Part shown: positions 1 to 64,000 of the stretch, in pieces
Numbering within the stretch: the first letter of the stretch is position 1
Layout of the letters: each line of letters opens with the position of its first letter
Assembly: GCF_022836935.1 (NCBI RefSeq)
Contig: NZ_CP083239.1
Location: 2,494,001 to 2,558,000 of the forward strand
DNA from: Ancylobacter polymorphus
GTDB taxonomy: Bacteria > Pseudomonadota > Alphaproteobacteria > Rhizobiales > Xanthobacteraceae
Length of the DNA: 64,000 nucleotides
Direction of reading: 5' to 3'
The notes under the pieces: generated by a model
What the model saw: the letters and a program-made list of their open reading frames with translations, nothing else
Told to the model about the DNA's origin: nothing
Database searches by the model: none
Made by a program: the position numbers and the translations under genes

Positions 1-350
1 GCCGCCTCGTGCTGCTGCACCGAGACGGAGGCCAGCGCGCCGCGGACGATTTCCGAACCATAGGCGCCGACATGCAGCGCCAGCACCAATATGCCTGTTG
101 CCACCGGCTCGAAGCTGATGCCGACCAGCGGCATCGCGTAATAGAACCAGAACAGCTGCACCAGCAGCGAGGTGCCGCGAAACAGCTCAGTGTAGCACAG
201 CGCCAGCGTGGAGACGGCCCGTCCGCCCTCGACACGGGCGATGCCGGCGACGAAAGCCAGTACCGCCCCGATGGCGATGGCCGCCAGCGTGATCCACGCG
301 GTGACGAAGGCGCCCTGCGCCAGCGAGGGCAGATAGGAGACCCACGACAT
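1..350 (-). CDS. ehuC: Ectoine/hydroxyectoine ABC transporter permease EhuC (3' end off window)
   Basis: Inner-membrane permease subunit of a polar-amino-acid-type (HisM) ABC importer. Only about 116 N-terminal codons are visible; the rest runs off the left edge. The start is the ATG at 348-350 on the complement, preceded by GGAGCT at a good distance. The visible part begins with the short segment MSWVSYLP and continues with hydrophobic helices typical of this family. No ORF of this gene is closed inside the window. The subunit name rests on context: it follows the EhuB-like binding protein and the eut/doe genes, as in Sinorhizobium ehuABCD-eutABCDE. EhuC rather than EhuD is an inference from that order. 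Confidence 0.75.
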   Translation of the reverse strand, partial: MSWVSYLPSLAQGAFVTAWITLAAIAIGAVLAFVAGIARVEGGRAVSTLALCYTELFRGTSLLVQLFWFYYAMPLVGISFEPVATGILVLALHVGAYGSEIVRGALASVSVQQHEA

Positions 351-439
351 CGACAGCTCCCGATGTGAGCGGCGGAAACGGCACGCCCTCCGCCGTGGCC
401 TGGCCGCCGGCGGAGGGACGCGGGTTCAGGCGGCGCGGG

Positions 440-1291
440 CTACTTGCCGGCGCAGAGATCGGCCACCTTGCGGTCCGCCGCGGCCTTGATGCTCTCCGGC
501 GAGAGGCCGTAGCCGGCGAGGATCTTCTTGTACTCGTCGGTGGTGCGGAACTCGACCAGCGCGGCGTTGAAGGCCTGATAGAGGTCCTTGTCCTCGGGAC
601 GGAAGGCGAAGCCGCCGTAATTGCGCACCGGCTTGCCGTCGACGACCGGGTCGGTGAACGGCGCCGCCTGCTCGACATTGGCCTGCCCCTTGGCGAGCGC
701 GGCCACGGTCAGCTCGGTGGCGGCATAGGCGTCGGCGCGGTTCTGCACGGTGGCGAGCGCGTCGGCATTGGCGGTGATGAAGATCACCTGGTCATCCTTC
801 ACACCGACGGCGCGCAGGAAGTCGATATTGTTGGCGCCGGAGACCACCGCCACCTTCAGCGACGGATCCTTGGCGATGTCGGCATAGGTGGTGAGCTTCT
901 TCGGGTTGCCCTTCTTCACCAGCAGCCCCTCGCCATAGGAGGAGTTCGGCTCGGTGAAGGCGACCTGCTTGCAGCGTTCGGGCGAGATGTTCTGCTCGGC
1001 GGCGACGAAATCGTAGCGCTTGGCCTTCAGGCCGGGGATCAGCGTGCCGAAGGGCGTCACCGTCCAGGTGACATCGGTGATGCCCATCTTCTTGAGCACG
1101 GCATTGGCGACATCGGGACCGATGCCGGCCGAGGTGCCGTCATCCTTCATGTAGGAATAGGGCACCTCATTGGCGGTGGCGGCGCGGATATAGCCTTGGT
1201 CCTTCACATCCTTCAGCGTGGTGGCGCTTGCGGCGGAGAGGCCGGCGGCGAGGGCGAGGGCGGAAAGCCCGGCGAGCTTGAGATACGACAT
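440..1291 (-). CDS. ehuB: Ectoine/hydroxyectoine-binding periplasmic protein EhuB
   Basis: Periplasmic solute-binding protein of the Ehu ABC importer, 283 residues, family SBP_bac_3. Residues 1-23 form a Sec signal (MSYLKLAGLSALALAAG, cleavage near SASA-T). The mature part matches the ectoine-binding EhuB type: ANEVPYSYM near the N terminus, VTPFGTLIPGLKAKRYDFVA, the AAEQNI segment and EPNSSYGEGLLV, all of which I recall from Sinorhizobium EhuB. It lies 85 bases downstream of doeB and 89 bases upstream of ehuC on the same strand. Its role is capture of ectoine or hydroxyectoine for catabolism or osmoprotection. The family call is secure; ligand specificity rests on similarity and operon context. 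Confidence 0.9.
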   Translation of the reverse strand: MSYLKLAGLSALALAAGLSAASATTLKDVKDQGYIRAATANEVPYSYMKDDGTSAGIGPDVANAVLKKMGITDVTWTVTPFGTLIPGLKAKRYDFVAAEQNISPERCKQVAFTEPNSSYGEGLLVKKGNPKKLTTYADIAKDPSLKVAVVSGANNIDFLRAVGVKDDQVIFITANADALATVQNRADAYAATELTVAALAKGQANVEQAAPFTDPVVDGKPVRNYGGFAFRPEDKDLYQAFNAALVEFRTTDEYKKILAGYGLSPESIKAAADRKVADLCAGK

Positions 1292-1375
1292 GTTCTTCTC
1301 CTCTGGTCGGGTTGGAGTGAAAGGCGGTGCGCCGTGTTCCGGCGTGCGTGTTGGGCCGCTCGGCGGCCGGTTCGA

Positions 1376-2386
1376 TCAGGCCGCCGTCACCACGGCGAGA
1401 ACGGAAAGGCAGTCGCCCGCCTTGATCAGGCCGGGCACGTGGCGGGCGGCGAGCACGCCGTCCATCGCGGCGCGGTATTCGGCGGGCGCCTCGCCCGTGC
1501 GTCCGATGGGATAGACGCGGGCGATGAGGTCGCCCTTGCGCACCGGCGCGCCGAGATCGACCGCGAAGGCGATCAGCCCGTCATCCCCGGCGAAGGCGAA
1601 ACAGTCGGATGACGGCATGTCGAGCCAGCGCGTCGGCGCGGGTTCCGGCTCGCCCCGCAGGATGCCGGCATGGCGCAGCAGGTTGGTGACGCCGCGCCGG
1701 GCGATGCCGATGCTGGTGGCGCTCGCCGTGCCGGCACCGCCGAGTTCGGTGGTGACGAAGACCTTGCCCATGTCCTCGACGGTGGTGTCGAGCATGCCGA
1801 CGGCGTCGATCTCCAGCATTTTCATCGAATAGGGAGCAGCGAAGGCGGCCACCGCCGCGAAGCACGCCGCCTCCTGCGCCTTGTCCGCCAGCTCATGCGC
1901 GGCGGCATAGGGCAGGAAGTCCAGCGTCTTGCCGCCGGAATGGAAGTCGAGCACCAGATCGGCGAGCGGCACGAGGTGGCGGGTGACGTAATCGGCGATC
2001 TTCTCCGTCACCGTGCCGTCCGGCCGGCCGGGGAAGCTGCGGTTGAGATTGCCGCGGTCGATGGGGGAGGTCCGGGTGCCGGCGCGAAAGGCGGGGTAGT
2101 TCAGCGCCGGCACGAGGATGACGCGGCCCTGCACCTCCTCCGGCTTCAAGGTCTGCGCCAGCTCGAACAGCGCGGCCGGGCCCTCATATTCGTCGCCATG
2201 ATTGGCGCCGGTGAGCAGGGCGGTCGGCCCCTCGCCATTGGCGATGACGCAGATCGGGATCATCACCGAACCCCAGGCGCTGTCGTCGCGGCTGTAGGGC
2301 AGGCGCAGATGGCCGTGCTGCACGCCTTTCGCGGCGAAATCGACCGTCGGCGCGATCGGGGAGGGGCGGGGGGAGGCGGTGAGCAT
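1376..2386 (-). CDS. doeB: N-alpha-acetyl-L-2,4-diaminobutyrate deacetylase DoeB (EutE)
   Basis: Zinc deacylase of the AstE/AspA (succinylglutamate desuccinylase) family. In ectoine breakdown it converts N-alpha-acetyl-L-2,4-diaminobutyrate to diaminobutyrate plus acetate. It has 336 residues with the start I prefer (MLTASPRP at 2386), just 5 bases after the doeA stop; an in-frame start at 2434 would add 16 residues and overlap doeA. Visible zinc-site motifs are GANHGDEYEG (His and Glu) and the downstream LDFHSGG. GVQHGHLRLPYSRDDSAWG near the N terminus is characteristic of ectoine-operon members. The tight linkage to doeA implies translational coupling. Confidence 0.88.
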   Translation of the reverse strand: MLTASPRPSPIAPTVDFAAKGVQHGHLRLPYSRDDSAWGSVMIPICVIANGEGPTALLTGANHGDEYEGPAALFELAQTLKPEEVQGRVILVPALNYPAFRAGTRTSPIDRGNLNRSFPGRPDGTVTEKIADYVTRHLVPLADLVLDFHSGGKTLDFLPYAAAHELADKAQEAACFAAVAAFAAPYSMKMLEIDAVGMLDTTVEDMGKVFVTTELGGAGTASATSIGIARRGVTNLLRHAGILRGEPEPAPTRWLDMPSSDCFAFAGDDGLIAFAVDLGAPVRKGDLIARVYPIGRTGEAPAEYRAAMDGVLAARHVPGLIKAGDCLSVLAVVTAA

Positions 2387-2391
2387 GCCCG

Positions 2392-3570
2392 TCACCGCTT
2401 CACGAAGAGCTGGCGCGGCACATTGGACAGGCATTCATGCCCGGCCTCGGTGATGGCGATGCTCTCGGTGATTTCCAGCCCCATATCCTCCAGCCACAGG
2501 CCGGTCATGAAGTGGAAGGTCATGCCGGGCTGCAATTCGGTGCGGTCGCCGGGGCGCAGGCTCATGGTGCGCTCGCCCCAGTCCGGGGGGTAGCTCAGCC
2601 CGATCGGGTAGCCAGTGCGGTTGTCCTTGATGATCCCGTATTTCTTCAGCACCGCGAAGAAGGCGTTGGCGATGTCCTCGCAGGTGTTGCCGGGCCGGGC
2701 GGCGGCGAGACCGGCCTCCATGCCTTCCAGCGTCGCCTTTTCGGCGTCGAGAAAAGCCTGTGTCGGCGTGCCGAGAAAGACGGTGCGCGAGAGCGGGCAG
2801 TGATAGCGCTTATAGGCGCCGGCGATCTCGAAGAAGGTGCCTTCCCCGGACCGCATCGGCTTGTCGTCCCAGGTGAGGTGCGGGGCGGACGCATCCGCGC
2901 CCGAGGGGAGCAGCGGCACGATGGCGGGATAGTCGCCGCCGAACTCGGCCGTGCCGCGAATGCCGGCATCGTAGATCTCGGCCACGAGGTCGCATTTGCG
3001 CATGCCGGGCTCGACCACCTCGACGATGCGCTTGTGCATCAGCTCGACGATGCGGCCGGCCTTGCGCATGTAGTCGAGTTCGGTCGGGCTCTTGACCGCG
3101 CGCTGCCAGTTCACCAGCCCGCCGGCATCCTGGAAGCGGGCATTGGGCAGGTGCCTGACCAGCGAGGCGAAGGCGGCGGCGGAGAAATAGTAATTGTCCA
3201 TCTCGACCGCGATGGAACCCTTGTCCCAGCCGCGATCCGCGATGATCTGCGCCAGCAGGTCCATCGGGTGGCGCTCGGTCGACTGCACGTAATGGTCGGG
3301 ATAGCCGATGATGTTGTCGTGGGCGAGATAGGCGGTGCGCTTGGCGCCATTGGCGTCCTGCTTGCGGCCGTACCAGATGGGTTCGCCGGTCGGCGGCACG
3401 AGAACGCACTGGTGGACATAGAACGACCAGCCATCATAGCCGGTGAGCCAGTGCATGTTGGAGGGGTCGGTGACGACCAGAAGGTCGATGCCGGCCTTGT
3501 CCATCGCCGCGCGGGTCTTGGCGAGGCGCTCGGCATATTCCTCGCGGGAGAAGTTGAGGGTGACGGTCAC
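2392..3570 (-). CDS. doeA: Ectoine hydrolase DoeA (EutD)
   Basis: M24-fold (creatinase/aminopeptidase P-like) enzyme of 392 residues that opens the ectoine ring to N-acetyl-diaminobutyrate in the cytoplasm. The N-terminal creatinase-type domain spans about residues 1-150 and the pita-bread catalytic domain about 165-390, with HLTWDDKPMRSGEG and GAYKRYHCPLSRT typical of DoeA. The start is a GTG whose GTGA overlaps the eutC stop; GGAGA lies upstream at suitable spacing. Position between eutC and doeB in one collinear operon supports the assignment over a generic Xaa-Pro peptidase. Confidence 0.9.
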   Translation of the reverse strand: MTVTLNFSREEYAERLAKTRAAMDKAGIDLLVVTDPSNMHWLTGYDGWSFYVHQCVLVPPTGEPIWYGRKQDANGAKRTAYLAHDNIIGYPDHYVQSTERHPMDLLAQIIADRGWDKGSIAVEMDNYYFSAAAFASLVRHLPNARFQDAGGLVNWQRAVKSPTELDYMRKAGRIVELMHKRIVEVVEPGMRKCDLVAEIYDAGIRGTAEFGGDYPAIVPLLPSGADASAPHLTWDDKPMRSGEGTFFEIAGAYKRYHCPLSRTVFLGTPTQAFLDAEKATLEGMEAGLAAARPGNTCEDIANAFFAVLKKYGIIKDNRTGYPIGLSYPPDWGERTMSLRPGDRTELQPGMTFHFMTGLWLEDMGLEITESIAITEAGHECLSNVPRQLFVKR

Positions 3571-4580
3571 GCGATGTCTCCGGCTGCGGCCTTGGTGTCG
3601 ATGGGGCGCCCCGCGCCGGCGTCGCGCGCACGGGCAAGGGTGAGATTGGCGATGGCGGTGTCCTGCACGCCGGTGCCGGTGAGGTCGGCGAGCGTGATCT
3701 CGTCCGGGCGTGTGCGGCCCGGCGCGCGGCCGGCAATGACTTCGCCCAGTTCGGCGAAGCTCTTGTCTGCGCTGACAATTCCGGCAGCGATGGCGTGGTG
3801 CAGTTCGCCCAGGCGCCGTGTCTGGCTCAGCCGGTCGGCGATGTAGGTGACGCGGGCGAAGGCGGCGGGGTCGATCTCGTTCTTGTGCTCGCTGTCGGCG
3901 CCCATGGCGGTGATGTGCTGGCCGGGTTGCAGCCAGTCCGCCATCAGGATCGGCCGCTCCGCCGGCGTGGTGGTGACGACGATATCGGCGCCGCGCACCG
4001 CTGCCGCCGGGTCTGCCACGGCAGTGACGGAAAAGCCGAGGTGCGTGGTGAGATCGCCCGCCGTCGCGGCGGCCTTGGCCGCGTCGCGCGCCCAGATCCG
4101 CGCCTCGCGGATCGGGCGCACCAGTGTCAGCGCCTCCAGTTGCAGCCGCGCCTGCATGCCGGCGCCGAGGATCGCGGCAACGGCGGAATCGGGGCGCGCG
4201 AGGTGCCGGGCGGCGACCGCGCCGGCGGCGGCGGTGCGCACATCGGTGAGGTAGCCATTGTCGAGCAGCAGCGCGTCGACGAGGCCGGTGCGGGTGCTCA
4301 GCAGGATCATCAGGCCGTTGAGGCTCGGCAGGCCCAGCAGCGGGTTGTCGAAGAAGCCGGGGCTGATCTTGATGGCGAAGCCGTCGAGGCCGGGGACATA
4401 GGCGGTCTTCACATCCACCTCGCCGCGATGCTCGGGGATGTCGAGACGCAGGATCGGCGGCATGGCGACCGGCTTGGTGGCCAGCGCGGCGAAGGCCTGC
4501 TCGACGCTGTCGACGGCGCTGGCGTCGAGGCGGATGATCGGGCGCAGGTCGGTTTCGGTGAGGACGAGCATGCGGCTCAT
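3567..4580 (-). CDS. eutC: Ornithine cyclodeaminase-like protein EutC
   Basis: Ornithine cyclodeaminase/mu-crystallin family protein, 337 residues, thought to act with EutB in feeding hydroxyectoine into the ectoine pathway. The NAD-binding Rossmann motif LGAGMQARLQL is at roughly residues 138-148, followed by VVTTTPAERPIL and the metal- and substrate-site segment AMGADSEHKNEID. The ATG at 4578-4580 overlaps the eutB stop (ATGA) and the 3' end overlaps doeA by 4 bases, so translation is probably coupled along the operon. Outside this context a generic cyclodeaminase would be an alternative name. Confidence 0.87.
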   Translation of the reverse strand: MSRMLVLTETDLRPIIRLDASAVDSVEQAFAALATKPVAMPPILRLDIPEHRGEVDVKTAYVPGLDGFAIKISPGFFDNPLLGLPSLNGLMILLSTRTGLVDALLLDNGYLTDVRTAAAGAVAARHLARPDSAVAAILGAGMQARLQLEALTLVRPIREARIWARDAAKAAATAGDLTTHLGFSVTAVADPAAAVRGADIVVTTTPAERPILMADWLQPGQHITAMGADSEHKNEIDPAAFARVTYIADRLSQTRRLGELHHAIAAGIVSADKSFAELGEVIAGRAPGRTRPDEITLADLTGTGVQDTAIANLTLARARDAGAGRPIDTKAAAGDIA

Positions 4581-5593
4581 GCGGACGCTCCGTTGACGAG
4601 GCGGCGGTGCAAGGCGGGGTCGATATTGCCGCCGGAGAGGATCAGGGCGGTCGGGCCCTCGGGGCGGAGCTTGCCGGTGCGCAGCGCGGCGATGCCGACC
4701 GCGCCGGCGCCCTCCACCGTTTCGCCCTCGGCCGTCGCGGCGTGGCGGATGCCGGCGGCGATCTCGTCCTCGCTGACGAGGACCACCTCATCAAGCAAAG
4801 CGCGGCACAGCGGAAAGCTGTAACGATTGGCGAGGCCGATGCCGCCGCCGAGCGAATCCGCCAGCGTTTCCTCCTCCACCACTTCGACCGGCCGGCCCGC
4901 CTTGAGCGAGGCGGCCATGGCAGCGCCCTTCTCCATCGATACGCCGATGACGCGAACCTTCGGGCGCAGTGTCTTGACCGCCAGCGCGATGCCGGCGGCG
5001 AGACCGCCGCCCGATAGCGGCACCAGAACCGTGGCGAGGTCCGGCAGGTCCGCGACCAGTTCGAGGCCGATCGTGCCTTGGCCGGCGATGACATCCGGGT
5101 GGTCGAAAGGGGGGAGGGCGGTGAGGCCGCGCTCGTTCACGAGCCGCTCCACCTCGGCCTGCGCGTCGTCCTGCGAGCGGCCGACAATCCGCACCTCGGC
5201 GCCGAGCGCCCGCACCGCCTCGATCTTGTTGGCCGGCACCAGCGCCGACATGCACACCACCGCCGGCACCCCGGCCTCGCGCGCGGCATGAGCGACGGCG
5301 CGGCCGTGATTGCCGGTGGACGCGGTGACCAGCCCGCGCCGTCGCGCCGTCTCGTCCAGCGCCAGCAGCGCGTTCATGGCACCGCGCAGCTTGAAGGCGC
5401 CGACCGGCTGGCGGGTTTCCAGCTTGAGATGGATGGGCTGGCCCGTTAGCGCCGCCAGCGACGGGGAGGCGATGAGCGGCGTGCGCGCCACACGGCCGGC
5501 GATGCGCTCCGCCGCCGCTTCGATCGCCGCGAAGGCGACCGGCAGGTCCTCTCCGGTGGAACGAATGGCGTCTGAGGCGGCTTGTTGCGACAT
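4577..5593 (-). CDS. eutB: Hydroxyectoine utilization dehydratase EutB
   Basis: Fold-type II PLP enzyme of the serine/threonine dehydratase family, 338 residues with the ATG at 5591-5593 (MSQQAASDAI). This start has AGAGGG about 11 bases upstream; the longer reading to 5635 starts with TTG and is less likely. The PLP lysine sits in GAFKLRGAMNAL, and the phosphate-binding glycine loop is SGGGLAAGIA. In ectoine catabolic clusters EutB is proposed to dehydrate a hydroxyectoine intermediate, with EutC completing conversion. First gene after the regulator enuR, with a 115-base AT-rich gap in between. Confidence 0.87.
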   Translation of the reverse strand: MSQQAASDAIRSTGEDLPVAFAAIEAAAERIAGRVARTPLIASPSLAALTGQPIHLKLETRQPVGAFKLRGAMNALLALDETARRRGLVTASTGNHGRAVAHAAREAGVPAVVCMSALVPANKIEAVRALGAEVRIVGRSQDDAQAEVERLVNERGLTALPPFDHPDVIAGQGTIGLELVADLPDLATVLVPLSGGGLAAGIALAVKTLRPKVRVIGVSMEKGAAMAASLKAGRPVEVVEEETLADSLGGGIGLANRYSFPLCRALLDEVVLVSEDEIAAGIRHAATAEGETVEGAGAVGIAALRTGKLRPEGPTALILSGGNIDPALHRRLVNGASA

Positions 5594-5708
5594 GAACTGA
5601 AATTCCCTCTCGCTTGTGATGGTGAGAGGCATCAAAAATCATGTCAATTATTATATTGTAATGATCCAATGGCGTGCGCGCGCAGCTCGGCCGCGCGGGG
5701 CCGGGTCG
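5594..5708 (-). promoter_or_regulatory. Probable promoter/operator region of the ectoine catabolic operon
   Basis: A 115-base gap between enuR and eutB. It contains an AT-rich core (about 5641-5672) standing out from the GC-rich surroundings, with a perfect TATAAT on the minus strand at 5650-5655, about 57 bases from the eutB start. No strong -35 element is visible at 17 bases, which would fit an activated or repressed promoter. EnuR is known to repress ectoine operons from this position in other Proteobacteria. The exact operator cannot be read here. Confidence 0.45.
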
Positions 5709-7163
5709 TCAGCCGATGGCGCCGATGTCGAAGACCGGGGGTAGCTGCTCGAAAGTCTGCCGCACCGTGGTCAGCGCCTGTGCCAGGGTCGCGGACGTGA
5801 AATGCCCGCCGAGGCAGATGCGGATGCCGCCGCCATGATTGCTGCCGGCGATGAAGGGGTCGGACGGCGTCACCGCCACGCGCCGTTCCGCCAGCGAGCG
5901 CACCAGCCCGTCCTCCGTCCAGTGCGGCGGCACGGTGAGCCAGGCGCACAGCGAGAGCGGGTGGCTGGCGGCGATGTAGGGGCCGAGCGCCTGCGCCACC
6001 AGCGCCTGCCGGGCCTGCGCTTCCTCGCGCTGCACGGCGAGCAGGCGTCGCGCCGTGCCGTCCTCCACCCAGCGGCTGGCGATCTCGGCGAGCAGATAGG
6101 CCCCGCTCCAGCTGGTGACGCGCAGGATCGAGGCGGCGCGGATGGAATAATGCGGCGGCACGACGAGATAGCCGACGCGCAGCCCGGTCAGCACCGTTTT
6201 GGTGAAGCTGGTGACGAAGAAGCCGAGGTCCGGCACCATCTGGCTGATGGCGGGCAGGGGCGTGTCGATCAGCGGCTTGTAGACTTCGTCCTCGATCACG
6301 AACACGCCGTGGCGGCGGGCGATGGCGGCGATGGCTTCGCGCCGCGCCGGCCCGGCGACATGGCTGGTGGGGTTGTTCAGGGTCGGAATCAGCACCAGAG
6401 CGCGCGGGCTGCTGGCGAGGCACGCCGCCTCGAACGCCTCCGGGAGAATACCCTCCGCGTCGGTGGGAAGCCCCTTCAGGCTGAAGCCCAGCACATTGGC
6501 GAGGCCGATCACGCCATGGTCGGTGAGGTTCTCCGTCAGCACCACGTCGCCGGCGCGCACGATGCAGCTCAGCGCCAGAAACAGGCCATGGGCCGCGCCA
6601 TTGGTGATGAGGATGCGCTCGATTCCGGCCTCAATGCCCAGCGGCGCGAGCCAGGACCGCGCTGCCTCGCGGTGGTGGTCGAGGCCGGCGATCGGCCGGC
6701 AGCTGCTGAGGAAGGAATCATTATCCGCCTCCGCCAGCGCCGCCAGCACGGTGCGCGCGGCTTCCTCATGGGCTTTGGTGTAGACGCCGCGGACGATGGA
6801 GAGGTCGACCGCCTCATCCGGGTTGCGGTCCAGCATCAGGCGGCCGGCGCGCTCGGTGACGCGGGTCCTGACAAAGGTGCCGCGCCCGATCTCGCCGGAG
6901 AGATAGCCGAGCCGTTCCGCCTCGCGGTAGCTCAGGCTCACCGTCTGCACCGACAGGCCGAGCGCGCGGGCCAGGTCGCGATGCGTCGGCAGGCGGTCCA
7001 TGGGTTTGAGCACGCCGGACTCGATGTCGGCGATGATGCGCTCGGTCAGCGCCGCGTGCTTGGTCTGGCCTTTGGCCTTGGTGAGGCGAGGCTGCCAGTC
7101 CACGCTTTTTCCCATTGCCGCGCCAGCCGGCAGGGCGGCCGCAGGGTGGACTTGACGCAGCAT
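5709..7163 (-). CDS. enuR: MocR/GntR-type PLP-binding regulator EnuR
   Basis: Transcriptional regulator of ectoine catabolism, 484 residues from the ATG at 7163 (468 if MGKSVDW at 7115 is the start; neither has a strong ribosome site). The winged helix-turn-helix of GntR type covers about residues 35-100 (LPTHRDLARALGLSVQTV). An aminotransferase class I domain follows from about 120. The PLP lysine is K322 in TSFTKTVLTG, preceded by NNPTSH. Known EnuR proteins hold PLP on this lysine and sense N-acetyl-diaminobutyrate or diaminobutyrate, relieving repression. Divergent from the asnC-type regulator 39 bases away and immediately upstream of eutB. Confidence 0.88.
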   Translation of the reverse strand: MLRQVHPAAALPAGAAMGKSVDWQPRLTKAKGQTKHAALTERIIADIESGVLKPMDRLPTHRDLARALGLSVQTVSLSYREAERLGYLSGEIGRGTFVRTRVTERAGRLMLDRNPDEAVDLSIVRGVYTKAHEEAARTVLAALAEADNDSFLSSCRPIAGLDHHREAARSWLAPLGIEAGIERILITNGAAHGLFLALSCIVRAGDVVLTENLTDHGVIGLANVLGFSLKGLPTDAEGILPEAFEAACLASSPRALVLIPTLNNPTSHVAGPARREAIAAIARRHGVFVIEDEVYKPLIDTPLPAISQMVPDLGFFVTSFTKTVLTGLRVGYLVVPPHYSIRAASILRVTSWSGAYLLAEIASRWVEDGTARRLLAVQREEAQARQALVAQALGPYIAASHPLSLCAWLTVPPHWTEDGLVRSLAERRVAVTPSDPFIAGSNHGGGIRICLGGHFTSATLAQALTTVRQTFEQLPPVFDIGAIG

Positions 7164-7202
7164 GGAATTGTCTCGTTCTTAGGGGGCGGTATTCATGACA
7201 TT

Positions 7203-7679
7203 ATGCACCCCCGGTCGCAAAAGATGAAGCTCGATGCCATCGACCACCGCATTCTCGCGGCGCTGCGCCGCGACGGGCGCATCACCAAGCTGAAGTTGGC
7301 GGAGGAGGTGCATCTCTCCCCGGCCGCCTGCTGGGAGCGGCTGCGCCGGCTGGAGACCACCGGCATCATCAAGGGCTATACCGCGATCATCGATCTCGGG
7401 GCGGATGAGCCGCGCACCACGGTCATCGTCGAGATCAGTCTTGCCGGCCACCAGCAGGCGGATTTCCGCCGCTTCGAGGAGGCGGTGGCGCGCGAGCCCG
7501 CCATCATCGCCTGCGATGCCACCGGCGGCGGCATCGACTATGTGCTGCGCGTGGTCGTGCCCGACATTGACAGCTATCAGCGCCTGATCGACCGCCTGCT
7601 GGAGCAGGAGGTCGGGATCGCGCGCTATTTCAGCTATGTCGTGACCAAGAGCGTGAAGCGGGAGCGCGGGGATGGCTGA
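7203..7679 (+). CDS. asnC: AsnC/Lrp-family regulator of the ectoine locus
   Basis: Feast/famine (Lrp/AsnC) DNA-binding protein, 158 residues. The N-terminal helix-turn-helix (about residues 12-60: IDHRILAALRRDGRIT, LAEEVHLSPAACWERLRRLE) is followed by a RAM effector domain with ISLAGHQQ and the glycine-rich TGGGIDYVL. The start is taken at 7203; ATG at 7224 (MKLDAID) would remove seven residues. Divergent from enuR with a 39-base shared control region. AsnC members next to eut/doe genes are recurrent in Alphaproteobacteria and are thought to activate the operon, complementing EnuR repression. Confidence 0.85.
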   Translation: MHPRSQKMKLDAIDHRILAALRRDGRITKLKLAEEVHLSPAACWERLRRLETTGIIKGYTAIIDLGADEPRTTVIVEISLAGHQQADFRRFEEAVAREPAIIACDATGGGIDYVLRVVVPDIDSYQRLIDRLLEQEVGIARYFSYVVTKSVKRERGDG

Positions 7680-7691
7680 GCCGCCCGCCGC

Positions 7692-8471
7692 TCATTCCGG
7701 CCCGAACACCGTGCGCAGGCTCGCCGCGATGTCCGGCACCACCTGCGCCAGCACGGTCGCGCCCTTTTCCGCCGAGGATGATTTGGCGGAGGACAGAACG
7801 CCGGTGGGCGGGATCGGGCGGGTGTCGAACGGGTACACGTCGTAAGGCGGGAACACGGCGGCGGGATCGTCGGGAATCTTGTCGTCGCGCACCAGATCGG
7901 GCCGCACATGCAGCATGATCGAAGTTTCCATGACGGCGGCGTGTTCGAGCTCCCAGCTGGGAAAGCCATCGGGAAACAGCACGGCCTCGGTCGCCTTGTT
8001 GATGAAGTCCCAATAGCCGAGCTTGACGATTTTCACATCGCTGCGGCCCAGCATGGCCTGGTCGCGCAGCGCGAGGTCGGCGGCTTCGACCAGGAACCAC
8101 GCATTCTCCATATGCCCGTCGAACAGCACGATCTTGCGTGCGCCGTGGCGGACGAGTTCGTTGACGATGTTGCGCACGAGGGCGATGAACACGCTGGCAT
8201 CCAAGCTCAGCGTGCCGGGGAAATGGTTGCCGCCGCCGGATTTCGGCTGCGACTTGTAGCCATAGCTCACGGGCGGAGCGACCATGCCGCCGACCTCGGC
8301 CGCCACCGCCTCCGCGACGCTGACGGGCAGGATCACATCGGTCAGCAGCGGCAGATGCGGGCCGTGCTGCTCCACCGACCCGGTGGGCAGGAAGACGATG
8401 GGGTCTTCCTTCATCCGGTCGGCGAATTCGTACCAGGTCATGTCGGCGATGCGGACGGTGGGGGTGCTCAT
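7692..8471 (-). CDS. Creatininase-family amidohydrolase
   Basis: Metal-dependent amidohydrolase of the creatininase fold, 259 residues from the ATG at 8471 (GGAG eight bases upstream); an in-frame GTG at 8504 is less likely. Family signatures: PTGSVEQHGPHLPLLTD near the N terminus (metal-binding Glu, His, Asp), GGGNHFPGT, and the second metal motif DGHMENAW. The C-terminal third ends with a Ser-rich stretch ahead of VVPDIAASL. True creatininases open creatinine to creatine, but the family also contains other cyclic amide hydrolases, so the substrate is open. Starts 20 bases before the amidohydrolase gene ends on the same strand and shares its operon. Confidence 0.85.
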   Translation of the reverse strand: MSTPTVRIADMTWYEFADRMKEDPIVFLPTGSVEQHGPHLPLLTDVILPVSVAEAVAAEVGGMVAPPVSYGYKSQPKSGGGNHFPGTLSLDASVFIALVRNIVNELVRHGARKIVLFDGHMENAWFLVEAADLALRDQAMLGRSDVKIVKLGYWDFINKATEAVLFPDGFPSWELEHAAVMETSIMLHVRPDLVRDDKIPDDPAAVFPPYDVYPFDTRPIPPTGVLSSAKSSSAEKGATVLAQVVPDIAASLRTVFGPE

Positions 8472-8491
8472 GGCGGGGGCTCCGTCGGGGG

Positions 8492-10009
8492 TCAGGCGGG
8501 CCACATGTCGCTGGTGCCGACCAGGCGGTGAATGCCGAGGTCGACCTGATTGCAGCGGCGGTGGATGGCATCGAAAGCCGGGGCGAAGGCGCGGTTCGCC
8601 GCCTCGACGCCGGAATGGTACTCATTGAAAGCCGGCATCAGCGACCGCAGCTCGGCCAGCAGCGCCTTCTCGTCGATCTTGGTCAGCCGGCCGTTCTCGA
8701 CCACGATCTCGCCATTCACCATCACCTTCTCGATGGACGAGCCGTTCTCGCTGTAGACGAGGTGGTTGAGGATGTCGTGGCGCGGGGTGAAGCACACCGT
8801 GTCGAGATTGATCACCAGCAAATCGGCCTTCTTGCCCGCTTCCAGCGAGCCGGTCTCATGGCCGATCAGCGCGCTTTTCGCCCCCGCCAGCGTGCAGGCG
8901 TGCAGCACTTCGGCGGAACTGAGCCACTGGGTGTAGTCCGGCGTCGTCACCTTGTGGATCAGGCCGCAGGCATGCATCACGTCAAACATGCGCGGCGTGT
9001 CGTTGGTGGAAATACCGTCCGAGCCGAGCGCGACATTGACCCCGGCGCTGAGCAGCTGCCGCACTGGGGCGACGCCGGCGCCGAGCTTCTGGTTGGAGAT
9101 GGTGTTGTGCACCACCGAGACGCCGGCCTCGCCCATCAGCGCGATGTCGTCAGGCGTCACCCAGATGGAATGGGCGATGGTGGTGCCAGGGTGCATCAGG
9201 CCGAGATCGGCCATGTAGCGCATCAGCGACTTGCCATACATCGCCGGGCCGGTGACGCCCTGCACCTTGGTCTCGACGATATGGGTGTGAAACGGCACCT
9301 GCCATTCCAGCGCCAGCGCGTTCACCGCCTGCATCAGCTCCGGCGTGCAGCGCTGCGGCGCGGAGGGGGCCAGCATGAAGCGGATGCGCCCCGAGCGGCC
9401 ATGGAACTGCGCATAGGCCTCCTTGGCGAAGGCGAGATATTCATCCGTTGTCGGCGGGGTGAGCTTGGCGACTTCCGCCTGAAGCTCGGCCGAGACATGC
9501 TCGCGCGAGAACGGGATGGAATCGAGAAAGTCGCGGTCCATCACATGGCCGGAGACGGTGGCGCGGATGCCGGCATCGTCATAGGCCGATACCGCCGCGC
9601 CGAGCTGCGCCAGCGACTGGCGCGGGGCCTCGAAAATGTCGTCGGTCAGGCAGGTTACGCCGGTTTTCAGCGACTCGATGGCCACCACCATGCTGCGGAG
9701 ATAAATCATGCGCTCGCTCAGCGCCTTGGCGCCGAGGATGGGGTAGGCGTAGAGCATCCACAGTTCGAGCGGCAGGTTATCGTAGCGGCTCTTGAACAGC
9801 GCTTCGCCGGAATGCAGATGCGCGTTGACGAGGCCCGGCATTACCAGCTTGCCGCTGCCATCAATGACCGTGGCGCCCTCCGGCACCGGAAGATCCGCGC
9901 CGATGGCCGTGATGCGGTCGCCCTCGACATGGACATCGCCGAGGAAAGGGGTGCTGCCGTTCGGGCCGCCCATGGCGAGCACGGTGGCGCCGCGGATGAC
10001 GATGGACAT
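8492..10009 (-). CDS. AtzA/TrzN/cytosine-deaminase-like amidohydrolase
   Basis: Mononuclear zinc amidohydrolase, 505 residues from the ATG at 10009 (MSIVIRGATV, ribosome site GGAGC upstream). Conserved metal ligands are visible: NAHLHS after the first beta segment, HTHIVET in the middle, AHSIW, and the catalytic Asp in ALGSDG. The C-terminal beta-sandwich contains KKADLLVINLDT. Members deaminate or dechlorinate nitrogen heterocycles or S-adenosylhomocysteine-like compounds. Lying between a creatininase and a complete importer, it probably acts on an imported cyclic nitrogen compound. The long upstream in-frame extension overlaps the ABC ATPase gene and is not real. Confidence 0.83.
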   Translation of the reverse strand: MSIVIRGATVLAMGGPNGSTPFLGDVHVEGDRITAIGADLPVPEGATVIDGSGKLVMPGLVNAHLHSGEALFKSRYDNLPLELWMLYAYPILGAKALSERMIYLRSMVVAIESLKTGVTCLTDDIFEAPRQSLAQLGAAVSAYDDAGIRATVSGHVMDRDFLDSIPFSREHVSAELQAEVAKLTPPTTDEYLAFAKEAYAQFHGRSGRIRFMLAPSAPQRCTPELMQAVNALALEWQVPFHTHIVETKVQGVTGPAMYGKSLMRYMADLGLMHPGTTIAHSIWVTPDDIALMGEAGVSVVHNTISNQKLGAGVAPVRQLLSAGVNVALGSDGISTNDTPRMFDVMHACGLIHKVTTPDYTQWLSSAEVLHACTLAGAKSALIGHETGSLEAGKKADLLVINLDTVCFTPRHDILNHLVYSENGSSIEKVMVNGEIVVENGRLTKIDEKALLAELRSLMPAFNEYHSGVEAANRAFAPAFDAIHRRCNQVDLGIHRLVGTSDMWPA

Positions 10010-10046
10010 TGGCGAAGCTCCAGAGGTTCGCGCGGAAAGGGGGGCG

Positions 10047-11129
10047 TCAGCCCGGCAGGAAGAAGCCCTGGCTGGGGGACCAGCGGGCGACGACCGGCTG
10101 GCCGACGGCGAGCGGGGTATTCTCGATTTCGTGCAGCGAGCGCTGGGCGCGCAATTCACCGCCGCCCTCGGTTTCCAGGAAGACGGTGACGGTGGAGCCG
10201 ACGAATTCCACCGTGACGACGCGCGCCGCCACCTCATTGCCCGTGCCGGTGCCCGCGCTCGCCAGCTCGATGCGGTCGGCCGGCACCACCAGCGTCGCGG
10301 TCGTGCCGGAGGCGGGGCCGCCCTCACTGGCGGGGGCGTGGACGGTGCCCACCGGGCTTTCCAGCGCGATGGCGCCGTTCGCCTCCACCCGCGCCGTGCC
10401 GGTGAACAGGTTGTTGCCGCCGACGAATTCGGCGACGAAACGGTTGGCGGCGCGGCGGTGGATCTCGCGCGGCGCGCCGATCTGCTGGATGCGCCCCTCA
10501 TTCATGATCACCACCCGGTCGGCCATGGCGAAGGCCTCGGAATGGCTGTGGGTGACGCAGATGAAGGTGATGCCGAGTTCGCGGTGCAGCCGCACGAGTT
10601 CGGACTGCATCCGCACCCGCAGATGCGGGTCGAGGGCGGAGAGCGGCTCGTCGAGCAGCAGCATTTCGGGTTCGAGGGCGAGGGCGCGGGCCAGCGCCAC
10701 GCGCTGGCGCTGGCCGCCGGAAAGCTGGTCGATGCCGCGTTCGGCAAAGCCGGCGATGCCGAGCCGCTCCATCCACTCCTCCGCCTTCTTGCGGCGCTCG
10801 GGCGCCGGCAGGCGGCGCTGCTTGAGGCCGAATTCGACGTTCTTGCGAACGGAGAGGAAGGGGAACAGCGCATAGCTCTGCCACACCAGCGGCGCGTCGC
10901 GCTCCCAGGGAGCATCCTCGTTGAGCCGCCTTCCCCACAGGCGGATTTCGCCTGAGGTCGGCTGGTCCAGCCCGGCGATCATCCGCAGCGTGGTGGTCTT
11001 GCCGCAGCCGGAAGGGCCCATCAGCGCGATGAACTCGCCCTTGTCGATGGTGAAGGACACATCGGCGACGGCGGCCTGGCCGCCATAATGCTTGGCGACG
11101 CGGTCGAGTTCGATCATGGGGGCGGCCAT
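10047..11129 (-). CDS. Polyamine-type ABC transporter ATP-binding protein (PotA-like)
   Basis: Cytoplasmic ATPase subunit, about 360 residues. Walker A GPSGCGKTT, ABC signature LSGGQRQR, Walker B MLLLDEPLSAL and switch His in CVTHSHSEAF are all present. A TOBE-type C-terminal domain (about 245-360) contains EFVGSTVTVFLE. Start chosen at 11129 (MAAPMIELD, GAAAGG nine bases upstream); an ATG at 11138 overlaps the previous stop as ATGA and is the alternative. Belongs with the two permeases and the binding protein encoded upstream. Confidence 0.88.
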   Translation of the reverse strand: MAAPMIELDRVAKHYGGQAAVADVSFTIDKGEFIALMGPSGCGKTTTLRMIAGLDQPTSGEIRLWGRRLNEDAPWERDAPLVWQSYALFPFLSVRKNVEFGLKQRRLPAPERRKKAEEWMERLGIAGFAERGIDQLSGGQRQRVALARALALEPEMLLLDEPLSALDPHLRVRMQSELVRLHRELGITFICVTHSHSEAFAMADRVVIMNEGRIQQIGAPREIHRRAANRFVAEFVGGNNLFTGTARVEANGAIALESPVGTVHAPASEGGPASGTTATLVVPADRIELASAGTGTGNEVAARVVTVEFVGSTVTVFLETEGGGELRAQRSLHEIENTPLAVGQPVVARWSPSQGFFLPG

Positions 11130-11134
11130 GCGCG

Positions 11135-11941
11135 TCATCCTTTCCGGCGGGCCGCGCGGCCGGAGAGGCGGCCGAGCAGCAATTGGGCGAGCACGATGAG
11201 GGTGATGCTGACGCCGAAGACGATGGCGCCGATGGCGTTGATGCGCGGGCTGACCTGCCCCTGCAGCATGGCGAGCACGCGCACCGGCAGCGTCTCGTTC
11301 ACCCCGGAGACGAACCAGGCGATCATGAACTCGTCGAAGGAGACGGCCGCCGTGAGGAACACCGCCGCGAGGATCGCCGGCAGGCAGAACGGCACGATGA
11401 CGCCGAACATGGTCGCCCAGGGCGAGGCGCCGAGATTCCAGGCGGCGCGCTCGATATCGGGGTCGAGATCGGCAAGGCGCATCCGCACCAGCGCCATGGC
11501 GAAGGGTGTGCTGAGCACGACATGGCCGACGATGATGCCGGTCAGCGTGCCCGACAGTCCGACCCGCCCCTCGAAGGTGAGCAGCGCCACGCCGAGAATG
11601 ACCACCGGCACGGTCGGCGGCAGGGCGGCGAGGGCGAGATAGACCGACTTGCCGAGGAAGCGGTAGCGGTAATCGACATAGGCGGCGGAGAAGCCGAGAA
11701 AGGTGGCGATGACGCAGGTGACGCCGGCGACAACGAGGCTGTTCATCAGCCCGCGCTGGATGGTCGCGTCGGCGAAGATCGCCTCGTACCATTGCAGGCT
11801 GAACCCGCCCCAGGGCAGGCTGGGGAAGCGGTCGGCGTTGAACGAGAACACGATGGTCGAGACGATGGGCGCGAAGATGAAGGCGAACACCAGCGCCGTG
11901 TAGACGACCAGCAGGAGGCGGCGGAGCGCGGCCATGCTCAT
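11135..11941 (-). CDS. Polyamine-type ABC transporter permease (PotC-like)
   Basis: Inner-membrane permease of the BPD_transp_1 family, 268 residues, six predicted hydrophobic helices. The N-terminal helix runs LLLVVYTALVFAFIFAP; the EAA loop lies around ERAAWNLGASPWATMF. PotC-type features include the periplasmic segment FNADRFPSLPWGGFSLQWY. It overlaps the first permease gene by 4 bases and the ATPase gene follows at its 3' end, so the three are probably translated in a coupled way. Confidence 0.88.
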   Translation of the reverse strand: MSMAALRRLLLVVYTALVFAFIFAPIVSTIVFSFNADRFPSLPWGGFSLQWYEAIFADATIQRGLMNSLVVAGVTCVIATFLGFSAAYVDYRYRFLGKSVYLALAALPPTVPVVILGVALLTFEGRVGLSGTLTGIIVGHVVLSTPFAMALVRMRLADLDPDIERAAWNLGASPWATMFGVIVPFCLPAILAAVFLTAAVSFDEFMIAWFVSGVNETLPVRVLAMLQGQVSPRINAIGAIVFGVSITLIVLAQLLLGRLSGRAARRKG

Positions 11942-12843
11942 GCCCTGCCTTTCCGCCGGCCATAGGCAAGGCCGATCATCACCAGCATCACCACCATCAG
12001 CGTCACGATCATCATCACCGCGACCACGGAGGCGCGCGGCCAGTTGTTGCCGGATTTCACCTGATCGGCGATGAGGATGCTGAGCGTGGGCGGCTTGGAT
12101 CCGCCGAGATAGGTCGGCGCGACATAGTCGCCGAAGGCCAGCACGAAGGCGAAGGTGCCGGCGACGATGAGGCCGATGCGGGCCGAGGGGATGATCACTG
12201 TCGCGATGGTGCGCAAGCGGCCGCAGCCGAGATTATGCGCGGCTTCGATGAGGGTGCGCGGCACATTGGCGAGGGCGAAGGTCTGCAGCAGCACCACGAG
12301 CGGCAGAGTGAGCACGAGATAGCCCACCACCGTGCCGGTCGGCGTGTTCAGCACCTGCAGCGGCCCGATCCCAAGCGGCACGAGCACGGTGTTGATGATG
12401 CCCTGCGGGCTGAAGAAGATCTGGGTGGAATAGATGCGCACGGGGTAGCTGGTGAAGAACGGCACCACCAGCATGAAGATCATGAAGCGCCGCGTCGCCG
12501 GGCTCACCTTGTAGGCGAGCGTATAGGCCGCGGGAAACGCCGCCACGCTGGCGATCAGCGCGGTGAGCACCGAGAGCCAGAAGGTGTAGACATAGGCGTT
12601 GCGGAAGAAGCTGGCGTTGAGGATGAACACCCAGTTCGCCAGCGTCGAATCCGGCGTCAGGCGGAAGCTCTTCACCGACCAGAAGGTCATGGCGACGAGG
12701 AAGCCGAGCGGCACGAGGAAGAACGCGGCCTGCCACAGCGCCGGCGGCGCGCCCCAGAACAGGGCGAAGCGTGCGCCGGTGGCACGGCGCGACGGGACCG
12801 TCGCAGGCGGGGGCGTCGAGGAGGCAGGTACGGTTTCGCTCAT
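11938..12843 (-). CDS. Polyamine-type ABC transporter permease (PotB-like)
   Basis: Inner-membrane permease, 301 residues from the ATG at 12843 (MSETVPASS). It has a Pro/Thr-rich cytoplasmic N terminus of about 30 residues, then six helices starting with ALWQAAFFLVPLGFLVAM. The EAA loop is EAAHNLGCGRLRTIAT. The segment FGDYVAPTYLGG is typical of PotB-like permeases. Encoded 71 bases after the binding protein and overlapping the PotC-like gene by 4 bases. The longer in-frame reading upstream overlaps the binding-protein gene and was discarded. Confidence 0.88.
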   Translation of the reverse strand: MSETVPASSTPPPATVPSRRATGARFALFWGAPPALWQAAFFLVPLGFLVAMTFWSVKSFRLTPDSTLANWVFILNASFFRNAYVYTFWLSVLTALIASVAAFPAAYTLAYKVSPATRRFMIFMLVVPFFTSYPVRIYSTQIFFSPQGIINTVLVPLGIGPLQVLNTPTGTVVGYLVLTLPLVVLLQTFALANVPRTLIEAAHNLGCGRLRTIATVIIPSARIGLIVAGTFAFVLAFGDYVAPTYLGGSKPPTLSILIADQVKSGNNWPRASVVAVMMIVTLMVVMLVMIGLAYGRRKGRA

Positions 12844-12914
12844 GAAGCCTTCGGGGCTCGTGCCGGGCAAAGCAGGGCCGGCGGGCGGCGCGCGGCCACC
12901 CGCCGGGGCGCGGA

Positions 12915-14078
12915 CTACATGGCCTTGAATTCCGACCAGACGTCGTTCCACTGCTCGATGCTCTGCTGCACCGGCGTCTTGCGGATGAAGATCTTGCCGT
13001 CCTTGTACTCGTCCATGACGTTGCGGGCGTCGAAGGTGTGGCGCAGCGCCTTGGCCTCGGCGAGGTGCTGCTTGTTGAGCAGTTCCCAGCCCTTCTTGTT
13101 GGGGATCGAGGCCCAGTAGGCCGGCATGATCGAGGAGCGCACCTGGCCTTCGGGCGAAGACATGTACTGGATGAAGGCCTTGGCGAGGTCCTTCTTGGTG
13201 GAGGAGGAAACGATGGACATCGATTCCGTCCACTGGATGCCGCCCTCGTCCGGCACGGTGGCGGAGACCGGCACGCCGTTCTTCTGCAGGAGCAGCACCA
13301 CCCAGTCGCCGACGCCGGGAATGGCGGCGGCGGTGCCGTTGGTCAGCATGGAGAACTGGTCGGCCATGGAATAGAAGCCGGCGGTCTGCGGCTTCAGCGA
13401 GAACAGCGTCTCCTTCAGCTTGCCGAAGGCGGCGTCGGAAATGTCGAAGGGTGGCTTGTTGCCGTCATAGAGGCTGAGGCAGCCCATGGTCGGCAGGTAC
13501 CAGTCGAAGAAGCCGAGCTTGCCCTTGATCTTCGGGTCCCACAGCACCTTGTAGGACTTCACGTCGGCTTCCGAGAGCACGTCGGTGCGGTAGGCGATGC
13601 CGAGATAGCCGAAGCGGATCAGCACCGAATAGAGATCGTCGCCGACCCAGTGCGGCTCGAACTTCTGGAACTCCGGCCAGTAATCGGCGAGCGGGTAGTC
13701 GGCCGGGTTCATCTTGTCGATGAAGCCGCCCTCTTTCAGCATGTGGATGTACTCGGCATCGGCAAGCACCACGTCGAAGGAGCCGGGGGGCGACTGGTTC
13801 ATCAGCGCCAGCATCGGCTCACCGCCGACATATTCCTTGGCGACGACCTTGACGCCGTATTTGTCCTCGAAGGGCTTCACGACCGCCGGATCGGCATGGC
13901 CGGGCCAGGACAGCAGGTTCAGCACCTTGTCCTGCGCATAGGCGGGTTCCGGCGCGGTGGCGGTGACGCCAAGCGCGGCGGCGCCGGCGAGCGCACCGGC
14001 GCCCTGCAGCAGGCGGCGCCGGTTCATCGGGTGCAGCAGCGCGCGGAAATCGGTGATCGGACCGTCGAACTCGTTCAT
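12915..14078 (-). CDS. Tat-exported solute-binding protein of a polyamine-type ABC transporter (PotD-like)
   Basis: Periplasmic binding protein, 387 residues from the ATG at 14078 (GGAGA upstream). The N terminus carries a twin-arginine signal: MNRRRLLQGAGALAGAA at about residues 18-34, with cleavage near AYAQ, implying export in folded form. The mature protein is of the SBP_bac_8 / PotD-PotF type (NLLSWPGHADPAVVKPF, KYGVKVVAKEY). Substrate is unknown; polyamine-like importers also carry opines and heterocyclic amines. The neighbouring deaminases argue that the ligand is not a plain polyamine. Confidence 0.85.
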   Translation of the reverse strand: MNEFDGPITDFRALLHPMNRRRLLQGAGALAGAAALGVTATAPEPAYAQDKVLNLLSWPGHADPAVVKPFEDKYGVKVVAKEYVGGEPMLALMNQSPPGSFDVVLADAEYIHMLKEGGFIDKMNPADYPLADYWPEFQKFEPHWVGDDLYSVLIRFGYLGIAYRTDVLSEADVKSYKVLWDPKIKGKLGFFDWYLPTMGCLSLYDGNKPPFDISDAAFGKLKETLFSLKPQTAGFYSMADQFSMLTNGTAAAIPGVGDWVVLLLQKNGVPVSATVPDEGGIQWTESMSIVSSSTKKDLAKAFIQYMSSPEGQVRSSIMPAYWASIPNKKGWELLNKQHLAEAKALRHTFDARNVMDEYKDGKIFIRKTPVQQSIEQWNDVWSEFKAM

Positions 14079-14122
14079 GTCGTCGTCTCCATCGGGAAGG
14101 GCGTTCGGGATTGGGCCGGCAC

Positions 14123-14617
14123 TCACTGGAACGGGCTGAAGCCGGGCGAGGCCGCCCATTCGTCGAGCACCTCGCGGGCCTCGCCGGGGAGCAGGCGTTC
14201 GGCGGGGAGGGTGCGCTCATGCAGATCGCTGCGGACCATTTTCGTCAGCGGCTCCAGCTTGAAGCCGATATCGGCGCAGTCCTTCAGCGTGTTGGCGTAG
14301 TAGAGCCGGCGGATCTTCGCCCAGAACATGGAGGCGACGCACATCTCGCAGGGCTCGCAGGTGGTGTAGAGGTCGCAGCCCGAGAGGTCCCAGGTCTTGA
14401 GGTTCCGCCCGGCATCGCGGATCGCCTCGACCTCGCCATGCGAGGTGGCGTCGTGGTTGTTGATGACGTTGTTCACGCCCTCGCCCACGATCACCCCGTC
14501 CTTGACGATGACGCAGCCGAACGGCGCCGAGCCGTCCGCCCGCATCTTGTCGCGGCTGATCTCGATGGCGCGGCGCATGAAGGTGTCGTGGGGGCTGGGA
14601 TCGACGACGCGGGACAT
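14123..14617 (-). CDS. Zinc nucleoside/cytidine-type deaminase (guanine-deaminase-like)
   Basis: Small cytoplasmic deaminase of the CDA/dCMP fold, 164 residues. Zinc and catalytic motifs are complete: HGEVEAIRDAG (His plus proton-shuttle Glu) and TTCEPCEMC (two Cys ligands). The APFGCVIV strand is normal for GuaD/TadA-like enzymes. The start at 14617 has an excellent AGGAG seven bases upstream. First gene of the minus-strand operon that continues with the importer, the amidohydrolase and the creatininase, and divergent from the LysR gene. Guanine deaminase is the nearest named activity; the context suggests another ring amine. Confidence 0.85.
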   Translation of the reverse strand: MSRVVDPSPHDTFMRRAIEISRDKMRADGSAPFGCVIVKDGVIVGEGVNNVINNHDATSHGEVEAIRDAGRNLKTWDLSGCDLYTTCEPCEMCVASMFWAKIRRLYYANTLKDCADIGFKLEPLTKMVRSDLHERTLPAERLLPGEAREVLDEWAASPGFSPFQ

Positions 14618-15003
14618 GGGCGCTCCTAAAAAGCTGGGGAGGGTGCCGGCGCACGGCCGAACGTCGCCGTCGCCGCCAGAAGCTGGCAGCGCTGGGTTCG
14701 TGCGGAAGGCATTGGCGCATCTCCGGAGGCCACGGGTTGCGGGGGGCTCTGCGTGGCTCGACGAGGCAGAGGCTAGAGACAAGCAGCCGGCATCGGCAAA
14801 GACGATTTTCCGATCACATATATAGGTTCAGCCTATGGTTTTTATTTATAGGCAGCAATGATCAAACCCCTGTTTTCGTAACGTCTTGTTTGAAAACGAG
14901 TATTGGAAAATTCCTGCCTATAGATCATGCAAATGATGATTTGTTAGTCAGTTTGACAATTGGACGATGGCGCGCAGAGTTGCCGGGTGAGCCGGGGCGA
15001 TCC
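14618..15003. promoter_or_regulatory. Divergent control region with repeated ATAGG/CCTAT palindromes
   Basis: A 386-base gap between the divergent deaminase and LysR genes, with a clear AT-rich block at about 14810-14960. It holds a perfect inverted repeat ATAGG-N5-CCTAT at 14822-14836, a TATAGGCAG at 14847-14855 and its exact inverse CTGCCTATA at 14914-14922. Repeated half-sites of this kind around a divergent LysR promoter are typical LysR binding sites. The left third (14640-14790) is GC-rich and shows nothing recognisable. Confidence 0.55.
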
Positions 15004-15966
15004 ATGGATCTTCGTCAGCTGAAATACTTCGTGCAGATCACTGAAAGCGGCAATTTTTCCCGTGCCGCCGAAATGCTGCGCATCGCCCAGCCTTCCCTCA
15101 GCCAGCAGGTGAAGAACCTGGAGGACGAGCTGGGCGTCGAGCTGCTGCGGCGCCATGCGCGCGGCGTGACGCCGACCGAGATGGGCCAGCAGTTCTATGA
15201 CCATGCCCGCCGCATCCTCGAAGAGGTGGAGCGGGTGAAGGATGTGGTGCGCTCGCAATCGGTCAACCCGTCCGGCCGCGTCGCCGTCGGCCTGCCGACC
15301 TCGGCCTGCCGTGGGCTCTCCATCCCGCTCATCACCGCCATGGCCGAGCGCCAGCCCAACATCACCCTGCGCGTGGTGGAGGCGATGACCGGCTATCTCG
15401 ACGAGTTCCTGCAGGTGGGGCGGCTCGATGTCGCGCTGCTCTATGACCGCCGGGCCTTCGAGACCGTCGCCTGGACCGAGCTGATGGTCGAGGATTTGAT
15501 GCTGTTCGTGCCGCCGGGCCACGCGCTGGCGGCGAGCGGCGGGGTGACGCTGCGCGCCCTGTTCGACCATCCCATCGTCCTGCCGGGCGCGCCCAATGTG
15601 CTGCGCACCGTCATCGAGCAGGTCGCCGCCCGCCATGACATCACGCCGGTGGCGATGGACTGCGACAGCCTGCCGGCCATCGCCCAGCTGGTGCAGCAGG
15701 GCCGGGCGCTGGCCGTCATGCCGCATTTCGCCTTTGTCGAGGAGATGCGGCGCGGCGAGATGGTGGCCGTGCCCATTCTCGACCCGACGCCATCCTGGCG
15801 CCTGTCGGTGGTGGTGTCGCCGCGCACCATGAACCCGCGCGGCAGCGACGCGGTGGCGAAGGTGATGGCGGATGTGATCGCCGGCCTGGTCGAGGCCGGC
15901 GTCTGGCGGGCGCGGCTGCGCGCCGACAAGGCACGAGGCGAGGGCGCGCGCGCCGCCTCCCGCTGA
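15004..15966 (+). CDS. LysR-family transcriptional regulator
   Basis: Cytoplasmic LysR regulator, 320 residues. N-terminal helix-turn-helix at about residues 3-62 (GNFSRAAEMLRIAQPSLSQQV, then LEDELGVELLRRHARGV). The effector-binding domain spans about 90-300. The ATG at 15004 has GGGGCG upstream and yields the canonical MDLRQLKYF start. Divergent from the nucleoside-deaminase/importer operon, which it most likely controls together with itself. It resembles the CbbR/NAC-type subgroup in length; the effector is unknown. The C-terminal 15 residues are Arg/Ala-rich. Confidence 0.88.
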   Translation: MDLRQLKYFVQITESGNFSRAAEMLRIAQPSLSQQVKNLEDELGVELLRRHARGVTPTEMGQQFYDHARRILEEVERVKDVVRSQSVNPSGRVAVGLPTSACRGLSIPLITAMAERQPNITLRVVEAMTGYLDEFLQVGRLDVALLYDRRAFETVAWTELMVEDLMLFVPPGHALAASGGVTLRALFDHPIVLPGAPNVLRTVIEQVAARHDITPVAMDCDSLPAIAQLVQQGRALAVMPHFAFVEEMRRGEMVAVPILDPTPSWRLSVVVSPRTMNPRGSDAVAKVMADVIAGLVEAGVWRARLRADKARGEGARAASR

Positions 15967-15981
15967 ATGGGCGGCGGAGGC

Positions 15982-16320
15982 TCAGCCGGGGCCAGGCCCG
16001 CAGCTCGTCGCCACCAGCACCGGCGCCAGGCTGAACAGGGTGGCGCCCAGCCCGATCCACAGGCCGAGCCGGGGGAGGTCCGCCTCCGGTCCGAGCGCCG
16101 TCTTCACCCGCCCCAAAAGGCCGAGGCAGATGAGCGCGCCGCCAAGGGCGGGGAGGGCGATGGCGAGCCGGTGCAGGCTGACCGGCCCGACCGCGACCGC
16201 CGGCCAGCCGAGCTCGCACCCCATGCCATGCAGCCCATAGGCGAGCGAGAACGCCGCCGCCCATATCGTCGGCCCGGCGATCAGCCAGCCGAGCCAGACC
16301 ATGCCGCCCGCCGGCCTCAC
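15982..16320 (-). CDS. Small membrane protein of the cytochrome oxidase operon
   Basis: 112 residues, three to four hydrophobic segments (MVWLGWLIAGPTIWAAAF, LAIALPALGGALICLGLLG, LGLWIGLGATLFSLAPVLVA). The GTG start overlaps the stop of the oxidase gene (GTGA), so translation is coupled and the product probably belongs to the oxidase or its assembly. I do not recognise the family; position matches the extra small gene seen after fused CoxI-III genes (CoxP-like in Bradyrhizobium coxMNOP), which is an inference from position only. Confidence 0.6.
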   Translation of the reverse strand: MRPAGGMVWLGWLIAGPTIWAAAFSLAYGLHGMGCELGWPAVAVGPVSLHRLAIALPALGGALICLGLLGRVKTALGPEADLPRLGLWIGLGATLFSLAPVLVATSCGPGPG

Positions 16321-18860
16321 GACGCCGCCTCCTGCGCCCACAGCGCGGCCAGCGTCACCGCGGCGGCGGCGAGGGTGTAGCTCTGCCAGAGCCCCGTATT
16401 GCGCAGCGCGCCGGCGCGGCCGGGGGCCAGTTCGCCCCGCCTCGCCTGGTCGAGCGCGAAGGCGGTGAACAGGGTGGCGATGGCTGCGTGCAGGCCGACA
16501 TAGGCCACCAGCGCGGCCCGCACCGCGTCCGCCGCATGGCGCGTGGGGTCGGGCAGCTGCCAGAGCGCCAGCGCGAGGAGGAGGGCGAGCGCCAGCAGGT
16601 TCGCGGCGAAGGCAGCCGGCAGCGCCGCCCCGGCGGGGCGCCCCGCTTCAATCCGGGCGAGCGCCCGGGGCAGGCCGAGCGCGGCGACCGCCAGCAGGGC
16701 CAGGACCATTCCGGCGGCGAGGAGCAGCGTTCCGTCCGCGTGCCATACCGGCCGGGCCGGGCCGGGGGAGACCAGCGAGATAAACGCCAGCCCGAACAGC
16801 AGCGAGGCGAAGAAGGTGCCATTGGCGAACAGCAGGCTGGCGAGGCCGCTGCGGGTCAGTGTCCCGCCATCGCCCGGCTGGACCGGCAGCACCAGCCCCG
16901 GCGCGACCTCGATCGGCGTGGCGTCGAGCGGCGCCACCGCGCGCCGCGCCCAGATCCAGATCAGCGTCGCGACCGGGATCAGCGCCAGCGGCGCCAGCGT
17001 GTAGAGCCCCGCCAGCATCAGCAGCACGAAGGCGCAGATGGCGAGCGCCAGCAGCAGCGGCAGGCCGGTATTGACGGGCAGGATCGCCACATGTTCCGGC
17101 CGCGCCGTGCCCACCGAGGTGACGAGGATTTCGCGCCGGCCGCGCGGGGCGCCGGGCAGCAGGCCCTCGCCCTTCGCCAGCGCCAGCATGGCGGCGTCGG
17201 CTCCGGCCTGTTGCAGCGCCGGCCCCGGCAGTGAGGCGAAATTATAGTTGGGCGGCGGCAGCGCCATCGCCCAATCGAGCGACGGCGCCTTCCACGGGTT
17301 GCGCACGCTGCGCTTGCCGAAGCCCGCCTGCAGGATCAGGTCCATGGCGAACAGCGCGAAACCGATGGTCATGACGAAGCCGAAAAAGGACGAGGAGAGG
17401 TTCAGCGCCGTCCATTCCGGGTTGTCGGGATAGGAGGGGATGCGGCGCGCCATGCCCATCAGCCCGGTGAGGTGCATGAGGAAGAAGGTGCCGTGGAAGC
17501 CGACGAGGATGAACCAGAACGCGGCTTCACCCAGACCGCGCACCCGGCGGCGGCCGCTCATCAGCGGCGTCCACCAGGCGACGCCGGCCAGCATGGGGAA
17601 GACGAAGCCGCCGATCAGCACGTAATGCAGATGCGCGGTCACGAAAGCGGTGTCGTGCGCCTGCCAGTTGAACGGCACCACCGCCAGCATGACGCCGGTG
17701 AGCCCGCCCATGACGAAGGTGAAGAAGAAACCGAGAATATAGAGCATCGGCAGCTTCAGTTCCGGCCGGCCGCGCCACAGCGTGGCGATCCAGGCGAAGA
17801 TCTGCACGGCGGTGGGCACCGCCACCAGCATGGAGGCGGCGGAGAAGAAGGCCAGCGCCAGATGCGGGATGCCGACCGTGAACATATGGTGCACCCACAG
17901 GCCGAAGCTGAGGAACACCATGCCGAGAATGGCGGCGACGACGGCGCCATAGCCGACGATCTGCGTGCGGCACAGCACCGGAATGACGGTGGAGAGCACG
18001 CCCGCCGCCGGCAGGAAGATGATGTAGACCTCGGGGTGGCCGAACAGCCAGAACAGATGCTGCCACAAGAGCGGGTCGCCGCCGCGTTCGGGGTCGAAGA
18101 ACGGCCAGCCGAAGGCGCGCTCCATCTCCAGCAGCACCGAGCCGAGGATGAGCGGGGGGAAGCCCGCCAGCATCATCGCCGCCGTGCCCAGCATGTACCA
18201 GGCGAAAAGCGGCATCTGCGTCAGCTTCATGCCCGGTGCCCGCAGGCGCAGGATGGAGACCATCAGCTCGATCGCCGCCGACAGCGCGGAGATTTCGACG
18301 AAGGTGACGCCCAGCAGCCAGACATCGGCATTGATGCCGGGCGAATAGGTCTTGCCGGACAGCGGCGTGTACATGAACCAGCCCTCGCCCGGGGCGACGC
18401 CGGCGAGGAGGGCGGCGATGAGGATGCCCCCACCGAGCAGATAGCACCAATAACCCAGCGCCGAGAGCCGGGGAAAGGCGAGGTCGCGCGTGCCGAGCAT
18501 CTTCGGCAAGAGGTACATCGCCAGCCCTTCCAGCATGGGAATGGCGAACAGAAACATCATGATGCTGCCATGCATCGTGAAGATCTGGTTGTAGAGCGCG
18601 GTGTCGAGAAAGGCCCCGTTGGGGGTCGCCAGCTGCGCCCGGATCAGCATGGCGAGCAGCCCGCCAATGCCGAAGAACATGAAGGCCGTCACCATGAAGC
18701 GCAGGCCGAGCGTGGTGTGGCTGACGGCGGTGATCTGCCCCCATAGGCCCGGCGCGTTGCGCCAGACGCGGTCCAGCTCCCGGTGCAGGGCGAGCGCGCG
18801 CTGCGGCGGATTGGCCGGAATGGGGGCGGGGTCGTGGGGCGTCTGCGTGGACGTATTCAT
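16317..18860 (-). CDS. ctaD: Fused cytochrome c oxidase subunits I and III
   Basis: 847 residues; inner-membrane haem-copper oxidase. Residues 1-560 are subunit I of A type: FTMHGSIMMF (haem a His), GHPEVYIIFLP (CuB His, proton-channel Glu and cross-linking Tyr), WVHHMFTVG (two CuB His) and TAHLHYVLIG (haem His pair). From about residue 600 hydrophobic helices follow that resemble subunit III (SLLFANGTFFASLLFGLAF). The ATG at 18860 overlaps the ctaC stop (ATGA). Such fusions occur in the alternative oxidases of rhizobia. Electron donor is expected to be cytochrome c. Confidence 0.87.
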   Translation of the reverse strand: MNTSTQTPHDPAPIPANPPQRALALHRELDRVWRNAPGLWGQITAVSHTTLGLRFMVTAFMFFGIGGLLAMLIRAQLATPNGAFLDTALYNQIFTMHGSIMMFLFAIPMLEGLAMYLLPKMLGTRDLAFPRLSALGYWCYLLGGGILIAALLAGVAPGEGWFMYTPLSGKTYSPGINADVWLLGVTFVEISALSAAIELMVSILRLRAPGMKLTQMPLFAWYMLGTAAMMLAGFPPLILGSVLLEMERAFGWPFFDPERGGDPLLWQHLFWLFGHPEVYIIFLPAAGVLSTVIPVLCRTQIVGYGAVVAAILGMVFLSFGLWVHHMFTVGIPHLALAFFSAASMLVAVPTAVQIFAWIATLWRGRPELKLPMLYILGFFFTFVMGGLTGVMLAVVPFNWQAHDTAFVTAHLHYVLIGGFVFPMLAGVAWWTPLMSGRRRVRGLGEAAFWFILVGFHGTFFLMHLTGLMGMARRIPSYPDNPEWTALNLSSSFFGFVMTIGFALFAMDLILQAGFGKRSVRNPWKAPSLDWAMALPPPNYNFASLPGPALQQAGADAAMLALAKGEGLLPGAPRGRREILVTSVGTARPEHVAILPVNTGLPLLLALAICAFVLLMLAGLYTLAPLALIPVATLIWIWARRAVAPLDATPIEVAPGLVLPVQPGDGGTLTRSGLASLLFANGTFFASLLFGLAFISLVSPGPARPVWHADGTLLLAAGMVLALLAVAALGLPRALARIEAGRPAGAALPAAFAANLLALALLLALALWQLPDPTRHAADAVRAALVAYVGLHAAIATLFTAFALDQARRGELAPGRAGALRNTGLWQSYTLAAAAVTLAALWAQEAAS

Positions 18861-19486
18861 GGGCGCGGGCCCTCCGGCGACACGGGCGGCCATTGGGCGG
18901 GGTCATGCGCGATCACCTCGAAGCGCATGGTCGCGTGTTCCAGCCCGCAGAACTCGGCGCACAGGCCCTCATAGGTGCCGGGCTGCGCCGCTTCGAGGCG
19001 CAGTCGGTTCTCGCGTCCGGGGATGGCGTCCATCTTGCCGCCGAGCTGCGGCACCCAGAAGGAATGGATCACGTCGGTCGAGGTGATGAGCACATCCACC
19101 GGCCGGCCGGCGGGGATGTGCAGCACACCCTCGGACGTGACCGGGCCATCGGCACCGGGATGGCTGAAGCTCCACGCCCATTGCCGGGCATGGGCGCGCA
19201 CTTCCAGCGCCGGCCCGTGCGGCAGGATGCGCTCGCCGACCCAGAGCGCGGCGATGAGGATGAGGCTGAGCACGCCGAGGGAGAACCATACCCCCATGCC
19301 GAACACCCAGCGCCCTTCCGTGATGGCGCGCGGACGGCCGAAGCCGAGGGCGACGAGCACGAACACCATCAGCGCCAGCGCCGTCGCCCCGGCGAGCAGC
19401 CCCCACCACAGAAAGGCAATGTCCTGCGCAATAGGCCCCGCCGGGGTGAGCGTGGAGAGCGGGCCCTTGCATCCCGCGAGGGTCAT
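18857..19486 (-). CDS. ctaC: Cytochrome c oxidase subunit II (lipoprotein type; start uncertain)
   Basis: CuA-bearing subunit of the oxidase. Two N-terminal helices (LLAGATALALMVFVLVALGF; LGVLSLILIAALWVG) precede a cupredoxin domain with DVIHSFWVPQLGG and the CuA motif CAEFCGLEHATM. From the ATG at 19486 the product has 209 residues and starts only six residues before a lipobox-like LAGC, too short for a signal peptide. Upstream in-frame codons encode a plausible signal (RSVSPGKCAALALVP) but no ATG or GTG. Either a rare start codon is used or a base is missing. Encoded with the fused CoxI-III. Confidence 0.8.
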   Translation of the reverse strand: MTLAGCKGPLSTLTPAGPIAQDIAFLWWGLLAGATALALMVFVLVALGFGRPRAITEGRWVFGMGVWFSLGVLSLILIAALWVGERILPHGPALEVRAHARQWAWSFSHPGADGPVTSEGVLHIPAGRPVDVLITSTDVIHSFWVPQLGGKMDAIPGRENRLRLEAAQPGTYEGLCAEFCGLEHATMRFEVIAHDPAQWPPVSPEGPRP

Positions 19487-19549
19487 GGGAACCAGCGCGA
19501 GGGCTGCGCACTTGCCCGGTGAGACCGACCGCCACGCGAAGGAGGCCCG

Positions 19550-20059
19550 ATGGACGCCCGCCCCGACCTGTTCGACCCGCTGGAAGAGCGGCGCGCGCTT
19601 GAGGACACGGAATCCAAGATCGCGATTTCCGGCCATCCCCTGCACGCCATGCTGGTGACCTTTCCCATCGCGCTGTCCTTCAGCACGCTCGGCGGCGATC
19701 TGCTCTATCTCTGGACCGGCAACAGCTTCTGGTCGCATGTCTCGGCCTATGCGGTGTTCGGCGCCTTCGCCATGGGCGTGCTGGCGGGGATCACCGGCAC
19801 GGCCGAACTCCTGATGGTGCGCGGCATCCGCAACCGCTCCGCCAGCTGGACGCATTTCATCCTCGCGGTGATGCTGCTCTCGCTCATCGGCATGAACTGG
19901 ATCATCCGCATCGGCGATCCCGACGGCGCGGTGCTGCCCGTCGGGCTGGCGCTGTCCCTGGTCATGGCCGCAATGACCGCCCTGACCGGCTGGCATGGCG
20001 GAAAACTCGTCTTCGACTATCAAATCGGCACCAGAACGTCGGGAAGCGGGCGGCCCTGA
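19550..20059 (+). CDS. DUF2231 membrane protein
   Basis: 169 residues with four hydrophobic helices after a charged N terminus of about 25 residues. The segment ISGHPLHAMLVTFPIAL is the signature of DUF2231 membrane proteins, whose HPxH motif suggests haem or metal binding. GGAGG just before the ATG is a strong ribosome site. Function unknown; location beside oxidase genes suggests an electron-transfer or redox role. Its last 40 bases overlap the convergent CopD-like gene. Confidence 0.8.
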   Translation: MDARPDLFDPLEERRALEDTESKIAISGHPLHAMLVTFPIALSFSTLGGDLLYLWTGNSFWSHVSAYAVFGAFAMGVLAGITGTAELLMVRGIRNRSASWTHFILAVMLLSLIGMNWIIRIGDPDGAVLPVGLALSLVMAAMTALTGWHGGKLVFDYQIGTRTSGSGRP

Positions 20060-20526
20060 GGGGTGGTGAGCGCCGCCGGCAGCGCCTCGATCAGCGGCTG
20101 CAGGTCGGGCTTCGCGAGGACGAGATAGAGCACCGCGCTCATGCAGATGAGGCTGGCGGGGAGGGCGGCGATGGCGTGCGGCATCTGATAGGAGCCGCGC
20201 CCTTCCGACGCCTCGACATTGAGATGGCCGAGCCAGGCATGGGCCAGCACCATGCCCACCACCGCGACCAGCTTCGCCACCAGCCAGGGCTGGGTGATGT
20301 CGGCGGCGAAGATCAGCCCGGTTCCTGCGGCGATGGCGATGATCGCGGCCGGGGTGACGATGCGGGTATAGGCGGCGTGCATCAGCAGGCGGAATTCGGT
20401 AAAGCCGGCCTGTGTTCGCACTTCCTCGCGCCGGCCATAGATCTGCAGCACCAGCGGCATGGCCACCAGCCCCGCGCACCACAGGCTGAGGGCGGCGATG
20501 TGCAGCGCTTTCAGCAGGGCGATCAT
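20020..20526 (-). CDS. CopD-like membrane protein
   Basis: 168 residues, four hydrophobic helices; matches the CopD/DUF2269 type seen beside CtaG genes (MIALLKALHIAALSLWCAGL at the start, with a His in the first helix, and a His-containing helix around AHAWLGHL). Presumed to handle copper or haem at the inner membrane during oxidase assembly. The ATG at 20526 overlaps the ctaG stop (ATGA), so both are translated together. A longer in-frame reading runs antiparallel through ctaG and was ignored. Overlaps the DUF2231 gene tail to tail by 40 bases. Confidence 0.72.
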   Translation of the reverse strand: MIALLKALHIAALSLWCAGLVAMPLVLQIYGRREEVRTQAGFTEFRLLMHAAYTRIVTPAAIIAIAAGTGLIFAADITQPWLVAKLVAVVGMVLAHAWLGHLNVEASEGRGSYQMPHAIAALPASLICMSAVLYLVLAKPDLQPLIEALPAALTTPQGRPLPDVLVPI

Positions 20527-21236
20527 GCCGCGCTCGCCTCGCGCCAGCCGCGCCGCAGCAGCCGCGCGCCGATGAGGGCGAGGGGCAGCATGCCCGGCAC
20601 CCACATGATGAGTCCGGCCAGCTGCTGGTCGGCGAGGGCGCCAAGGCCATAGGCCTCGGTGGCGCCGAGATGCTGGAGATAGAGCAGGCGCGGGGAGAAG
20701 GTGAGGATGGCGCCAATCAGCCCCATCTGCCCGGCCAGCGCCAGCACCAGCCCGACGGAGGCGACGCGTTCGGCCGGACGCTCCACCCGGAACACCGACG
20801 ACCAGAAGGCGAACCCCGAGCCGAGGAGGCCCGCCTGCATCAGCCAATAGGCGGCATGGCTGTTCCAGGCCAGCGTATAGGCCGCCGGCAGGTGCCAGAG
20901 CCAGAGGAACAGCGACAGGCCGAGAAAGCCGCCGATGCGGGCGAAGGGCAGGCGGAGCGGGAAGGCCAGCGCCAGCGCCGGCGCGGCAACCAGCACGAGC
21001 ACGAGATGATGCAGCCCGCGCGCGGAAAACAGCGCGACGGTGAGGGCGCAGAGCGGCGAGACGAAGGCGAGAAACAGCGCCGCCGCCGCCAGCGCCGCCG
21101 GTCCGCGCGGCACATCCCGGCGCAGGAAGGCGAGCGCAAGCGGCGCCGCGCACAGGGCGAGCGGAAGCGGCGCGAGGTTCCACGCCGTCAGCAGGTTTTC
21201 AGGCGGGGGACCGCAATAGGGAACGATCGGGTCCAG
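20523..21236 (-). CDS. ctaG: Cytochrome c oxidase assembly protein CtaG (caa3 type), probable CTG start
   Basis: Inner-membrane copper-delivery factor for the CuB site of aa3/caa3 oxidases; seven hydrophobic helices. A GTG at 21113 gives 196 residues, but the reading frame upstream encodes the conserved CtaG N terminus DPIVPYCGPPPENLLTAWN, so the gene must start earlier. Just before it is CTG at 21234-21236 with a textbook GGAGG six bases upstream; no ATG, GTG or TTG is available. I therefore place the start at CTG (237 residues). The FLWLWHLP and LIMWVPGM segments carry conserved family residues. Confidence 0.78.
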   Translation of the reverse strand: MDPIVPYCGPPPENLLTAWNLAPLPLALCAAPLALAFLRRDVPRGPAALAAAALFLAFVSPLCALTVALFSARGLHHLVLVLVAAPALALAFPLRLPFARIGGFLGLSLFLWLWHLPAAYTLAWNSHAAYWLMQAGLLGSGFAFWSSVFRVERPAERVASVGLVLALAGQMGLIGAILTFSPRLLYLQHLGATEAYGLGALADQQLAGLIMWVPGMLPLALIGARLLRRGWREASAA

Positions 21237-21328
21237 CTGCGACCTCCGTGGGTTGTCCTGGCGCCGAGCCTCCCGCCACGGCGCGCGGTTGCGAGAAAAC
21301 GCCGCGCGGTAGCGGGAAACGCCTTCGC

Positions 21329-23671
21329 CTAACGCGCCGCAGCGGCGGGGGTTCCGGCGGAAGGCTCGGCGTCTTCCCTAACGGCAGATCGCTCCGGCCG
21401 CACCCGGATCGGCACGGATTTGGCCGCCGGGGTCTTGCTGCCCTCGGCATGGTGCCAGAGCGGGATCAGCGCGTTGCATTCGGGGAAATAGGCGGCGCAG
21501 GTGCCGGGCGGCAGGTCGTAGTCGATGACCTGAAAGCCGCCCATGGCGCGGTGGATGCCGTCATCCACCGCCGTGACGAGTGTGGCCCGTCCGTCCTCGC
21601 TGAGGCCGAGGCGGAGGCGGTCGTCGCGGTTCATCATCACCACCATGCGCGAACCGTGTATGCCGCGCAGGCGGTCGGCATAGCCATAGACCGTGGTGTT
21701 GAACTGGTCGTTGGAGCGCAGCGTGATGAGGCGCAGCACATCGGCATCGCGGCCATCGTCGAAGCTGGCGGAAAGCGCCTTCGGCCGGGTGAAGGTCGCC
21801 TTGCCCGATTCCGTCTCCCAGCGCCGCTCCCGCGCCGCCACGGGCCGGGGAAAGCCGCCGGGCGTGTCGAGCCGGGCGTTGAAGGCGCGGAAATCATCGG
21901 GGAAAGTCTCCTCGATGGCCTCGCGCACGCGGGCATAATCCTCGACCCAGCGGTCCCACGGCACAAGCGGATTGGGCGGCAGCGTCGCTTTGGCGATTTC
22001 GGCGACGATGCGTGGCTCGGAGAGCAACGTGTCTGCGGCCGGCTCGAAGCTGCCGCGCGAGGCGTGGATGCAGGTGGTGGAATCCTCCATCGTCACGATT
22101 TGCGGCCCGGTCGCCTGCCGGTCGATCTCCGAGCGCACCAGCGTCGGCAGCAGGTAGGTCGTCTTGGCGGTGACGAGGTGGCTGCGGTTCAGCTTGGTGG
22201 CGATCTGCACGCAGAGGTCGAGATCGCGCCATTTTTCCTCCATCAGCTCGCGCTCGGGAATGGCGCGGACGAAATTGCCGCCGAGACCGATAAAGGCGCG
22301 GACCTTGCCGGCGATGACCGCCTCGCAGGCTTCCACCGTGTTCATGCCGTCCGCGCGCGGCGGCTCGAAGCCAAACTGCGCGGCGAGGCGGTCGAGCGGC
22401 ACCAATTCCGCCTTTTCGGCGATGCCGACGGTGCGCTGGCCCTGCACATTGGAATGGCCGCGCACCGGGCAGATGCCGGCGCCGGGCCGGCCAATATGCC
22501 CACCCATGAGCAGAAGATTGACCAGCATCTGCACGGTATCGACGCCGAGCCGGTGCTGGGTGAGGCCCATGCCATAGATCGCGATCACCGCCCGGGACTT
22601 GGCGAAGGTGTGAGCGGCGGCCTCCAGTTCCGCCTGGGCGAGGCCGGATTCGTGCTCGATCTCCGCCCATTCGGTCGCCCGCACCATGGCCTCGAAGGCG
22701 GAGAAACCGTCCGTGTGGGCGGCGATGAACTCCGCGTCCAGCACCCGTGCGCCACCTATCGCCTGCGCCTTGTCGTCCAGCGCCAGCAGCGTCTTGGCCA
22801 TGCCGACCATGGCGGCGATGTCGCCGCCGGCGCGTACCTGATAGTACTGCGTTGCGATGGTGGTCGGCTCGTTGGTCAGCATCTGGCCGGGCCGCTGCGG
22901 ATTGACGAATTCCTCCCAGCCCTTTTCGCGCAGCGGATTGAACACCACGACGGGCACGTCACGCTCCCGCGCCTCCTGCAGCTGGTGCAGCATGCGGGGC
23001 GAATTGGTGCCGACATTCTGGCCGAAGGAGAGGATGCAGTCCGTCTCCTTGAAGTCGTCCAGAAGGACCGTGCCCACCGGCGTGCCCAGCGTCGGCGGCA
23101 GGGCGACCGACGTGGTCTCGTGGCACATGTTGGAACTGTCGGGCAGGTTATTGGTGCCGTAGAGCCGGGCGAGCAGCTGGTACATATAGGAGGTTTCCAG
23201 CGAGGCGCGGCCGGAGGCGTAGAACACCGCCTCGTCGGGCTGATAGGTGCGCAGCTTCGCGCCGATATCGGCGAAGGCGTCCTCCCACGCCACTTCGACA
23301 TAGCGGTCGAGGCGGGCGTCGTAGCGCAGCGGATGGGTGAGCCGGCCCTCGTTCTCCAGATCGTAATCCGACCAGTCGAGCAGTTCCGCGACGGTGTGCC
23401 GGGCGAAGAAATCCGGCGTCGTGCGCCGGGAGGTCACGTCCCAGAAGGTGGCCTTGGCGCCGTTCTCGCAGAATTCGGCCGCGTGCGGCTGGGCCGGCTT
23501 CGCCCAGGCGCAACTGGTGCACATATAGCCGCCGGTCTTGTTGTGGTCCTTCACCAGCGCCGCGACGGCGGAAACCGCGTGCTGCTCAGTGGAATGTTTG
23601 AGCAGGGACTTTGCCGACCCCCAGCCGCCGACGGGTTGATCATAGGTGGCGTGCCGGGCGCGTTCGCTCAT
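21329..23671 (-). CDS. FdhF/YdeP-family molybdopterin oxidoreductase
   Basis: 780-residue cytoplasmic molybdoenzyme of the formate-dehydrogenase-like FdhF/YdeP family. N-terminal GGYMCTSCAWAKP is the family's reduced cysteine motif. SSNMCHETTS carries the probable molybdenum-ligand Cys followed by His, as in FdhF. GAGICPVRGHSNVQG and GLGGNFVRAIP line the cofactor site. A MopB C-terminal domain with RSNDQFNTTVYGY ends around residue 750. In E. coli YdeP links to acid resistance; the substrate here is unknown. Start ATG at 23671 with GGAGA upstream. Lies 110 bases after the pyridoxamine-oxidase-like gene in the same direction. Confidence 0.85.
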   Translation of the reverse strand: MSERARHATYDQPVGGWGSAKSLLKHSTEQHAVSAVAALVKDHNKTGGYMCTSCAWAKPAQPHAAEFCENGAKATFWDVTSRRTTPDFFARHTVAELLDWSDYDLENEGRLTHPLRYDARLDRYVEVAWEDAFADIGAKLRTYQPDEAVFYASGRASLETSYMYQLLARLYGTNNLPDSSNMCHETTSVALPPTLGTPVGTVLLDDFKETDCILSFGQNVGTNSPRMLHQLQEARERDVPVVVFNPLREKGWEEFVNPQRPGQMLTNEPTTIATQYYQVRAGGDIAAMVGMAKTLLALDDKAQAIGGARVLDAEFIAAHTDGFSAFEAMVRATEWAEIEHESGLAQAELEAAAHTFAKSRAVIAIYGMGLTQHRLGVDTVQMLVNLLLMGGHIGRPGAGICPVRGHSNVQGQRTVGIAEKAELVPLDRLAAQFGFEPPRADGMNTVEACEAVIAGKVRAFIGLGGNFVRAIPERELMEEKWRDLDLCVQIATKLNRSHLVTAKTTYLLPTLVRSEIDRQATGPQIVTMEDSTTCIHASRGSFEPAADTLLSEPRIVAEIAKATLPPNPLVPWDRWVEDYARVREAIEETFPDDFRAFNARLDTPGGFPRPVAARERRWETESGKATFTRPKALSASFDDGRDADVLRLITLRSNDQFNTTVYGYADRLRGIHGSRMVVMMNRDDRLRLGLSEDGRATLVTAVDDGIHRAMGGFQVIDYDLPPGTCAAYFPECNALIPLWHHAEGSKTPAAKSVPIRVRPERSAVREDAEPSAGTPAAAAR

Positions 23672-23781
23672 ATCGGTCTCCTTGGCTGTGAGACGCTAAT
23701 GGCCGGACGGCGCTTGTGTTCCGGCGGCGCTCGCGCGTCGGCAGGACACTTCGGTGTGAGGGGGCAGGGGCGCAGGTCCGC

Positions 23782-24420
23782 TCAGTCCCCGGCCTGCGGC
23801 CCCTCGCCGGCGAGGCGGGCGCGCAGCGCGGCATTCTCCGCCTCCAGCTCCGCCAGCCGGTCGCGCAGCGGGCGGACGGCCTCGGTGATATCGGCCTCGG
23901 TGAAGCGCGGGGTGATGTGCTGCGGGCAGTTCCAGTCGAAGGCGTCGAGCCGCAAACGGAAAAGGCGCTCAGGCCGGGCGCGGTAGCCCTGCGGGCTCAG
24001 CTTTTCCGTCAGCTCGGGATCGGCGTCGAGCGCGAGAACCTCGGCTTGGGCATAGATTTTCAGCCGGGTACGCCTGGGATAGTCCATCAGGAACAGGCAG
24101 GTGCGGCTGTTGGCTGCCACATTGCCGGTGCTGATGTATTGCCGGTTGCCGCTGTAATCGGCGAAGGCGAGGGTGCGCTCGTCGATGACTTTGAGAAAGC
24201 CGCGCGGCCCGCCGCGATGCTGCACATAGGGCCAGCCGGTTTCCGACACGCTGGCGATGTAGAAGCTGTCGCGCTGGGCAATGAAGGCTTCCTCGCTGCG
24301 GGAAAAGCGGTCGGAGGCGCGGTCGCCGCGAAAGTCCTCCCAGAGATGGGCGACGCCCATTTCCTCCTGCGCCGCCCGGACGCTGGGGGTGATGGCGATA
24401 TCGAGAAAGCCGTAGGACAT
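23782..24420 (-). CDS. Pyridoxamine 5'-phosphate oxidase-family protein
   Basis: 212 residues of the split-barrel flavin-binding fold. Core segments: FYIASVSETGWPYVQHRGG, GFLKVIDERTLAFADYSGN and NVAANSRTCLFLMDYPRRTRLKIYA (strand order of PNPOx-like proteins). A C-terminal coiled-coil-like tail (RDRLAELEAENAALRARL) is added. The start at 24420 has an ideal GGAGG seven bases upstream. Likely an FMN-dependent oxidoreductase rather than vitamin B6 synthesis. It precedes the FdhF/YdeP gene in one probable operon, suggesting a shared redox or detoxification role. Confidence 0.8.
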   Translation of the reverse strand: MSYGFLDIAITPSVRAAQEEMGVAHLWEDFRGDRASDRFSRSEEAFIAQRDSFYIASVSETGWPYVQHRGGPRGFLKVIDERTLAFADYSGNRQYISTGNVAANSRTCLFLMDYPRRTRLKIYAQAEVLALDADPELTEKLSPQGYRARPERLFRLRLDAFDWNCPQHITPRFTEADITEAVRPLRDRLAELEAENAALRARLAGEGPQAGD

Positions 24421-24582
24421 GGCGAACCTCCGGGGTGCTGTGCCGGCGGCGCGCCCCTGCTCTGGCGGCAAGAGTGGGGGCGGGGGCGCGAGCGCGCAAG
24501 GCTTGCCTGTCCGCCGTCGGCCGGCGCGGCTGGCGGCGCGGCGCGAATGAGTTGTAAGCTGCGGCCGATTCGAGGATTCCCC

Positions 24583-24837
24583 ATGGCCATGACCCCCACA
24601 CGACGCGGCAGCGGTTCGGCCCGCGACATCGCCGAAGCCGCCTTCAAGAGCGCGACCGCCAAGCCGGCGCCCGTGGTGGAAAAGCCCGCGCCGGCGCGGG
24701 GCACCTTGTCGCTGCCCAACGCCAAGGAACTGGTCTCGCTGCGTCTCGACCGGGATGTGCTGGAGCACTTCCAGCAGGATGGGCCCGGCTGGCAGGAGCG
24801 GATGAACGCCGCGCTGCGCAAGACGGCAGGGCTCTAG
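24583..24837 (+). CDS. BrnA/DUF4415-type antitoxin-like protein, apparently without toxin
   Basis: 84 residues. A disordered, Ala/Pro-rich N terminus (to about residue 45) is followed by VSLRLDRDVLEHFQQDGPGW and a short helix, the ribbon-helix-helix typical of BrnA (DUF4415) antitoxins. GAGG lies seven bases before the ATG. A BrnT toxin gene is normally just upstream of brnA; here the upstream DNA holds the divergent pyridoxamine-oxidase-like gene and no BrnT ORF. It may be an orphan regulator. Family call from motif recognition. Confidence 0.65.
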   Translation: MAMTPTRRGSGSARDIAEAAFKSATAKPAPVVEKPAPARGTLSLPNAKELVSLRLDRDVLEHFQQDGPGWQERMNAALRKTAGL

Positions 24838-24871
24838 GCGCCGTCTTCTGCGGCGGTGACAGACGCGCGGC

Positions 24872-25138
24872 TCAGGAAGCCGGTTTCCGGATCACCGGCG
24901 GCGCGTTGCAGGGCAGGGTGACGCAGCTTGGATTGGGATTGAGCTGACGCGAGGCCGGGGTCGGCTGCGCCGCGGGCTCCCAGGTCTGCGGCGGCTTGCC
25001 GGCCTGCTTCGGCACCGGCGTCGTCGCGCCCGGATTGCGCAGGCCGGGATTGCCCGAATATTGCGCCGAGGCGACGACCGCGCTGGCCGGAAGGGCCAGG
25101 GCGACGAGAACGACCGTGAGCGGCAGGCGGTTTTTCAT
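24872..25138 (-). CDS. Small secreted Pro-rich protein
   Basis: 88 residues from the ATG at 25138 (AAGGA upstream). Residues 1-30 form a Sec signal (MKNRLPLTVVLVALALPASA). The mature part is short, Pro/Asn/Thr-rich and low in complexity, with two Cys in NPSCVTLPCNAPP that could form a disulfide. I do not recognise a family; such small Pro-rich periplasmic proteins are common in Hyphomicrobiales. No partner gene is obvious. Confidence 0.55.
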   Translation of the reverse strand: MKNRLPLTVVLVALALPASAVVASAQYSGNPGLRNPGATTPVPKQAGKPPQTWEPAAQPTPASRQLNPNPSCVTLPCNAPPVIRKPAS

Positions 25139-25235
25139 GGCGTTTCCTTGCACGCGCCCCGGTTCCTAATCAAGCGCATCCTGCGTCGGCGTCAAGGGAC
25201 GCGCCGCTCTGTCGTGTTTCGGTCGGGCGCGCTGC

Positions 25236-25260
25236 GGAACCGTTCTGCCTAAATGGCGTT
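25236..25260 (+). promoter_or_regulatory. EcfG-type general stress promoter
   Basis: GGAAC at 25236-25240 and CGTT at 25257-25260 separated by exactly 16 bases, the consensus for the alphaproteobacterial general-stress sigma factor EcfG. It stands 35 bases before the ATG of the small PepSY-like gene and reads toward it and the stress-protein gene behind. A second site with the same spacing occurs at 50038. Confidence 0.7.
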
Positions 25261-25294
25261 CACTCCTCACAATTTGTGATCGGAGGGTCATCAG

Positions 25295-25606
25295 ATGAAG
25301 CGCATTCTGCCTATTCTTGCTGCAATGGCGATCGCCGCGCCGGCCTGGGCGCAGTCCCCGCCGGCGGCGCAGGACCCCAACACGCCGGCCGTGACCACCG
25401 AGAGCGCGCCCCAGCCGGCGGAGCCCGCCAAGGGCGCCAACAGCTTCACCGAAGCGCAGGCGAAGGAGCGCATCGAGGCGCGCGGCTTCTCCGACGTGAC
25501 CGGCCTCGCCAAGGACAAGGACGGCGTCTGGCGCGGCAAGGCGATGAAGGGCGGCGCCTCGCATGACGTGGCGCTCGACTATCAGGGCAACGTCTTTCCG
25601 AACTGA
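25295..25606 (+). CDS. Small exported PepSY-like protein under a stress promoter
   Basis: 103 residues. Signal peptide 1-20 (MKRILPILAAMAIAAPAWAQ). A Pro/Ala-rich linker leads to a compact C-terminal domain from about residue 50 (FTEAQAKERIEARGFSDVTGL, then DGVWRGKAMKGG and VALDYQGNV), which looks like one PepSY-type unit. The ribosome site CGGAGG lies before the ATG. Probably periplasmic. An EcfG promoter begins 59 bases upstream of the ATG, so expression should be part of the general stress response. Confidence 0.7.
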   Translation: MKRILPILAAMAIAAPAWAQSPPAAQDPNTPAVTTESAPQPAEPAKGANSFTEAQAKERIEARGFSDVTGLAKDKDGVWRGKAMKGGASHDVALDYQGNVFPN

Positions 25607-25637
25607 TCTCACGCTGGCCCCTTAGGGAGGACCTATC

Positions 25638-26306
25638 ATGGCGACCGTTTCCGGACTTTTCGACAATTACGATGACGCGCTCACCGCGGTGAACAAGCTG
25701 CAGGCTCTGGGCATCGACCGCGCGCAGATCAGCCTCGTGGCCAATAATTCCGACGACTGGTATGGCCGCGACAGCGCGACCACCACGACGACGACCACGA
25801 CGACGACCACGCCCCATGCCGATGGGCGTACCCATGAGCACCATGAGAGCCATGCCGGCGAGGGCGCGGCCACCGGTGCCGGCATCGGCGCCGTGCTCGG
25901 TGGCGCGGGCGGCCTGCTCACCGGCCTCGGCCTGATGGCGATCCCCGGCGTCGGCCCCGTCGTGGCGGCGGGCTGGCTGGTGGCGACCGGCGCCGGCGCG
26001 GTGGCCGGCGCGGCGGCGGGTGGCGCGGTCGGCGGTCTCGTCGGCGCGATGACCTCGGAAGGCGTGCCCGAGGAGCGGGCGCATGTCTATGCCGAGGGCG
26101 TGCGTCGCGGCGGCACCGTGGTTTCCGCCCGCGTGCCGGACGAGCGCGAGGCCGAGGCGCAGGCCATTCTCGACGCCGAGTCCGCCGTGGATGTGACCGC
26201 GCGCGAGCGCATTTACCGTGACGAGGGCTGGACCCGCTTCGACCCGGAGGCGCCGGCCTATACCGCGCCGGAAGTGCAGCGCGAGCGCGCCCGCTACCGC
26301 GCGTGA
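25638..26306 (+). CDS. General stress protein with DUF1269-like/YflT-type fold and Gly-rich helices
   Basis: 222 residues. The N-terminal part (residues 1-45: SGLFDNYDDALTAVNKLQAL) resembles the YflT/GsiB-linked general-stress 17M domain. A run of 11 threonines follows (25779-25811), then a His-rich segment (HEHHESH), then glycine/alanine-rich hydrophobic helices (GAGIGAVLGGAGGLLTGLGL and further) of glycine-zipper type. The C-terminal domain (150-205) has a YAEGVRRGGTVVS alternation typical of the family. Follows the EcfG-driven gene by 31 bases and is probably co-induced. The exact role is unknown. Confidence 0.7.
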   Translation: MATVSGLFDNYDDALTAVNKLQALGIDRAQISLVANNSDDWYGRDSATTTTTTTTTTTPHADGRTHEHHESHAGEGAATGAGIGAVLGGAGGLLTGLGLMAIPGVGPVVAAGWLVATGAGAVAGAAAGGAVGGLVGAMTSEGVPEERAHVYAEGVRRGGTVVSARVPDEREAEAQAILDAESAVDVTARERIYRDEGWTRFDPEAPAYTAPEVQRERARYRA

Positions 26307-26345
26307 CCGGCACGCGCTGCGGCGCGTGATGCGTGAATGATCAGG

Positions 26346-26378
26346 ATGCCGGGCCCTCGGAGCCCGGCATTTCCTTTT
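26346..26378 (+). terminator. Rho-independent terminator after the stress gene pair
   Basis: Perfect 9-bp stem ATGCCGGGC (26346-26354) with GCCCGGCAT (26362-26370), 7-base loop, then a T-rich tail TTCCTTTT. It lies 40 bases after the stress-protein stop and closes that unit before the oxidoreductase gene. Confidence 0.75.
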
Positions 26379-26543
26379 GCCCGACGGGTCGGAGGCACAA
26401 TCTGCCGGCTTCTTGGGCAGGATTAATTCACAAGCAGCCGACCAAGCTTCGCCTCTTCACGATACTCCCCCCGGGTGTCGCGCCCTTAACCTCTCCTGCG
26501 TGCCGGCGGAAGCCGGCGTGCGGATCAGGACATAGGTGCGTGC

Positions 26544-27863
26544 ATGACGGCGAATCCCTTCCATCTCGCCTGGTTTCTCCAGGGTTCCAGCGTCCAGGCC
26601 TGGGGCGAGCCGTGGACCGGCAATATCGGCCAGGACTGGATGAGCGCCGATCTCTTCGTCGACCTCGTACGGTCGATGGAGCGCGCCTGCTTCGATTATC
26701 TGCTGATCGAGGATTCGATCTATGTCGGCGAGAACTGGCAGAATTCGCGCGACATCTTCCTGAAGGGCGGCATCTGCATCCCCCGGCAGGAGCCGAGCGT
26801 GGTGGCGACGCTGCTCGCCGCCTCCACCCGCAAGCTCGGCATCGTTCCGACGCTCTCGACCTTCGCCTATCACCCCTATCTCACCGCCCGCATCGTCTCC
26901 TCGCTCGATCAGATATCGGGCGGGCGCGCCGGCTGGAACATGGTGACCGGCTCGTCCGACTTCTCCGCCCAGAATTTCGGCATGGAGAAGCTGCCCGAGC
27001 ACGATGAACGCTATCTGATGGCGGAAGAGTATATCGACATCGTCAAGGGGCTGTGGGGCTCCTGGGAGCCGGGCGCCTTTCTCGATGATCGCGAGAATGG
27101 CGTGCTGATCGACCCCGCCAAGGTCCACACCATCGACTATGCCGGCAAATACTACGCCTCACGCGGGCCACTGAATTCCGGGCCGTGCCCGCAGGGTCAG
27201 CCGGTCATCGCGCAGGCGGGCGGCTCCAAGAGCGGGCGCAAGATCGCCGCCACCCATGCCGACACGATCGTCGCCGCGCCGAATGGCGTCGCCGCGATGA
27301 AACAGTACCGCGACGACATCCGCGCGCAGATGGCCGGGCTCGGCCGCAACCCGGACGATTGCAAGGTGCTGTTCCTGCTCTCGCCCATCGTCGCCGAGAC
27401 CGAGGAACAGGCGAAATGGGCCGCCGACCAGCGTCGCGTCTCCGCCGCGCAGAATCTCGACGCCCGCATGGCCCGCTTCGGCTGGAGCACCAATCTCGAC
27501 CTCTCCGGTCTCGACCTCGACACTCCGGTGAGCCAGCTCACGCTCACCACCAACGGCCACCAGTCGAGCCTCTCGCAGTTCCTCACCCGCGCCGGCGACA
27601 AGCCGCTGCGCCAGGCGATGATCGACCATGTGAGCTGCGGCTATTGCGTCGATGTCGTCGGCACGCCGGACAGCGTCGCCAGCCAGATGGACGAGATCAT
27701 GCAGGAAGTGGGCGGCGACGGCTTCCTCATCGCCCTCGGCGATGTCTCGCGCCGCTCCGTGGCGACGATCACCGACGGGCTGGTGCCGGTGCTGCAGCGC
27801 CGTGGCCTGACCCGCGCCGCCTACACCCACCAGCATCTGCGCGACACGCTGACCGAATTCTGA
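26544..27863 (+). CDS. NtaA/SnaA-type FMNH2-dependent monooxygenase (LLM class)
   Basis: 439-residue flavin-dependent monooxygenase of the nitrilotriacetate monooxygenase branch of the luciferase-like family. Typical features: HLAWFLQG near the N terminus, ERACFDYLLIEDS, GIVPTLSTFAYHPYLTAR, DQISGGRAGWNMVTG and QAGGSKSGRKIAA. These enzymes oxidise substrates such as aminopolycarboxylates or thioethers with reduced FMN from a separate reductase; no reductase is encoded nearby. It is followed 44 bases later by a binding-protein gene of an importer, suggesting an uptake-plus-oxidation pathway. A 6-bp GCCGGC hairpin (26502-26517) precedes the gene. Confidence 0.85.
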   Translation: MTANPFHLAWFLQGSSVQAWGEPWTGNIGQDWMSADLFVDLVRSMERACFDYLLIEDSIYVGENWQNSRDIFLKGGICIPRQEPSVVATLLAASTRKLGIVPTLSTFAYHPYLTARIVSSLDQISGGRAGWNMVTGSSDFSAQNFGMEKLPEHDERYLMAEEYIDIVKGLWGSWEPGAFLDDRENGVLIDPAKVHTIDYAGKYYASRGPLNSGPCPQGQPVIAQAGGSKSGRKIAATHADTIVAAPNGVAAMKQYRDDIRAQMAGLGRNPDDCKVLFLLSPIVAETEEQAKWAADQRRVSAAQNLDARMARFGWSTNLDLSGLDLDTPVSQLTLTTNGHQSSLSQFLTRAGDKPLRQAMIDHVSCGYCVDVVGTPDSVASQMDEIMQEVGGDGFLIALGDVSRRSVATITDGLVPVLQRRGLTRAAYTHQHLRDTLTEF

Positions 27864-27906
27864 CCCCCCAGCATCGAACCCCGCCCCCCACCAGGACATG
27901 ACGCCG

Positions 27907-28752
27907 ATGATCTCCCGCCTTCCGCATCATCCTCTCCGCCGGGCCGGTACCCTCGCGCTCGGCCTGTTCCTGGCGACGGTCGGCCTCTCGGCCGCCTCCG
28001 CCGAGAAGCTCAAGCTCGGCAATGAAGGCGTCTACCCGCCCTTCTCCATGGTGGATTCCTCCGGCAACCTCACCGGCATGGAGCCGGAGCTGGCGCGCGA
28101 GATGTGCAAGCGCATCGGCGCGGACTGCGAAATCGTCGTGATGGATTTCAAGGCGCTGATCCCGTCCATGCTGCAGGGCAAGTTCGACGGCATCGTCACC
28201 CAGATTTCGCCGACCCCGGAGCGGATGGAGAAGGCGCTGTTCGCCATGCCCATCGTCTATAATCCCGCGACCTTCGTGGTGAAGAAGGGCAGCAACTACA
28301 CGCTGACCAAGGAAGGCGTCACCGGCAAGGGATTGCGCATCGCGCTGCAGCGCGGCGCCTCCATGGTGCCCTACATCCACAAGCATTTCGGCAAGGACAC
28401 CTTCGTCGAGGTCTATTACGACAATCCCGACCAGATGAAGCTCGATCTGCTCGCCGGCCGGCTGGACCTGATCTTCGATTCCAAGATCAACTGGACGCTG
28501 GAACTGATCGCCAAGCCCGAGGGCAAGGATTACGAACTCGCCGGCGGCGACCACTGGCTGGGCGACCCGTCCATCCCCGAGGCCGAGCGCGGCTATAGCT
28601 GGATCTTCCCGAAGAAGAGCGAGGCGCTGGTCAAGCGCGTCAACACCGCGCTCGCCGAGATGATCAAGGACTGCACCTACACCACCATCCGCAAGAAATA
28701 CGTGCCGGTGGCCACGCTCTCGGCGGAAGCCGCCTGCGAGAAGACCAACTGA
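27907..28752 (+). CDS. Polar-amino-acid-type ABC transporter substrate-binding protein
   Basis: Periplasmic binding protein (SBP_bac_3), 281 residues with ATG at 27907, which has AGGA ten bases upstream; ATG at 27898 would add three residues. The signal peptide (about 1-33) ends at SAASAEK. Family motifs: GNEGVYPPFSMVDSSGNLTGM, IVMDFKALIPSMLQGKFD and the C-terminal CTYTTIRKKY. It resembles lysine/arginine/ornithine or opine binding proteins. Flanked by the NtaA-like enzyme and two permeases; ligand unknown. Confidence 0.87.
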   Translation: MISRLPHHPLRRAGTLALGLFLATVGLSAASAEKLKLGNEGVYPPFSMVDSSGNLTGMEPELAREMCKRIGADCEIVVMDFKALIPSMLQGKFDGIVTQISPTPERMEKALFAMPIVYNPATFVVKKGSNYTLTKEGVTGKGLRIALQRGASMVPYIHKHFGKDTFVEVYYDNPDQMKLDLLAGRLDLIFDSKINWTLELIAKPEGKDYELAGGDHWLGDPSIPEAERGYSWIFPKKSEALVKRVNTALAEMIKDCTYTTIRKKYVPVATLSAEAACEKTN

Positions 28753-28777
28753 CCGCGCGCCCCCTGGAACCCGGCCG

Positions 28778-29503
28778 ATGACCAATCTCTCCCCCGCCGA
28801 CCTCGCAGGCTATCTGCGCCAGCTCGGCGAGGGAGCGCTGATCACGCTGGAGCTGTTCCTCACCAGTTTCGCGCTCGCCTTCACGCTGGGCGTGCTGATC
28901 GGTGTCGCCACGCTCTCGCGCAACAGGATCATCCGCGCGGCATGGCGGGTCTATGCGTCCATCTTCATGGGCGTGCCGTCGCTGCTGGTGATCTTCCTCA
29001 TCTTCTATGGCGGCAGCGCCATGCTGGGCGCGGTGCTGGGCGAATTCGGCTCCCGCATCGATATCTCGCCCTTCGGCGCCGGCGTGGCGGCGCTCGGCAT
29101 CGTCTATGCCGCCTATATCGCCGAACTCGTGCGCGGGGCGATCGAGAACCTGCCCAAGGGCCAGTTCGAGGGCGCCCGGGCGCTCGCCATTCCCCCGTTC
29201 ATCATGTGGGGGCGGGTGATCCTGCCGCAGGTGATGCGGCTCGCGCTTCCCGGCCTCGTCAATGTGTGGAGCTTCATGCTGAAGGAGACGCCGCTGGTGT
29301 CGCTGGCCGGGCTGCAGGACCTCGTCGCCGCCGCCAAGATCGCCGCCGGGGCGACCAAGGAGCCCTTCGTCTTCTTCATCGCCACCGCGCTGGTGTTCAT
29401 CGCCTTCAGCGCCGCCAGCCTCTGGGTCGCGAACCGGCTGGAGGCCCGTCTCGACCGTGGCCAGCGCCGCGCCCCGCCTTCACCGAGCCGGGCCGAGGCA
29501 TGA
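28778..29503 (+). CDS. Polar-amino-acid-type ABC transporter permease 1
   Basis: 241-residue permease of the HisM/HisQ family with about five hydrophobic segments (LFLTSFALAFTLGVLIGVAT, VPSLLVIFLIFYGG). The EAA loop is EGARALAIPPFIMWGRVILP. It follows the binding protein by 25 bases and overlaps the second permease start (ATGA). The start at 28778 has a moderate ribosome site only. Confidence 0.87.
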   Translation: MTNLSPADLAGYLRQLGEGALITLELFLTSFALAFTLGVLIGVATLSRNRIIRAAWRVYASIFMGVPSLLVIFLIFYGGSAMLGAVLGEFGSRIDISPFGAGVAALGIVYAAYIAELVRGAIENLPKGQFEGARALAIPPFIMWGRVILPQVMRLALPGLVNVWSFMLKETPLVSLAGLQDLVAAAKIAAGATKEPFVFFIATALVFIAFSAASLWVANRLEARLDRGQRRAPPSPSRAEA

Positions 29504-30237
29504 GCGCACTTCCCATCGATTTCGCCCTCGCCTGGGAGAGCCTGCCGGCGCTGCTCGCCGGCCTCAGGGTGACGGTGTTCCTCACCGTGCTGCCGCTGAT
29601 CATCGGGCTGATGCTGGCCTTTCCCATCTGCTTCGCCCGCATGTCGCCCCGCCGCGTCCTGTCGCTGCCGGCGGAGATCTTCGTTGTGTTCTTTCGCGGC
29701 GCCCCGCTGCTGATCCTGCTCTATCTCGTCTATTACGGCCTCGGCCAGATCGAGGCGCTGCGCGAGGGGCCGTTCTGGGTGCTGTTCGGCTCGCCCTTCG
29801 GCTGCGCCATCGTGGCGCTGAGCCTCAACCATGCCGCCTATATGGTGGAGGTGCTGCGCGGCAGCCTGCTCGCCGTGCCGCATGGGCTGGTCGAGGCCAG
29901 CGAGGCGCTGGGCATCACGAGGCGCAACATCTTTCTCTGGGTGCGGATGCCGCTCGCTTTGCGCTATGGGCTCAAAGCCTACCAGAACGAGGTGGTGAGC
30001 TTCGTCAAGGGCACGGCTATCGTCTCCGTGGTGACGATCACCGACCTGATGGCGGTGGCGAATGCGATCTTCGAACAGACCTATGATCCGTTCACGCCGA
30101 TCCTGTGCGCGGCGGCCTTCTACTGGGCCTTCGTCAATGTGCTGCGCCTCGGCTTCCAGTTCTGGGGACGCTGGCTCAACCGCCACAGCGCCGAGGATGC
30201 CGTCGCTGTGCCGGCCGGGGGGAAGGTGACACCATGA
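29500..30237 (+). CDS. Polar-amino-acid-type ABC transporter permease 2
   Basis: 245-residue partner permease; ATG at 29500 overlaps the previous stop (ATGA) and has GAGG just upstream. Helices include LRVTVFLTVLPLIIGLMLAF and FFRGAPLLILLYLVYYG. EAA loop: EASEALGITRRNIFLWVRMP. The longer in-frame reading upstream overlaps the first permease and is not used. Ends overlapping the ATPase gene by 4 bases. Confidence 0.87.
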   Translation: MSALPIDFALAWESLPALLAGLRVTVFLTVLPLIIGLMLAFPICFARMSPRRVLSLPAEIFVVFFRGAPLLILLYLVYYGLGQIEALREGPFWVLFGSPFGCAIVALSLNHAAYMVEVLRGSLLAVPHGLVEASEALGITRRNIFLWVRMPLALRYGLKAYQNEVVSFVKGTAIVSVVTITDLMAVANAIFEQTYDPFTPILCAAAFYWAFVNVLRLGFQFWGRWLNRHSAEDAVAVPAGGKVTP

Positions 30238-31001
30238 GCCCGCGCGCGCTCCCCGCCGACCTCGCCGCCGTGCCGGCGATCCATCTCGCCGGGGTGGTGA
30301 AGCGCTACGGCACGCATCGCGCCCTGGCGGGGGTCGATCTCGATGTGCGGCGCGGCGAGAGGGTGGTGGTCTGCGGCCCCTCGGGCTCGGGCAAATCGAC
30401 GCTGATCCGCTGCATCAACGCGCTGGAACGCCATGATGGCGGGCGGATCGTGGTCAATGGCGTCGAACTGACGGGCGATGAAGGCACGGTGCAGGACATC
30501 CGCCAGGAAGTCGGCATGGTGTTCCAGCACTTCAACCTGTTTCCGCACCTCACCGCGCTGGAAAACTGCATGCTGGCGCCGCGGCTCAATCGCGGGCTGT
30601 CGAAGGCGCAGGCGGAAAAGCTCGCCATGGCGCATCTGGAGCGGGTGCATCTGGCCGATCAGGCGCGCAAATACCCGGCGCGACTTTCCGGCGGGCAGCA
30701 GCAACGCGTCGCCATCGCCCGGGCGCTGTGCATGGAGCCGCGCATCCTGCTGTTCGACGAGCCGACCTCGGCGCTCGACCCGGAAATGGTGAACGAGGTG
30801 CTCGGCGTGATGGAGGAACTCGCCGCCAGCGGCGTCACCATGGTCTGCGTCACCCATGAAATGGGCTTCGCCCGCCGCGTGGCGGATCGCTGCGTGTTCA
30901 TGGACCGGGGCGAGATCGTGGAAATGGGCGAGGCCGCCCGCTTCTTCGAGGCGCCGTCGAGCGAGCGGCTGCGCCATTTTCTCGCGCAGATCCTGCGGTG
31001 A
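30234..31001 (+). CDS. Polar-amino-acid-type ABC transporter ATP-binding protein
   Basis: 255 residues from the ATG at 30234, which overlaps the permease stop (ATGA). Walker A GPSGSGKSTL, signature LSGGQQQRVAIAR, Walker B ILLFDEPTSALD and switch His CVTHEMGF are complete. The N terminus has about 15 additional residues (SPRALPADLAA) before the usual core. Completes the importer started by the binding protein. Confidence 0.9.
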   Translation: MSPRALPADLAAVPAIHLAGVVKRYGTHRALAGVDLDVRRGERVVVCGPSGSGKSTLIRCINALERHDGGRIVVNGVELTGDEGTVQDIRQEVGMVFQHFNLFPHLTALENCMLAPRLNRGLSKAQAEKLAMAHLERVHLADQARKYPARLSGGQQQRVAIARALCMEPRILLFDEPTSALDPEMVNEVLGVMEELAASGVTMVCVTHEMGFARRVADRCVFMDRGEIVEMGEAARFFEAPSSERLRHFLAQILR

Positions 31002-31020
31002 GGCGGCCACGCCGCGCGAT

Positions 31021-31133
31021 CCTTCGTCATCCCGGCCGCAGCCGAAGGCGGAGAGCCGGGATCGCCCTCAATTCCATAGACACGCGATCCCGGACAGGAC
31101 CTGCGGTCCTTCCGGGATGACGCTTCCGCAGGC
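31021..31133. repeat. REP-like palindromic repeat between convergent genes
   Basis: Contains CGTCATCCCGG and CCGGGATGACG modules like those in the 58.9-59.2 kb array, and an imperfect hairpin at 31087-31118 (outer arms ATCCCGG/CCGGGAT, inner AGGACC/GGTCCT). No T tract follows. It fills the 147-base gap between the convergent importer ATPase and the second monooxygenase, so it could also act as a transcription barrier. Confidence 0.6.
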
Positions 31134-31148
31134 GGCGCTGCCGCGCTC

Positions 31149-32462
31149 TCAGAACTCCCGCAGCATCTGCCGCAGCGTGGCGCCTTCGGTGTAGCTCGTG
31201 CGGGCGAGGCCGCGCCGTTGCAGGGCGGGCACCAGCCCCTCGCAGATATCGGTGATGTATTGCCGGCTGATGTTGGCGGTGAAGGGCCGGGTGATGAGAA
31301 AGCCGTCGCCGCCCACTTCCGCCATCACCTCGCCCATGCGCTCGGCCACCTGGTCGGGCGTGCCGATCAGCCCGTCGAGCCCGCGCGAGAGCTGGTCGGC
31401 GCAGAGCTGGCGCAGCGTCTTGCCCGAGCCCGCCTGCTGGAAGGCGTCGAGCGAGCCCTGCTCGCCATTGGTGGTGAGGTGGGGCAGGGGAGCGTCGAGG
31501 TCGAATTTCGAGAAATCGATGTCGGTGATGGCGGCGATCATCGCCAGAGCCTTCTCGCAATAATCCGGCGCCTCGATGATGCGCGCCGCCTTGGCCTTCG
31601 CCTCTTCCTCGGTCTCGCCAAGGATCGGGGCGACGACGAACAGAACCTTGATCTCGTCCGGGTCGCGCCCGCCGGCCTGCGCACGCGCCCGCACATCGTC
31701 GCGATAGGCCTTCAGCCCGGCGACGCCCATGGAAGGGGCGATGATGCTGTCGGCGGTCATGGCCGCGAATTGCCGCCCGCGCGGCGAGCCGCCGGCTTGC
31801 ACAAAAGCCGGGCGCTGCTGCGGCGAGGGCACGCAGTTGAGCGGGCCGCGGCTCTTGAAATACTTGCCTTCGAAATGGATCGGCCGGACCTTGGAAGCGT
31901 CGGCATAGGTGCCGGTGGCGCGGTCGCGCACCACGGCGTCGGCGTCCCAACTGCCCCAGAGCTGCTTGACGAGTTCGACATATTCGTCCGCCATGTCGTA
32001 GCGCTCCTGGCGCGGCGGCAGCTTGTCCATGCCGAAATTCTCGGCGGCGAGGTCCTCGCCCGTGGTGACGATGTTCCAGCCGAAGCGGCCCTTGCAGATG
32101 CTGTCCAGCGTCGAGCACAGGCGCGCCAGCATGAAGGGCGGATAGGCCATGGTGGAGAAGGTCGCCACCACGCCGAGATGGGTGGTGTTGGCGCCGATCA
32201 GCGCCGCCATCGGCGAGGGGTCGGCCTTCGGGCCCATGATGTTGTGCTTGAGATAGACCGCGTTGGAGCCGCCATAGGCCTCGGAGATCATCAGCGTGTC
32301 TTCGAGCATGATGTAGTCGAAACACGCGCGCTCCATGGCCTTGGCCATGTCGATGTAGAACCCGCCATCCCAGGGGTCGCCGCCGCCGCCGGTGAACGGC
32401 TTGGTCCATTCATCGACCGCGAAATTGGTGAACCAGCCGAGATGGAGTGGCCGTGGCGCCAT
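31149..32462 (-). CDS. Second NtaA/DszA-type FMNH2-dependent monooxygenase (LLM class)
   Basis: 437-residue luciferase-like monooxygenase of the same branch as the one at 26544, but clearly divergent (MAPRPLHLGWFTNFAVDEW versus the other start). Signatures: ERACFDYIMLEDT, GVVATFSTMAYPPFMLARL, KGRFGWNIVTTGEDL, FVQAGGSPRGRQFAA. Convergent with the importer operon and divergent from the LysR gene, from which it is separated by 262 bases containing palindromes. Presumably oxidises the same class of substrate as its neighbour; specificity cannot be read. Confidence 0.85.
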   Translation of the reverse strand: MAPRPLHLGWFTNFAVDEWTKPFTGGGGDPWDGGFYIDMAKAMERACFDYIMLEDTLMISEAYGGSNAVYLKHNIMGPKADPSPMAALIGANTTHLGVVATFSTMAYPPFMLARLCSTLDSICKGRFGWNIVTTGEDLAAENFGMDKLPPRQERYDMADEYVELVKQLWGSWDADAVVRDRATGTYADASKVRPIHFEGKYFKSRGPLNCVPSPQQRPAFVQAGGSPRGRQFAAMTADSIIAPSMGVAGLKAYRDDVRARAQAGGRDPDEIKVLFVVAPILGETEEEAKAKAARIIEAPDYCEKALAMIAAITDIDFSKFDLDAPLPHLTTNGEQGSLDAFQQAGSGKTLRQLCADQLSRGLDGLIGTPDQVAERMGEVMAEVGGDGFLITRPFTANISRQYITDICEGLVPALQRRGLARTSYTEGATLRQMLREF

Positions 32463-32526
32463 GATACCTGCCCTGTCTGCCCGTTACCGATAGGCCGAGG
32501 CTAGGGCGGGGCTCCCTGTCCGTACC

Positions 32527-32547
32527 ATCGCGAAAAGCCCAAGCGAT
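32527..32547. promoter_or_regulatory. LysR-type palindromic site (ATCGC-N11-GCGAT)
   Basis: Arms ATCGC (32527-32531) and GCGAT (32543-32547) with an 11-base spacer, the classic LysR T-N11-A geometry, lying between the divergent monooxygenase and LysR genes. A perfect 14-bp palindrome GATCGCGCGCGATC at 32644-32657 is a second candidate site. Confidence 0.45.
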
Positions 32548-32724
32548 GTTCGCGCCCGGGCGGCTCATCCTTGGGCAGCGGGGCAGAGGATGTTCAAACG
32601 CTGGGCAATTACCTCCGCCGCCATGATGCGCCGCACGCGGACAGATCGCGCGCGATCATGCGGCGCACAATTTGCTAGCGGGATGGCGGGGGGAAGGGGT
32701 GTCGTTGACCGGAGAGGCCGAACC

Positions 32725-33756
32725 ATGTCGTCTATCAGCCAGATCTACGATATCGACCTGAAGCTTCTGCGCTGCTTCTGCACCATTGTGGAGGAGCAGA
32801 GCTTCACCGCCGCGCAGGCCGCGCTGAATCTCTCCCAATCCACCCTCAGCGAGAACCTGAAATCGCTGGAAATCCGCCTCGGCACGCGGCTGTGCCGACG
32901 CGGGCCGAAGGGGTTCAAGCTCTTCCGCGAGGGCGAGGTGGTTTACAAGGCGGCGAAGGAGCTGTTCGCCTCGGTCGAAGCGTTCAAGCAGAAGGCCGCC
33001 AACATCAACCAGAATGCCGGCTATGAGCTTTCCATCGGCATACAGGACGGCATCGTCGAAAACCCGTGCGCCCGCATCCACGACGCCATTCACCGTTTCA
33101 GCGACTATTATCCCAATATCCGCTTCCGCATGGAGGTGATGCTCGGCTTTCAACTGGCGGGAAGGGTCGCCGACGGCATGCTGCATGTCGGCATCGGGCT
33201 GGTGAACGAGCATTATGCCCAGCTGTCCTATGAGCATCTGTTCGATGAGCAGGGCTTCATGTGCTGCGGCCACCGGCATCCGCTATTCGCCGTTCCCGAG
33301 GAGGAACTGACGCTGGCGGAGATCGAATCCGCCGCCTATTGCAACCGCGGTCATCTCGAATACTACCACCCCGAGCGCACGCGGCGCAGCGACACCTGCG
33401 GCGATGTCGGGCTCGGCATCCAGTCGCAGCTGGCGCTCATCCTGTCGGGGCGCAATATCGGCTATGTGCTCGACCACACCGCCCAGCCGCTCATCGCCAG
33501 CGGCGCGCTCCGGGCGCTGCGGCCGGACCGGGTGCGCATCGTCAACCCGATCACCGCGATGACCGGACCCGCCGCCGCCGATTTCAAGCTCGCCCGCCAG
33601 TTCGTGGACTGCCTGGTCGATGTGCATATGGAGCTGGGCCAGAGCCGCCTTCTGCCCCGCCCGGACTATGTGACGAGTTGCGGCACGGTGGTGGACCGCG
33701 ACGGCGTGTTCAGCGTGCTGTCCAATGCGAGGTCGCCCGTTTTCGCCGGCGCGTGA
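32725..33756 (+). CDS. LysR-family transcriptional regulator
   Basis: 343 residues from the ATG at 32725 (GGAGAGG upstream). Helix-turn-helix at about residues 12-70 (QSFTAAQAALNLSQSTLSENL, then LEIRLGTRLCRRGPKG). The effector domain (about 95-310) includes LGFQLAGRVADGMLHVGIG. It is 30-40 residues longer than usual, with an extra C-terminal tail ending in SNARSPVFAGA. Divergent from the second monooxygenase and probably regulating both monooxygenases and the importer. The shared 262-base region has palindromic candidate operators. Confidence 0.85.
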   Translation: MSSISQIYDIDLKLLRCFCTIVEEQSFTAAQAALNLSQSTLSENLKSLEIRLGTRLCRRGPKGFKLFREGEVVYKAAKELFASVEAFKQKAANINQNAGYELSIGIQDGIVENPCARIHDAIHRFSDYYPNIRFRMEVMLGFQLAGRVADGMLHVGIGLVNEHYAQLSYEHLFDEQGFMCCGHRHPLFAVPEEELTLAEIESAAYCNRGHLEYYHPERTRRSDTCGDVGLGIQSQLALILSGRNIGYVLDHTAQPLIASGALRALRPDRVRIVNPITAMTGPAAADFKLARQFVDCLVDVHMELGQSRLLPRPDYVTSCGTVVDRDGVFSVLSNARSPVFAGA

Positions 33757-34027
33757 GCGCTGCTGGCGCGGCGGGCGAGCCCGGAGCCTGCACCCTTCGA
33801 CGCGGCGGTTCTTCTCGTAAAGGTTGTGATTCTTTGGTGAGGCTTCGGTTCGTTCGCTGCGCGAAGAGTCGCGCCAGACACAAGAAAGGATTTTATCTCA
33901 ATGGCTTGTGGCGACGCGCGCGTCGTCTGCGGGGCGGCGCTCAGTTAAAAATCCCTGATTGCGCTCATTGACGGTACAACTCTGGGGTGCCAATCTACCT
34001 TTCGCGGCAGGAGCGCGGGGGCGGTGG

Positions 34028-35743
34028 ATGGTGCGGAAGAATGTGAGCCTTGCGGACAGGGACGGTCTGCTGGCCTTCCCCGCGCCACCCGGTCCGGCGC
34101 CGGGGGATCCGGCTCCTCTCGTTCACTGGGATTTTCATACATTCAACGACACGCACCTTCCGCCGCCGAGCGATGAGTACAAGTACGTTCCGGTATCATG
34201 TCCACTCTTCAAGTACGAGCCCGATTTCGAGGATGTAAAGCAGGGCGATATCGGTGACTGTTATCTGCTGTCAGCGATAAATTCGATGATCCGTGTGAAG
34301 AATGCGAATTTCTTCTACGAGATGATAGGTGTCGCCGCGGATCGTTTGCATGTGCATGTGCGGTTCTATGTGGAGAATGCCGGCGCGATAGTCCCCGTCA
34401 TCGTTCAGGTCCAGCGTACGATACTGAAGAAGGTCAACGGCGACCACGTCGTCGATCTGCAGCACCACAGCGCGGTCTGGCCGTATTTCGTCGAAAAGGC
34501 CTACGCTTTCTTTCGGGCCTATTATTTGCAACCACTGCTCCGGCAAGTGCAGATCAAGATCCCCGATCCGACCAAGCCCCAGCCAGCGCTGCCGCCCTGG
34601 CCGTTCGACAGGGCAACCCGTCCGGCGCCGGACCCCGGCCACCGGTATTTCGTCAACTATGTCGAGGCGCTGAAAGGCGGCAATTGTGGGCGCGCCTACC
34701 AACATCTCACGGGCGAAAAGACGGAAGATGCAACGGCCGACATAGAAGTTCCCGGCCCGAACGGCACGGTATGGATGGATATGAGGGACTATCGCGGCGC
34801 GCTGCTCCGCTGCGTTCTCGACGAGAGTCTCGAAAATCCGTTCGCCGAAACCTGGGATGCGACCTTCGACCGGTTCATTGGCGTGTTGGGCCGCACAGTG
34901 TCGGGCCTGACGACCTCCCTCGCGGTTCCCGCCGTGCCGGTGAACGACATCGTCGTGCGAGCCGCGATCAAGCAGCACATCGCGGACACGCGAAAGGCGA
35001 ACCACTCCGTCGTCGTCGATTTGATCGGGATGCTCGACAAGAAAAAGAAGCTGATGCGGGAGGTGCGGAGCACCGACGTTCGGCCGTTCCTCGCGCGCAT
35101 GGTCCGGATGCCCGTATCTCTTGCCGCGAGTGAAATGGAGGACATTGATTTCGGCACGTTGCTCCTGGAGTTCGTCAGGAAGTCATTTCCGGGCAAGCGG
35201 GGAACGGGCGAATACACGGATTACCATGAAGCGCTCTTCACGCGGCTGACCGCAGCTTGCACCGCGCAGCCCCCCAGGGCGGCTTTCGCATCCACCCGCA
35301 ACGTCTTGTATATCCTTGATCTCCTTGATCTTGGCCTCGATATCTACGTAACGGAAAGTCAGCGCAAAGGACTTGTTCCTGGTCATGCTTACGAAATATC
35401 CGGAACCTCAAAAACAACCGTCAGAAGTGCAAAGGGTTACGTTGATTTGCGTTTCGTTTTATTGCGAAATCCTTGGGGTCGATATGTTAGATCCTACAAA
35501 ATAAAATTCGAAAATGTCGATGGAGTGGACGTCGTAAAATCCATTTCGGCAAACGAAGGCGCAGAATTCGCCGATCCTCCTGAAGATTCGCTTTCAATAC
35601 TCGCAGCGCAGGGGATGGGGCTAATGGAGATGGCTGAGCAAATGCAGGCTCTTGCGTCGCAGCAGGTGCGGCGTAGTCCCGTGTTTCCCGTCGAACTCTC
35701 CGACATCACCAAGTTCTTCGATCGGGTGCAGCTCGGCGTCTGA
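34028..35743 (+). CDS. Calpain-like (C2) cysteine protease
   Basis: 571 residues from the ATG at 34028; a TTG at 33959 would add 23. Calpain catalytic residues are all present: VKQGDIGDCYLLSA holds the oxyanion Gln72 and nucleophile Cys78, VPGHAYEISG the His453, and LRNPWGRY the Asn481. The PYFVEKAYAFFRAY helix and GRAYQHLTGEKTEDA match the calpain core between them. Cys and His are 375 residues apart versus about 157 in mu-calpain, so there is a large insertion (roughly residues 260-430, containing MLDKKKKLMREV). No signal peptide or membrane helix is visible, so a cytosolic protease is likely. Base composition is less GC-rich than neighbouring genes. Followed 42 bases later by the broken beta-rich gene; no autoinhibitory or calcium-binding domain was recognised. 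Confidence 0.8.
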   Translation: MVRKNVSLADRDGLLAFPAPPGPAPGDPAPLVHWDFHTFNDTHLPPPSDEYKYVPVSCPLFKYEPDFEDVKQGDIGDCYLLSAINSMIRVKNANFFYEMIGVAADRLHVHVRFYVENAGAIVPVIVQVQRTILKKVNGDHVVDLQHHSAVWPYFVEKAYAFFRAYYLQPLLRQVQIKIPDPTKPQPALPPWPFDRATRPAPDPGHRYFVNYVEALKGGNCGRAYQHLTGEKTEDATADIEVPGPNGTVWMDMRDYRGALLRCVLDESLENPFAETWDATFDRFIGVLGRTVSGLTTSLAVPAVPVNDIVVRAAIKQHIADTRKANHSVVVDLIGMLDKKKKLMREVRSTDVRPFLARMVRMPVSLAASEMEDIDFGTLLLEFVRKSFPGKRGTGEYTDYHEALFTRLTAACTAQPPRAAFASTRNVLYILDLLDLGLDIYVTESQRKGLVPGHAYEISGTSKTTVRSAKGYVDLRFVLLRNPWGRYVRSYKIKFENVDGVDVVKSISANEGAEFADPPEDSLSILAAQGMGLMEMAEQMQALASQQVRRSPVFPVELSDITKFFDRVQLGV

Positions 35744-35785
35744 GCGCCTTTTCGCAATGTGACGTGTTCAGCAAAGGGCGAGGCC

Positions 35786-36529
35786 ATGGCCGGCGGCAAT
35801 GAGGGGATAAAGGCGGACAACGTCATTCCCCTGTCGAAGATCGACCCGGAACGGTTCGAGGCGCTGGGGTTGACGGATCATGGCTGCGCCCAGTTGGACG
35901 TGTGGCTGGCCGCGCTTGGCGAGAGCGGCGGGGCCGTCTCCGCGCGGCAATTCGAACTGCCGGTCTATGCCAAGGGCGGGGGGCGCACCACCGCCACGCG
36001 CGTGTTCGTCGCCTCCCGCGAAACGCGCGAGGTGTGGCGTCCCGGCGACGCCTATGCCGCGCTCAAACCCGCGCAGGCCGCCATCGACAAGGCGCACGTG
36101 GAACTTCTCCGTCAATGCCAGGACGAGCTTCGATCTCGGCCGGGCGCTTCGGCCGCTGGCGGCGGAAATCGGCTTCGAGCCACCGTTCCAAGACGGCAGC
36201 CTCACCGTCACCGGCGTGGTCGGCGCCCTGCGGCTCGGGGCCGAAGGCACCCGGATCGCACTCAGTTTCGCGTTCAAGACCAAGGACGGCGATTTCCGCC
36301 TCACTCTGGTGCGGCGCGCCAGCTGTCGGGGGAAAAGGCCGGCTGGGAGTACAGCCTCAGAATGGGTCCGGCAACCATCGACTTCCGCAGCCTGCCGGTT
36401 GTCGGCGGGGCGATCGGTGCGGCGGCGGACGCCTTCGCCAAGAGCGGGGGCAAGAAGGCGGTCGGCATCGATGCCCTGCGGGTCGGCGTGCTCTCCACGC
36501 TTGAGGAACCGGTCTCAACCGCCGGGTGA
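35786..36529 (+). pseudogene. Unrecognised protein, two compensating frameshifts
   Basis: An ATG-started frame (MAGGNEGIKADNVIPLSK) reads well to about 36100. The coding signal then moves to another frame (NFSVNARTSFDLGRALRPL to FAFKTKDGDFRLTL) and returns to the first frame near 36319 (LSGEKAGWEYSLRMGP), ending at 36529. One extra base near 36101 and one missing base near 36319 explain this. The repaired product would be about 247 residues, mostly beta-strand-like, without signal peptide, and I recognise no family. Its 3' end overlaps the next gene's GTG start (GTGA). It may be a recent pseudogene or contain sequencing errors. Confidence 0.6.
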
Positions 36530-37613
36530 TCGTACCCGCCATCGGCGAGGTGGCGGCGTTTCCGCTGGTGGCGTTGGCGATGCAGGAGAACTCCGGCGGC
36601 GCCAAGCCTTCGGCCATGGAGATGCTGAACACGCTGGAGCGGCACCTGCCCTTCACGCGCAGGCGCGTCGCAACCTCGCCCTCGTCGCCGCCACCGTCCG
36701 ACTCCAGAGGCTGTTCGACGCCGCCGGAATCGAGGTGATCTTCTTCAAGGGTGCGCTGGTCGGGCAGCGCGCCTATGGCTCGCTCGCGGTCAAGCACGGC
36801 AAGGACATCGACTTTCTGGTGCCGCCGGAGGACCTCGCGGCGACCTTTGCCCTGCTCGCCGGGGAAGGCTACCAGCCGGTCTTTCCCGCGGCGCCGCTGA
36901 CGGCGGCCAGGATCGACGCGCTACGGGACTTCCAGATCGAGGCGGTGATGGTCGATCCCACGCGCGGCGTGCAATTGGAGCCGCATTGGCGGTTGACCGA
37001 GAACCGTCGGCTGCTGCCTCTCGGCCCGCTTCGGGCGGGGGCCGGCAAGCGCGAGAGCCTCGGCGGCGTGCCAATTCGCGGCTTTCATCCCGACGATGAG
37101 TTCGCCTATCTCTGCGTCCACGGCGTGCGCAGCGGCTGGTTTCGGCTGAAATGGCTGGCCGATCTTCATGCCCTGCTGGCAGGGCATGCGGAGGAGGAGC
37201 GGCTGCGCCTCTATCGCCACGCCGTAGGTCGGGGGGCGGGGCCGGCGGCCCTGCTGGCCTATGGCCTGTGCCGCGACCTGTTCGCGCTGCCGGTGCCGGC
37301 CGCGCTGGCCCGTGCGGTCGAGGCGCCGCTGCAACGGGCCATGCGCAGGCTCTGCCATGCGTCACTCGGCGCCAACCATCCGCAGACCTCGTTAGGCCAG
37401 GTGCTCGTGCTGCCCATGCTGCATGCGGTGGCCTGCGGGCCCGCGCACATCGGCAGCGAGTTCCTGCGCTGGGGGGTAAACGGCCAGGATGTGCTGGAAC
37501 TGCCGCTGCCGCGCTACCTGTTTTTTCTCTATCCGCTGCTGCGCCTGCCGCTCTGGGCCGGCCGGCAGATCGCGGGGAGAGGCATGTTCAGTAGCACGGG
37601 GCGTGCCCCGTGA
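36526..37613 (+). CDS. NTP_transf_5-type nucleotidyltransferase, one frameshift near the N terminus
   Basis: Begins at a GTG overlapping the previous stop. The first about 43 codons (VPAIGEVAAFPLVALAMQEN) lie in one frame; after about 36655 the coding frame shifts by one base to the frame running to 37613. The main part shows the nucleotidyltransferase signature FFKGALVGQRAYGSLAVKHG, KDIDFLV (the D-x-D metal motif), then FQIEAVMVDPTRGVQLEPHW. This is the NTP_transf_5 pattern found as an accessory enzyme in lasso-peptide and other RiPP clusters, where it is thought to modify a peptide or protein. The last 4 bases overlap the exporter gene. Roughly 360 residues when repaired. Confidence 0.65.
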
Positions 37614-39298
37614 GACGGCAACCCGTCGACGCGGCGCTGCTCGTCGCCTTCCTGCGGGCTCTCGCACAGTCCGCACGCGGGCGCGGGGCGCTCAGCATCG
37701 CCCTCATCATTGGCGGGGCGATGGTGGAAAGCGTCGGGCTCGTTCTGCTCATCCCGGTCCTGCAGTTGCTCACCGACCGTGAGGGGCTCGTCTCCCTCTG
37801 GTTCGCCGAATGGCGCCGCGAAAGGCTGTTGCTGCTCCTTCTCGCGGCTTTCCTGCTGGCGATGACGGCGCGGGCCTTTCTCCTCTATGCGCGCGACCGG
37901 CTGTTGTGGCGGGTGGAGAACGACTTCGTCGACGGCCAGCGCGCGCGACTGGTGCAGGGGCTGGCCTCCGCGCGCTGGGCGTCGCTGGCCTCGGTGCGTC
38001 ACGCGGAAATCCAGAGCGTCCTGTCGACGGAGATGATCCGGCTGGCCATGGCTGTCCGGCTGTTCGTGCAGATCGGTGTGGCCGCGCTGCTGGTGCTGGT
38101 GCAGGGGGGGCTGGCCATCTATGTGGCGCCGGCTCTGGCCGGCACCCTGCTCGCGGCCGTGGCCGCGGCGGGCGTCGCCTTTTCCGGCCTGCAGCGGGCC
38201 GGCGCCCTGGGACACGATCTCGCCCGCTCCAGCCTTAACCAGATGCAGACGATGGGAAGTCTCCTGTCGGGGCTCAAGGCGGCACTGGCGCAGAACCTTC
38301 AGTACCGCTTCCTGCGCGACTTCCGCGACACGCTCGGCGAGGCACGCGGCAACCGGCGGCGCTTCTCCGAACGGCAGGCGCGGCTCCGGCTGGTGTTCGG
38401 CATCGGATCGGCCGTCTGCGCTTGCCTGGTGGTGGCAGGTGGCGCGCTGGTGCTGGAGATGCCGACGCCGGCGCTGATCCTGCTCGTGCTGATCTGCGCC
38501 CGCCTCGCCGGACCGGTGCTGAACCTGCAGCAGGCGATGCAGCAGTTCGCCTATTCCCTGCCCTCCTTCGCCGCCGTCGCGGCCCTGGAGGCGCAGCTGG
38601 AGGCGCCCGCTGCAGGGGCGGTGGAAGCTCAGCGGATACTGCCGGGGGCCGTCGAACTGCGGGCTGTGCATCGGCTCCATGGCGAAGGGGCCGGCCTCGC
38701 CGGCGTCGATCTCGTCATTAACCCGGCAGAACGGATCGCGGTCACCGGCGCCTCGGGCGCGGGCAAGACGACGCTGCTCGACGTGCTGGCCGGGCTGACG
38801 GCGCCGGACGGGGGCGCGGTTCTGGTAGGCGGCTCCACGCTTGATGTCACCGCCCTGCCGGCCTGGCGCGAGCGTGTCGCCTATGTCGTGCAGGAACCCT
38901 ATCTGTTCCGTGACAGCGTGCGCGCCAATGTGACGGCCGATACACCCTGTGACGACGCCGCGCTCTGGTCGGTGCTTGAGCTTGTGGGTGCCGACACGCT
39001 GGTGCGGCGCCTGGAGCGCGGGGTCGACACGCTCATCGGCGAAGGCGGCGCCGTGCTCTCCGGCGGGGAGCGCCAGCGCCTGGCCCTTGCCCGCGCCATT
39101 TTGCGGCGCCCGCGCCTGCTCATGCTCGACGAGGCCACCAACGCTCTCGACCTGCCCTCGGAGAGGCTTCTGCTGCAACACCTCTTTGCTCTCGCTCCGC
39201 GCCCGGCCGTGCTGATGGTGACGCACAGGCGCGAGAATCTGGACCTGTTCGACCGGGTTCTGGAGCTGCGGGAGGGTCGGCTGCTGCCCTTGGGATGA
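37610..39298 (+). CDS. ABC exporter with fused membrane and ATPase domains
   Basis: 562 residues, GTG start overlapping the preceding stop. Residues 1-310 form a six-helix exporter membrane domain (ALSIALIIGGAMVESVGLVLL and following). The ATPase domain follows: Walker A TGASGAGKTTLL, Q-loop YVVQEPYLF, signature LSGGERQRLALARA, Walker B RLLMLDEATNAL and His VTHRR. There is no N-terminal C39 peptidase, so any leader cleavage must be done elsewhere; the calpain-like protease is the nearest candidate. The product of the operon is presumably the exported substrate, but none was identified. Confidence 0.82.
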   Translation: MRRQPVDAALLVAFLRALAQSARGRGALSIALIIGGAMVESVGLVLLIPVLQLLTDREGLVSLWFAEWRRERLLLLLLAAFLLAMTARAFLLYARDRLLWRVENDFVDGQRARLVQGLASARWASLASVRHAEIQSVLSTEMIRLAMAVRLFVQIGVAALLVLVQGGLAIYVAPALAGTLLAAVAAAGVAFSGLQRAGALGHDLARSSLNQMQTMGSLLSGLKAALAQNLQYRFLRDFRDTLGEARGNRRRFSERQARLRLVFGIGSAVCACLVVAGGALVLEMPTPALILLVLICARLAGPVLNLQQAMQQFAYSLPSFAAVAALEAQLEAPAAGAVEAQRILPGAVELRAVHRLHGEGAGLAGVDLVINPAERIAVTGASGAGKTTLLDVLAGLTAPDGGAVLVGGSTLDVTALPAWRERVAYVVQEPYLFRDSVRANVTADTPCDDAALWSVLELVGADTLVRRLERGVDTLIGEGGAVLSGGERQRLALARAILRRPRLLMLDEATNALDLPSERLLLQHLFALAPRPAVLMVTHRRENLDLFDRVLELREGRLLPLG

Positions 39299-39379
39299 GC
39301 TCGTCGATCATTCTCCCGATGTTGCGACGCAGCATCCTGACCGCTACGGTGCCCGCCCCCGGTTCCAGAAGGCGCGCCC

Positions 39380-40528
39380 ATGCCCTCCAAGATCCCGTCT
39401 CCCGCATCGGCATCCGGTTCGACCACCGCCCGGAAGCCGCGACCAGGCGGCCGGCGGCGGTCTCAGCCCAGCGCGGCGCATGAGCCGGAAGCGGGACAGG
39501 CGCCCGCCTCGGCGCGCGGCCCGGTGCGGGTCGAACTCGCTTTGCAGGGCGGCGGCTCGCATGGCGCCTTCACCTGGGGCGTGCTCGACCGGCTGCTGGA
39601 AGAAGACTGGCTCAGCATCGAAGGTGTTTCCGGCACCTCCGCCGGGGCGATGAACGCGGCGGTGCTGGCGGACGGCTTTGCCGCTGGCGGGCGGGAGGGC
39701 GCACGGGCGGCGCTCGACGCCTTCTGGCACAATGTCGCCGAGGCGGCGCGCTTCAGCCCGTTCCAGCGCGGTCCTCTCGATGTGCTGCTCGGGCGCTGGA
39801 CGCTCGACCATTCGCCGCTCTTCGTCGCCCTCGACCTGATGTCGCGGCTCTACTCGCCCTATGATCTCAACCCGACCGGCGCCAACCCGCTGCGTGCCGT
39901 GCTGGAGAAGGTGATCGAGTTCGAGCGGCTGCGCACCTCGCCGATCAAGCTCTTCATCACCGCCACCAATGTACGCACCGGGCGGGGACGCGTTTTCCGC
40001 AATGCCGAGATCACGCCGGAGGTGCTGCTCGCTTCCGCCTGCCTGCCCACCCTGTTCCAGGCGGTGGAAATCGACGGCGACAGCTATTGGGACGGCGGCT
40101 ATTCCGGCAACCCGACCATGACGCCGCTGGTGCGCGAACTCGCGTCGGAGGACACGATCCTCGTCCCGATCAACCCGGTGGAGCGTCCCGGCACGCCGCG
40201 CACCGCCTATGAAATCCTCAACCGGCTGAACGAAGTCTCGTTCAATTCCGTGCTGATCAAGGAGCTGCGCATGATCGCCCTGCTGCGGCAGGTGGCCGAT
40301 CCCGGCAATTGCGAGGGCGCGCACTGGGCGCGGATGCGCATTCATGTCGTGCCCAACGGCGTGGTCGATCAACTCGGCTATTCTTCCAAGCTGAATGCCG
40401 AACGCGAATTCCTCGCCATGCTTCGGGAGGAGGGGCGCAAGGCGGCCGACGCCTTCCTCAAGGCCGATGGCGACAATATCGGCAAACGCTCTTCGGTCGA
40501 TCTCGACGCGCTGCTCGACGGCGTGTGA
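39380..40528 (+). CDS. Patatin-like phospholipase
   Basis: 382-residue lipid acyl hydrolase of the patatin fold. Oxyanion motif GGGSHGAF, nucleophile Ser in SGTSAGAMNA, and the dyad Asp in WDGGYSGNP are all present. The first about 45 residues are Pro/Arg/Ser-rich and poorly ordered, with no signal peptide, so it is probably cytoplasmic or translocated by a secretion system. It starts 81 bases after the exporter and is not clearly part of that operon. The distance between Ser and Asp motifs is normal for bacterial patatins. Confidence 0.85.
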   Translation: MPSKIPSPASASGSTTARKPRPGGRRRSQPSAAHEPEAGQAPASARGPVRVELALQGGGSHGAFTWGVLDRLLEEDWLSIEGVSGTSAGAMNAAVLADGFAAGGREGARAALDAFWHNVAEAARFSPFQRGPLDVLLGRWTLDHSPLFVALDLMSRLYSPYDLNPTGANPLRAVLEKVIEFERLRTSPIKLFITATNVRTGRGRVFRNAEITPEVLLASACLPTLFQAVEIDGDSYWDGGYSGNPTMTPLVRELASEDTILVPINPVERPGTPRTAYEILNRLNEVSFNSVLIKELRMIALLRQVADPGNCEGAHWARMRIHVVPNGVVDQLGYSSKLNAEREFLAMLREEGRKAADAFLKADGDNIGKRSSVDLDALLDGV

Positions 40529-40644
40529 GGCGCGGCCCGGCTTGCCATGGCCGGCACCGGGGTGGCACCTAGGGCGCTGACCGGGCGCCGAGCGCCAAGG
40601 ATGTCATGCAAAAGGGTGCCTGAAGGCGCCGAGGCGGAGTGACC

Positions 40645-41850
40645 ATGCCGGCGATCGAGATTTCGGGTCTGCTCACCTTCACCATCGCCATCGTGGTGTT
40701 TTTCGCCGGTTCCGGCATCAACCGGGCGATTCCGCCGCTCGGCCGGTTCAACATCCCCGAGGCGGTGACCGGCGGGCTGCTGGCGGCGCTGGCGACGCTG
40801 ATCGCCTACCGCGTCTTCGACACCGCCATCGTGTTCGATCTCGCCGCGCGGGACATGCTGCTGCTGTATTTCTTCACCGGCATCGGCCTCAATGCCCGGC
40901 TCGACGACCTCGTGGCCGGCGGGCGGCCGCTGTTGATCCTGCTCGCGCTCACCGTGCTCTATCTCGTCATCCAGAACCTGATCGCCCTCGGTGCCGTGAG
41001 CCTGCTCGACCTGCCCGAGGGGCTTGCCGTCTTCCTCGGCTCGGCCTCGCTCATCGGCGGGCATGGCACCACCATCGCCTGGGCGCCGCTGATCGCGGAG
41101 CGCTTCGGCGTCGCCAATGCGCTGGAGGTAGGCATCGCCGTGGCGACGCTCGGCCTCGTGCTGGCGAGCCTCGCTGGCGGGCCCATCGCCCGCTATCTCA
41201 TCGCCCGCCACCATCTCAGGAGCGAGCCGGGTCAGGAGGCTATCGTCGGCCTGCCGAAGCCAGTGAACGAGCGTGCGGATGACGACATCAGCCATGTCAG
41301 CCTGCTGCGCACCGTGCTGGTGCTCAACGTCGCCATCCTCATCGCCTTCGGGCTTGAGGAGGCGGTGGAGTGGACGGGGCTGAAGCTGCCCATGTTCGTG
41401 GTGTGCCTGCTGGTCGGCATCGCGCTCACCAACACCGTGCCGCGCCTGTTGCCGCGCCTCGCCTGGCCCACCCGGACGAGGGCGCTGGCGCTGCTCTCCG
41501 ATCTCGCGCTCAACATCTTCCTCGCCATGTCGCTGATGAGCATGCAGCTATGGAGCATTGGCGGGCTGGGCCTCGCTTTGGTGCTGGTGCTGGCGGTGCA
41601 GACGGTGGCGGCGGTGGCCTATATCGTCTTCGTGGTGTTCCCGGCGATGGGGCGCGACTACCAGGCGGCGGTGATCTCCGCCGGTTTCACCGGCATCAGC
41701 CTCGGGGCCACGCCGACCGCCATCGCCAATATGACCGCGGTGACCAAGGCGCATGGACCTTCGCCCCGCGCCTTCATCATCCTGCCGCTGGTCTCGGCCT
41801 TCTTCATCGACATCATCAACGCGGCGGCGATCGGCTTCCTGGCGCGCTGA
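40645..41850 (+). CDS. gltS: Sodium/glutamate symporter GltS
   Basis: 401-residue inner-membrane Na+-coupled glutamate carrier, the same length as E. coli GltS. About ten to twelve hydrophobic helices. The two inverted-repeat loops show SLIGGHGTTIAWAP and ISLGATPTAIANM, conserved in the family. CGGAG upstream supports the ATG at 40645 (a GTG two codons earlier is the alternative). It lies 9 bases tail to tail from the DUF900 gene. Confidence 0.88.
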   Translation: MPAIEISGLLTFTIAIVVFFAGSGINRAIPPLGRFNIPEAVTGGLLAALATLIAYRVFDTAIVFDLAARDMLLLYFFTGIGLNARLDDLVAGGRPLLILLALTVLYLVIQNLIALGAVSLLDLPEGLAVFLGSASLIGGHGTTIAWAPLIAERFGVANALEVGIAVATLGLVLASLAGGPIARYLIARHHLRSEPGQEAIVGLPKPVNERADDDISHVSLLRTVLVLNVAILIAFGLEEAVEWTGLKLPMFVVCLLVGIALTNTVPRLLPRLAWPTRTRALALLSDLALNIFLAMSLMSMQLWSIGGLGLALVLVLAVQTVAAVAYIVFVVFPAMGRDYQAAVISAGFTGISLGATPTAIANMTAVTKAHGPSPRAFIILPLVSAFFIDIINAAAIGFLAR

Positions 41851-41859
41851 CGCGGCGGT

Positions 41860-43077
41860 TCAGTCCGCCGCCGGGTCCTCGACCGTCTCGCTGAGCGTCT
41901 GGCCGAAGCGTTCGACCTGGCCCTGATAGGTGCGCCGCGTCTTGGGGTCGATGACGGCGATCGGCGCGCTGAGCGCGAGGCCGGCGGCACTGCCGACGGT
42001 CTGGCCGACCCCGATGGCACCGGCGGCGATGCGGTCGCCGAGACTGATCTCGGAATCGGTGACGGTCTGCCCGTTCACCAGCCGCTGGCCGATGAGCTGC
42101 ACCACCTCCGGCGAGGAGGCGAAGCGGCCGTGATTGAGCGAGTCGCCGCCACGCATGGCAGTGAGATCAATGACCACGATGCCGGATTTCTCCAGATCGG
42201 CGTAGTATTTCTGGGTGTCAATCAGCCCCAGCCGGTCCACGCCGCCGGCGATGCGGCGGGAAACCTGCAGCGCCCGGTCGTCCTGCGACACGAACAGGGT
42301 GAAGCGCGCCTGCGGCCCGTTCAGCGCCCGCCATTGCGAGGCGAACACGTCGACATCGACATCGGGCGAGGCGAGGATGACGTTGCGGATCTTGGCCGGC
42401 AGCTTGCCGCGCCGGATCGCCATCTGGCGCAGGCTTTCCATGGCGAGCCACGCCCCCATGGAATGGGCCATGATCGTCACGTCCTCGACGCGCGGATCGC
42501 TGGCGACCTGCCACACCGTCTCCTCGAAGGCGTCGCGCGAGAAGATCGTGCTTTCACGGTCGAAGAGATAGTCGAACACCCGGGCGCGGGAGGGCCAGGT
42601 GAACAGGACCGGAGCGACCTCCGATCCCGAATCATGCACGATCTGGGCGAAGCGGTAGACCGCGTCTTCAAAGCGGTTGTTGAAGCCGTGGACGAAGATC
42701 AGCACCCGCCGGCTCGGCGGCAGATGGCTGTCGAGCCAGCCCTTCGCCGCCTTCACATTCGGCAGCGGCTTGACCGAGAGCGTGGCGAAGTCGGTTTCCG
42801 GGTTGGGCGGCAGGCGGCGCGGCCACTGCACTTCGCCGATCTGGCGGCGGCTGTCCGGCGGGATGGAGACGGTGAAGGCGTCGAGCGACACGCCCGCGCC
42901 GCGCTCGCCGGTGTAGAGAATGCCGGCGTCGGTGGAGGGCTCGCGCGTGGTGGCGACGAGCAGATCGACCTTGGTGGTGTCGGGCGCGGCGGCCTCGACG
43001 GGGGTGAGCACGCCCACCGGCCGGTTCGAGCATCCCGCGCACAAGGCGAGAACCAACGCAACGATGACGAGACGCAT
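41860..43077 (-). CDS. DUF900-type alpha/beta hydrolase lipoprotein
   Basis: 405 residues from the ATG at 43077 (GGAGG four bases upstream). Residues 1-16 (MRLVIVALVLALCAGC) form a lipoprotein signal with lipobox LCAGC, so the protein is membrane anchored. The hydrolase core has RVLIFVHGFNNRF (oxyanion region) and the nucleophile Ser in MAHSMGAWL. The family is DUF900, of unknown substrate. The C terminus is an Ala/Gly-rich tail. Confidence 0.8.
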   Translation of the reverse strand: MRLVIVALVLALCAGCSNRPVGVLTPVEAAAPDTTKVDLLVATTREPSTDAGILYTGERGAGVSLDAFTVSIPPDSRRQIGEVQWPRRLPPNPETDFATLSVKPLPNVKAAKGWLDSHLPPSRRVLIFVHGFNNRFEDAVYRFAQIVHDSGSEVAPVLFTWPSRARVFDYLFDRESTIFSRDAFEETVWQVASDPRVEDVTIMAHSMGAWLAMESLRQMAIRRGKLPAKIRNVILASPDVDVDVFASQWRALNGPQARFTLFVSQDDRALQVSRRIAGGVDRLGLIDTQKYYADLEKSGIVVIDLTAMRGGDSLNHGRFASSPEVVQLIGQRLVNGQTVTDSEISLGDRIAAGAIGVGQTVGSAAGLALSAPIAVIDPKTRRTYQGQVERFGQTLSETVEDPAAD

Positions 43078-43178
43078 TCAGCCTCCGCAGGCCCCTGCCT
43101 GTGCCGAGTGCCAGCATTAGCGCGGCACCGTGTCAAAGGCGAGTCGTCGAGGCACGGCCGCGCCGACCGCTGAGCGCC

Positions 43179-44675
43179 TCAGGGGGCCGGCGCGGCGGCT
43201 GGCTCCTGTGTCGCGCTCGCCGCCGCCGGCGGGGGCATGATGCGGTCGTTCATGTAGGAGAAGAACGGGTTGGACGACATGCGCACCAGCGCATCGAGGC
43301 TGACGATCAGCGCGCCGCGCTCACCCCGCACCGCCATGGCCCCGAGCTCCAGCCCGAAATTGTCCTTTGGATCGGGATGCGACCCGTACAGCCCGTCCTC
43401 AGGCGGGAAGGGCAGGGCGACATGGGACAGCGAATAGACATCGGACGGGTAGAACAGGCCGAGCGGACGCACCGTCTCCTCGGTGCTGCCGGCGGGGATG
43501 GCATGCTCGATCACCTGGTCCGACCCCGCATCCTCATTGGTGATGATCACGGTGCGGAAGGTTCGCGGCAGCGGCGGCAGCAGGCGCAGCAGCGCTGAAT
43601 AGGAGGTGGCGCGCAGCAGGGGACCGAGCTTGGTGTTGCGGTTGATGTCGAACAGCACCAGCTCGCTGCCATTGGCCGGCAACTGGCCGTACAACGCATC
43701 GATGATGGCGCGGGTGGAGACGGTGAAGTCCATCACCGACTGGAAGGTGAGCGTCGGCGCCACATCCTTCAGCCGCCCGGCCCGCGCCTCGGCGGTGATG
43801 GAGGCTTGCAGCGCCCGTGTGAGACGGTGCGACTGCACGGCGCCGTTCACCGGGAAGCTGTTGTACTTGAACGGATTGAACTCCGGCACGATGCCGAGCC
43901 ACGCCGCTTTGTCGAAGGCCGGCAGCCAGGCCGGCAGCGCCGCCAGCCCGGCGAAGCGGGCGAAGCGGGTGATGCCGATCATCGGCGAGATCAGCACCAG
44001 CCGGTCCGGGCGGACGAGTTTGTCGTCGCTGAGCGCGTCGAGCGCGTATTTCAGCGCCAGCGCACCGCCATTGGAAAAGCCGACGATTTCCAGAGGCTTG
44101 CCCGGCGCGCGGGCGGCGGCTTCGCGCACGGCGAGGCGCGTGGCGGCGAGCCAGTCCTCCCACTCGGCGGCGGTGAGCCCCGCCGGCACCGTGCCATGGC
44201 CGGGCAGACGCGGGGCGATGACCAGGAAGCCATTGGCGAGATAGCGCCGGGCGACATGGCGCAGGCTGTAGGGCGAATCGGTGAGCCCGTGCAGCAGCAC
44301 GACGACGCCCACCGGCGCGCCTTCCGGCACCAGCTCATAGGAGCGGTTGAAATCCTGCGAGAGATGGGGCGGGTAGACCACGCTGCCGGCGAAATAGCGG
44401 TTGGAGGGTACCCGGTCCTCCTCCGGCAGCGTCTGCACGACTTCGCGGGTCACGTCGGCGAACAGCTTGTCCTCGCGGGCGAGGTAGGCGCTCCAGTCGG
44501 CCTTGTCGAGCTCGGCGACGCTCATCTCCTCCGGCACGAAGGTGTGCCAGGGTTCCAGCGGCGCGCCGCTCTGGGCGAACCAGACGCGCGAGCCGAGAAA
44601 GGCGACGAACAGCACCAGCGCCAGCACGCCCGCCCATTTGAGGGCCCTGCGCAAAACCTTGAAAAGCGTGCTCAT
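43179..44675 (-). CDS. Membrane-anchored alpha/beta hydrolase
   Basis: 498 residues from the ATG at 44675, overlapping the AI-2E-type gene stop (ATGA). One N-terminal helix (WAGVLALVLFVAFLGSRVWF). The alpha/beta core has VVVLLHGLTDSPYSL, the nucleophile Ser in VGFSNGGALA and a His in LSHVALPFPP. Similar to carboxylesterase-type proteins. Co-transcribed with the AI-2E-type exporter. The frame extends far upstream but that part runs through the neighbouring gene in another frame and is not coding. Confidence 0.8.
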   Translation of the reverse strand: MSTLFKVLRRALKWAGVLALVLFVAFLGSRVWFAQSGAPLEPWHTFVPEEMSVAELDKADWSAYLAREDKLFADVTREVVQTLPEEDRVPSNRYFAGSVVYPPHLSQDFNRSYELVPEGAPVGVVVLLHGLTDSPYSLRHVARRYLANGFLVIAPRLPGHGTVPAGLTAAEWEDWLAATRLAVREAAARAPGKPLEIVGFSNGGALALKYALDALSDDKLVRPDRLVLISPMIGITRFARFAGLAALPAWLPAFDKAAWLGIVPEFNPFKYNSFPVNGAVQSHRLTRALQASITAEARAGRLKDVAPTLTFQSVMDFTVSTRAIIDALYGQLPANGSELVLFDINRNTKLGPLLRATSYSALLRLLPPLPRTFRTVIITNEDAGSDQVIEHAIPAGSTEETVRPLGLFYPSDVYSLSHVALPFPPEDGLYGSHPDPKDNFGLELGAMAVRGERGALIVSLDALVRMSSNPFFSYMNDRIMPPPAAASATQEPAAAPAP

Positions 44676-45703
44676 GAGCGGACCTCGGGTTCCTCGCGGC
44701 CGGACAGCAGCCGGGCGATCCAGCGTGTGCCGTCGCCCTCCTCGCAGAAGGTGAGGGCGGCAATGACCAGCGGCACGCCGATGAAGGCGCCGGACAGGCC
44801 CCACATGAACGCCCAGAAGAACACGGCGAACAGCACGAGGAAGGGCGAGATGGCGAGCGCCTTGCCGGCCACGCGCGGCTCGATATAGCTGCCGCTGAAG
44901 AACTGGATGACGTTCATGGCGAGGAACACCGCCACCGCAGTCTCCCACGCGCCGAATTGGGCCAGGGCGAAGAAGGTCGGCAGCAGCGTCGCCACCAGCG
45001 GGCCGATGAAGGGGATGTAGTTGAGCGCGAAGGCGATGACGCCGAAGGCCAGCGCGAGATCGAGCCCCATGGCGGCGGACAGCGCCCAGACGAACAGGCC
45101 GGTGAGCAGGCTCATCACCGTGCGCACCATCATATAGGTGCGGAACTTCGCCGCCGTCGCCGCACTGGCCCGCACGAGGCGCCGGCCGGTGTCGCCCGCT
45201 TCCGCCACCAGCTTGGTGCGGACGATGTCGACCTCCAGCAGGCCGAGCATGACGAAGATCAGCGTGACCACGCCGAAGCCGAGCATGCCGTTGAGCCGTC
45301 CGGCCAGCCCCTGAAACGTGCCGATCAGCCAGCTGGCGTTGAAGGTGTCGGCCAGCATGCCGGCGGAATAGAGCCCCATTTCCTCCAACTGCGCCGCCGT
45401 CTCGCTGTAGATCGCCTGGAAGCGCCCGGCATTGGCGATGAGCCAGCGCCCGGCCTGGCTGAAGCCCCAGATGGTGACATAGCCGAGCAGGGCCAGCGCG
45501 AGGATGGTGAGGACCAGCGTCACCATCATCGCCAGCAGCGCCGGCACGCGCTGCTGCAGCCGCTGCTGCAGCGGCCAGACAAGGGCGATGATGAACAGGG
45601 CGAACGCCACCGGCGCCACCACGGAGCGTGCGAGATAAATCGCCCCGGCCGCGAGAATGAACGCGCAGATACCGAGCGGGAGGCGGAGCGCGCCGAGCGT
45701 CAT
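44672..45703 (-). CDS. AI-2E family transporter
   Basis: 343 residues from the ATG at 45703 (a TTG at 45730 would add nine residues). Eight hydrophobic helices, with a cytoplasmic loop around LVAEAGDTGRRLVRAS and the family signature ALNYIPFIGPLVAT followed by SGSYIEPRVAGKALAISP. Members export AI-2 or unrelated solutes, or act as Na+/H+ antiporters, so the substrate is open. Its stop overlaps the hydrolase start. Confidence 0.85.
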   Translation of the reverse strand: MTLGALRLPLGICAFILAAGAIYLARSVVAPVAFALFIIALVWPLQQRLQQRVPALLAMMVTLVLTILALALLGYVTIWGFSQAGRWLIANAGRFQAIYSETAAQLEEMGLYSAGMLADTFNASWLIGTFQGLAGRLNGMLGFGVVTLIFVMLGLLEVDIVRTKLVAEAGDTGRRLVRASAATAAKFRTYMMVRTVMSLLTGLFVWALSAAMGLDLALAFGVIAFALNYIPFIGPLVATLLPTFFALAQFGAWETAVAVFLAMNVIQFFSGSYIEPRVAGKALAISPFLVLFAVFFWAFMWGLSGAFIGVPLVIAALTFCEEGDGTRWIARLLSGREEPEVRS

Positions 45704-45948
45704 GGGAGCTTTCGTGAAAGATGGCGACAAAGTGACATGCGGGATAACACGCCGCGCCGCCTTGGGAAATCCGCCAGAGCCGGCGTGACCACGGTTCGCT
45801 GACGCAAGGGCAGAGACGCCGTCGGCGCGCGCCGCGACAAGGCGGGTTAAATTGGCTGAGACGATGGTCTATCTTGCCGTCCTCGGTGGGGGCGGCGATG
45901 GGGGCGCCCCGGCCCAAACAGAACAGCCGGCCAGTTCGGGGGGATAGG

Positions 45949-46488
45949 ATGGGAGGGCTTCTCGCCTTCAGCCGTTTCGTTGACGGGTTCAACGAGAAGT
46001 TCGGCCGTATCGCCGATTACTGCGTGCTGTTCGCCTGCCTCGTCAGCGCCGGCAATGCCACGGTACGCTATCTCTTCAGCTATTCCACCAACGGCCTGCT
46101 GGAAGTGCAGTGGTATCTGTTCGGCGCCGTGGTGCTGCTGGGCGCCCCCTATACGCTCAAGCGCAACGAGCATGTGCGGGTCGATCTGGTCTACATGGCG
46201 GTGTCGCCCCGCGTGCGGCTGTGGATCGACACGCTGGGCTTCCTGCTGGTGCTCATCCCGGCCGGCCTCTATCTCACCTGGCTGAGTTTCCCCTTCTTCT
46301 GGCAGTCCTTCGAGGCCGGCGAAGTCTCGCAGAATGCCGGCGGGCTGATCCTCTGGCCGGCCAAGTTGCTGCTGCCGCTCGGCTTCGCGCTGCTCACCGT
46401 GCAGGGGCTTTCCGAACTCATCAAGCGCATTGCCGCGCTGTCGGGCGTGCTCGACATCTCGACCGACTACGAGAAGCCGCTCCAATAG
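45949..46488 (+). CDS. TRAP transporter small permease (DctQ-like)
   Basis: 179 residues, four hydrophobic helices (YCVLFACLVSAGNATVRYL, LLEVQWYLFGAVVLLGAPY, and two more). YTLKRNEHVRVDLVY is the DctQ signature. GGATAGG directly precedes the ATG. The neighbouring large permease is 52 bases downstream, but no DctP-type binding protein is encoded within the nearby sequence on either side. Confidence 0.85.
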   Translation: MGGLLAFSRFVDGFNEKFGRIADYCVLFACLVSAGNATVRYLFSYSTNGLLEVQWYLFGAVVLLGAPYTLKRNEHVRVDLVYMAVSPRVRLWIDTLGFLLVLIPAGLYLTWLSFPFFWQSFEAGEVSQNAGGLILWPAKLLLPLGFALLTVQGLSELIKRIAALSGVLDISTDYEKPLQ

Positions 46489-46540
46489 GAGCGGCACGAC
46501 ACCCCGCTGTTCCGGCCCCTATCCGACGCGCGAGCCCCGC

Positions 46541-47953
46541 ATGTTCTCCTATGGCGTGATGCCCCCGCTGATGTTCGCCGGCATGATCTGCTTCATGCTG
46601 GCCGGCTTTCCCGTCGCGTTCTCGCTGGTGGCGGTCGGCCTGTTCTTCGGCACGCTCGGCATACTGACCGACCATTTCACCTTCAGCTTCCTGCAGGCGC
46701 TGCCGTTCCGCTTCTACGGCATCATCTCGAACGACCTGCTGCTCGCCATTCCGTTCTTCACCTTCATGGGGGCGATACTGGAACGCTGCGGGCTTGCGGA
46801 GGACCTGCTGGAGGGAACGGGCAAGCTGTTCGGCAAGGTGCCGGGCGGGCTCGCCTATGCGGTGATCATCGTCGGCGCCATCCTCGGCGCCATCACCGGC
46901 ACGGTGGCGGCCTCGGTCATCGCCATGGGCGTGATCTCGCTGCCGGTGATGATCCGCTATGGCTATAATGAGCGCCTCGCCACCGGCGTCATTGCGGCCT
47001 CGGGCACGATCACCCAGCTGATCCCGCCCTCGCTGGTGTTGATCGTGCTCGCCGAGCAGCTCGGCCGTCCGGTGGGCGAGATGTATCTCGGCGCCATCGG
47101 CCCCTCGCTGCTGCAGGTGCTGATCTTCCTCGCCTATGTGTTCGTGCTGTCGCTCATAAAGCCGCAGCATATGCCGCCGCTGCCACCGGAAGCGCGCGGG
47201 GAGGGCGGCTGGCCGCTGGTGCGGCAGGTGCTGTGGGGCATGGTGCCCTCCATCGTGCTGATCCTGCTGGTGCTCGGCACGCTGGCCATGGGCCTCGCCA
47301 CGCCGACGGAAGCGGGCGCCATGGGGGCGGTCGGCGCGATTGCGCTGGCGGCGCTGCATGGGCGGCTCAGCTGGACCCTGCTGCGCCAGGCCATGGCCTC
47401 GACCGCGCGGCTGACCTCGATGGTGGTGTTCATCCTCATCGGCGCCACCGTGTTCAGCCTCGTGTTTCAGGGCATGGACGGCGCGCTGTGGATCGAGCAC
47501 CTGCTGGCCCAGCTGCCGGGCGGGAAGGTCGGATTCCTGATCTTCGTCAATGTGTTCATCTTCTTTATCGCCTTCTTCCTCGACTTCTTCGAGATCGCCT
47601 TCATCATCGTGCCGCTGCTGGTGCCGGTGGCGATGAAGCTCGACATCAATCTCGTCTGGTTCGGCGTGCTGCTGTGCGTGAACATGCAGACGGCGTTCAT
47701 GCACCCCCCCTTCGGCTTCGCGCTGTTCTACCTGCGCGGCATCGCGCCCAAGTCGATCCGCACCTCGCAGATCTATTGGGGCGCGATCCCCTGGCTGCTG
47801 ATGCAGCTTGTTCTCGTGGTCGTGGTCATCCTGTGGCCGGAGGCGGTGACCTACTGGATCAGCGCGCCCTCCACCGTGGACCCTTCGACCATCGAGCTGA
47901 ACATCCCGCAATTCGACGCGCCGCCGCTCGATCTGGCGCCGCCGAAGTTCTGA
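46541..47953 (+). CDS. TRAP transporter large permease (DctM-like)
   Basis: 470 residues with at least eleven hydrophobic helices. DctM hallmarks: PFFTFMGAILERCGLAEDLL, GITGTVAASVIAMG-like segment (AITGTVAASVIAMG), and LIPPSLVLIVLAEQ, plus QTAFMHPPFGFALFYL. The weak ribosome site (GAG seven bases upstream) suggests coupling to the small permease. It would carry an organic acid or amino acid driven by the Na+ gradient; the substrate is set by a missing binding protein. Confidence 0.85.
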   Translation: MFSYGVMPPLMFAGMICFMLAGFPVAFSLVAVGLFFGTLGILTDHFTFSFLQALPFRFYGIISNDLLLAIPFFTFMGAILERCGLAEDLLEGTGKLFGKVPGGLAYAVIIVGAILGAITGTVAASVIAMGVISLPVMIRYGYNERLATGVIAASGTITQLIPPSLVLIVLAEQLGRPVGEMYLGAIGPSLLQVLIFLAYVFVLSLIKPQHMPPLPPEARGEGGWPLVRQVLWGMVPSIVLILLVLGTLAMGLATPTEAGAMGAVGAIALAALHGRLSWTLLRQAMASTARLTSMVVFILIGATVFSLVFQGMDGALWIEHLLAQLPGGKVGFLIFVNVFIFFIAFFLDFFEIAFIIVPLLVPVAMKLDINLVWFGVLLCVNMQTAFMHPPFGFALFYLRGIAPKSIRTSQIYWGAIPWLLMQLVLVVVVILWPEAVTYWISAPSTVDPSTIELNIPQFDAPPLDLAPPKF

Positions 47954-47955
47954 CC

Positions 47956-48447
47956 TCAGGCGGGGAGGGCGGCGGGCGGCCTCTTTCCGCGCACCGCTGC
48001 GATGCCGGCCAGCACGAAGAGCAGCAGGACGACGCCCTGCGCAATGGCGAAGGGCGGTTCGGACTGGGTGGGCGCCAGCGCTTTCAACGCCGGCACCTTG
48101 GCGAAGAGCTGGGCAATGGCGACGAAGACCAGCAGCCACTGGCTGGCGACAATGCCGATGGCATAGACGAGGCCCCATCGTCCGGCCCGGTGGAAATGGG
48201 TGAGCGCCGGCACGGTGACGGCGAGCACCGCCAGAGCGATGGCGCCGACGATGTGCGAGGGCAATACGCCGTTGAAGGGAAAGCCGAAACCGGTGGCGCT
48301 GGTCGCGAAGGCGGTGGCGAGGAAGGCCACCGTCCAGCCCCGCCGGTCGCGGCCGGCGATGAGGTCCGCCATCACGATGAAACCGGTGGCGATGGCGATG
48401 AGGCTGAGCCAGGTGTGGAAACCCGTCCACGTGGTCGGATCGAACAT
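47956..48447 (-). CDS. Small membrane protein of unknown function
   Basis: 163 residues with four hydrophobic helices (TWLSLIAIATGFIVMADLIAG; WTVAFLATAFATSATGFGFP; HIVGAIALAVLAVTV; and a C-terminal one). GGGGAG seven bases before the ATG at 48447 decides the start. I do not recognise the family. The last base is two bases after the TRAP permease stop, in the opposite direction. A TGATG-N5-CATCA inverted repeat upstream (around 48511-48525) is a weak operator candidate. Confidence 0.6.
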   Translation of the reverse strand: MFDPTTWTGFHTWLSLIAIATGFIVMADLIAGRDRRGWTVAFLATAFATSATGFGFPFNGVLPSHIVGAIALAVLAVTVPALTHFHRAGRWGLVYAIGIVASQWLLVFVAIAQLFAKVPALKALAPTQSEPPFAIAQGVVLLLFVLAGIAAVRGKRPPAALPA

Positions 48448-48711
48448 GCGCATGCTCCCCGATGGCGCCTCCGCCCGACGCGGTGCGCGGCGCCGGCAGG
48501 CCGCCGCCGGCGCATTGATGATATCCATCAGATTTATTGACGCCAGCACGAAAGCCTTGCGGTTGCTGCTTTTGTCGCCGACGCACGGCGGAATTCACCC
48601 GTCTGTGTCTTTCGGCCTATAGGCCGCGTCGGCGCCGCGCGCTAAGGCGAGGTCCGCTACCCGCCGCCGCCCCTTCGCCGATCGGGGCGGCCCTGCCGCA
48701 TTGGATCGCCT

Positions 48712-49980
48712 ATGTCCTCCCCCCTGTCCACGCCGGAGCGTCCGCCCGCCGGCTCTCCGCACCCGGGAATGGGTTTCCGGGAATTCGTGCTGTTCATCGC
48801 CGGATTGATGGCCACCAACGCCATCGCCATCGACTCGATGCTGCCAGCGCTGCCGGAGATCGGCGTGTCGCTCGGCATCGACACGGCGAACCACGCCCAG
48901 CTCGTCATCACCGCCTACCTGCTCGGCTTCGGCGGGGCGCAGCTGGTCTATGGCACGCTGGCGGACCGTTTCGGGCGGCGCCGCGTGCTGCTGTTCGGCC
49001 TCGCGGTCTATACGCTCGCCTCCATCGGAGCGGTGTTCGCCGGCACGCTGGGGGTGATGCTGGCGGCACGGGTGCTGCAGGGCGTGGGCTCGGCGGCGAC
49101 GCGCATTCTCGCCATCACCATCGTGCGCGACTGCTATTCCGGCTCGCACATGGCGCGGGTGATGTCGCTCGCCTTCCTCGTCTTCCTCTCGGTGCCGATC
49201 GTGGCGCCCTCCATCGGGCAGGCGATCATGCTGATCGCGCCGTGGCGCGGCATTTTCCTGATGCTGTGCCTGTTCGGGGCGGTGCTGTTCGTCTGGACGC
49301 TGGCGCGGCTGCCGGAGACGCTGCATCCGGAAGACCGCTCGCCCATCTCCTTCGCCGGCATTTCCCATGCGTTCGGGCTGATTGTCCGCAGCCGCATCAC
49401 GGTCGGCTACACGCTGGCCATCACCATGGCGATGGGCGGGCTGTTCGGTTTCATCAATTCGGCGCAGCAGGTGTTCGCGGATGCCTTCGATGCCGAGGCG
49501 TTCTTTACGCTCATCTTCGCGCTGATCGCGGTGTTCATGGCGGCTTCCTCGCTGCTCAATGCCCGGATCGTCGAAAAGCTGGGCATGCGGCGGGTGTCGC
49601 ATGCGGCGCTGTGCGGCTACGTCACCGTGACGCTTGTGCATGCCGCCATCGTGCTGGCCGGGATCGAGAGCATCTGGAGCTTCTCCATCCTGCAGGGGGC
49701 GATGATGTTCTGCTTCGGCCTCATGGTGTCGAACTTCAATTCGATGGCGATGGAGCCGGTGGGGCATGTGGCCGGCACGGCATCGTCGGTGCTGGGTTTC
49801 GTCAGCACGGTAGGCGGGGCGCTCGCCGGCTTCGCTCTGGGGCAGAATTTCGATGGCACCACGCAGCCGCTGACCCTGGGCTTCGCCGCCTTGGCCCTCG
49901 CGGCGCTGGGCTTCGTGCTGTTCGCCGAGAGGGGCCGGCTGTTCCAACGCGACCGCCACGTTTCTGATACCGAAACCTGA
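48712..49980 (+). CDS. Bcr/CflA-family drug efflux MFS transporter
   Basis: 422 residues, twelve hydrophobic helices, H+-driven exporter. MFS signature GTLADRFGRRRVLLFGL between helices 2 and 3, and the Bcr/CflA feature SMLPALPEIGVSLG in helix 1, with LQGVGSAATRILAITIVRD. A 20-residue Pro-rich tail precedes helix 1. It ends in DRHVSDTET, followed by a probable stress promoter for the next gene. Confidence 0.85.
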   Translation: MSSPLSTPERPPAGSPHPGMGFREFVLFIAGLMATNAIAIDSMLPALPEIGVSLGIDTANHAQLVITAYLLGFGGAQLVYGTLADRFGRRRVLLFGLAVYTLASIGAVFAGTLGVMLAARVLQGVGSAATRILAITIVRDCYSGSHMARVMSLAFLVFLSVPIVAPSIGQAIMLIAPWRGIFLMLCLFGAVLFVWTLARLPETLHPEDRSPISFAGISHAFGLIVRSRITVGYTLAITMAMGGLFGFINSAQQVFADAFDAEAFFTLIFALIAVFMAASSLLNARIVEKLGMRRVSHAALCGYVTVTLVHAAIVLAGIESIWSFSILQGAMMFCFGLMVSNFNSMAMEPVGHVAGTASSVLGFVSTVGGALAGFALGQNFDGTTQPLTLGFAALALAALGFVLFAERGRLFQRDRHVSDTET

Positions 49981-50037
49981 ACTGGCAGAGCACGCCAAGG
50001 TATTCCGCCGCCGTCTTCTGTCGCCTGCCCCGACACT

Positions 50038-50062
50038 GGAACGCCTTTCCTGTTTCGGCGTT
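50038..50062 (+). promoter_or_regulatory. EcfG-type general stress promoter
   Basis: GGAAC at 50038-50042 and CGTT at 50059-50062 with a 16-base spacer, identical in geometry to the site at 25236. It is 44 bases before the ATG of the DUF1236 gene. Confidence 0.7.
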
Positions 50063-50105
50063 GAGTTCCCGCCAATCAAAGGGGCAGGGCGACAGGAGAA
50101 TTACC

Positions 50106-50513
50106 ATGATTCGACATGCTATTATTGCGGCTTCGCTGGTTCTGGCCGCGCCGCTGGCCGCGAATGCGCAGGATGGCGCCGGTACCGCGGCCGGCGCGAC
50201 CACGGGGGCCGTCGGTGGCGCGCTGGTGGGTGGCCCCGTCGGGGCCGTGGTCGGCGGTGTCGCCGGGGCGGTGGTCGGGGGCATTTCCGACGAGCGCCGG
50301 TCGCGCTTCCGCGGTTATGTCGTGGAAGAGAACATCCCGTCCTATCGCGTCGAGCGTGAGGTCGTGGTCGGGACCGAGCTGCCGCCGGGCAGCATCCGCT
50401 ATTATGAAGTACCCGCCGAATATGGCGTGCAGGAATACCGTTACACCGTCGTGAACGAGCGCACCGTGCTGGTCGACCCCGCCACCAACCGGGTCGTGCA
50501 GATCATCGACTGA
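50106..50513 (+). CDS. DUF1236-type exported protein with glycine zipper
   Basis: 135 residues. Signal peptide about 1-22 (MIRHAIIAASLVLAAPLAAN). A glycine-zipper segment (about 30-65: GAVGGALVGGPVGAVVGGV) suggests membrane association. The C-terminal 60 residues (VVVGTELPPGSIRYYEVPAE, YRYTVVNERTVLVDP) match DUF1236, found in alphaproteobacterial periplasmic proteins. AGGAGA precedes the ATG. Expected to be induced by general stress through the EcfG promoter. Confidence 0.78.
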   Translation: MIRHAIIAASLVLAAPLAANAQDGAGTAAGATTGAVGGALVGGPVGAVVGGVAGAVVGGISDERRSRFRGYVVEENIPSYRVEREVVVGTELPPGSIRYYEVPAEYGVQEYRYTVVNERTVLVDPATNRVVQIID

Positions 50514-50523
50514 CGAAAGCCCG

Positions 50524-50551
50524 CTCCGTGGCGGTTCATCCCGCCGCGGAG
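50524..50551. terminator. Possible bidirectional hairpin between convergent genes
   Basis: Arms CTCCGTGGCGG (50524-50534) and CCGCCGCGGAG (50541-50551) with a six-base loop (one G-T pair in the stem). It overlaps the NUDIX gene stop codon (50536-50538) and sits 11 bases after the DUF1236 stop. No T tract, so efficiency is uncertain. Confidence 0.4.
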
Positions 50552-51075
50552 CTGGCGCTGGCCTCCGTGCGACGCGACGACCGACCGGCGCGCGGCGGCT
50601 TGGAGGCCGCGAGCAAGCGTGCCGCCCGGGACTGCGAAAATTCGAGCAAAATCGCGCCGAGTTCCGGCTCGTCGATCAGCAGCGCGGCGTCTTCGGCCGG
50701 CAGCCAGACTTGCGCCCGCTCGTGACGCTCGGGCCAGTCGGCGAGCTGACGGCGCACGGCGAGAGGATAGACAGACACTTTCACCAGCGCGAAATGGCTG
50801 TCGAGCCGCTTCCAATAGAGATACTGGCCCAGCCGCTTGCGGCCGACCTCGCCCACCACGCCGGCTTCCTGACGGGCCTCGATCTCCGCCGACTTCCAGT
50901 CCTTGCGGTTCTTCATCGGCCAGCCCTTCGGGATCACCACACGCTGGGTTTCCCGCGAGGTCATGATGAGCACCTCGATCTCGCCAGCGGGTGTCACACG
51001 GTAGGGTAGTGCCGCCACCTGGCTGAGGGGGCGGCCGTCGGTGATGCGACGCCTGATCTGCTTCTGTTTGGCCAT
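50536..51075 (-). CDS. NUDIX hydrolase, DIPP-like
   Basis: 179 residues, cytoplasmic. The NUDIX box is diverged: around GWPMKNRKDWKSAE and ARQEAGVVG, the first Glu of the GX5E is Arg and one of the EE pair is Gln. The preceding strand VLIMTSRETQRVVIPKGW matches the diphosphoinositol-polyphosphate type (PKGWP). It may act on a nucleoside diphosphate derivative or polyphosphate, with reduced or altered metal binding. The ATG at 51075 is divergent from the MAPEG gene. The C-terminal 30 residues are Arg/Ala/Ser-rich. Confidence 0.7.
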   Translation of the reverse strand: MAKQKQIRRRITDGRPLSQVAALPYRVTPAGEIEVLIMTSRETQRVVIPKGWPMKNRKDWKSAEIEARQEAGVVGEVGRKRLGQYLYWKRLDSHFALVKVSVYPLAVRRQLADWPERHERAQVWLPAEDAALLIDEPELGAILLEFSQSRAARLLAASKPPRAGRSSRRTEASASSAAG

Positions 51076-51150
51076 GATGTGCTAAATGTAGGGCATCGCG
51101 CAGGAATAGCGATGCCTCTCAGGGGCCTTTCTCATCCGACGGGATCTCGC

Positions 51151-51549
51151 ATGACGACCGAATTGAGCCTTCTCGCCTGGGTTCTCGTCCTCGCCGTGGT
51201 GCAGGTGATGCTTCCCGCCATGTGGCGTAACCGGGAGACGGGGCTCGACTACAATGCCGGCCCGCGCGACGAGCCCGGTCCGCCGGTCGGTGTGGTCACC
51301 GGTCGGCTCCGGCGTGCGCAGGCCAATCTTTATGAGACGCTTCCTCTTTTCGCTGCGGCGGTGCTGATCGCTCACGTCGCCGGCCGGGAAGGGGCGCTCA
51401 CGCTCTGGGGCGCGTGGCTCTATCTCGGGGCGCGGATCGTCTATGTGCCGCTTTATGCAATGGGCGTGCCTTATCTGCGTTCGGCAGTCTGGTCCGTGTC
51501 CCTGCTGGGGCTGGGGCTGATCCTGTTCGCCATTCTGATCCCGGGCTGA
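51151..51549 (+). CDS. MAPEG-family membrane protein
   Basis: 132 residues, four hydrophobic helices (LLAWVLVLAVVQVMLPAMW onward). MAPEG signature RRAQANLYETLPLFAAAVL, with GARIVYVPLYAMGVPYLRS closing the fold. Bacterial MAPEG members are glutathione- or eicosanoid-related, but function here is unknown. Followed 13 bases later by the hydrolase gene. Confidence 0.8.
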   Translation: MTTELSLLAWVLVLAVVQVMLPAMWRNRETGLDYNAGPRDEPGPPVGVVTGRLRRAQANLYETLPLFAAAVLIAHVAGREGALTLWGAWLYLGARIVYVPLYAMGVPYLRSAVWSVSLLGLGLILFAILIPG

Positions 51550-51562
51550 GGAGGGCGGGCGC

Positions 51563-52129
51563 ATGGCGGTCGATTTCGCCTCTTTCGATTTTCTCGTCGT
51601 CCCGGGTCGTGAGAACGCGCCGGCCGAACATTGGCAGTCGCATTGGCTCGGCGCCTTTGCCAACTCCAGCCGGCTGATCCAGGCCGAGTGGAGCCGGCCC
51701 GAGGTCGGGGCCTGGACCCACCGGCTCGATGCGGCGGTGGAAGCGGCACCGCGGCGGGTGGTGCTCATCGCGCATTCGGTGGGCGTGGCGACCGTCGTGC
51801 GCTGGACCTTGGCGCAGCCAGAGCGGGCGCGCGCCAAGGTGGCGGCGGCCTTGCTGGTGGCGCCGACGAATGTCGACGACCCCGACCCCTCCTTCGATCT
51901 CGTGCGCAATTTCGGCCCCATGCCACTCTCGCCTTTGCCTTACCCCGCCTTGATCCTGTCATCGCGGGATGATCCGCGGGTGACGCCGCACCAGGCACAG
52001 GCCTTTGCGCAGGCCTGGGGCGCGGAAATCTCCGATGTGGGCGAACTCGGCCACATCGGCTCCGCCGCCCGGCTCGGCCTGTGGCCGCAGGGGCTGGTGC
52101 TTCTGGGTGGGTTGCTGGCGCGGATCTAG
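51563..52129 (+). CDS. RBBP9/YdeN-like small alpha/beta hydrolase
   Basis: 188 residues, cytoplasmic serine hydrolase. Nucleophile Ser in LIAHSVGVATVV, acid residue in SSRDDPRVTP and the His in GELGHIGSAAR form the triad. The N-terminal LVVPGRENAPAEHWQSHW is the RBBP9/YdeN signature. GGAGG before the ATG at 51563. In an operon with the MAPEG gene, but substrate unknown. Confidence 0.82.
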   Translation: MAVDFASFDFLVVPGRENAPAEHWQSHWLGAFANSSRLIQAEWSRPEVGAWTHRLDAAVEAAPRRVVLIAHSVGVATVVRWTLAQPERARAKVAAALLVAPTNVDDPDPSFDLVRNFGPMPLSPLPYPALILSSRDDPRVTPHQAQAFAQAWGAEISDVGELGHIGSAARLGLWPQGLVLLGGLLARI

Positions 52130-52141
52130 TGGCGCTGCCGC

Positions 52142-52351
52142 TCAGTGCTGCGCCAGAATCGCGGCGATCGCCTGCGCAACCGATTTGGTCACGCGCTTAC
52201 GGTAGCGGCGATGGACGAGCTGGCCATTATGGAAGACATCCTGCTCGACATAGAGATTGGTGCCGTCCCAGCGCAGGATGTTGTCGGATTCGACGGTCTC
52301 GATGACGCCGATCCCCGGAATCAGATGACCTTCCGGTGCGGTGGAGCTCAT
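52142..52351 (-). CDS. Small hypothetical protein
   Basis: 69 residues, GGAG seven bases before the ATG. Moderately polar, no signal peptide; contains GVIETVESDNILRWDG and VTKSVAQAIAAIL. I do not recognise it. It is convergent with the hydrolase gene and 12 bases from its stop. Confidence 0.5.
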   Translation of the reverse strand: MSSTAPEGHLIPGIGVIETVESDNILRWDGTNLYVEQDVFHNGQLVHRRYRKRVTKSVAQAIAAILAQH

Positions 52352-52444
52352 GGGCTTTCTCCTGCGTTTGCTGGCGCGCTCTGCGGCGGCCTGAGGTGAT
52401 GATAGCCGAGCGCGCGGCGAAAGCCATCGGGTGGTTTGCGGGGA

Positions 52445-53227
52445 TCACGAGGGCGGCGTGCGCGGGCTGGCGTCCTCCGATCCGTTGCCAGTGGGGCTTT
52501 CCACCTTTCCGCGCCGTTGCAGCAGCAGGACGGTGATCCAGCACAGAAGCGCCCAAGCGCTTCCGGCGCACCAGCCGGCGAGAACGTCAGTCGGCCAGTG
52601 GACGCCGAGATAGATGCGGCTGAAACCCACCAGCAAAGTAAGACCGACCGCGACGGCGAGCGCATAGGCTTTCACCCGTCGCTTGCGCTCGGTGCGGACG
52701 ATGAGGACGCCCAGCGTGAGAAAGGTGATCGCCGATCCCATGGCGTGGCCGCTCGGGAAACTGAGTGTGCGGACATCGACGAGATGGGCGACGAGGTCCG
52801 GCCGGGGGCGCTCGAAGCCGAGTTTCAGCGCATAGCTCAGCAGGCCGCCGCTGGAGGTCGCCAGCAGCACGAAGAGAGCGGCGGCGCGTTTGCCGTCAAT
52901 TGCGAGGAAGCCGGCCACGATGAGGGTGAGCAGGGTCAGCACCGTTGTGCCGCCCAGCGCCGTCACGTCGCGCATGACGATTTCGAGCCAGGCGGGCCCC
53001 AACGGGTCCGCCGGGTCGCCGGGCGCGCGAAAGGCCAGGAGCACCGCCTGGTCGAAGGCGTGGGTTTCACCCTCCACCACTTCGTCGGCGATAAACGCGA
53101 AGCCGAGCAAAGCCAGCGCCGCGGCGAGCAAGGCCAGGAGGATCGCCAGTTCAGGCAGGACCAGGCCGGGCAATTGGCGCAGGCGAGGAGGGAGGTAGTG
53201 CGCGAGGCGAGAGGAGGGTGGGGACAT
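52445..53227 (-). CDS. PAP2-family phosphatase
   Basis: 260-residue inner-membrane phosphatidate/undecaprenyl-type phosphatase. The three catalytic motifs are present: KLGFERPRP, SFPSGHAMGS and SRIYLGVHWPTDV. Six hydrophobic helices, with an extra charged N terminus of about 20 residues. The gene starts 104 bases upstream of, and diverges from, the 26-residue peptide gene. Confidence 0.87.
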   Translation of the reverse strand: MSPPSSRLAHYLPPRLRQLPGLVLPELAILLALLAAALALLGFAFIADEVVEGETHAFDQAVLLAFRAPGDPADPLGPAWLEIVMRDVTALGGTTVLTLLTLIVAGFLAIDGKRAAALFVLLATSSGGLLSYALKLGFERPRPDLVAHLVDVRTLSFPSGHAMGSAITFLTLGVLIVRTERKRRVKAYALAVAVGLTLLVGFSRIYLGVHWPTDVLAGWCAGSAWALLCWITVLLLQRRGKVESPTGNGSEDASPRTPPS

Positions 53228-53276
53228 CGTTCACCGGGACAGACAGGGAGGGGGCCGAACGGGGCCTGGCGGGGAT

Positions 53277-53302
53277 GGAACCGATGAGGGGCCTGCGGTG
53301 TT
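53277..53302 (+). promoter_or_regulatory. Possible EcfG-like promoter for the 26-residue peptide
   Basis: GGAAC at 53277-53281 and TGTT at 53299-53302 with a 17-base spacer. The -10 differs from CGTT at its first base, so this is weaker than the sites at 25236 and 50038. The peptide start is 30 bases downstream. Confidence 0.3.
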
Positions 53303-53331
53303 CCCTTGCTGCACATGCAAGGAGGTCGTTC

Positions 53332-53412
53332 ATGTTCAAAGGTGCCGCTCTCTGGATGCTCGGTATTCCCCTGCCGATTATTCTCATTCTCTGGTTCATG
53401 GGTTATCTCTGA
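53332..53412 (+). CDS. 26-residue membrane peptide (Lmo0937/DUF5670-like)
   Basis: The product, MFKGAALWMLGIPLP followed by a hydrophobic helix ending FMGYL, is 26 residues. A near-perfect ribosome site (AAGGAGG) lies six bases before the ATG, and the stop is a TGA at 53410-53412. Such short hydrophobic peptides with a Gly-Ile-Pro core resemble the DUF5670/Lmo0937 group of small membrane proteins, some of which are stress-induced. It sits alone between the PAP2 gene and the histidine kinase gene, behind a possible EcfG-like promoter. Confidence 0.65.
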   Translation: MFKGAALWMLGIPLPIILILWFMGYL

Positions 53413-53521
53413 GGCCGTATGAGGGCCTTCATGTCCTGAGACCTTGACGCCGCCAATGTGAGGTCGAGGATGCGCGATAGGCGCCTTCTTCCGCGCAAAA
53501 GGTGAGATACACACGCCGATC

Positions 53522-55843
53522 ATGAGCATCATCGGGAGCCACAATAGCGCACTGGTGGCGCTGTCGATCCTGATCGCCGTCGCGGCGTCCTACACGGCGC
53601 TCGATCTCGCCGGCCGCATGACGCGCACGCGGTCCGCCGGGCTGGTTTGGCTCGGTGCCGCTGCGGTTGTGCTCGGCGGGGGCATATGGGCGATGCACTT
53701 CATCGCCATGCTCGCGCTCAATGTGGGGATGGAGATTTCCTACGGCGCCGAACTCACGCTCGCCTCGCTTCTGCTGGCGGTGTTCGCCACCGCGCTGGCG
53801 CTGTTCGGCGCCAGCCGACCGGGCGTGGGCTTCGAGGGGATACTGCTCAGCGGCATTTTCATGGGGCTGGGCATTGTCGGCATGCATTATACCGGCATGG
53901 CGGCGATGCGTATGCCGGGCTCGATGAGCTACGACATGATCCATGTCGGCATGGCCATCGTCCTTGCCATTGCCGCCTCAACCGTCGCCATCTGGCTCGC
54001 CTTCCGCCACCATTCGGTGCTTCAGCGTGCCATCGCGGCGCTGGCCCTCGGCTTCGGCATTGCCGGCATGCACTATGTCGCGATGCTGGGTGTCACCTTC
54101 ACCGGCCATACCGACGCCCATGACGCCGCCGCGACGGCCCAGGCGGCCGTGTCGGGCGGGATCGGTGCGGCCTCGCTTGTCGCCGTGGTGACCGCCGCCA
54201 CCTTTGCCATCTTCATCGCTTTGTTGCTCGCCGCCGCCTATGACCGGCGCGTCGCGCTGCTCGCCGACCGCGAGGCCGGGGCGTGGCGCGAGAGCGAGGA
54301 GCGCTACCGCAATCTCTACCGTCACACGCCGCTGCCGCTGCACTCTCTGGGGCCGGATGGCCGCATCGCGCAGGTCAGTGATCGCTGGCTGAGCCTGCTC
54401 GGCTATCCGCGCGAGGAGGTGGTCGGGCGGCCGCTGACCGATTTCATGACGGAAGACTCCGCCCGGCGGCGCAACGAGGAGCACTGGCCGCGCCTGCTGG
54501 AAACCGGCGAACTGCGGGAGGCGGAGTACAAGCTCGTCGCCAAGGACGGGCACCTCCTCGACTGCGTGCTGTCCGCCGTGGCCGAACGCGACGCCGACGG
54601 GAACCTCACCAACACGCTGTGCGGTCTCGTCGATGTCACCGAGCGGCGCGCCGCGGAGGATGCCCTGCGCCAGGCGCAGAAGCTGGAGGCCGTCGGCCAG
54701 CTCACCGGCGGAATCGCCCATGATTTCAACAATCTGCTCGCCGTGGTTCTGGGCAATCTCGAACTCGCGGCCAAGCGCGCGCCGGACGACGCGCGGCTGC
54801 GGACCCTGCTGGGCAACGCCATGCAGGCCGCCCAGCGCGGGGCAGCGCTCACCCAGCGCATGCTGGCCTTTGCCCGCCGGCAGGACCTGAAGCCGGAAGC
54901 GGTGGATGTGCCGGAACTTGTGCTCGGCATGGCGGAGATGATGCGCCGTTCCATCGGCCCGGCGGTGCGCATCGAGACGCGTTTTCCGCTCGGCCTGCCG
55001 CTGGCGCGGGTCGACGCCAACCAGCTTGAACTTGCTCTGTTGAACCTCGCGGTGAATGCCCGCGACGCCATGCCCGATGGAGGGGTGATCACCATCGCCG
55101 CGCGGGAGGAAAACGTCGCCGCGCCGGCCGGGGACGATGTGGTCGAGCCGGGGCGGCTGAAGCCGGGGCATTATTTCTGCCTGTCGATCGCCGATACCGG
55201 CAGCGGCATGGATGCGGAAACGCTGGCGCGTGCGGCCGAACCCTTTTTCACCACCAAGGGCGTCGGCAAAGGCACAGGGCTCGGTCTCGCCATGGTTCAC
55301 GGTCTCGCCGCCCAGTCGGATGGGCGGCTTGTGCTCTCCAGTACGCCCGGCAAGGGCACGACCGCCACGATCTATCTGCCGGTCGCCGAGGTGGCGCGGC
55401 CGGCTCCCACGGCCGAGGTCGAGGATGAAAGCGGCGTGCCGGATGGCGAGGACGGCGCCCAGCGGGTTCTGGTGGTCGATGACGATCCGCTGGTACTTTC
55501 CGCCACCGGCGCCATGCTGGAGGATCTCGGCTGCGTCGTCACCGAGGCTATTTCCGCGCGGGAAGCGTTGGAATTGCTCGATTCCGGGCAGGTGTTCGAT
55601 GTGGTGCTCACCGATCAGGCCATGCCGGGCATGACCGGGGTGCAGATGGCGGCGGTGATCGAGCAGCGCTGGCCGGAACTGCCCGTGGTTCTCGGAACCG
55701 GCTATGCCGAACTGCCGGCCGATGCCAGGGCCGGCCTGCCGCGCCTCGGCAAACCCTTCAGCCGCGAGGCGCTGAAGCGCGCCATTGTCGCGGCGACGCG
55801 CAAGGTGCCGAGCAATGTGGTGCCAATGTCGCGGCGGGGCTGA
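53522..55843 (+). CDS. MHYT-PAS hybrid histidine kinase/response regulator
   Basis: 773 residues. Residues 1-245 are an MHYT membrane sensor with its repeated motif (GIWAMHFIAML, GIVGMHYTGM, GIAGMHYVAM), proposed to bind copper, oxygen, CO or NO. A PAS domain (about 257-375) follows. The kinase core has the H-box GGIAHDFNNLLAVV, N-box LNLAVNARDAMP and G-boxes ADTGSGMD and KGTGLGLAMVHGL. The receiver domain (about 645-760) begins VLVVDDDPLVLSA with the phosphoacceptor Asp in VVLTDQAMPG. The ribosome site is weak. No separate DNA-binding regulator is adjacent, so the output is unknown. Confidence 0.87.
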   Translation: MSIIGSHNSALVALSILIAVAASYTALDLAGRMTRTRSAGLVWLGAAAVVLGGGIWAMHFIAMLALNVGMEISYGAELTLASLLLAVFATALALFGASRPGVGFEGILLSGIFMGLGIVGMHYTGMAAMRMPGSMSYDMIHVGMAIVLAIAASTVAIWLAFRHHSVLQRAIAALALGFGIAGMHYVAMLGVTFTGHTDAHDAAATAQAAVSGGIGAASLVAVVTAATFAIFIALLLAAAYDRRVALLADREAGAWRESEERYRNLYRHTPLPLHSLGPDGRIAQVSDRWLSLLGYPREEVVGRPLTDFMTEDSARRRNEEHWPRLLETGELREAEYKLVAKDGHLLDCVLSAVAERDADGNLTNTLCGLVDVTERRAAEDALRQAQKLEAVGQLTGGIAHDFNNLLAVVLGNLELAAKRAPDDARLRTLLGNAMQAAQRGAALTQRMLAFARRQDLKPEAVDVPELVLGMAEMMRRSIGPAVRIETRFPLGLPLARVDANQLELALLNLAVNARDAMPDGGVITIAAREENVAAPAGDDVVEPGRLKPGHYFCLSIADTGSGMDAETLARAAEPFFTTKGVGKGTGLGLAMVHGLAAQSDGRLVLSSTPGKGTTATIYLPVAEVARPAPTAEVEDESGVPDGEDGAQRVLVVDDDPLVLSATGAMLEDLGCVVTEAISAREALELLDSGQVFDVVLTDQAMPGMTGVQMAAVIEQRWPELPVVLGTGYAELPADARAGLPRLGKPFSREALKRAIVAATRKVPSNVVPMSRRG

Positions 55844-55909
55844 GCACCCGTTGGATTATTGACAAGCGCCGGTGACATTCGCCGGCTGAGTGATTATATC
55901 CAGAGCGTC

Positions 55910-56010
55910 CAGGGGAGCCTCGTCAGGAGGCTGAGAGGCCATCGGCGCGTTCGCGCGGCATGGCGACCCTTTGAACCTGATCCAGTTGACACTGGCGGAG
56001 GGAGGGAGTG
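55910..56010 (+). promoter_or_regulatory. TPP riboswitch (THI element)
   Basis: Contains the conserved core in order: GGGGAGC at 55912, GCTGAGAGG at 55930, ACCCTTTGAACCTGATC at 55966, and GGCGGAGGGAGG at 55994. The hairpin between (GCGCGTTCGCGC) is a variable arm. Sits 60-150 bases upstream of thiO and would switch off translation or transcription of thiOSGE when thiamine diphosphate is bound. Confidence 0.93.
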
Positions 56011-56059
56011 CATAGTGTCTCCTCACACGAAATCGACTGAAACGACAACGGCTTACCCC

Positions 56060-57094
56060 ATGGCGAACGCCATGCGGGTGAAGGTGGTCGGCGCGGGCGT
56101 TGCCGGGCTCACCTGCGCCCATGCCTTTGCGCTGCGCGGCGCGCAGGTGACGGTGGTGGACCGCCGGCCGGGGTCGGGGCAGGGCTGCTCCTGGTATGCC
56201 GGCGGCATGCTGGCGCCGTGGTGCGAGCGCGAGAGCGCGGAGCCGCTGATCGTCGATCTCGGTTTGGAATCACAGGCTTACTGGCAGGTGGCGGTGCCGG
56301 ATGTGCCCAATGAGGGCTCGCTGGTGCTGGCCCAGCCGCGCGATCTCGCGGACCTGCGGAGGTTTTCGCGAAGAACCGAGCATTTCGAATGGGTTGACGG
56401 GGCGCGGATCGGCGAATTGGAACCCGATCTTGAGGGGCGTTTCGACCAGGGGCTGTTCTTCCCCACCGAGGCGCATCTTGAGCCGCGCAAGGCACTGGCG
56501 GCCCTGACCCGGCGGCTGGTCGACGAGCATCGGGTTACCTTCCGCTTCGAGGCCGATGGGTTCGATGAGGTGGACGATGAGGCCGGCGCGGCCGGCGAGG
56601 CCGATCTCGTGGTCGATTGCCGCGGCCTGGCGGCGCGCGACACGCTCGCCGACCTGCGCGGGGTGAAGGGCGAGATGCTGGTGCTCTATTCCACCGAGGT
56701 GGCGCTCAGCCGTCCGGTGCGCATGCTGCACCCGCGCATCCCGGTCTATATCGTCCCGCGCGGCGACGGGCATTTCATGATCGGGGCGACCTCGATCGAG
56801 AATGACGAGCGCGGCCGGGTGACGGGGCGCTCCATGCTGGAACTGCTCGGCGCGGTCTATGCGCTGCACCCCGCCTTTGGCGAGGCGGAGATCGTCGAGA
56901 TCGGCGCGGATGTGCGCCCGGCCTTCCCGGACAACCTTCCGCGCCTGCGCAAGCGCGGCAACACGATCTATGTGAACGGCCTTTACCGCCATGGCTTCCT
57001 CGCCGCCCCCGCTCTGGCGCGCCGGGCGGCGGAACTGGCGTTTGACGGGACCTATTTCCCGGAGGTGATGGATGAAGATCATCGTCAATGGTGA
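56060..57094 (+). CDS. thiO: Glycine oxidase ThiO
   Basis: 344-residue FAD-dependent oxidase that makes iminoglycine (dehydroglycine) for the thiazole ring of thiamine. Dinucleotide motif VVGAGVAGLTCA after the start; FAD/substrate-site segments SWYAGGMLAPWCERES and GLYRHGFLAAPALA. Start MANAMRV at 56060 or the internal ATG at 56072; neither has a strong ribosome site. The 3' end overlaps thiS by 23 bases. First gene behind the TPP riboswitch. Confidence 0.9.
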   Translation: MANAMRVKVVGAGVAGLTCAHAFALRGAQVTVVDRRPGSGQGCSWYAGGMLAPWCERESAEPLIVDLGLESQAYWQVAVPDVPNEGSLVLAQPRDLADLRRFSRRTEHFEWVDGARIGELEPDLEGRFDQGLFFPTEAHLEPRKALAALTRRLVDEHRVTFRFEADGFDEVDDEAGAAGEADLVVDCRGLAARDTLADLRGVKGEMLVLYSTEVALSRPVRMLHPRIPVYIVPRGDGHFMIGATSIENDERGRVTGRSMLELLGAVYALHPAFGEAEIVEIGADVRPAFPDNLPRLRKRGNTIYVNGLYRHGFLAAPALARRAAELAFDGTYFPEVMDEDHRQW

Positions 57095-57269
57095 ACCGGC
57101 CAGCACCGACGCCGCCACGCTGGCGGACCTTCTGGCCGAACTCGAACTCGCCGACGCCATCGTGGCGACGGCGGTGAATGGCGACATGGTGAGGGCCGCG
57201 CGCCGCACGGCGACCCCGATTGCCGATGGCGACCGGGTGGAGATCCTCGCCCCCATGCAGGGTGGATGA
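57072..57269 (+). CDS. thiS: Sulfur carrier protein ThiS
   Basis: 65-residue ubiquitin-fold sulfur carrier with the C-terminal Gly-Gly (PMQGG) that is adenylated and thiocarboxylated. Starts MKIIVNGEPA; overlaps the end of thiO by 23 bases and is followed by thiG after 3 bases, indicating translational coupling. Confidence 0.93.
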   Translation: MKIIVNGEPASTDAATLADLLAELELADAIVATAVNGDMVRAARRTATPIADGDRVEILAPMQGG

Positions 57270-57272
57270 ACC

Positions 57273-58091
57273 ATGGATGCGATGACAGGCCTGACGACCG
57301 GCATCGGCACCGACAAGGTGACCTTCTACGACACGGAAATCTCCTCGCGCCTGCTGCTCGGCACGGCGCAATACCCGTCCCCGGCGATCCTCGCTGAGGC
57401 GATCCGCGCCTCGGGGGCGGACATCGTCACCGTCTCGCTGCGACGCGAATCCGGCGCGGCGAAGGCGGGCCAGAGCTTCTGGCAGCTGATCCGCGATCTA
57501 GGGGTGAAGGTGCTGCCCAACACCGCCGGCTGCAAGACGGTGAAGGAAGCCGTAACCACCGCCGAGATGGCGCGCGAACTCTTCGGCACGCCCTGGGTGA
57601 AGCTGGAGGTGATCGGCGAGGACGACACGCTGCAGCCCGACGTGTTCGGGCTGGTGGAGGCGGCGCGCATCCTCTCCCGCGACGGCTTTCAGGTGTTCCC
57701 CTACACCACGGAAGACCTCGTCGTGGCGGAGAAGCTGCTCTCCGCCGGCTGCGAGGTGCTGATGCCCTGGGGCGCGCCGATCGGCTCCGGGCGCGGGCTC
57801 AACAACCCCTATGGGCTGCGCTCCATGCGGGCGCATTTCCCCGGCGTGCCGCTGGTGGTGGATGCCGGCGTCGGCGTGCCCTCGCATGCGGCGGCGGCCA
57901 TGGAACTCGGCTATGACGCGGTGCTGCTGAACACGGCGGTGGCCAAGGCCGGCGATCCCGTGCGCATGGCCCGCGCCTTCGCCGCCGCCATCGCGGCGGG
58001 CCGCGAGGCGGTGCTGGCGGACCCCATGGAGGTGCGCGACATGGCGGCGCCTTCCACCCCTGTGATGGGCCGGGCCTTTGTCGGCTCCTGA
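57273..58091 (+). CDS. thiG: Thiazole synthase ThiG
   Basis: 272-residue TIM-barrel enzyme forming the thiazole phosphate from dehydroglycine, deoxyxylulose phosphate and ThiS thiocarboxylate. The Schiff-base Lys is in [12 protein letters not shown]; other family stretches are [19 protein letters not shown] ([14 protein letters not shown]), [15 protein letters not shown] and [18 protein letters not shown]. The first 13 residues extend beyond the usual start. Co-transcribed with thiO, thiS and thiE. Confidence 0.95.
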
Positions 58092-58111
58092 GAACCAAGC
58101 GTGAGTGCGTG

Positions 58112-58708
58112 ATGAAGCTCGATCCGTTCTATCTCATCGTCGACCGCGCCTCCTGGCTGCCCCGCCTGCTGCCGCAGGGGGTGAAGCTGGTGCAATTGCG
58201 CGCCAAGGACATGGACGAGGCCGAGCTGCGGCGCGAGATCGCCACCGCGCGCGAGGTGTGCGCGCGCTATGGCGCGCAGCTGATCGTCAATGACTATTGG
58301 AAGCTCGCCATCGAGCTCGGCTGCGATTTCGTCCATCTCGGGCAGGAGGACCTCGCCGAGGCCGATGTGCCGGCCATGCGCCGCGCCGGGCTTAAGCTCG
58401 GCATCAGCACCCATGACGAGGCGGAGCTGGAAGCCGCGCTGCTGGCGGGGCCGGATTATGTCGCGCTCGGCCCGGTCTACCCCACCATCCTGAAGAAGAT
58501 GCGCTGGGCGCCGCAGGGGCTGGAGCGGGTGACGCAGTGGAAGAAGCGGATCGGCGACCTGCCGCTGGTCGGCATTGGCGGCCTCACCATCGAGCGCGCG
58601 CCGGGCGTGCAGCAGGCAGGCGCGGACAGCCTCGCCGTCGTCACCGACATTCTCTTGAACGCCAATCCGGAAGCGCGCGCGCGCGAATGGGTGCTGGCGA
58701 CGCGGTAG
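58112..58708 (+). CDS. thiE: Thiamine-phosphate synthase ThiE
   Basis: 198-residue TIM-barrel enzyme that joins the pyrimidine and thiazole parts of thiamine monophosphate. Motifs: LVQLRAKDMDEAEL, LIVNDYWKLAIELG, HLGQEDLAEADV and VGIGGLTIERAPGV. ATG at 58112 follows an in-frame GTG at 58109. Slightly shorter than usual (about 210). The operon contains no thiC or thiD, so the pyrimidine branch is encoded elsewhere. Confidence 0.92.
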   Translation: MKLDPFYLIVDRASWLPRLLPQGVKLVQLRAKDMDEAELRREIATAREVCARYGAQLIVNDYWKLAIELGCDFVHLGQEDLAEADVPAMRRAGLKLGISTHDEAELEAALLAGPDYVALGPVYPTILKKMRWAPQGLERVTQWKKRIGDLPLVGIGGLTIERAPGVQQAGADSLAVVTDILLNANPEARAREWVLATR

Positions 58709-59269
58709 CGATGGGCTCATCCCACCCTCGCACCCCTCATCCCCGGGCTTGACCCGGGGACCCAGACTTTCCGCACGCGCCGGTGACACAGGCTTGGCGC
58801 AGGCCGTCCCGGTCGTCTGGGTGCCCGGGTCACGCCCGGGCATGAGCGAGGTGAGGGGACGCGTGCGCGTCAGCTCTACGTCTCCGAGTGCGGACATTCG
58901 TCTTGCCCTCATCCCCGGGCTTGAGGGAGGCAATGGCCCGTCATCCCGGACGACGCAGCGCGTCGATCCGGGATCGTTTTCCGGGGCAGATCGGCGCGCG
59001 ATCCCGGCTCTCCGCTTCGCTGCGGCCGGGATGACGGCTGGGAGTGATCGCCCCGGAGCCCTCGGTGCCTGGGTCACGCCCGGGCATGAGGGGGGAATGG
59101 CCCGTCATCCCGGACGACGCAGCGCGTCGATCCGGGATCATTTTCCGGGGCAGATCGGCGCGCGATCCCGGCTCTCCGCTTCGCTGCGGCCGGGATGACG
59201 GCTTGGGGGTGATCGCCCCGGAGCCCTCGGTGCCCGGGTCACGCCCGGGCATGAGGCAGGAGAGCGGCC
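58709..59269. repeat. REP-like repeat cluster with two tandem 164-bp units
   Basis: 561 bases without a gene. Starts with a CCCCGGG-CTTGA-CCCGGGG palindrome (58741-58759) and a GCCCGGG-TCACG-CCCGGGC palindrome (58823-58841). A composite unit starting ATGGCCCGTCATCCCGG occurs at 58933-59096 and again at 59097-59256, with a 164-base period; the copies differ at only a few positions. Each unit contains inverted GTCATCCCGG/CCGGGATGAC modules. These resemble dispersed rhizobial REP elements; no coding signal is visible. Confidence 0.8.
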
Positions 59270-59821
59270 TTAGCCGGCGGCGCGGCGCTGGCGCAGCAGG
59301 GCGGCGAGTTTGGCCATTTCCGGCGGCGGCTCGCGTTCGATGCGGGAGTATTCCCGCCCGTCCGGCGTGCGGCGGAATAGGCCGAATTCCACCATTTCCC
59401 GCCGCAGCAGCGCGTAGTCTCCGAACAAGTGTTCGGCGTTGAGCAGCTCGTTCATCCGCCGCTCGGGGAAGGTCTCGCCGCTCGGCAGGCGCGACCACAG
59501 CAGCCACAGGCAGAGGATCTGCTGGTTGCGCTTCTTCGGCCAGCGCACCAGCCGGCCCTGCGGATCGAACAGCCGCAGCGCCTTCTCGCAGCGCGTATGG
59601 TCCGCCACCGGCGGCGGTTCGGGCGGGGCGGCCGACAGCCGGCCGCGCGCCTGCGCATCCGCCCGCAAATGCTGGAAATTGCGATAACCGGCGCCGCGCG
59701 CCAGCAGGTTCAGCAGTTCGACATGGCCGGCCGGGCGGTCGAGCGCGGCAAGGCCCTGATGCAGGGTCCGGGCGAGCGCAGAAATATCCGGCGCCTCATA
59801 GGCCAGATGGAGTCGGGGCAT
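59270..59821 (-). CDS. DUF2087 domain protein
   Basis: 183 residues. The C-terminal 90 residues match DUF2087: VRWPKKRNQQILCLWLLWSR, then the helix-rich ERRMNELLNAEHLFGDYALL and MVEFGLFRRTPDGREY, a possible nucleic-acid-binding or regulatory module. The N-terminal part (DISALARTLHQGLAALD) is not recognised. Starts with an ATG at 59821 and is surrounded by REP-like repeats on both sides, which may reflect a repeat-mediated rearrangement site. Confidence 0.72.
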   Translation of the reverse strand: MPRLHLAYEAPDISALARTLHQGLAALDRPAGHVELLNLLARGAGYRNFQHLRADAQARGRLSAAPPEPPPVADHTRCEKALRLFDPQGRLVRWPKKRNQQILCLWLLWSRLPSGETFPERRMNELLNAEHLFGDYALLRREMVEFGLFRRTPDGREYSRIEREPPPEMAKLAALLRQRRAAG

Positions 59822-60178
59822 GACTTATCCTCGTTGGTGCCCTTTCGCGAGGAAATGTCGGGGTTGCCGTCTTGCGACCGGGCACAAGGACAAGTGCGGG
59901 GTGCGAATGTTGAGCAGGTTTAGCTCCCCTCGCGGGGCGGCAACGCCTCGGTGAACTGCAGACCGTGGCGCAGAGATAGGCGAGGCCGGGCGCGATGTCC
60001 AGAGGCGCGGCCGCGTCCCTGACCTAGACGCATGCGCCACCCCTCATCCCCGGGCTTGACCCGGGGATCCAGACTTTTCCGTGAGAGCACCGGGGCCGCT
60101 GGGTGCCCGGGTCAAGCCCGGGTATGAGGGGGTGGTGGCTCGTCATCCCGGACGGCTGGGAGCCTACGCCTCCGCCGC
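59822..60178. repeat. Gene-free region with REP-like palindromes
   Basis: 357 bases upstream of the DUF2087 gene and downstream of the SAF-domain dehydrogenase. The right half repeats the module of the 58.7-59.3 kb cluster: CCCCGGG-CTTGA-CCCGGGG at 60048-60066, GCCCGGG-TCAAG-CCCGGGT near 60105-60123 and CGTCATCCCGG at about 60142. The left half shows no recognisable signal. Confidence 0.6.
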
Positions 60179-61534
60179 TCAGGCCGCGCCGGTGAAGCTC
60201 CGCTCCATTTCGCGGCGCAGGCGCACCGCCGGGCTGTCCTTCACCTCGACATCGGCCCAGCCGACGATCTCGCCTTCCGCAATGTCGCGGTTGAGCGTGA
60301 CGTGATGGGCGAGGCCGATGGGCAGGCCGCCCTTCGCCAGCGAGGTGGCGGCGGGGAAGAGCTTGCCCCAGACGGTGAAGCCGCCTTCGCCATCCAGCGT
60401 CTCGCCGGCCTTTAGCGGGCGCTTCGCCACCGCCACCACATCGGCATTGAAGGCTTCCGTCACCCCCGTCGGCTCATGGCGCAGCGCCGCCGAGGCGACG
60501 CTGACGCCGAGTTCCAGCCCGATGAGGTGATAGGGCCGGTAGAGCGCGGTGGTGCGGCCGGAGGCATCCGTCACCACGCCATATTCCTTGAAGCAGCGCC
60601 GGGCATAATCGCCGCGCGGGCTGGGATCGGCGTCGAACACGACATAGACGCCCCAGCGCAGATCGCGGAACACCGGGCGGCCGTCGCGCTCCAGCGAGGA
60701 GACGGTTTCCACCGTGCCGGAATGCTCCAGCACCCCGCCCTGTTCGCGCGGGCGGAGAATGGTGGCGAGGTCGTCGACGCCGCAGGGCGGGAACAGCAAC
60801 CCGTCGGAAGGCGCCTTCAGTCCCGCCGCATTGGCGATGGCGGCCATTTCGATGGAGGATTTGGTGCCGTCGGCGAAGGAGTTGAACATCTGCGCGTTCA
60901 TGCCTCCCTCCGCCGCCTGTTCGGCGGTGAGGCCGTAGAGGCTCCAGATCGTGTCGGGCGTCGAGCGGTGGAAGCTCGGCAGGTATTTGGTGCCCTTGCC
61001 GGCGCAGACGACGTTGAAGCCGCAGGTGCGGGCCCAGTCGACCATCTCGCATACCAGCGCCGGCTGGTCGCCATAGGCCATGGAATAGACCACGCCGGCC
61101 TTGCGGGCGCGCTCGGCCAGAAGCGGGCCGACCAGCACGTCGGCCTCCACCGTGACCATGATGACGTGCCGGCCATGCTCGATTGCCAGCAGCGCATGGG
61201 CGGCGCCGCCGGCGGGGCTGCCGGTGACTTCCACCACGACATCGAGCCCGTCGGTGGCGATGAGCGCGGCCGCGTCATCGGTCAGCATGGTGCGGCCGGT
61301 GCCCAGCGCCTCGGTGAAGGAGGAGGCGACGACGGCGTCCGCGTCCCAGCCGGTCGCCTCCAGCGCGGCGCGGGCGCGCGGCACGGAGAGATCGGCAATG
61401 CCGAGCAGATGCAGGCCCGGCGTGGTGCGCAGCTGCGAGAGGAACATGGAGCCGAACTTGCCGGCGCCGATGAGGCCGACACGGACGGGCCGGCCGGCAT
61501 CGGCGCGGGCCCGGAGCAGGCGGGCGAGATTCAT
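60179..61534 (-). CDS. NAD(P)-dependent dehydrogenase with C-terminal SAF domain
   Basis: 451 residues. The N-terminal Rossmann domain (about 15-160) has VGLIGAGKFGSMFLSQLR and a homoserine-dehydrogenase-like layout with VVVEVTGSPAGG and CAGKGTKYLPSFHRS. The C-terminal part (about 370-440) is a SAF-like domain: VAVAKRPLKAGETLDGEGG and DIAEGEIVGWADVE. Such dehydrogenase-SAF proteins are associated with sugar-acid or flagellin-related annotations, but no substrate can be read. AAGGA lies upstream of the ATG. The next gene upstream is transcribed in the same direction. Confidence 0.75.
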   Translation of the reverse strand: MNLARLLRARADAGRPVRVGLIGAGKFGSMFLSQLRTTPGLHLLGIADLSVPRARAALEATGWDADAVVASSFTEALGTGRTMLTDDAAALIATDGLDVVVEVTGSPAGGAAHALLAIEHGRHVIMVTVEADVLVGPLLAERARKAGVVYSMAYGDQPALVCEMVDWARTCGFNVVCAGKGTKYLPSFHRSTPDTIWSLYGLTAEQAAEGGMNAQMFNSFADGTKSSIEMAAIANAAGLKAPSDGLLFPPCGVDDLATILRPREQGGVLEHSGTVETVSSLERDGRPVFRDLRWGVYVVFDADPSPRGDYARRCFKEYGVVTDASGRTTALYRPYHLIGLELGVSVASAALRHEPTGVTEAFNADVVAVAKRPLKAGETLDGEGGFTVWGKLFPAATSLAKGGLPIGLAHHVTLNRDIAEGEIVGWADVEVKDSPAVRLRREMERSFTGAA

Positions 61535-61630
61535 GGCGTTTCCTTGATGCGTTTCGTCCCGGGAGGGCGGCCGGGCTTATGCTGCCCGGTCCGTTTGGTC
61601 GCCCGCCGGTTCGGGCCGGCGGGGATGGGA

Positions 61631-62731
61631 TCAGCCGGCGGCGGCGCGGCCCTGCGGGCGGGCCTCTTCCGCGGCCACGGCCTCGATGACGGCGGGAGCG
61701 GGCGGGACGGCCGGCGCCTCGGCTTCGGCGCGCTCGGCCTCAGAGCGGTCGGCGGCGGCCTTGAGGTCGAGAATGCGGTCGGCGAGGCTCGGCGGCGCGC
61801 CGGGCACGCGCGTGTGCTCGGCGAGCAGCGCCTCGATCTTCGAGCCCGGCCCTTCCAGCCGGGCGGTGAGATGGGCGACCCCGGCGGCGATGTCGCTGAT
61901 ATGCTCCCGCAGCAGTGCCGCGGCTTCCGTGCCGTTTTCCGCCGCGCCATTGGCGGCCGGCGGCACGGCGGCGGCGAGTGCGGTGAGCTGTTCGATCCGC
62001 TCCTGCAGCGCCGCGCGTTCGTCCTGCGCGCGGGTGAGAGCCTCCTGCACCTTGGCCAGTTCGTCCTTCATCGCGTGGTTCCGGCGCAGTTCGGTTGCGA
62101 GGCTTTCGCCCGTGGTGCGGACCGTCTCGCGCTCGCTCGCCAGATGGGCGTTGGCGGCGACGAGCTGGCGGTCGAGTTCGTGGATGCGGTCTTTCAGCGT
62201 GTCGCGCAGCGTGGTCAGCGCCACATGCTCGATCTGCAGCCCTTCCTCACGCGAACGGGTGTCCTCGAAGGCGTCGCGGGTGCGGGCAAGTTCCGCGCGG
62301 GTATGGAGCAGCGCGGAGCGGGCTTCTTCCAGCGCGCTGGTGGTCGTCTCCAGCTCGGCCAGCAGATGGTCGCGATGGGTGGAGACGCTGGCATGTTCGG
62401 TCTGCAGCGCGTCGAGCTCGGTGGAGAGGCGGTCGATCGTGTCCTGCCGCAGGCGCAGGGCCTCGGCCTGGCGGACGATCTCGCCATATTGCGCGGCGGT
62501 GCGAACCTGCTGGCGCTCGACTTCCATCTCCAGCCGGCGGATGCCGACGGCGAAGAGGGCGCGCTGTTCGTCCTTGTCGGCCTGCACCTCGGCGATGGAG
62601 ACGGGAATCGCGCCCTCGATCCGCTTGCGGGTGAGCCGCACCGCCCGGCGCCACACGGCCGGCAGCGTCAGCAGCGCCAGCAGGGTCGCGGCCAGGAAGC
62701 CGATGGCGCAATACATGATCGCTTCGATCAT
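61631..62731 (-). CDS. Membrane-anchored coiled-coil protein
   Basis: 366 residues. One N-terminal helix (AIMYCAIGFLAATLLALLTL) is followed by a Glu/Arg/Leu-rich coiled coil over about residues 60-260, with heptad-like stretches such as LSTELDALQTEH and RTRDAFEDTRSREEG. The C-terminal Ala/Pro-rich tail is likely disordered. No catalytic motif is seen. Possible roles are envelope organisation or division scaffolding; I recognise no named family. Confidence 0.65.
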   Translation of the reverse strand: MIEAIMYCAIGFLAATLLALLTLPAVWRRAVRLTRKRIEGAIPVSIAEVQADKDEQRALFAVGIRRLEMEVERQQVRTAAQYGEIVRQAEALRLRQDTIDRLSTELDALQTEHASVSTHRDHLLAELETTTSALEEARSALLHTRAELARTRDAFEDTRSREEGLQIEHVALTTLRDTLKDRIHELDRQLVAANAHLASERETVRTTGESLATELRRNHAMKDELAKVQEALTRAQDERAALQERIEQLTALAAAVPPAANGAAENGTEAAALLREHISDIAAGVAHLTARLEGPGSKIEALLAEHTRVPGAPPSLADRILDLKAAADRSEAERAEAEAPAVPPAPAVIEAVAAEEARPQGRAAAG

Positions 62732-62853
62732 GCGGTGATTTCACCTCACAACGCGGCGGCGGTCGGGAGCGGGACCGCCGGCCAGGGAGCCAACAGGTTA
62801 CAGATACCAAAACGGCCGGGCTAGCCCGGCCGCACGGCATTCGGTGAGACGGT

Positions 62854-63426
62854 TCAGAAAGGATTCCACGTCGCCGAGGGGGTGAACTTCAGATAGCCGA
62901 TATTGGCGCCGAGGCGCACGCCGACGCCGGAGCGGATCGGCACCACGACGATATTGTCGGAGGCCAGCGCCGTCATGCCGAAGCCGGCGACGAAATAGGC
63001 CGAGCCGGAAATGCCGCCGAAGCGCCGGTAAATGTCGTTGATGCCGTTGAGGTTGTACACAAGGATCATGGTGCGGGCGCCGTCGCCGCCGAAATCCCAG
63101 CCGAGCGAGGGGCCCTGCCAGTAGACCTTCAGGTCGCCGGCATTGCGGGTGTAGAGCGTGCCGTCGCCATAGCGCAGGCCGCCGACAAAGGCGCCGGAGC
63201 CCTCCTGGCCGAGAATATAGCCATTGGGCTGGCCCCACTGGCTGACCGCCTTCTCGATCGACAGAGCAAGGCCGCGCGAGACCTCGCCGAAGAAGCCATG
63301 GCCCTTCTCCACCAGTTCGTCCGTGGAATAGGTGCCGCCGGCCTGCTGCGCCGCCGCGGGCGGGGCGAGGAAGGGCAGGGCGCAGAGAAGGGCGAAGCAG
63401 GCATAAAGGGCGCGCAAGGTCGGCAT
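62854..63426 (-). CDS. eipA: Envelope integrity protein EipA (DUF1134)
   Basis: 190 residues. Signal peptide about 1-26 (MPTLRALYACFALLCALPFL). The DUF1134 domain is recognised by GHGFFGEVSRGLALSIEKA, QPNGYILGQEGSGAFVGGL, GPSLGWDFGGDG and PIRSGVGVRLGANIGYL, a compact beta-barrel. EipA is a periplasmic envelope-integrity factor of Alphaproteobacteria (described in Brucella). The ATG at 63426 starts the CDS; the gene is divergent from none of its neighbours and follows the partial cysQ. Confidence 0.9.
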   Translation of the reverse strand: MPTLRALYACFALLCALPFLAPPAAAQQAGGTYSTDELVEKGHGFFGEVSRGLALSIEKAVSQWGQPNGYILGQEGSGAFVGGLRYGDGTLYTRNAGDLKVYWQGPSLGWDFGGDGARTMILVYNLNGINDIYRRFGGISGSAYFVAGFGMTALASDNIVVVPIRSGVGVRLGANIGYLKFTPSATWNPF

Positions 63427-63597
63427 GGACGGTCTCGCGTTTGATCACGACAGGCAGGGCGCCGCCGGTGACGGGCCCGTTTCAGGACCCGGGCAACCGG
63501 CACCGCGTGCCTATCAATAGCATGGAGTGCGACCAGAGAAAGGCATGGCCGGCCCAAAAGGGCGGAAGCGGGGCAGGTGTGGCCCGGCGGCCTTGCC

Positions 63598-64000
63598 TCA
63601 CGCCTCGCGGCCGCGGGCGATGAAACCGTGCACCCGATAGTCCGCCTGCGTGCGCGCATAGGGCAGGGCGCTGCCATCGGGCCGGCGCACGCTGCCCCCC
63701 GCCGCCCGCACCAGCGCATGGCCGGCGGCGACATCCCATTCGCACACCGTGCCGAAGCGCGGATAGAGATCGGCCCGCCCTTCCGCCACCAGGCCGAATT
63801 TCAGCGCCGAGCCGCAGCTGATCGATTCGGCGATGTCGAGATTGGCGAGGAAGGCCGAGGTGTCCGGGTCGAGATGCGAGCGGCTGGCGACGGCGATGAG
63901 CCCCTTTTCCGGCATGGGCCGGCAGCGAATCGGCGTCCAGCTCGCGGGAGCGGCGTCGTTGCCGCCGAGAAAGGCGAGCCCGCCTTCCGCCGTGGTGGCG
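63598..64000 (-). CDS. cysQ: 3'(2'),5'-bisphosphate nucleotidase CysQ (5' end off window)
   Basis: C-terminal part of an inositol-monophosphatase-fold enzyme that hydrolyses 3'-phosphoadenosine 5'-phosphate, a product of sulfate assimilation. About 133 codons are visible; the start lies to the right of the window. Motifs: ISCGSALKFGLVAEGRADLYP and the metal-binding CEWDVAAGHALVRAAGG. The end at 63598 leaves 171 bases to eipA. CysQ is favoured over a plain inositol phosphatase by the SCGSALKF segment and length, but this rests on part of the protein. Confidence 0.8.
   Translation of the reverse strand, partial: ATTAEGGLAFLGGNDAAPASWTPIRCRPMPEKGLIAVASRSHLDPDTSAFLANLDIAESISCGSALKFGLVAEGRADLYPRFGTVCEWDVAAGHALVRAAGGSVRRPDGSALPYARTQADYRVHGFIARGREA

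Follow-up and report, generated by a model that had tools for sequence, protein, structure and literature searches.

A calpain-to-exporter region of Ancylobacter polymorphus as a probable deletion remnant of a larger DUF6603 locus

Introduction

Bacterial calpains (family C2) are rare and patchily distributed according to PMC4631099, in which the word "operon" does not occur. Lasso and other RiPP clusters can carry an accessory nucleotidyltransferase of the NTP_transf_5 family, and PMC9266682 describes a nucleotidyltransferase gene, psmN, in a lasso cluster. Other described systems with related proteins are phage tail-collar fibers, lectin-like bacteriocins, and the proteins of Pfam family DUF6603 (PF20248). 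A literature search for the last found no publication naming DUF6603 and no description of a function or locus.

The locus considered here lies in a 64,000-nucleotide stretch of the A. polymorphus genome (G000; hereafter, the whole stretch is called the window) and compares in part with each of these systems. Like bacterial calpains, its protease keeps the Cys, His, and Asn motifs and has a patchy distribution, but a long insert, very roughly 120 to 220 residues by alignments, splits the halves of the catalytic domain, and in this genus the gene is tied to a DUF6603 locus. An NTP_transf_5 enzyme and an ABC exporter are shared with lasso and other RiPP clusters, whereas asparagine synthase, PqqD, and a precursor were not found at the window locus (ten proteins; intergenic open reading frames [ORFs]). 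The intact locus of related genomes includes two proteins, g310 and g200, that resemble phage tail-collar fibers, and the end of g310 resembles a lectin-like bacteriocin; unlike in those systems, the other large proteins of the locus have no phage-protein match. Finally, the window carries scraps of a DUF6603-type gene, which differs from the family in being broken in several places. The original prediction was a four-gene cassette for the processing and export of a peptide, or a degraded peptide cluster. Comparison with related genomes indicates that the region is very probably a deletion remnant of a larger locus.

Results

The locus is unbroken in five other genomes (G195, G178, G590, G585, and G600) of the 30 from the genus. 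There it spans about 18 kb and encodes, in order, the calpain, a DUF6603 protein, g667, g1216, g870, the two tail-collar-like proteins g310 and g200, the NTP_transf_5 enzyme, and, in some genomes, the ABC exporter. The second gene in G195 is an intact DUF6603 gene (Pfam PF20248, E=9.1e-126). In the sister genome G022 the locus is complete except for a gutted calpain gene, which has lost about 1.3 kb; damage to g1216 in that genome, suggested by crude gene calling, was rejected because tblastn recovered a single frame with no stops. The window locus occupies the same chromosomal site, with the same flanks, as its intact relatives: a LysR gene precedes the locus in G195, G178, G022, G590, and G600, with patatin and/or gltS genes after it, and other genes lie upstream in G585. 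Among the 30 genomes, NTP_transf_5 was present in all seven that bear the calpain, so these two families do co-occur.

The first gene in the window encodes an intact calpain-type (Peptidase_C2) cysteine protease of 571 aa (ATG 34028 to stop 35743, plus strand; Pfam E=1.2e-14), as originally predicted, and the protein also matches solved calpains. Its start codon corresponds to a Met conserved in six homologues from the genus, in which the GDC, GH, and NPW motifs are invariant; we take the catalytic residues to lie in these motifs. Their order agrees with the Cys-His-Asn order of calpains given in PMC4631099. With these motifs kept, the protein is a predicted protease, and its dN/dS against G195 (0.345) gives no sign of decay. 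The idea that the calpain belongs to the core of DUF6603 loci in general was rejected: a profile of the six genus calpains matched none of 13 loci outside the genus, a search that a very distant calpain could escape.

The second gene had been read as an intact gene for a beta-rich protein, which it is not. Its ATG (35786) does follow the calpain stop after 42 bases, and the frame is open from 35786 to 36529 (247 aa), but it spans deletion joints and takes in DUF6603-matching stretches in three frames, being made up of three scraps of a DUF6603 gene of about 1,600 residues. Scrap 1 (35786 to 36095, plus strand) encodes the N-terminal 103 or so residues, equivalent to positions 1 to 103 of a DUF6603 profile built here, and matches G022 at 92% and G195 at 91% at the amino acid level. 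It ends at joint 1 (36095 to 36096), where blastn against G195, G178, and G022, together with flanks and sizes, places a loss of about 1.5 kb. Scrap 2 (36096 to 36508, plus strand) has 93% DNA identity to positions 12063 to 12476 of G195 by blastn and is frame-shifted near 36320, so that its halves match DUF6603 in different frames. Joint 2 (36509 to 36516), by blastn, flanks, and sizes, reflects a loss of about 0.75 to 0.8 kb and puts the TGA at 36527 to 36529 in frame. Scrap 3 (36517 to 36656, plus strand; 93% to G022 at the amino acid level) has a sub-threshold DUF6603 match and runs into joint 3 (36653 to 36657), at which the blastn match to G022 jumps from 12007 to 24016. The roughly 12.0 kb lost there held the 3' part of the DUF6603 gene, g667, g1216, g870, g310, g200, and the first 90 or so codons of NTP_transf_5. 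In total about 14.3 kb is missing in three deletions, and the calpain and nucleotidyltransferase genes lie 0.9 kb apart in the window versus about 15 kb in intact loci.

The remnant reading is supported by synteny and, at each joint, by DNA matches to either side. As the deletions are read from the assembled sequence, the strain might instead have an intact locus that the assembly collapsed. We regard this as very unlikely: the flanks of the joints have no long match to each other, the repeats that G022 has near the second joint are not positioned at it, and the genome is 99.86% complete in six contigs. Nor were g667 or a full DUF6603 gene found elsewhere in it. A whole-genome search recovered no DUF6603 match above the cut-off and a single one below it (21.7 bits versus a cut-off of 27), g667 had no match in the genome, and the g667 and g1216 profiles had none in the window. 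The calpain loss in the sister G022 further shows that deletion at this locus is not unique to the window.

Downstream of joint 3, the NTP_transf_5 nucleotidyltransferase (36657 to 37613, plus strand; Pfam E=2.2e-35) lacks its N-terminal 90 or so residues and its own start. The domain had been recognized correctly, but in the window it is incomplete (profile positions 49 to 248 of 249; homologues in the genus have 402 to 425 aa), and it lies in a frame other than that of the proposed start: the frame of GTG 36526 stops at 36736 to 36738. This GTG opens only 70 codons, and the GTGA overlap at 36526 is therefore accidental. The overlap at 37610 to 37613 is real and recurs in G022, where NTP_transf_5 ends at 24988 and the ABC gene starts at 24985 of the joined stretch. 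The ABC exporter, a fused permease/ATPase of 562 aa (37610 to 39298, plus strand), is intact, as predicted (ABC_tran E=1e-28 by Pfam; 92% to G022). Of the four proposed genes, then, the calpain and the exporter are sound, the second is scraps, and the third is 5' truncated. A promoter and terminator scan gave no lead.

It could be argued that the calpain and exporter, perhaps with the truncated nucleotidyltransferase, still act together as a reduced cassette. Both ORFs are intact, with dN/dS values for calpain and ABC exporter of 0.345 (window-G195) and 0.301 (window-G022), respectively. Among 12 further loci with NTP_transf_5, five (all in one genus) have an ABC homologue adjoining it, as does G586. 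The truncated gene shows no excess of amino acid changes relative to G022 (N:S of 15:19 against 19:22 with G590 as outgroup, 13:15 against 21:21 with G195), which, together with the absence of decay in the calpain, could mean retained function or very recent loss. However, the nucleotidyltransferase is without its start, the ratios of about 0.3 exceed those of LysR, patatin, and gltS (0.029 to 0.094, window-G022), and the exporter is optional. It directly follows NTP_transf_5 in four of eight genomes with the orthologue, and it is missing beside the unbroken loci of G195, G178, and G600. We give a working cassette little chance. When seven proteins were scanned against the PADLOC-DB defense models, only the ABC protein matched, mainly in its ATPase part.

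A peptide-processing cassette or degraded RiPP cluster is still harder to maintain, and we consider it extremely improbable. Besides the psmN precedent, NTP_transf_5 has HPr-kinase-like genes nearby in both G080 and G029 (two other Xanthobacteraceae; kinase matches below the Pfam cut-off), together with asparagine-synthase genes in the former and PqqD genes in the latter, so a RiPP link holds for the family, yet it was not found for this locus. Among ten neighboring proteins scanned with Pfam (the patatin was scanned as well) there was no asparagine synthase, PqqD, B-type protease, or other RiPP enzyme. The intergenic ORFs of at least 20 residues between 31 and 42 kb, outside the scrap region, were three unremarkable ones, with no plausible precursor among them. 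The genes missing from the window encode giant and tail-collar-like proteins with no RiPP family match. The four-gene RiPP cassette was accordingly rejected; "degraded" was apt, and "peptide cluster" found no support. Because large pieces have been deleted from a locus of about 18 kb, of which calpain and NTP_transf_5 are the two ends, the cassette is not a peptide-making unit.

In G586, NTP_transf_5 and an ABC homologue lie beside three collar genes, a sulfotransferase gene, and an HPr-kinase-like gene. A general tie between NTP_transf_5 and tail-collar proteins was rejected: in 254 genomes of the order, match lists for NTP_transf_5 and Pfam Collar (44 and 40 genomes with matches), compared by eye, held no neighboring pair, with g310 and g200 of G022, which lie beside its NTP_transf_5, absent from the Collar list.

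In a wider sample, eight of 398 genomes had DUF6603 (above the cut-off), and the same eight had g667. The order DUF6603-g667-g1216 on one strand was kept at 18 of 19 loci, in three phyla (Pseudomonadota, Actinomycetota, and Bacillota). The trio is thus a conserved set of giant proteins for which no published description was found. PDB profile searches gave no solved relatives of the core proteins (one match, at E=0.39), a search of 50,697 phage records gave no match to g667, and a pattern scan of viral contigs turned up no close relative of it. A metallo-beta-lactamase-fold protein stands at the 5' end of the locus in G383/G452, Embleya (L063), and S. clavuligerus (L067); upstream genes at six other loci had no enzyme match above the cut-off.

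A PHROG scan of six intact-locus proteins and the window calpain yielded matches in g310 and g200 only, named tail collar, tail fiber, or tail protein (tail-collar match at E=5.7e-13) except for phrog_19296 and phrog_14307, of unknown function. DUF6603, g667, g1216, and g870 had none, and no sheath, tube, or baseplate gene of a contractile injection system or tailocin appeared among the seven proteins. Both g310 and g200 fall below the Pfam Collar cut-off, and the C-terminal lectin-like-bacteriocin piece of g310 scores far below its own (39 versus 275 bits, E=4.8e-10). The fiber-like proteins have common N termini and differing C termini. Outside the genus, binding domains occur as F5/8C in L063 and PLAT in L067, in only 2 of 10 downstream proteins scanned from nine loci.

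Discussion

The comparison shows the region to be, very probably, what three deletions of about 14.3 kb in all have left of a locus that ran from calpain to ABC exporter: DUF6603 scraps and a nucleotidyltransferase gene without its 5' end, between a calpain and an exporter that are both intact. Taken whole, with a display assembly as its conjectural part, this explanation is likely to be correct.

The assembly by itself is a tentative proposal that may well be wrong. The parent locus might make a recognition or display assembly, with the core trio as its scaffold and the fiber-like proteins (collar-like, lectin-like, F5/8C, and PLAT) as tips. The calpain of this genus could process or release parts of the assembly, and NTP_transf_5 could modify one of its components. 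This mechanism is weakened by the absence of binding domains from most of the downstream proteins scanned in loci outside the genus, by the sub-cut-off Collar scores of g310 and g200, and by the core proteins having no solved relative in the searches made. We think it unlikely, though conceivable, that the intact locus encodes a new type of particle or surface machine made of several proteins and not related to contractile systems, with a 5' enzyme in some lineages, a fixed DUF6603-g667-g1216 core that carries or displays, and exchangeable 3' fiber or lectin tips, the enzyme being cargo or a processing protease. Against it stands that no enzyme was matched above the cut-off upstream of six other loci. 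The window genome itself cannot make the assembly.

With the peptide cassette removed as a false candidate, the real question becomes that of a trio of very large proteins that occur as a set, some of their neighbors bearing differing binding or fiber domains. A single genus holding intact, calpain-less, and collapsed versions of the locus offers a natural series in which its role could be tested.

Deletion remnant of a larger locus

The second gene of the intact locus in G195 (G-numbers denote compared genomes, L-numbers fetched loci) is a 1,614-residue open reading frame with a DUF6603 domain (E=9.1e-126), and pieces of it match the plus strand of the window in order, in three different frames, as scraps at 35786-36095, 36096-36508, and 36517-36656. 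Relative to G022, its nearest relative here (95% over 36653-47000), the window lacks about 1.5, 0.75, and 12.0 kb at three places, summing to about 14.3 kb; measured against G195, the second loss is 0.8 kb. At most a few bases are common to the flanks of each joint, and a repeat search of that G022 stretch and the window detected repeats around joint 2 (36509-36516), none of them positioned at the joint. The third deletion took the end of the DUF6603 gene, five more genes, and ~90 codons from the 5' end of the NTP_transf_5 gene. DUF6603 is represented in the window genome by a single sub-threshold scrap, and the profile of g667, the gene that follows it in intact loci, has no match there. Judged from its sequence, the region is real and is a deletion remnant that the original prediction parsed wrongly.

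That prediction placed GTGA overlaps from 36526 on; the GTG at 36526 leads into just 70 codons (stop at 36736-36738), and NTP_transf_5 homology begins at ~36657, in another frame and at Pfam profile position 49 of 249. The ABC exporter (37610-39298, plus strand) is intact. The calpain open reading frame (ATG 34028 to 35743, plus strand, 571 aa) matches Peptidase_C2 in two stretches (E=1.2e-14), and its Cys, His, and Asn regions align with those of solved calpains. Six aligned genus homologues all carry the GDC, GH, and NPW motifs unchanged, and the Met at 34028 falls in a conserved column. Bacterial calpains are described as rare and patchy in distribution (PMC4631099). In G114 (L013 8577-14812) a distant calpain-like protein of 842 aa precedes an ABC protein of 705 aa and a further protein of 472 aa; by eye the latter two resemble a type I secretion pair, suggesting that this calpain-like protein may be exported.

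Upstream in the window, luciferase-like monooxygenases at 26544-27863 (plus strand) and 31149-32462 (minus strand) lie on either side of an amino-acid-type ABC transporter. This arrangement is retained in G195, G178, and G022, and the second monooxygenase has 66-67% DNA identity to the counterparts of the first in those genomes.

Intact locus within the genus

A survey of 30 genus genomes with the calpain, a full-length NTP_transf_5, and the ABC protein found calpain in seven (E<=0.001), locus-type NTP_transf_5 in nine (E<=1e-10), and the ABC protein in five (E<=1e-60). The predicted co-occurrence of these families held in part: all seven calpain genomes fall within the nine with NTP_transf_5, but of the eight genomes with the NTP_transf_5 orthologue only four (window, G022, G590, and G585) have the ABC gene immediately after it. 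NTP_transf_5 occurs without calpain in G103 and in G586, where the copy is distant (38%) and has different neighbours.

Five genomes (G195, G178, G590, G585, and G600) share the gene order calpain, DUF6603, g667, g1216, g870, g310, g200, and NTP_transf_5, and none of these genes is interrupted by a stop; the NTP_transf_5 match in G178 includes a single stop, positioned ahead of the gene's start. G022 has the same order with an internal loss of about 1.3 kb from the calpain (C4:62462-62845; L011 8463-8846) and the remaining locus unbroken, the reverse of the window. The distance from calpain to NTP_transf_5 is 14.9-15.2 kb in these six genomes versus 0.9 kb in the window, and in G195 the locus as a whole spans about 18 kb. 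Because LysR, NTP_transf_5, and patatin are consecutive in G103, without the block in between, the calpain-to-g200 segment appears to have moved as one unit, by gain or by loss. Other genes lie upstream of the G585 calpain, and patatin has no match in the fetched G600 stretch. In G178 the calpain gene (L010 8722-10548) has a third-position GC of 0.42 versus 0.85-0.89 in its neighbours, and the G178 and G195 calpains are 45% identical versus 89% for the adjacent DUF6603; it looks like a swapped-in allele.

Values of dN/dS are about 0.3 for the calpain (0.345, window-G195), the C-terminal part of NTP_transf_5 (0.295), and the ABC gene (0.301, both window-G022). Between relatives they are 0.17-0.36 for the DUF6603-g667-g1216 trio and 0.37-0.39 for g870. 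The flanking LysR, patatin, and gltS genes give 0.094, 0.069, and 0.029 (window-G022), and patatin gives 0.265 for window-G178. Amino-acid changes in the truncated NTP_transf_5 are not in excess on the window branch (N:S of 15:19 versus 19:22 with outgroup G590; 13:15 versus 21:21 with outgroup G195). This would fit either recent deletions or selection that is still acting.

The peptide-cassette reading

The proposal of a processing-and-export cassette or a peptide cluster is not supported. The ten neighbouring proteins scanned belong to transport, regulatory, hydrolase, and monooxygenase families. Between 31 and 42 kb, outside genes and the scrap region, three intergenic small open reading frames were found, all unremarkable. 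A lasso cluster containing a nucleotidyltransferase has been published (PMC9266682). Elsewhere in the family, NTP_transf_5 stands beside HPr-kinase-like, PqqD, or asparagine-synthase genes (G080, G029). Among 12 further NTP_transf_5 loci, an ABC homologue is adjacent in five (one genus), within 2 kb in one, and absent in six.

At L101 (G586:C6:64000-83900; 8234-18263), NTP_transf_5 and an ABC homologue adjoin three tail-collar genes, a sulfotransferase, and an HPr-kinase-like gene, making this a separate collar cluster within the same genus. Two further sites in the window genome, far from the window locus and from each other, hold another NTP_transf_5 gene and three Collar-domain matches in a row (G000:C1:920682-921446 and C1:3559901-3561210).

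The wider family and a possible function

DUF6603 scores above its cut-off in eight of 398 sampled genomes of the phylum, and the g667 profile matches the identical eight; three of these supplied rows to the g667 profile (A1), so that their matches are by construction. Purpose-built profiles place DUF6603 first, then g667, then g1216 in 18 of 19 loci (seven other proteobacterial, six genus, and six plasmid loci of Streptomyces, Embleya, and Paenibacillus), a set chosen by match to DUF6603, g667, or calpain, some members of which also went into the profiles. The exception is the Paenibacillus sonchi locus, which lacks DUF6603. The plasmid loci are six of eight records found, the remaining two being further S. 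clavuligerus records.

The neighbours of the trio vary. None of the 13 non-genus loci matches the genus calpain profile. A metallo-beta-lactamase-fold gene precedes DUF6603 in L063, G383, and L067 (just below the Pfam cut-off in the latter two) and, assigned through identity to G383, in G452. Some kilobases upstream, G452 also has an M64 peptidase gene, and G383 has one that is 96% identical to it. Scans of the upstream genes at L068, G468, G266, G437, L065, and L066 yielded no enzyme match that passed the cut-off. Genes that by eye look like fatty-acid-type dehydratase, ketosynthase, and reductase genes also lie upstream in G452 and G383 (L047/L049).

Downstream, the proteins of four Streptomycetaceae loci have a common N-terminus (about 26-33% between loci), and scans of ten downstream proteins, taken from nine loci outside the genus, gave C-terminal binding domains in two, F5/8C in L063 and PLAT in L067; those of L066 (two), G383, G452, G426, G437, G468, and G266 showed none. 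The genus proteins g310 and g200 likewise have a common N-terminus (48% over 171 residues) and match tail-collar PHROGs, with a Pfam Collar match below cut-off. The C-terminal piece of g310 is like putidacin lectin-like bacteriocins, but scores 39 against a model cut-off of 275 bits.

Fibre-and-lectin display is a known design. The gene anatomy is consistent with a putative assembly in which the trio would serve as a scaffold carrying exchangeable recognition tips, and in which, in this genus, the calpain would process or release components. G022 retains the other genes without an intact calpain, so their persistence does not strictly require it. At the thresholds used, g667 and g1216 have no match in Pfam, PHROGs, NCBIfam, or PADLOC; searches of solved structures with core-protein profiles gave nothing apart from one match at E=0.39; and neither "DUF6603" nor "PF20248" is mentioned in the open-access papers searched. 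No known kind could be assigned to the core trio, and the parent locus is worth attention.
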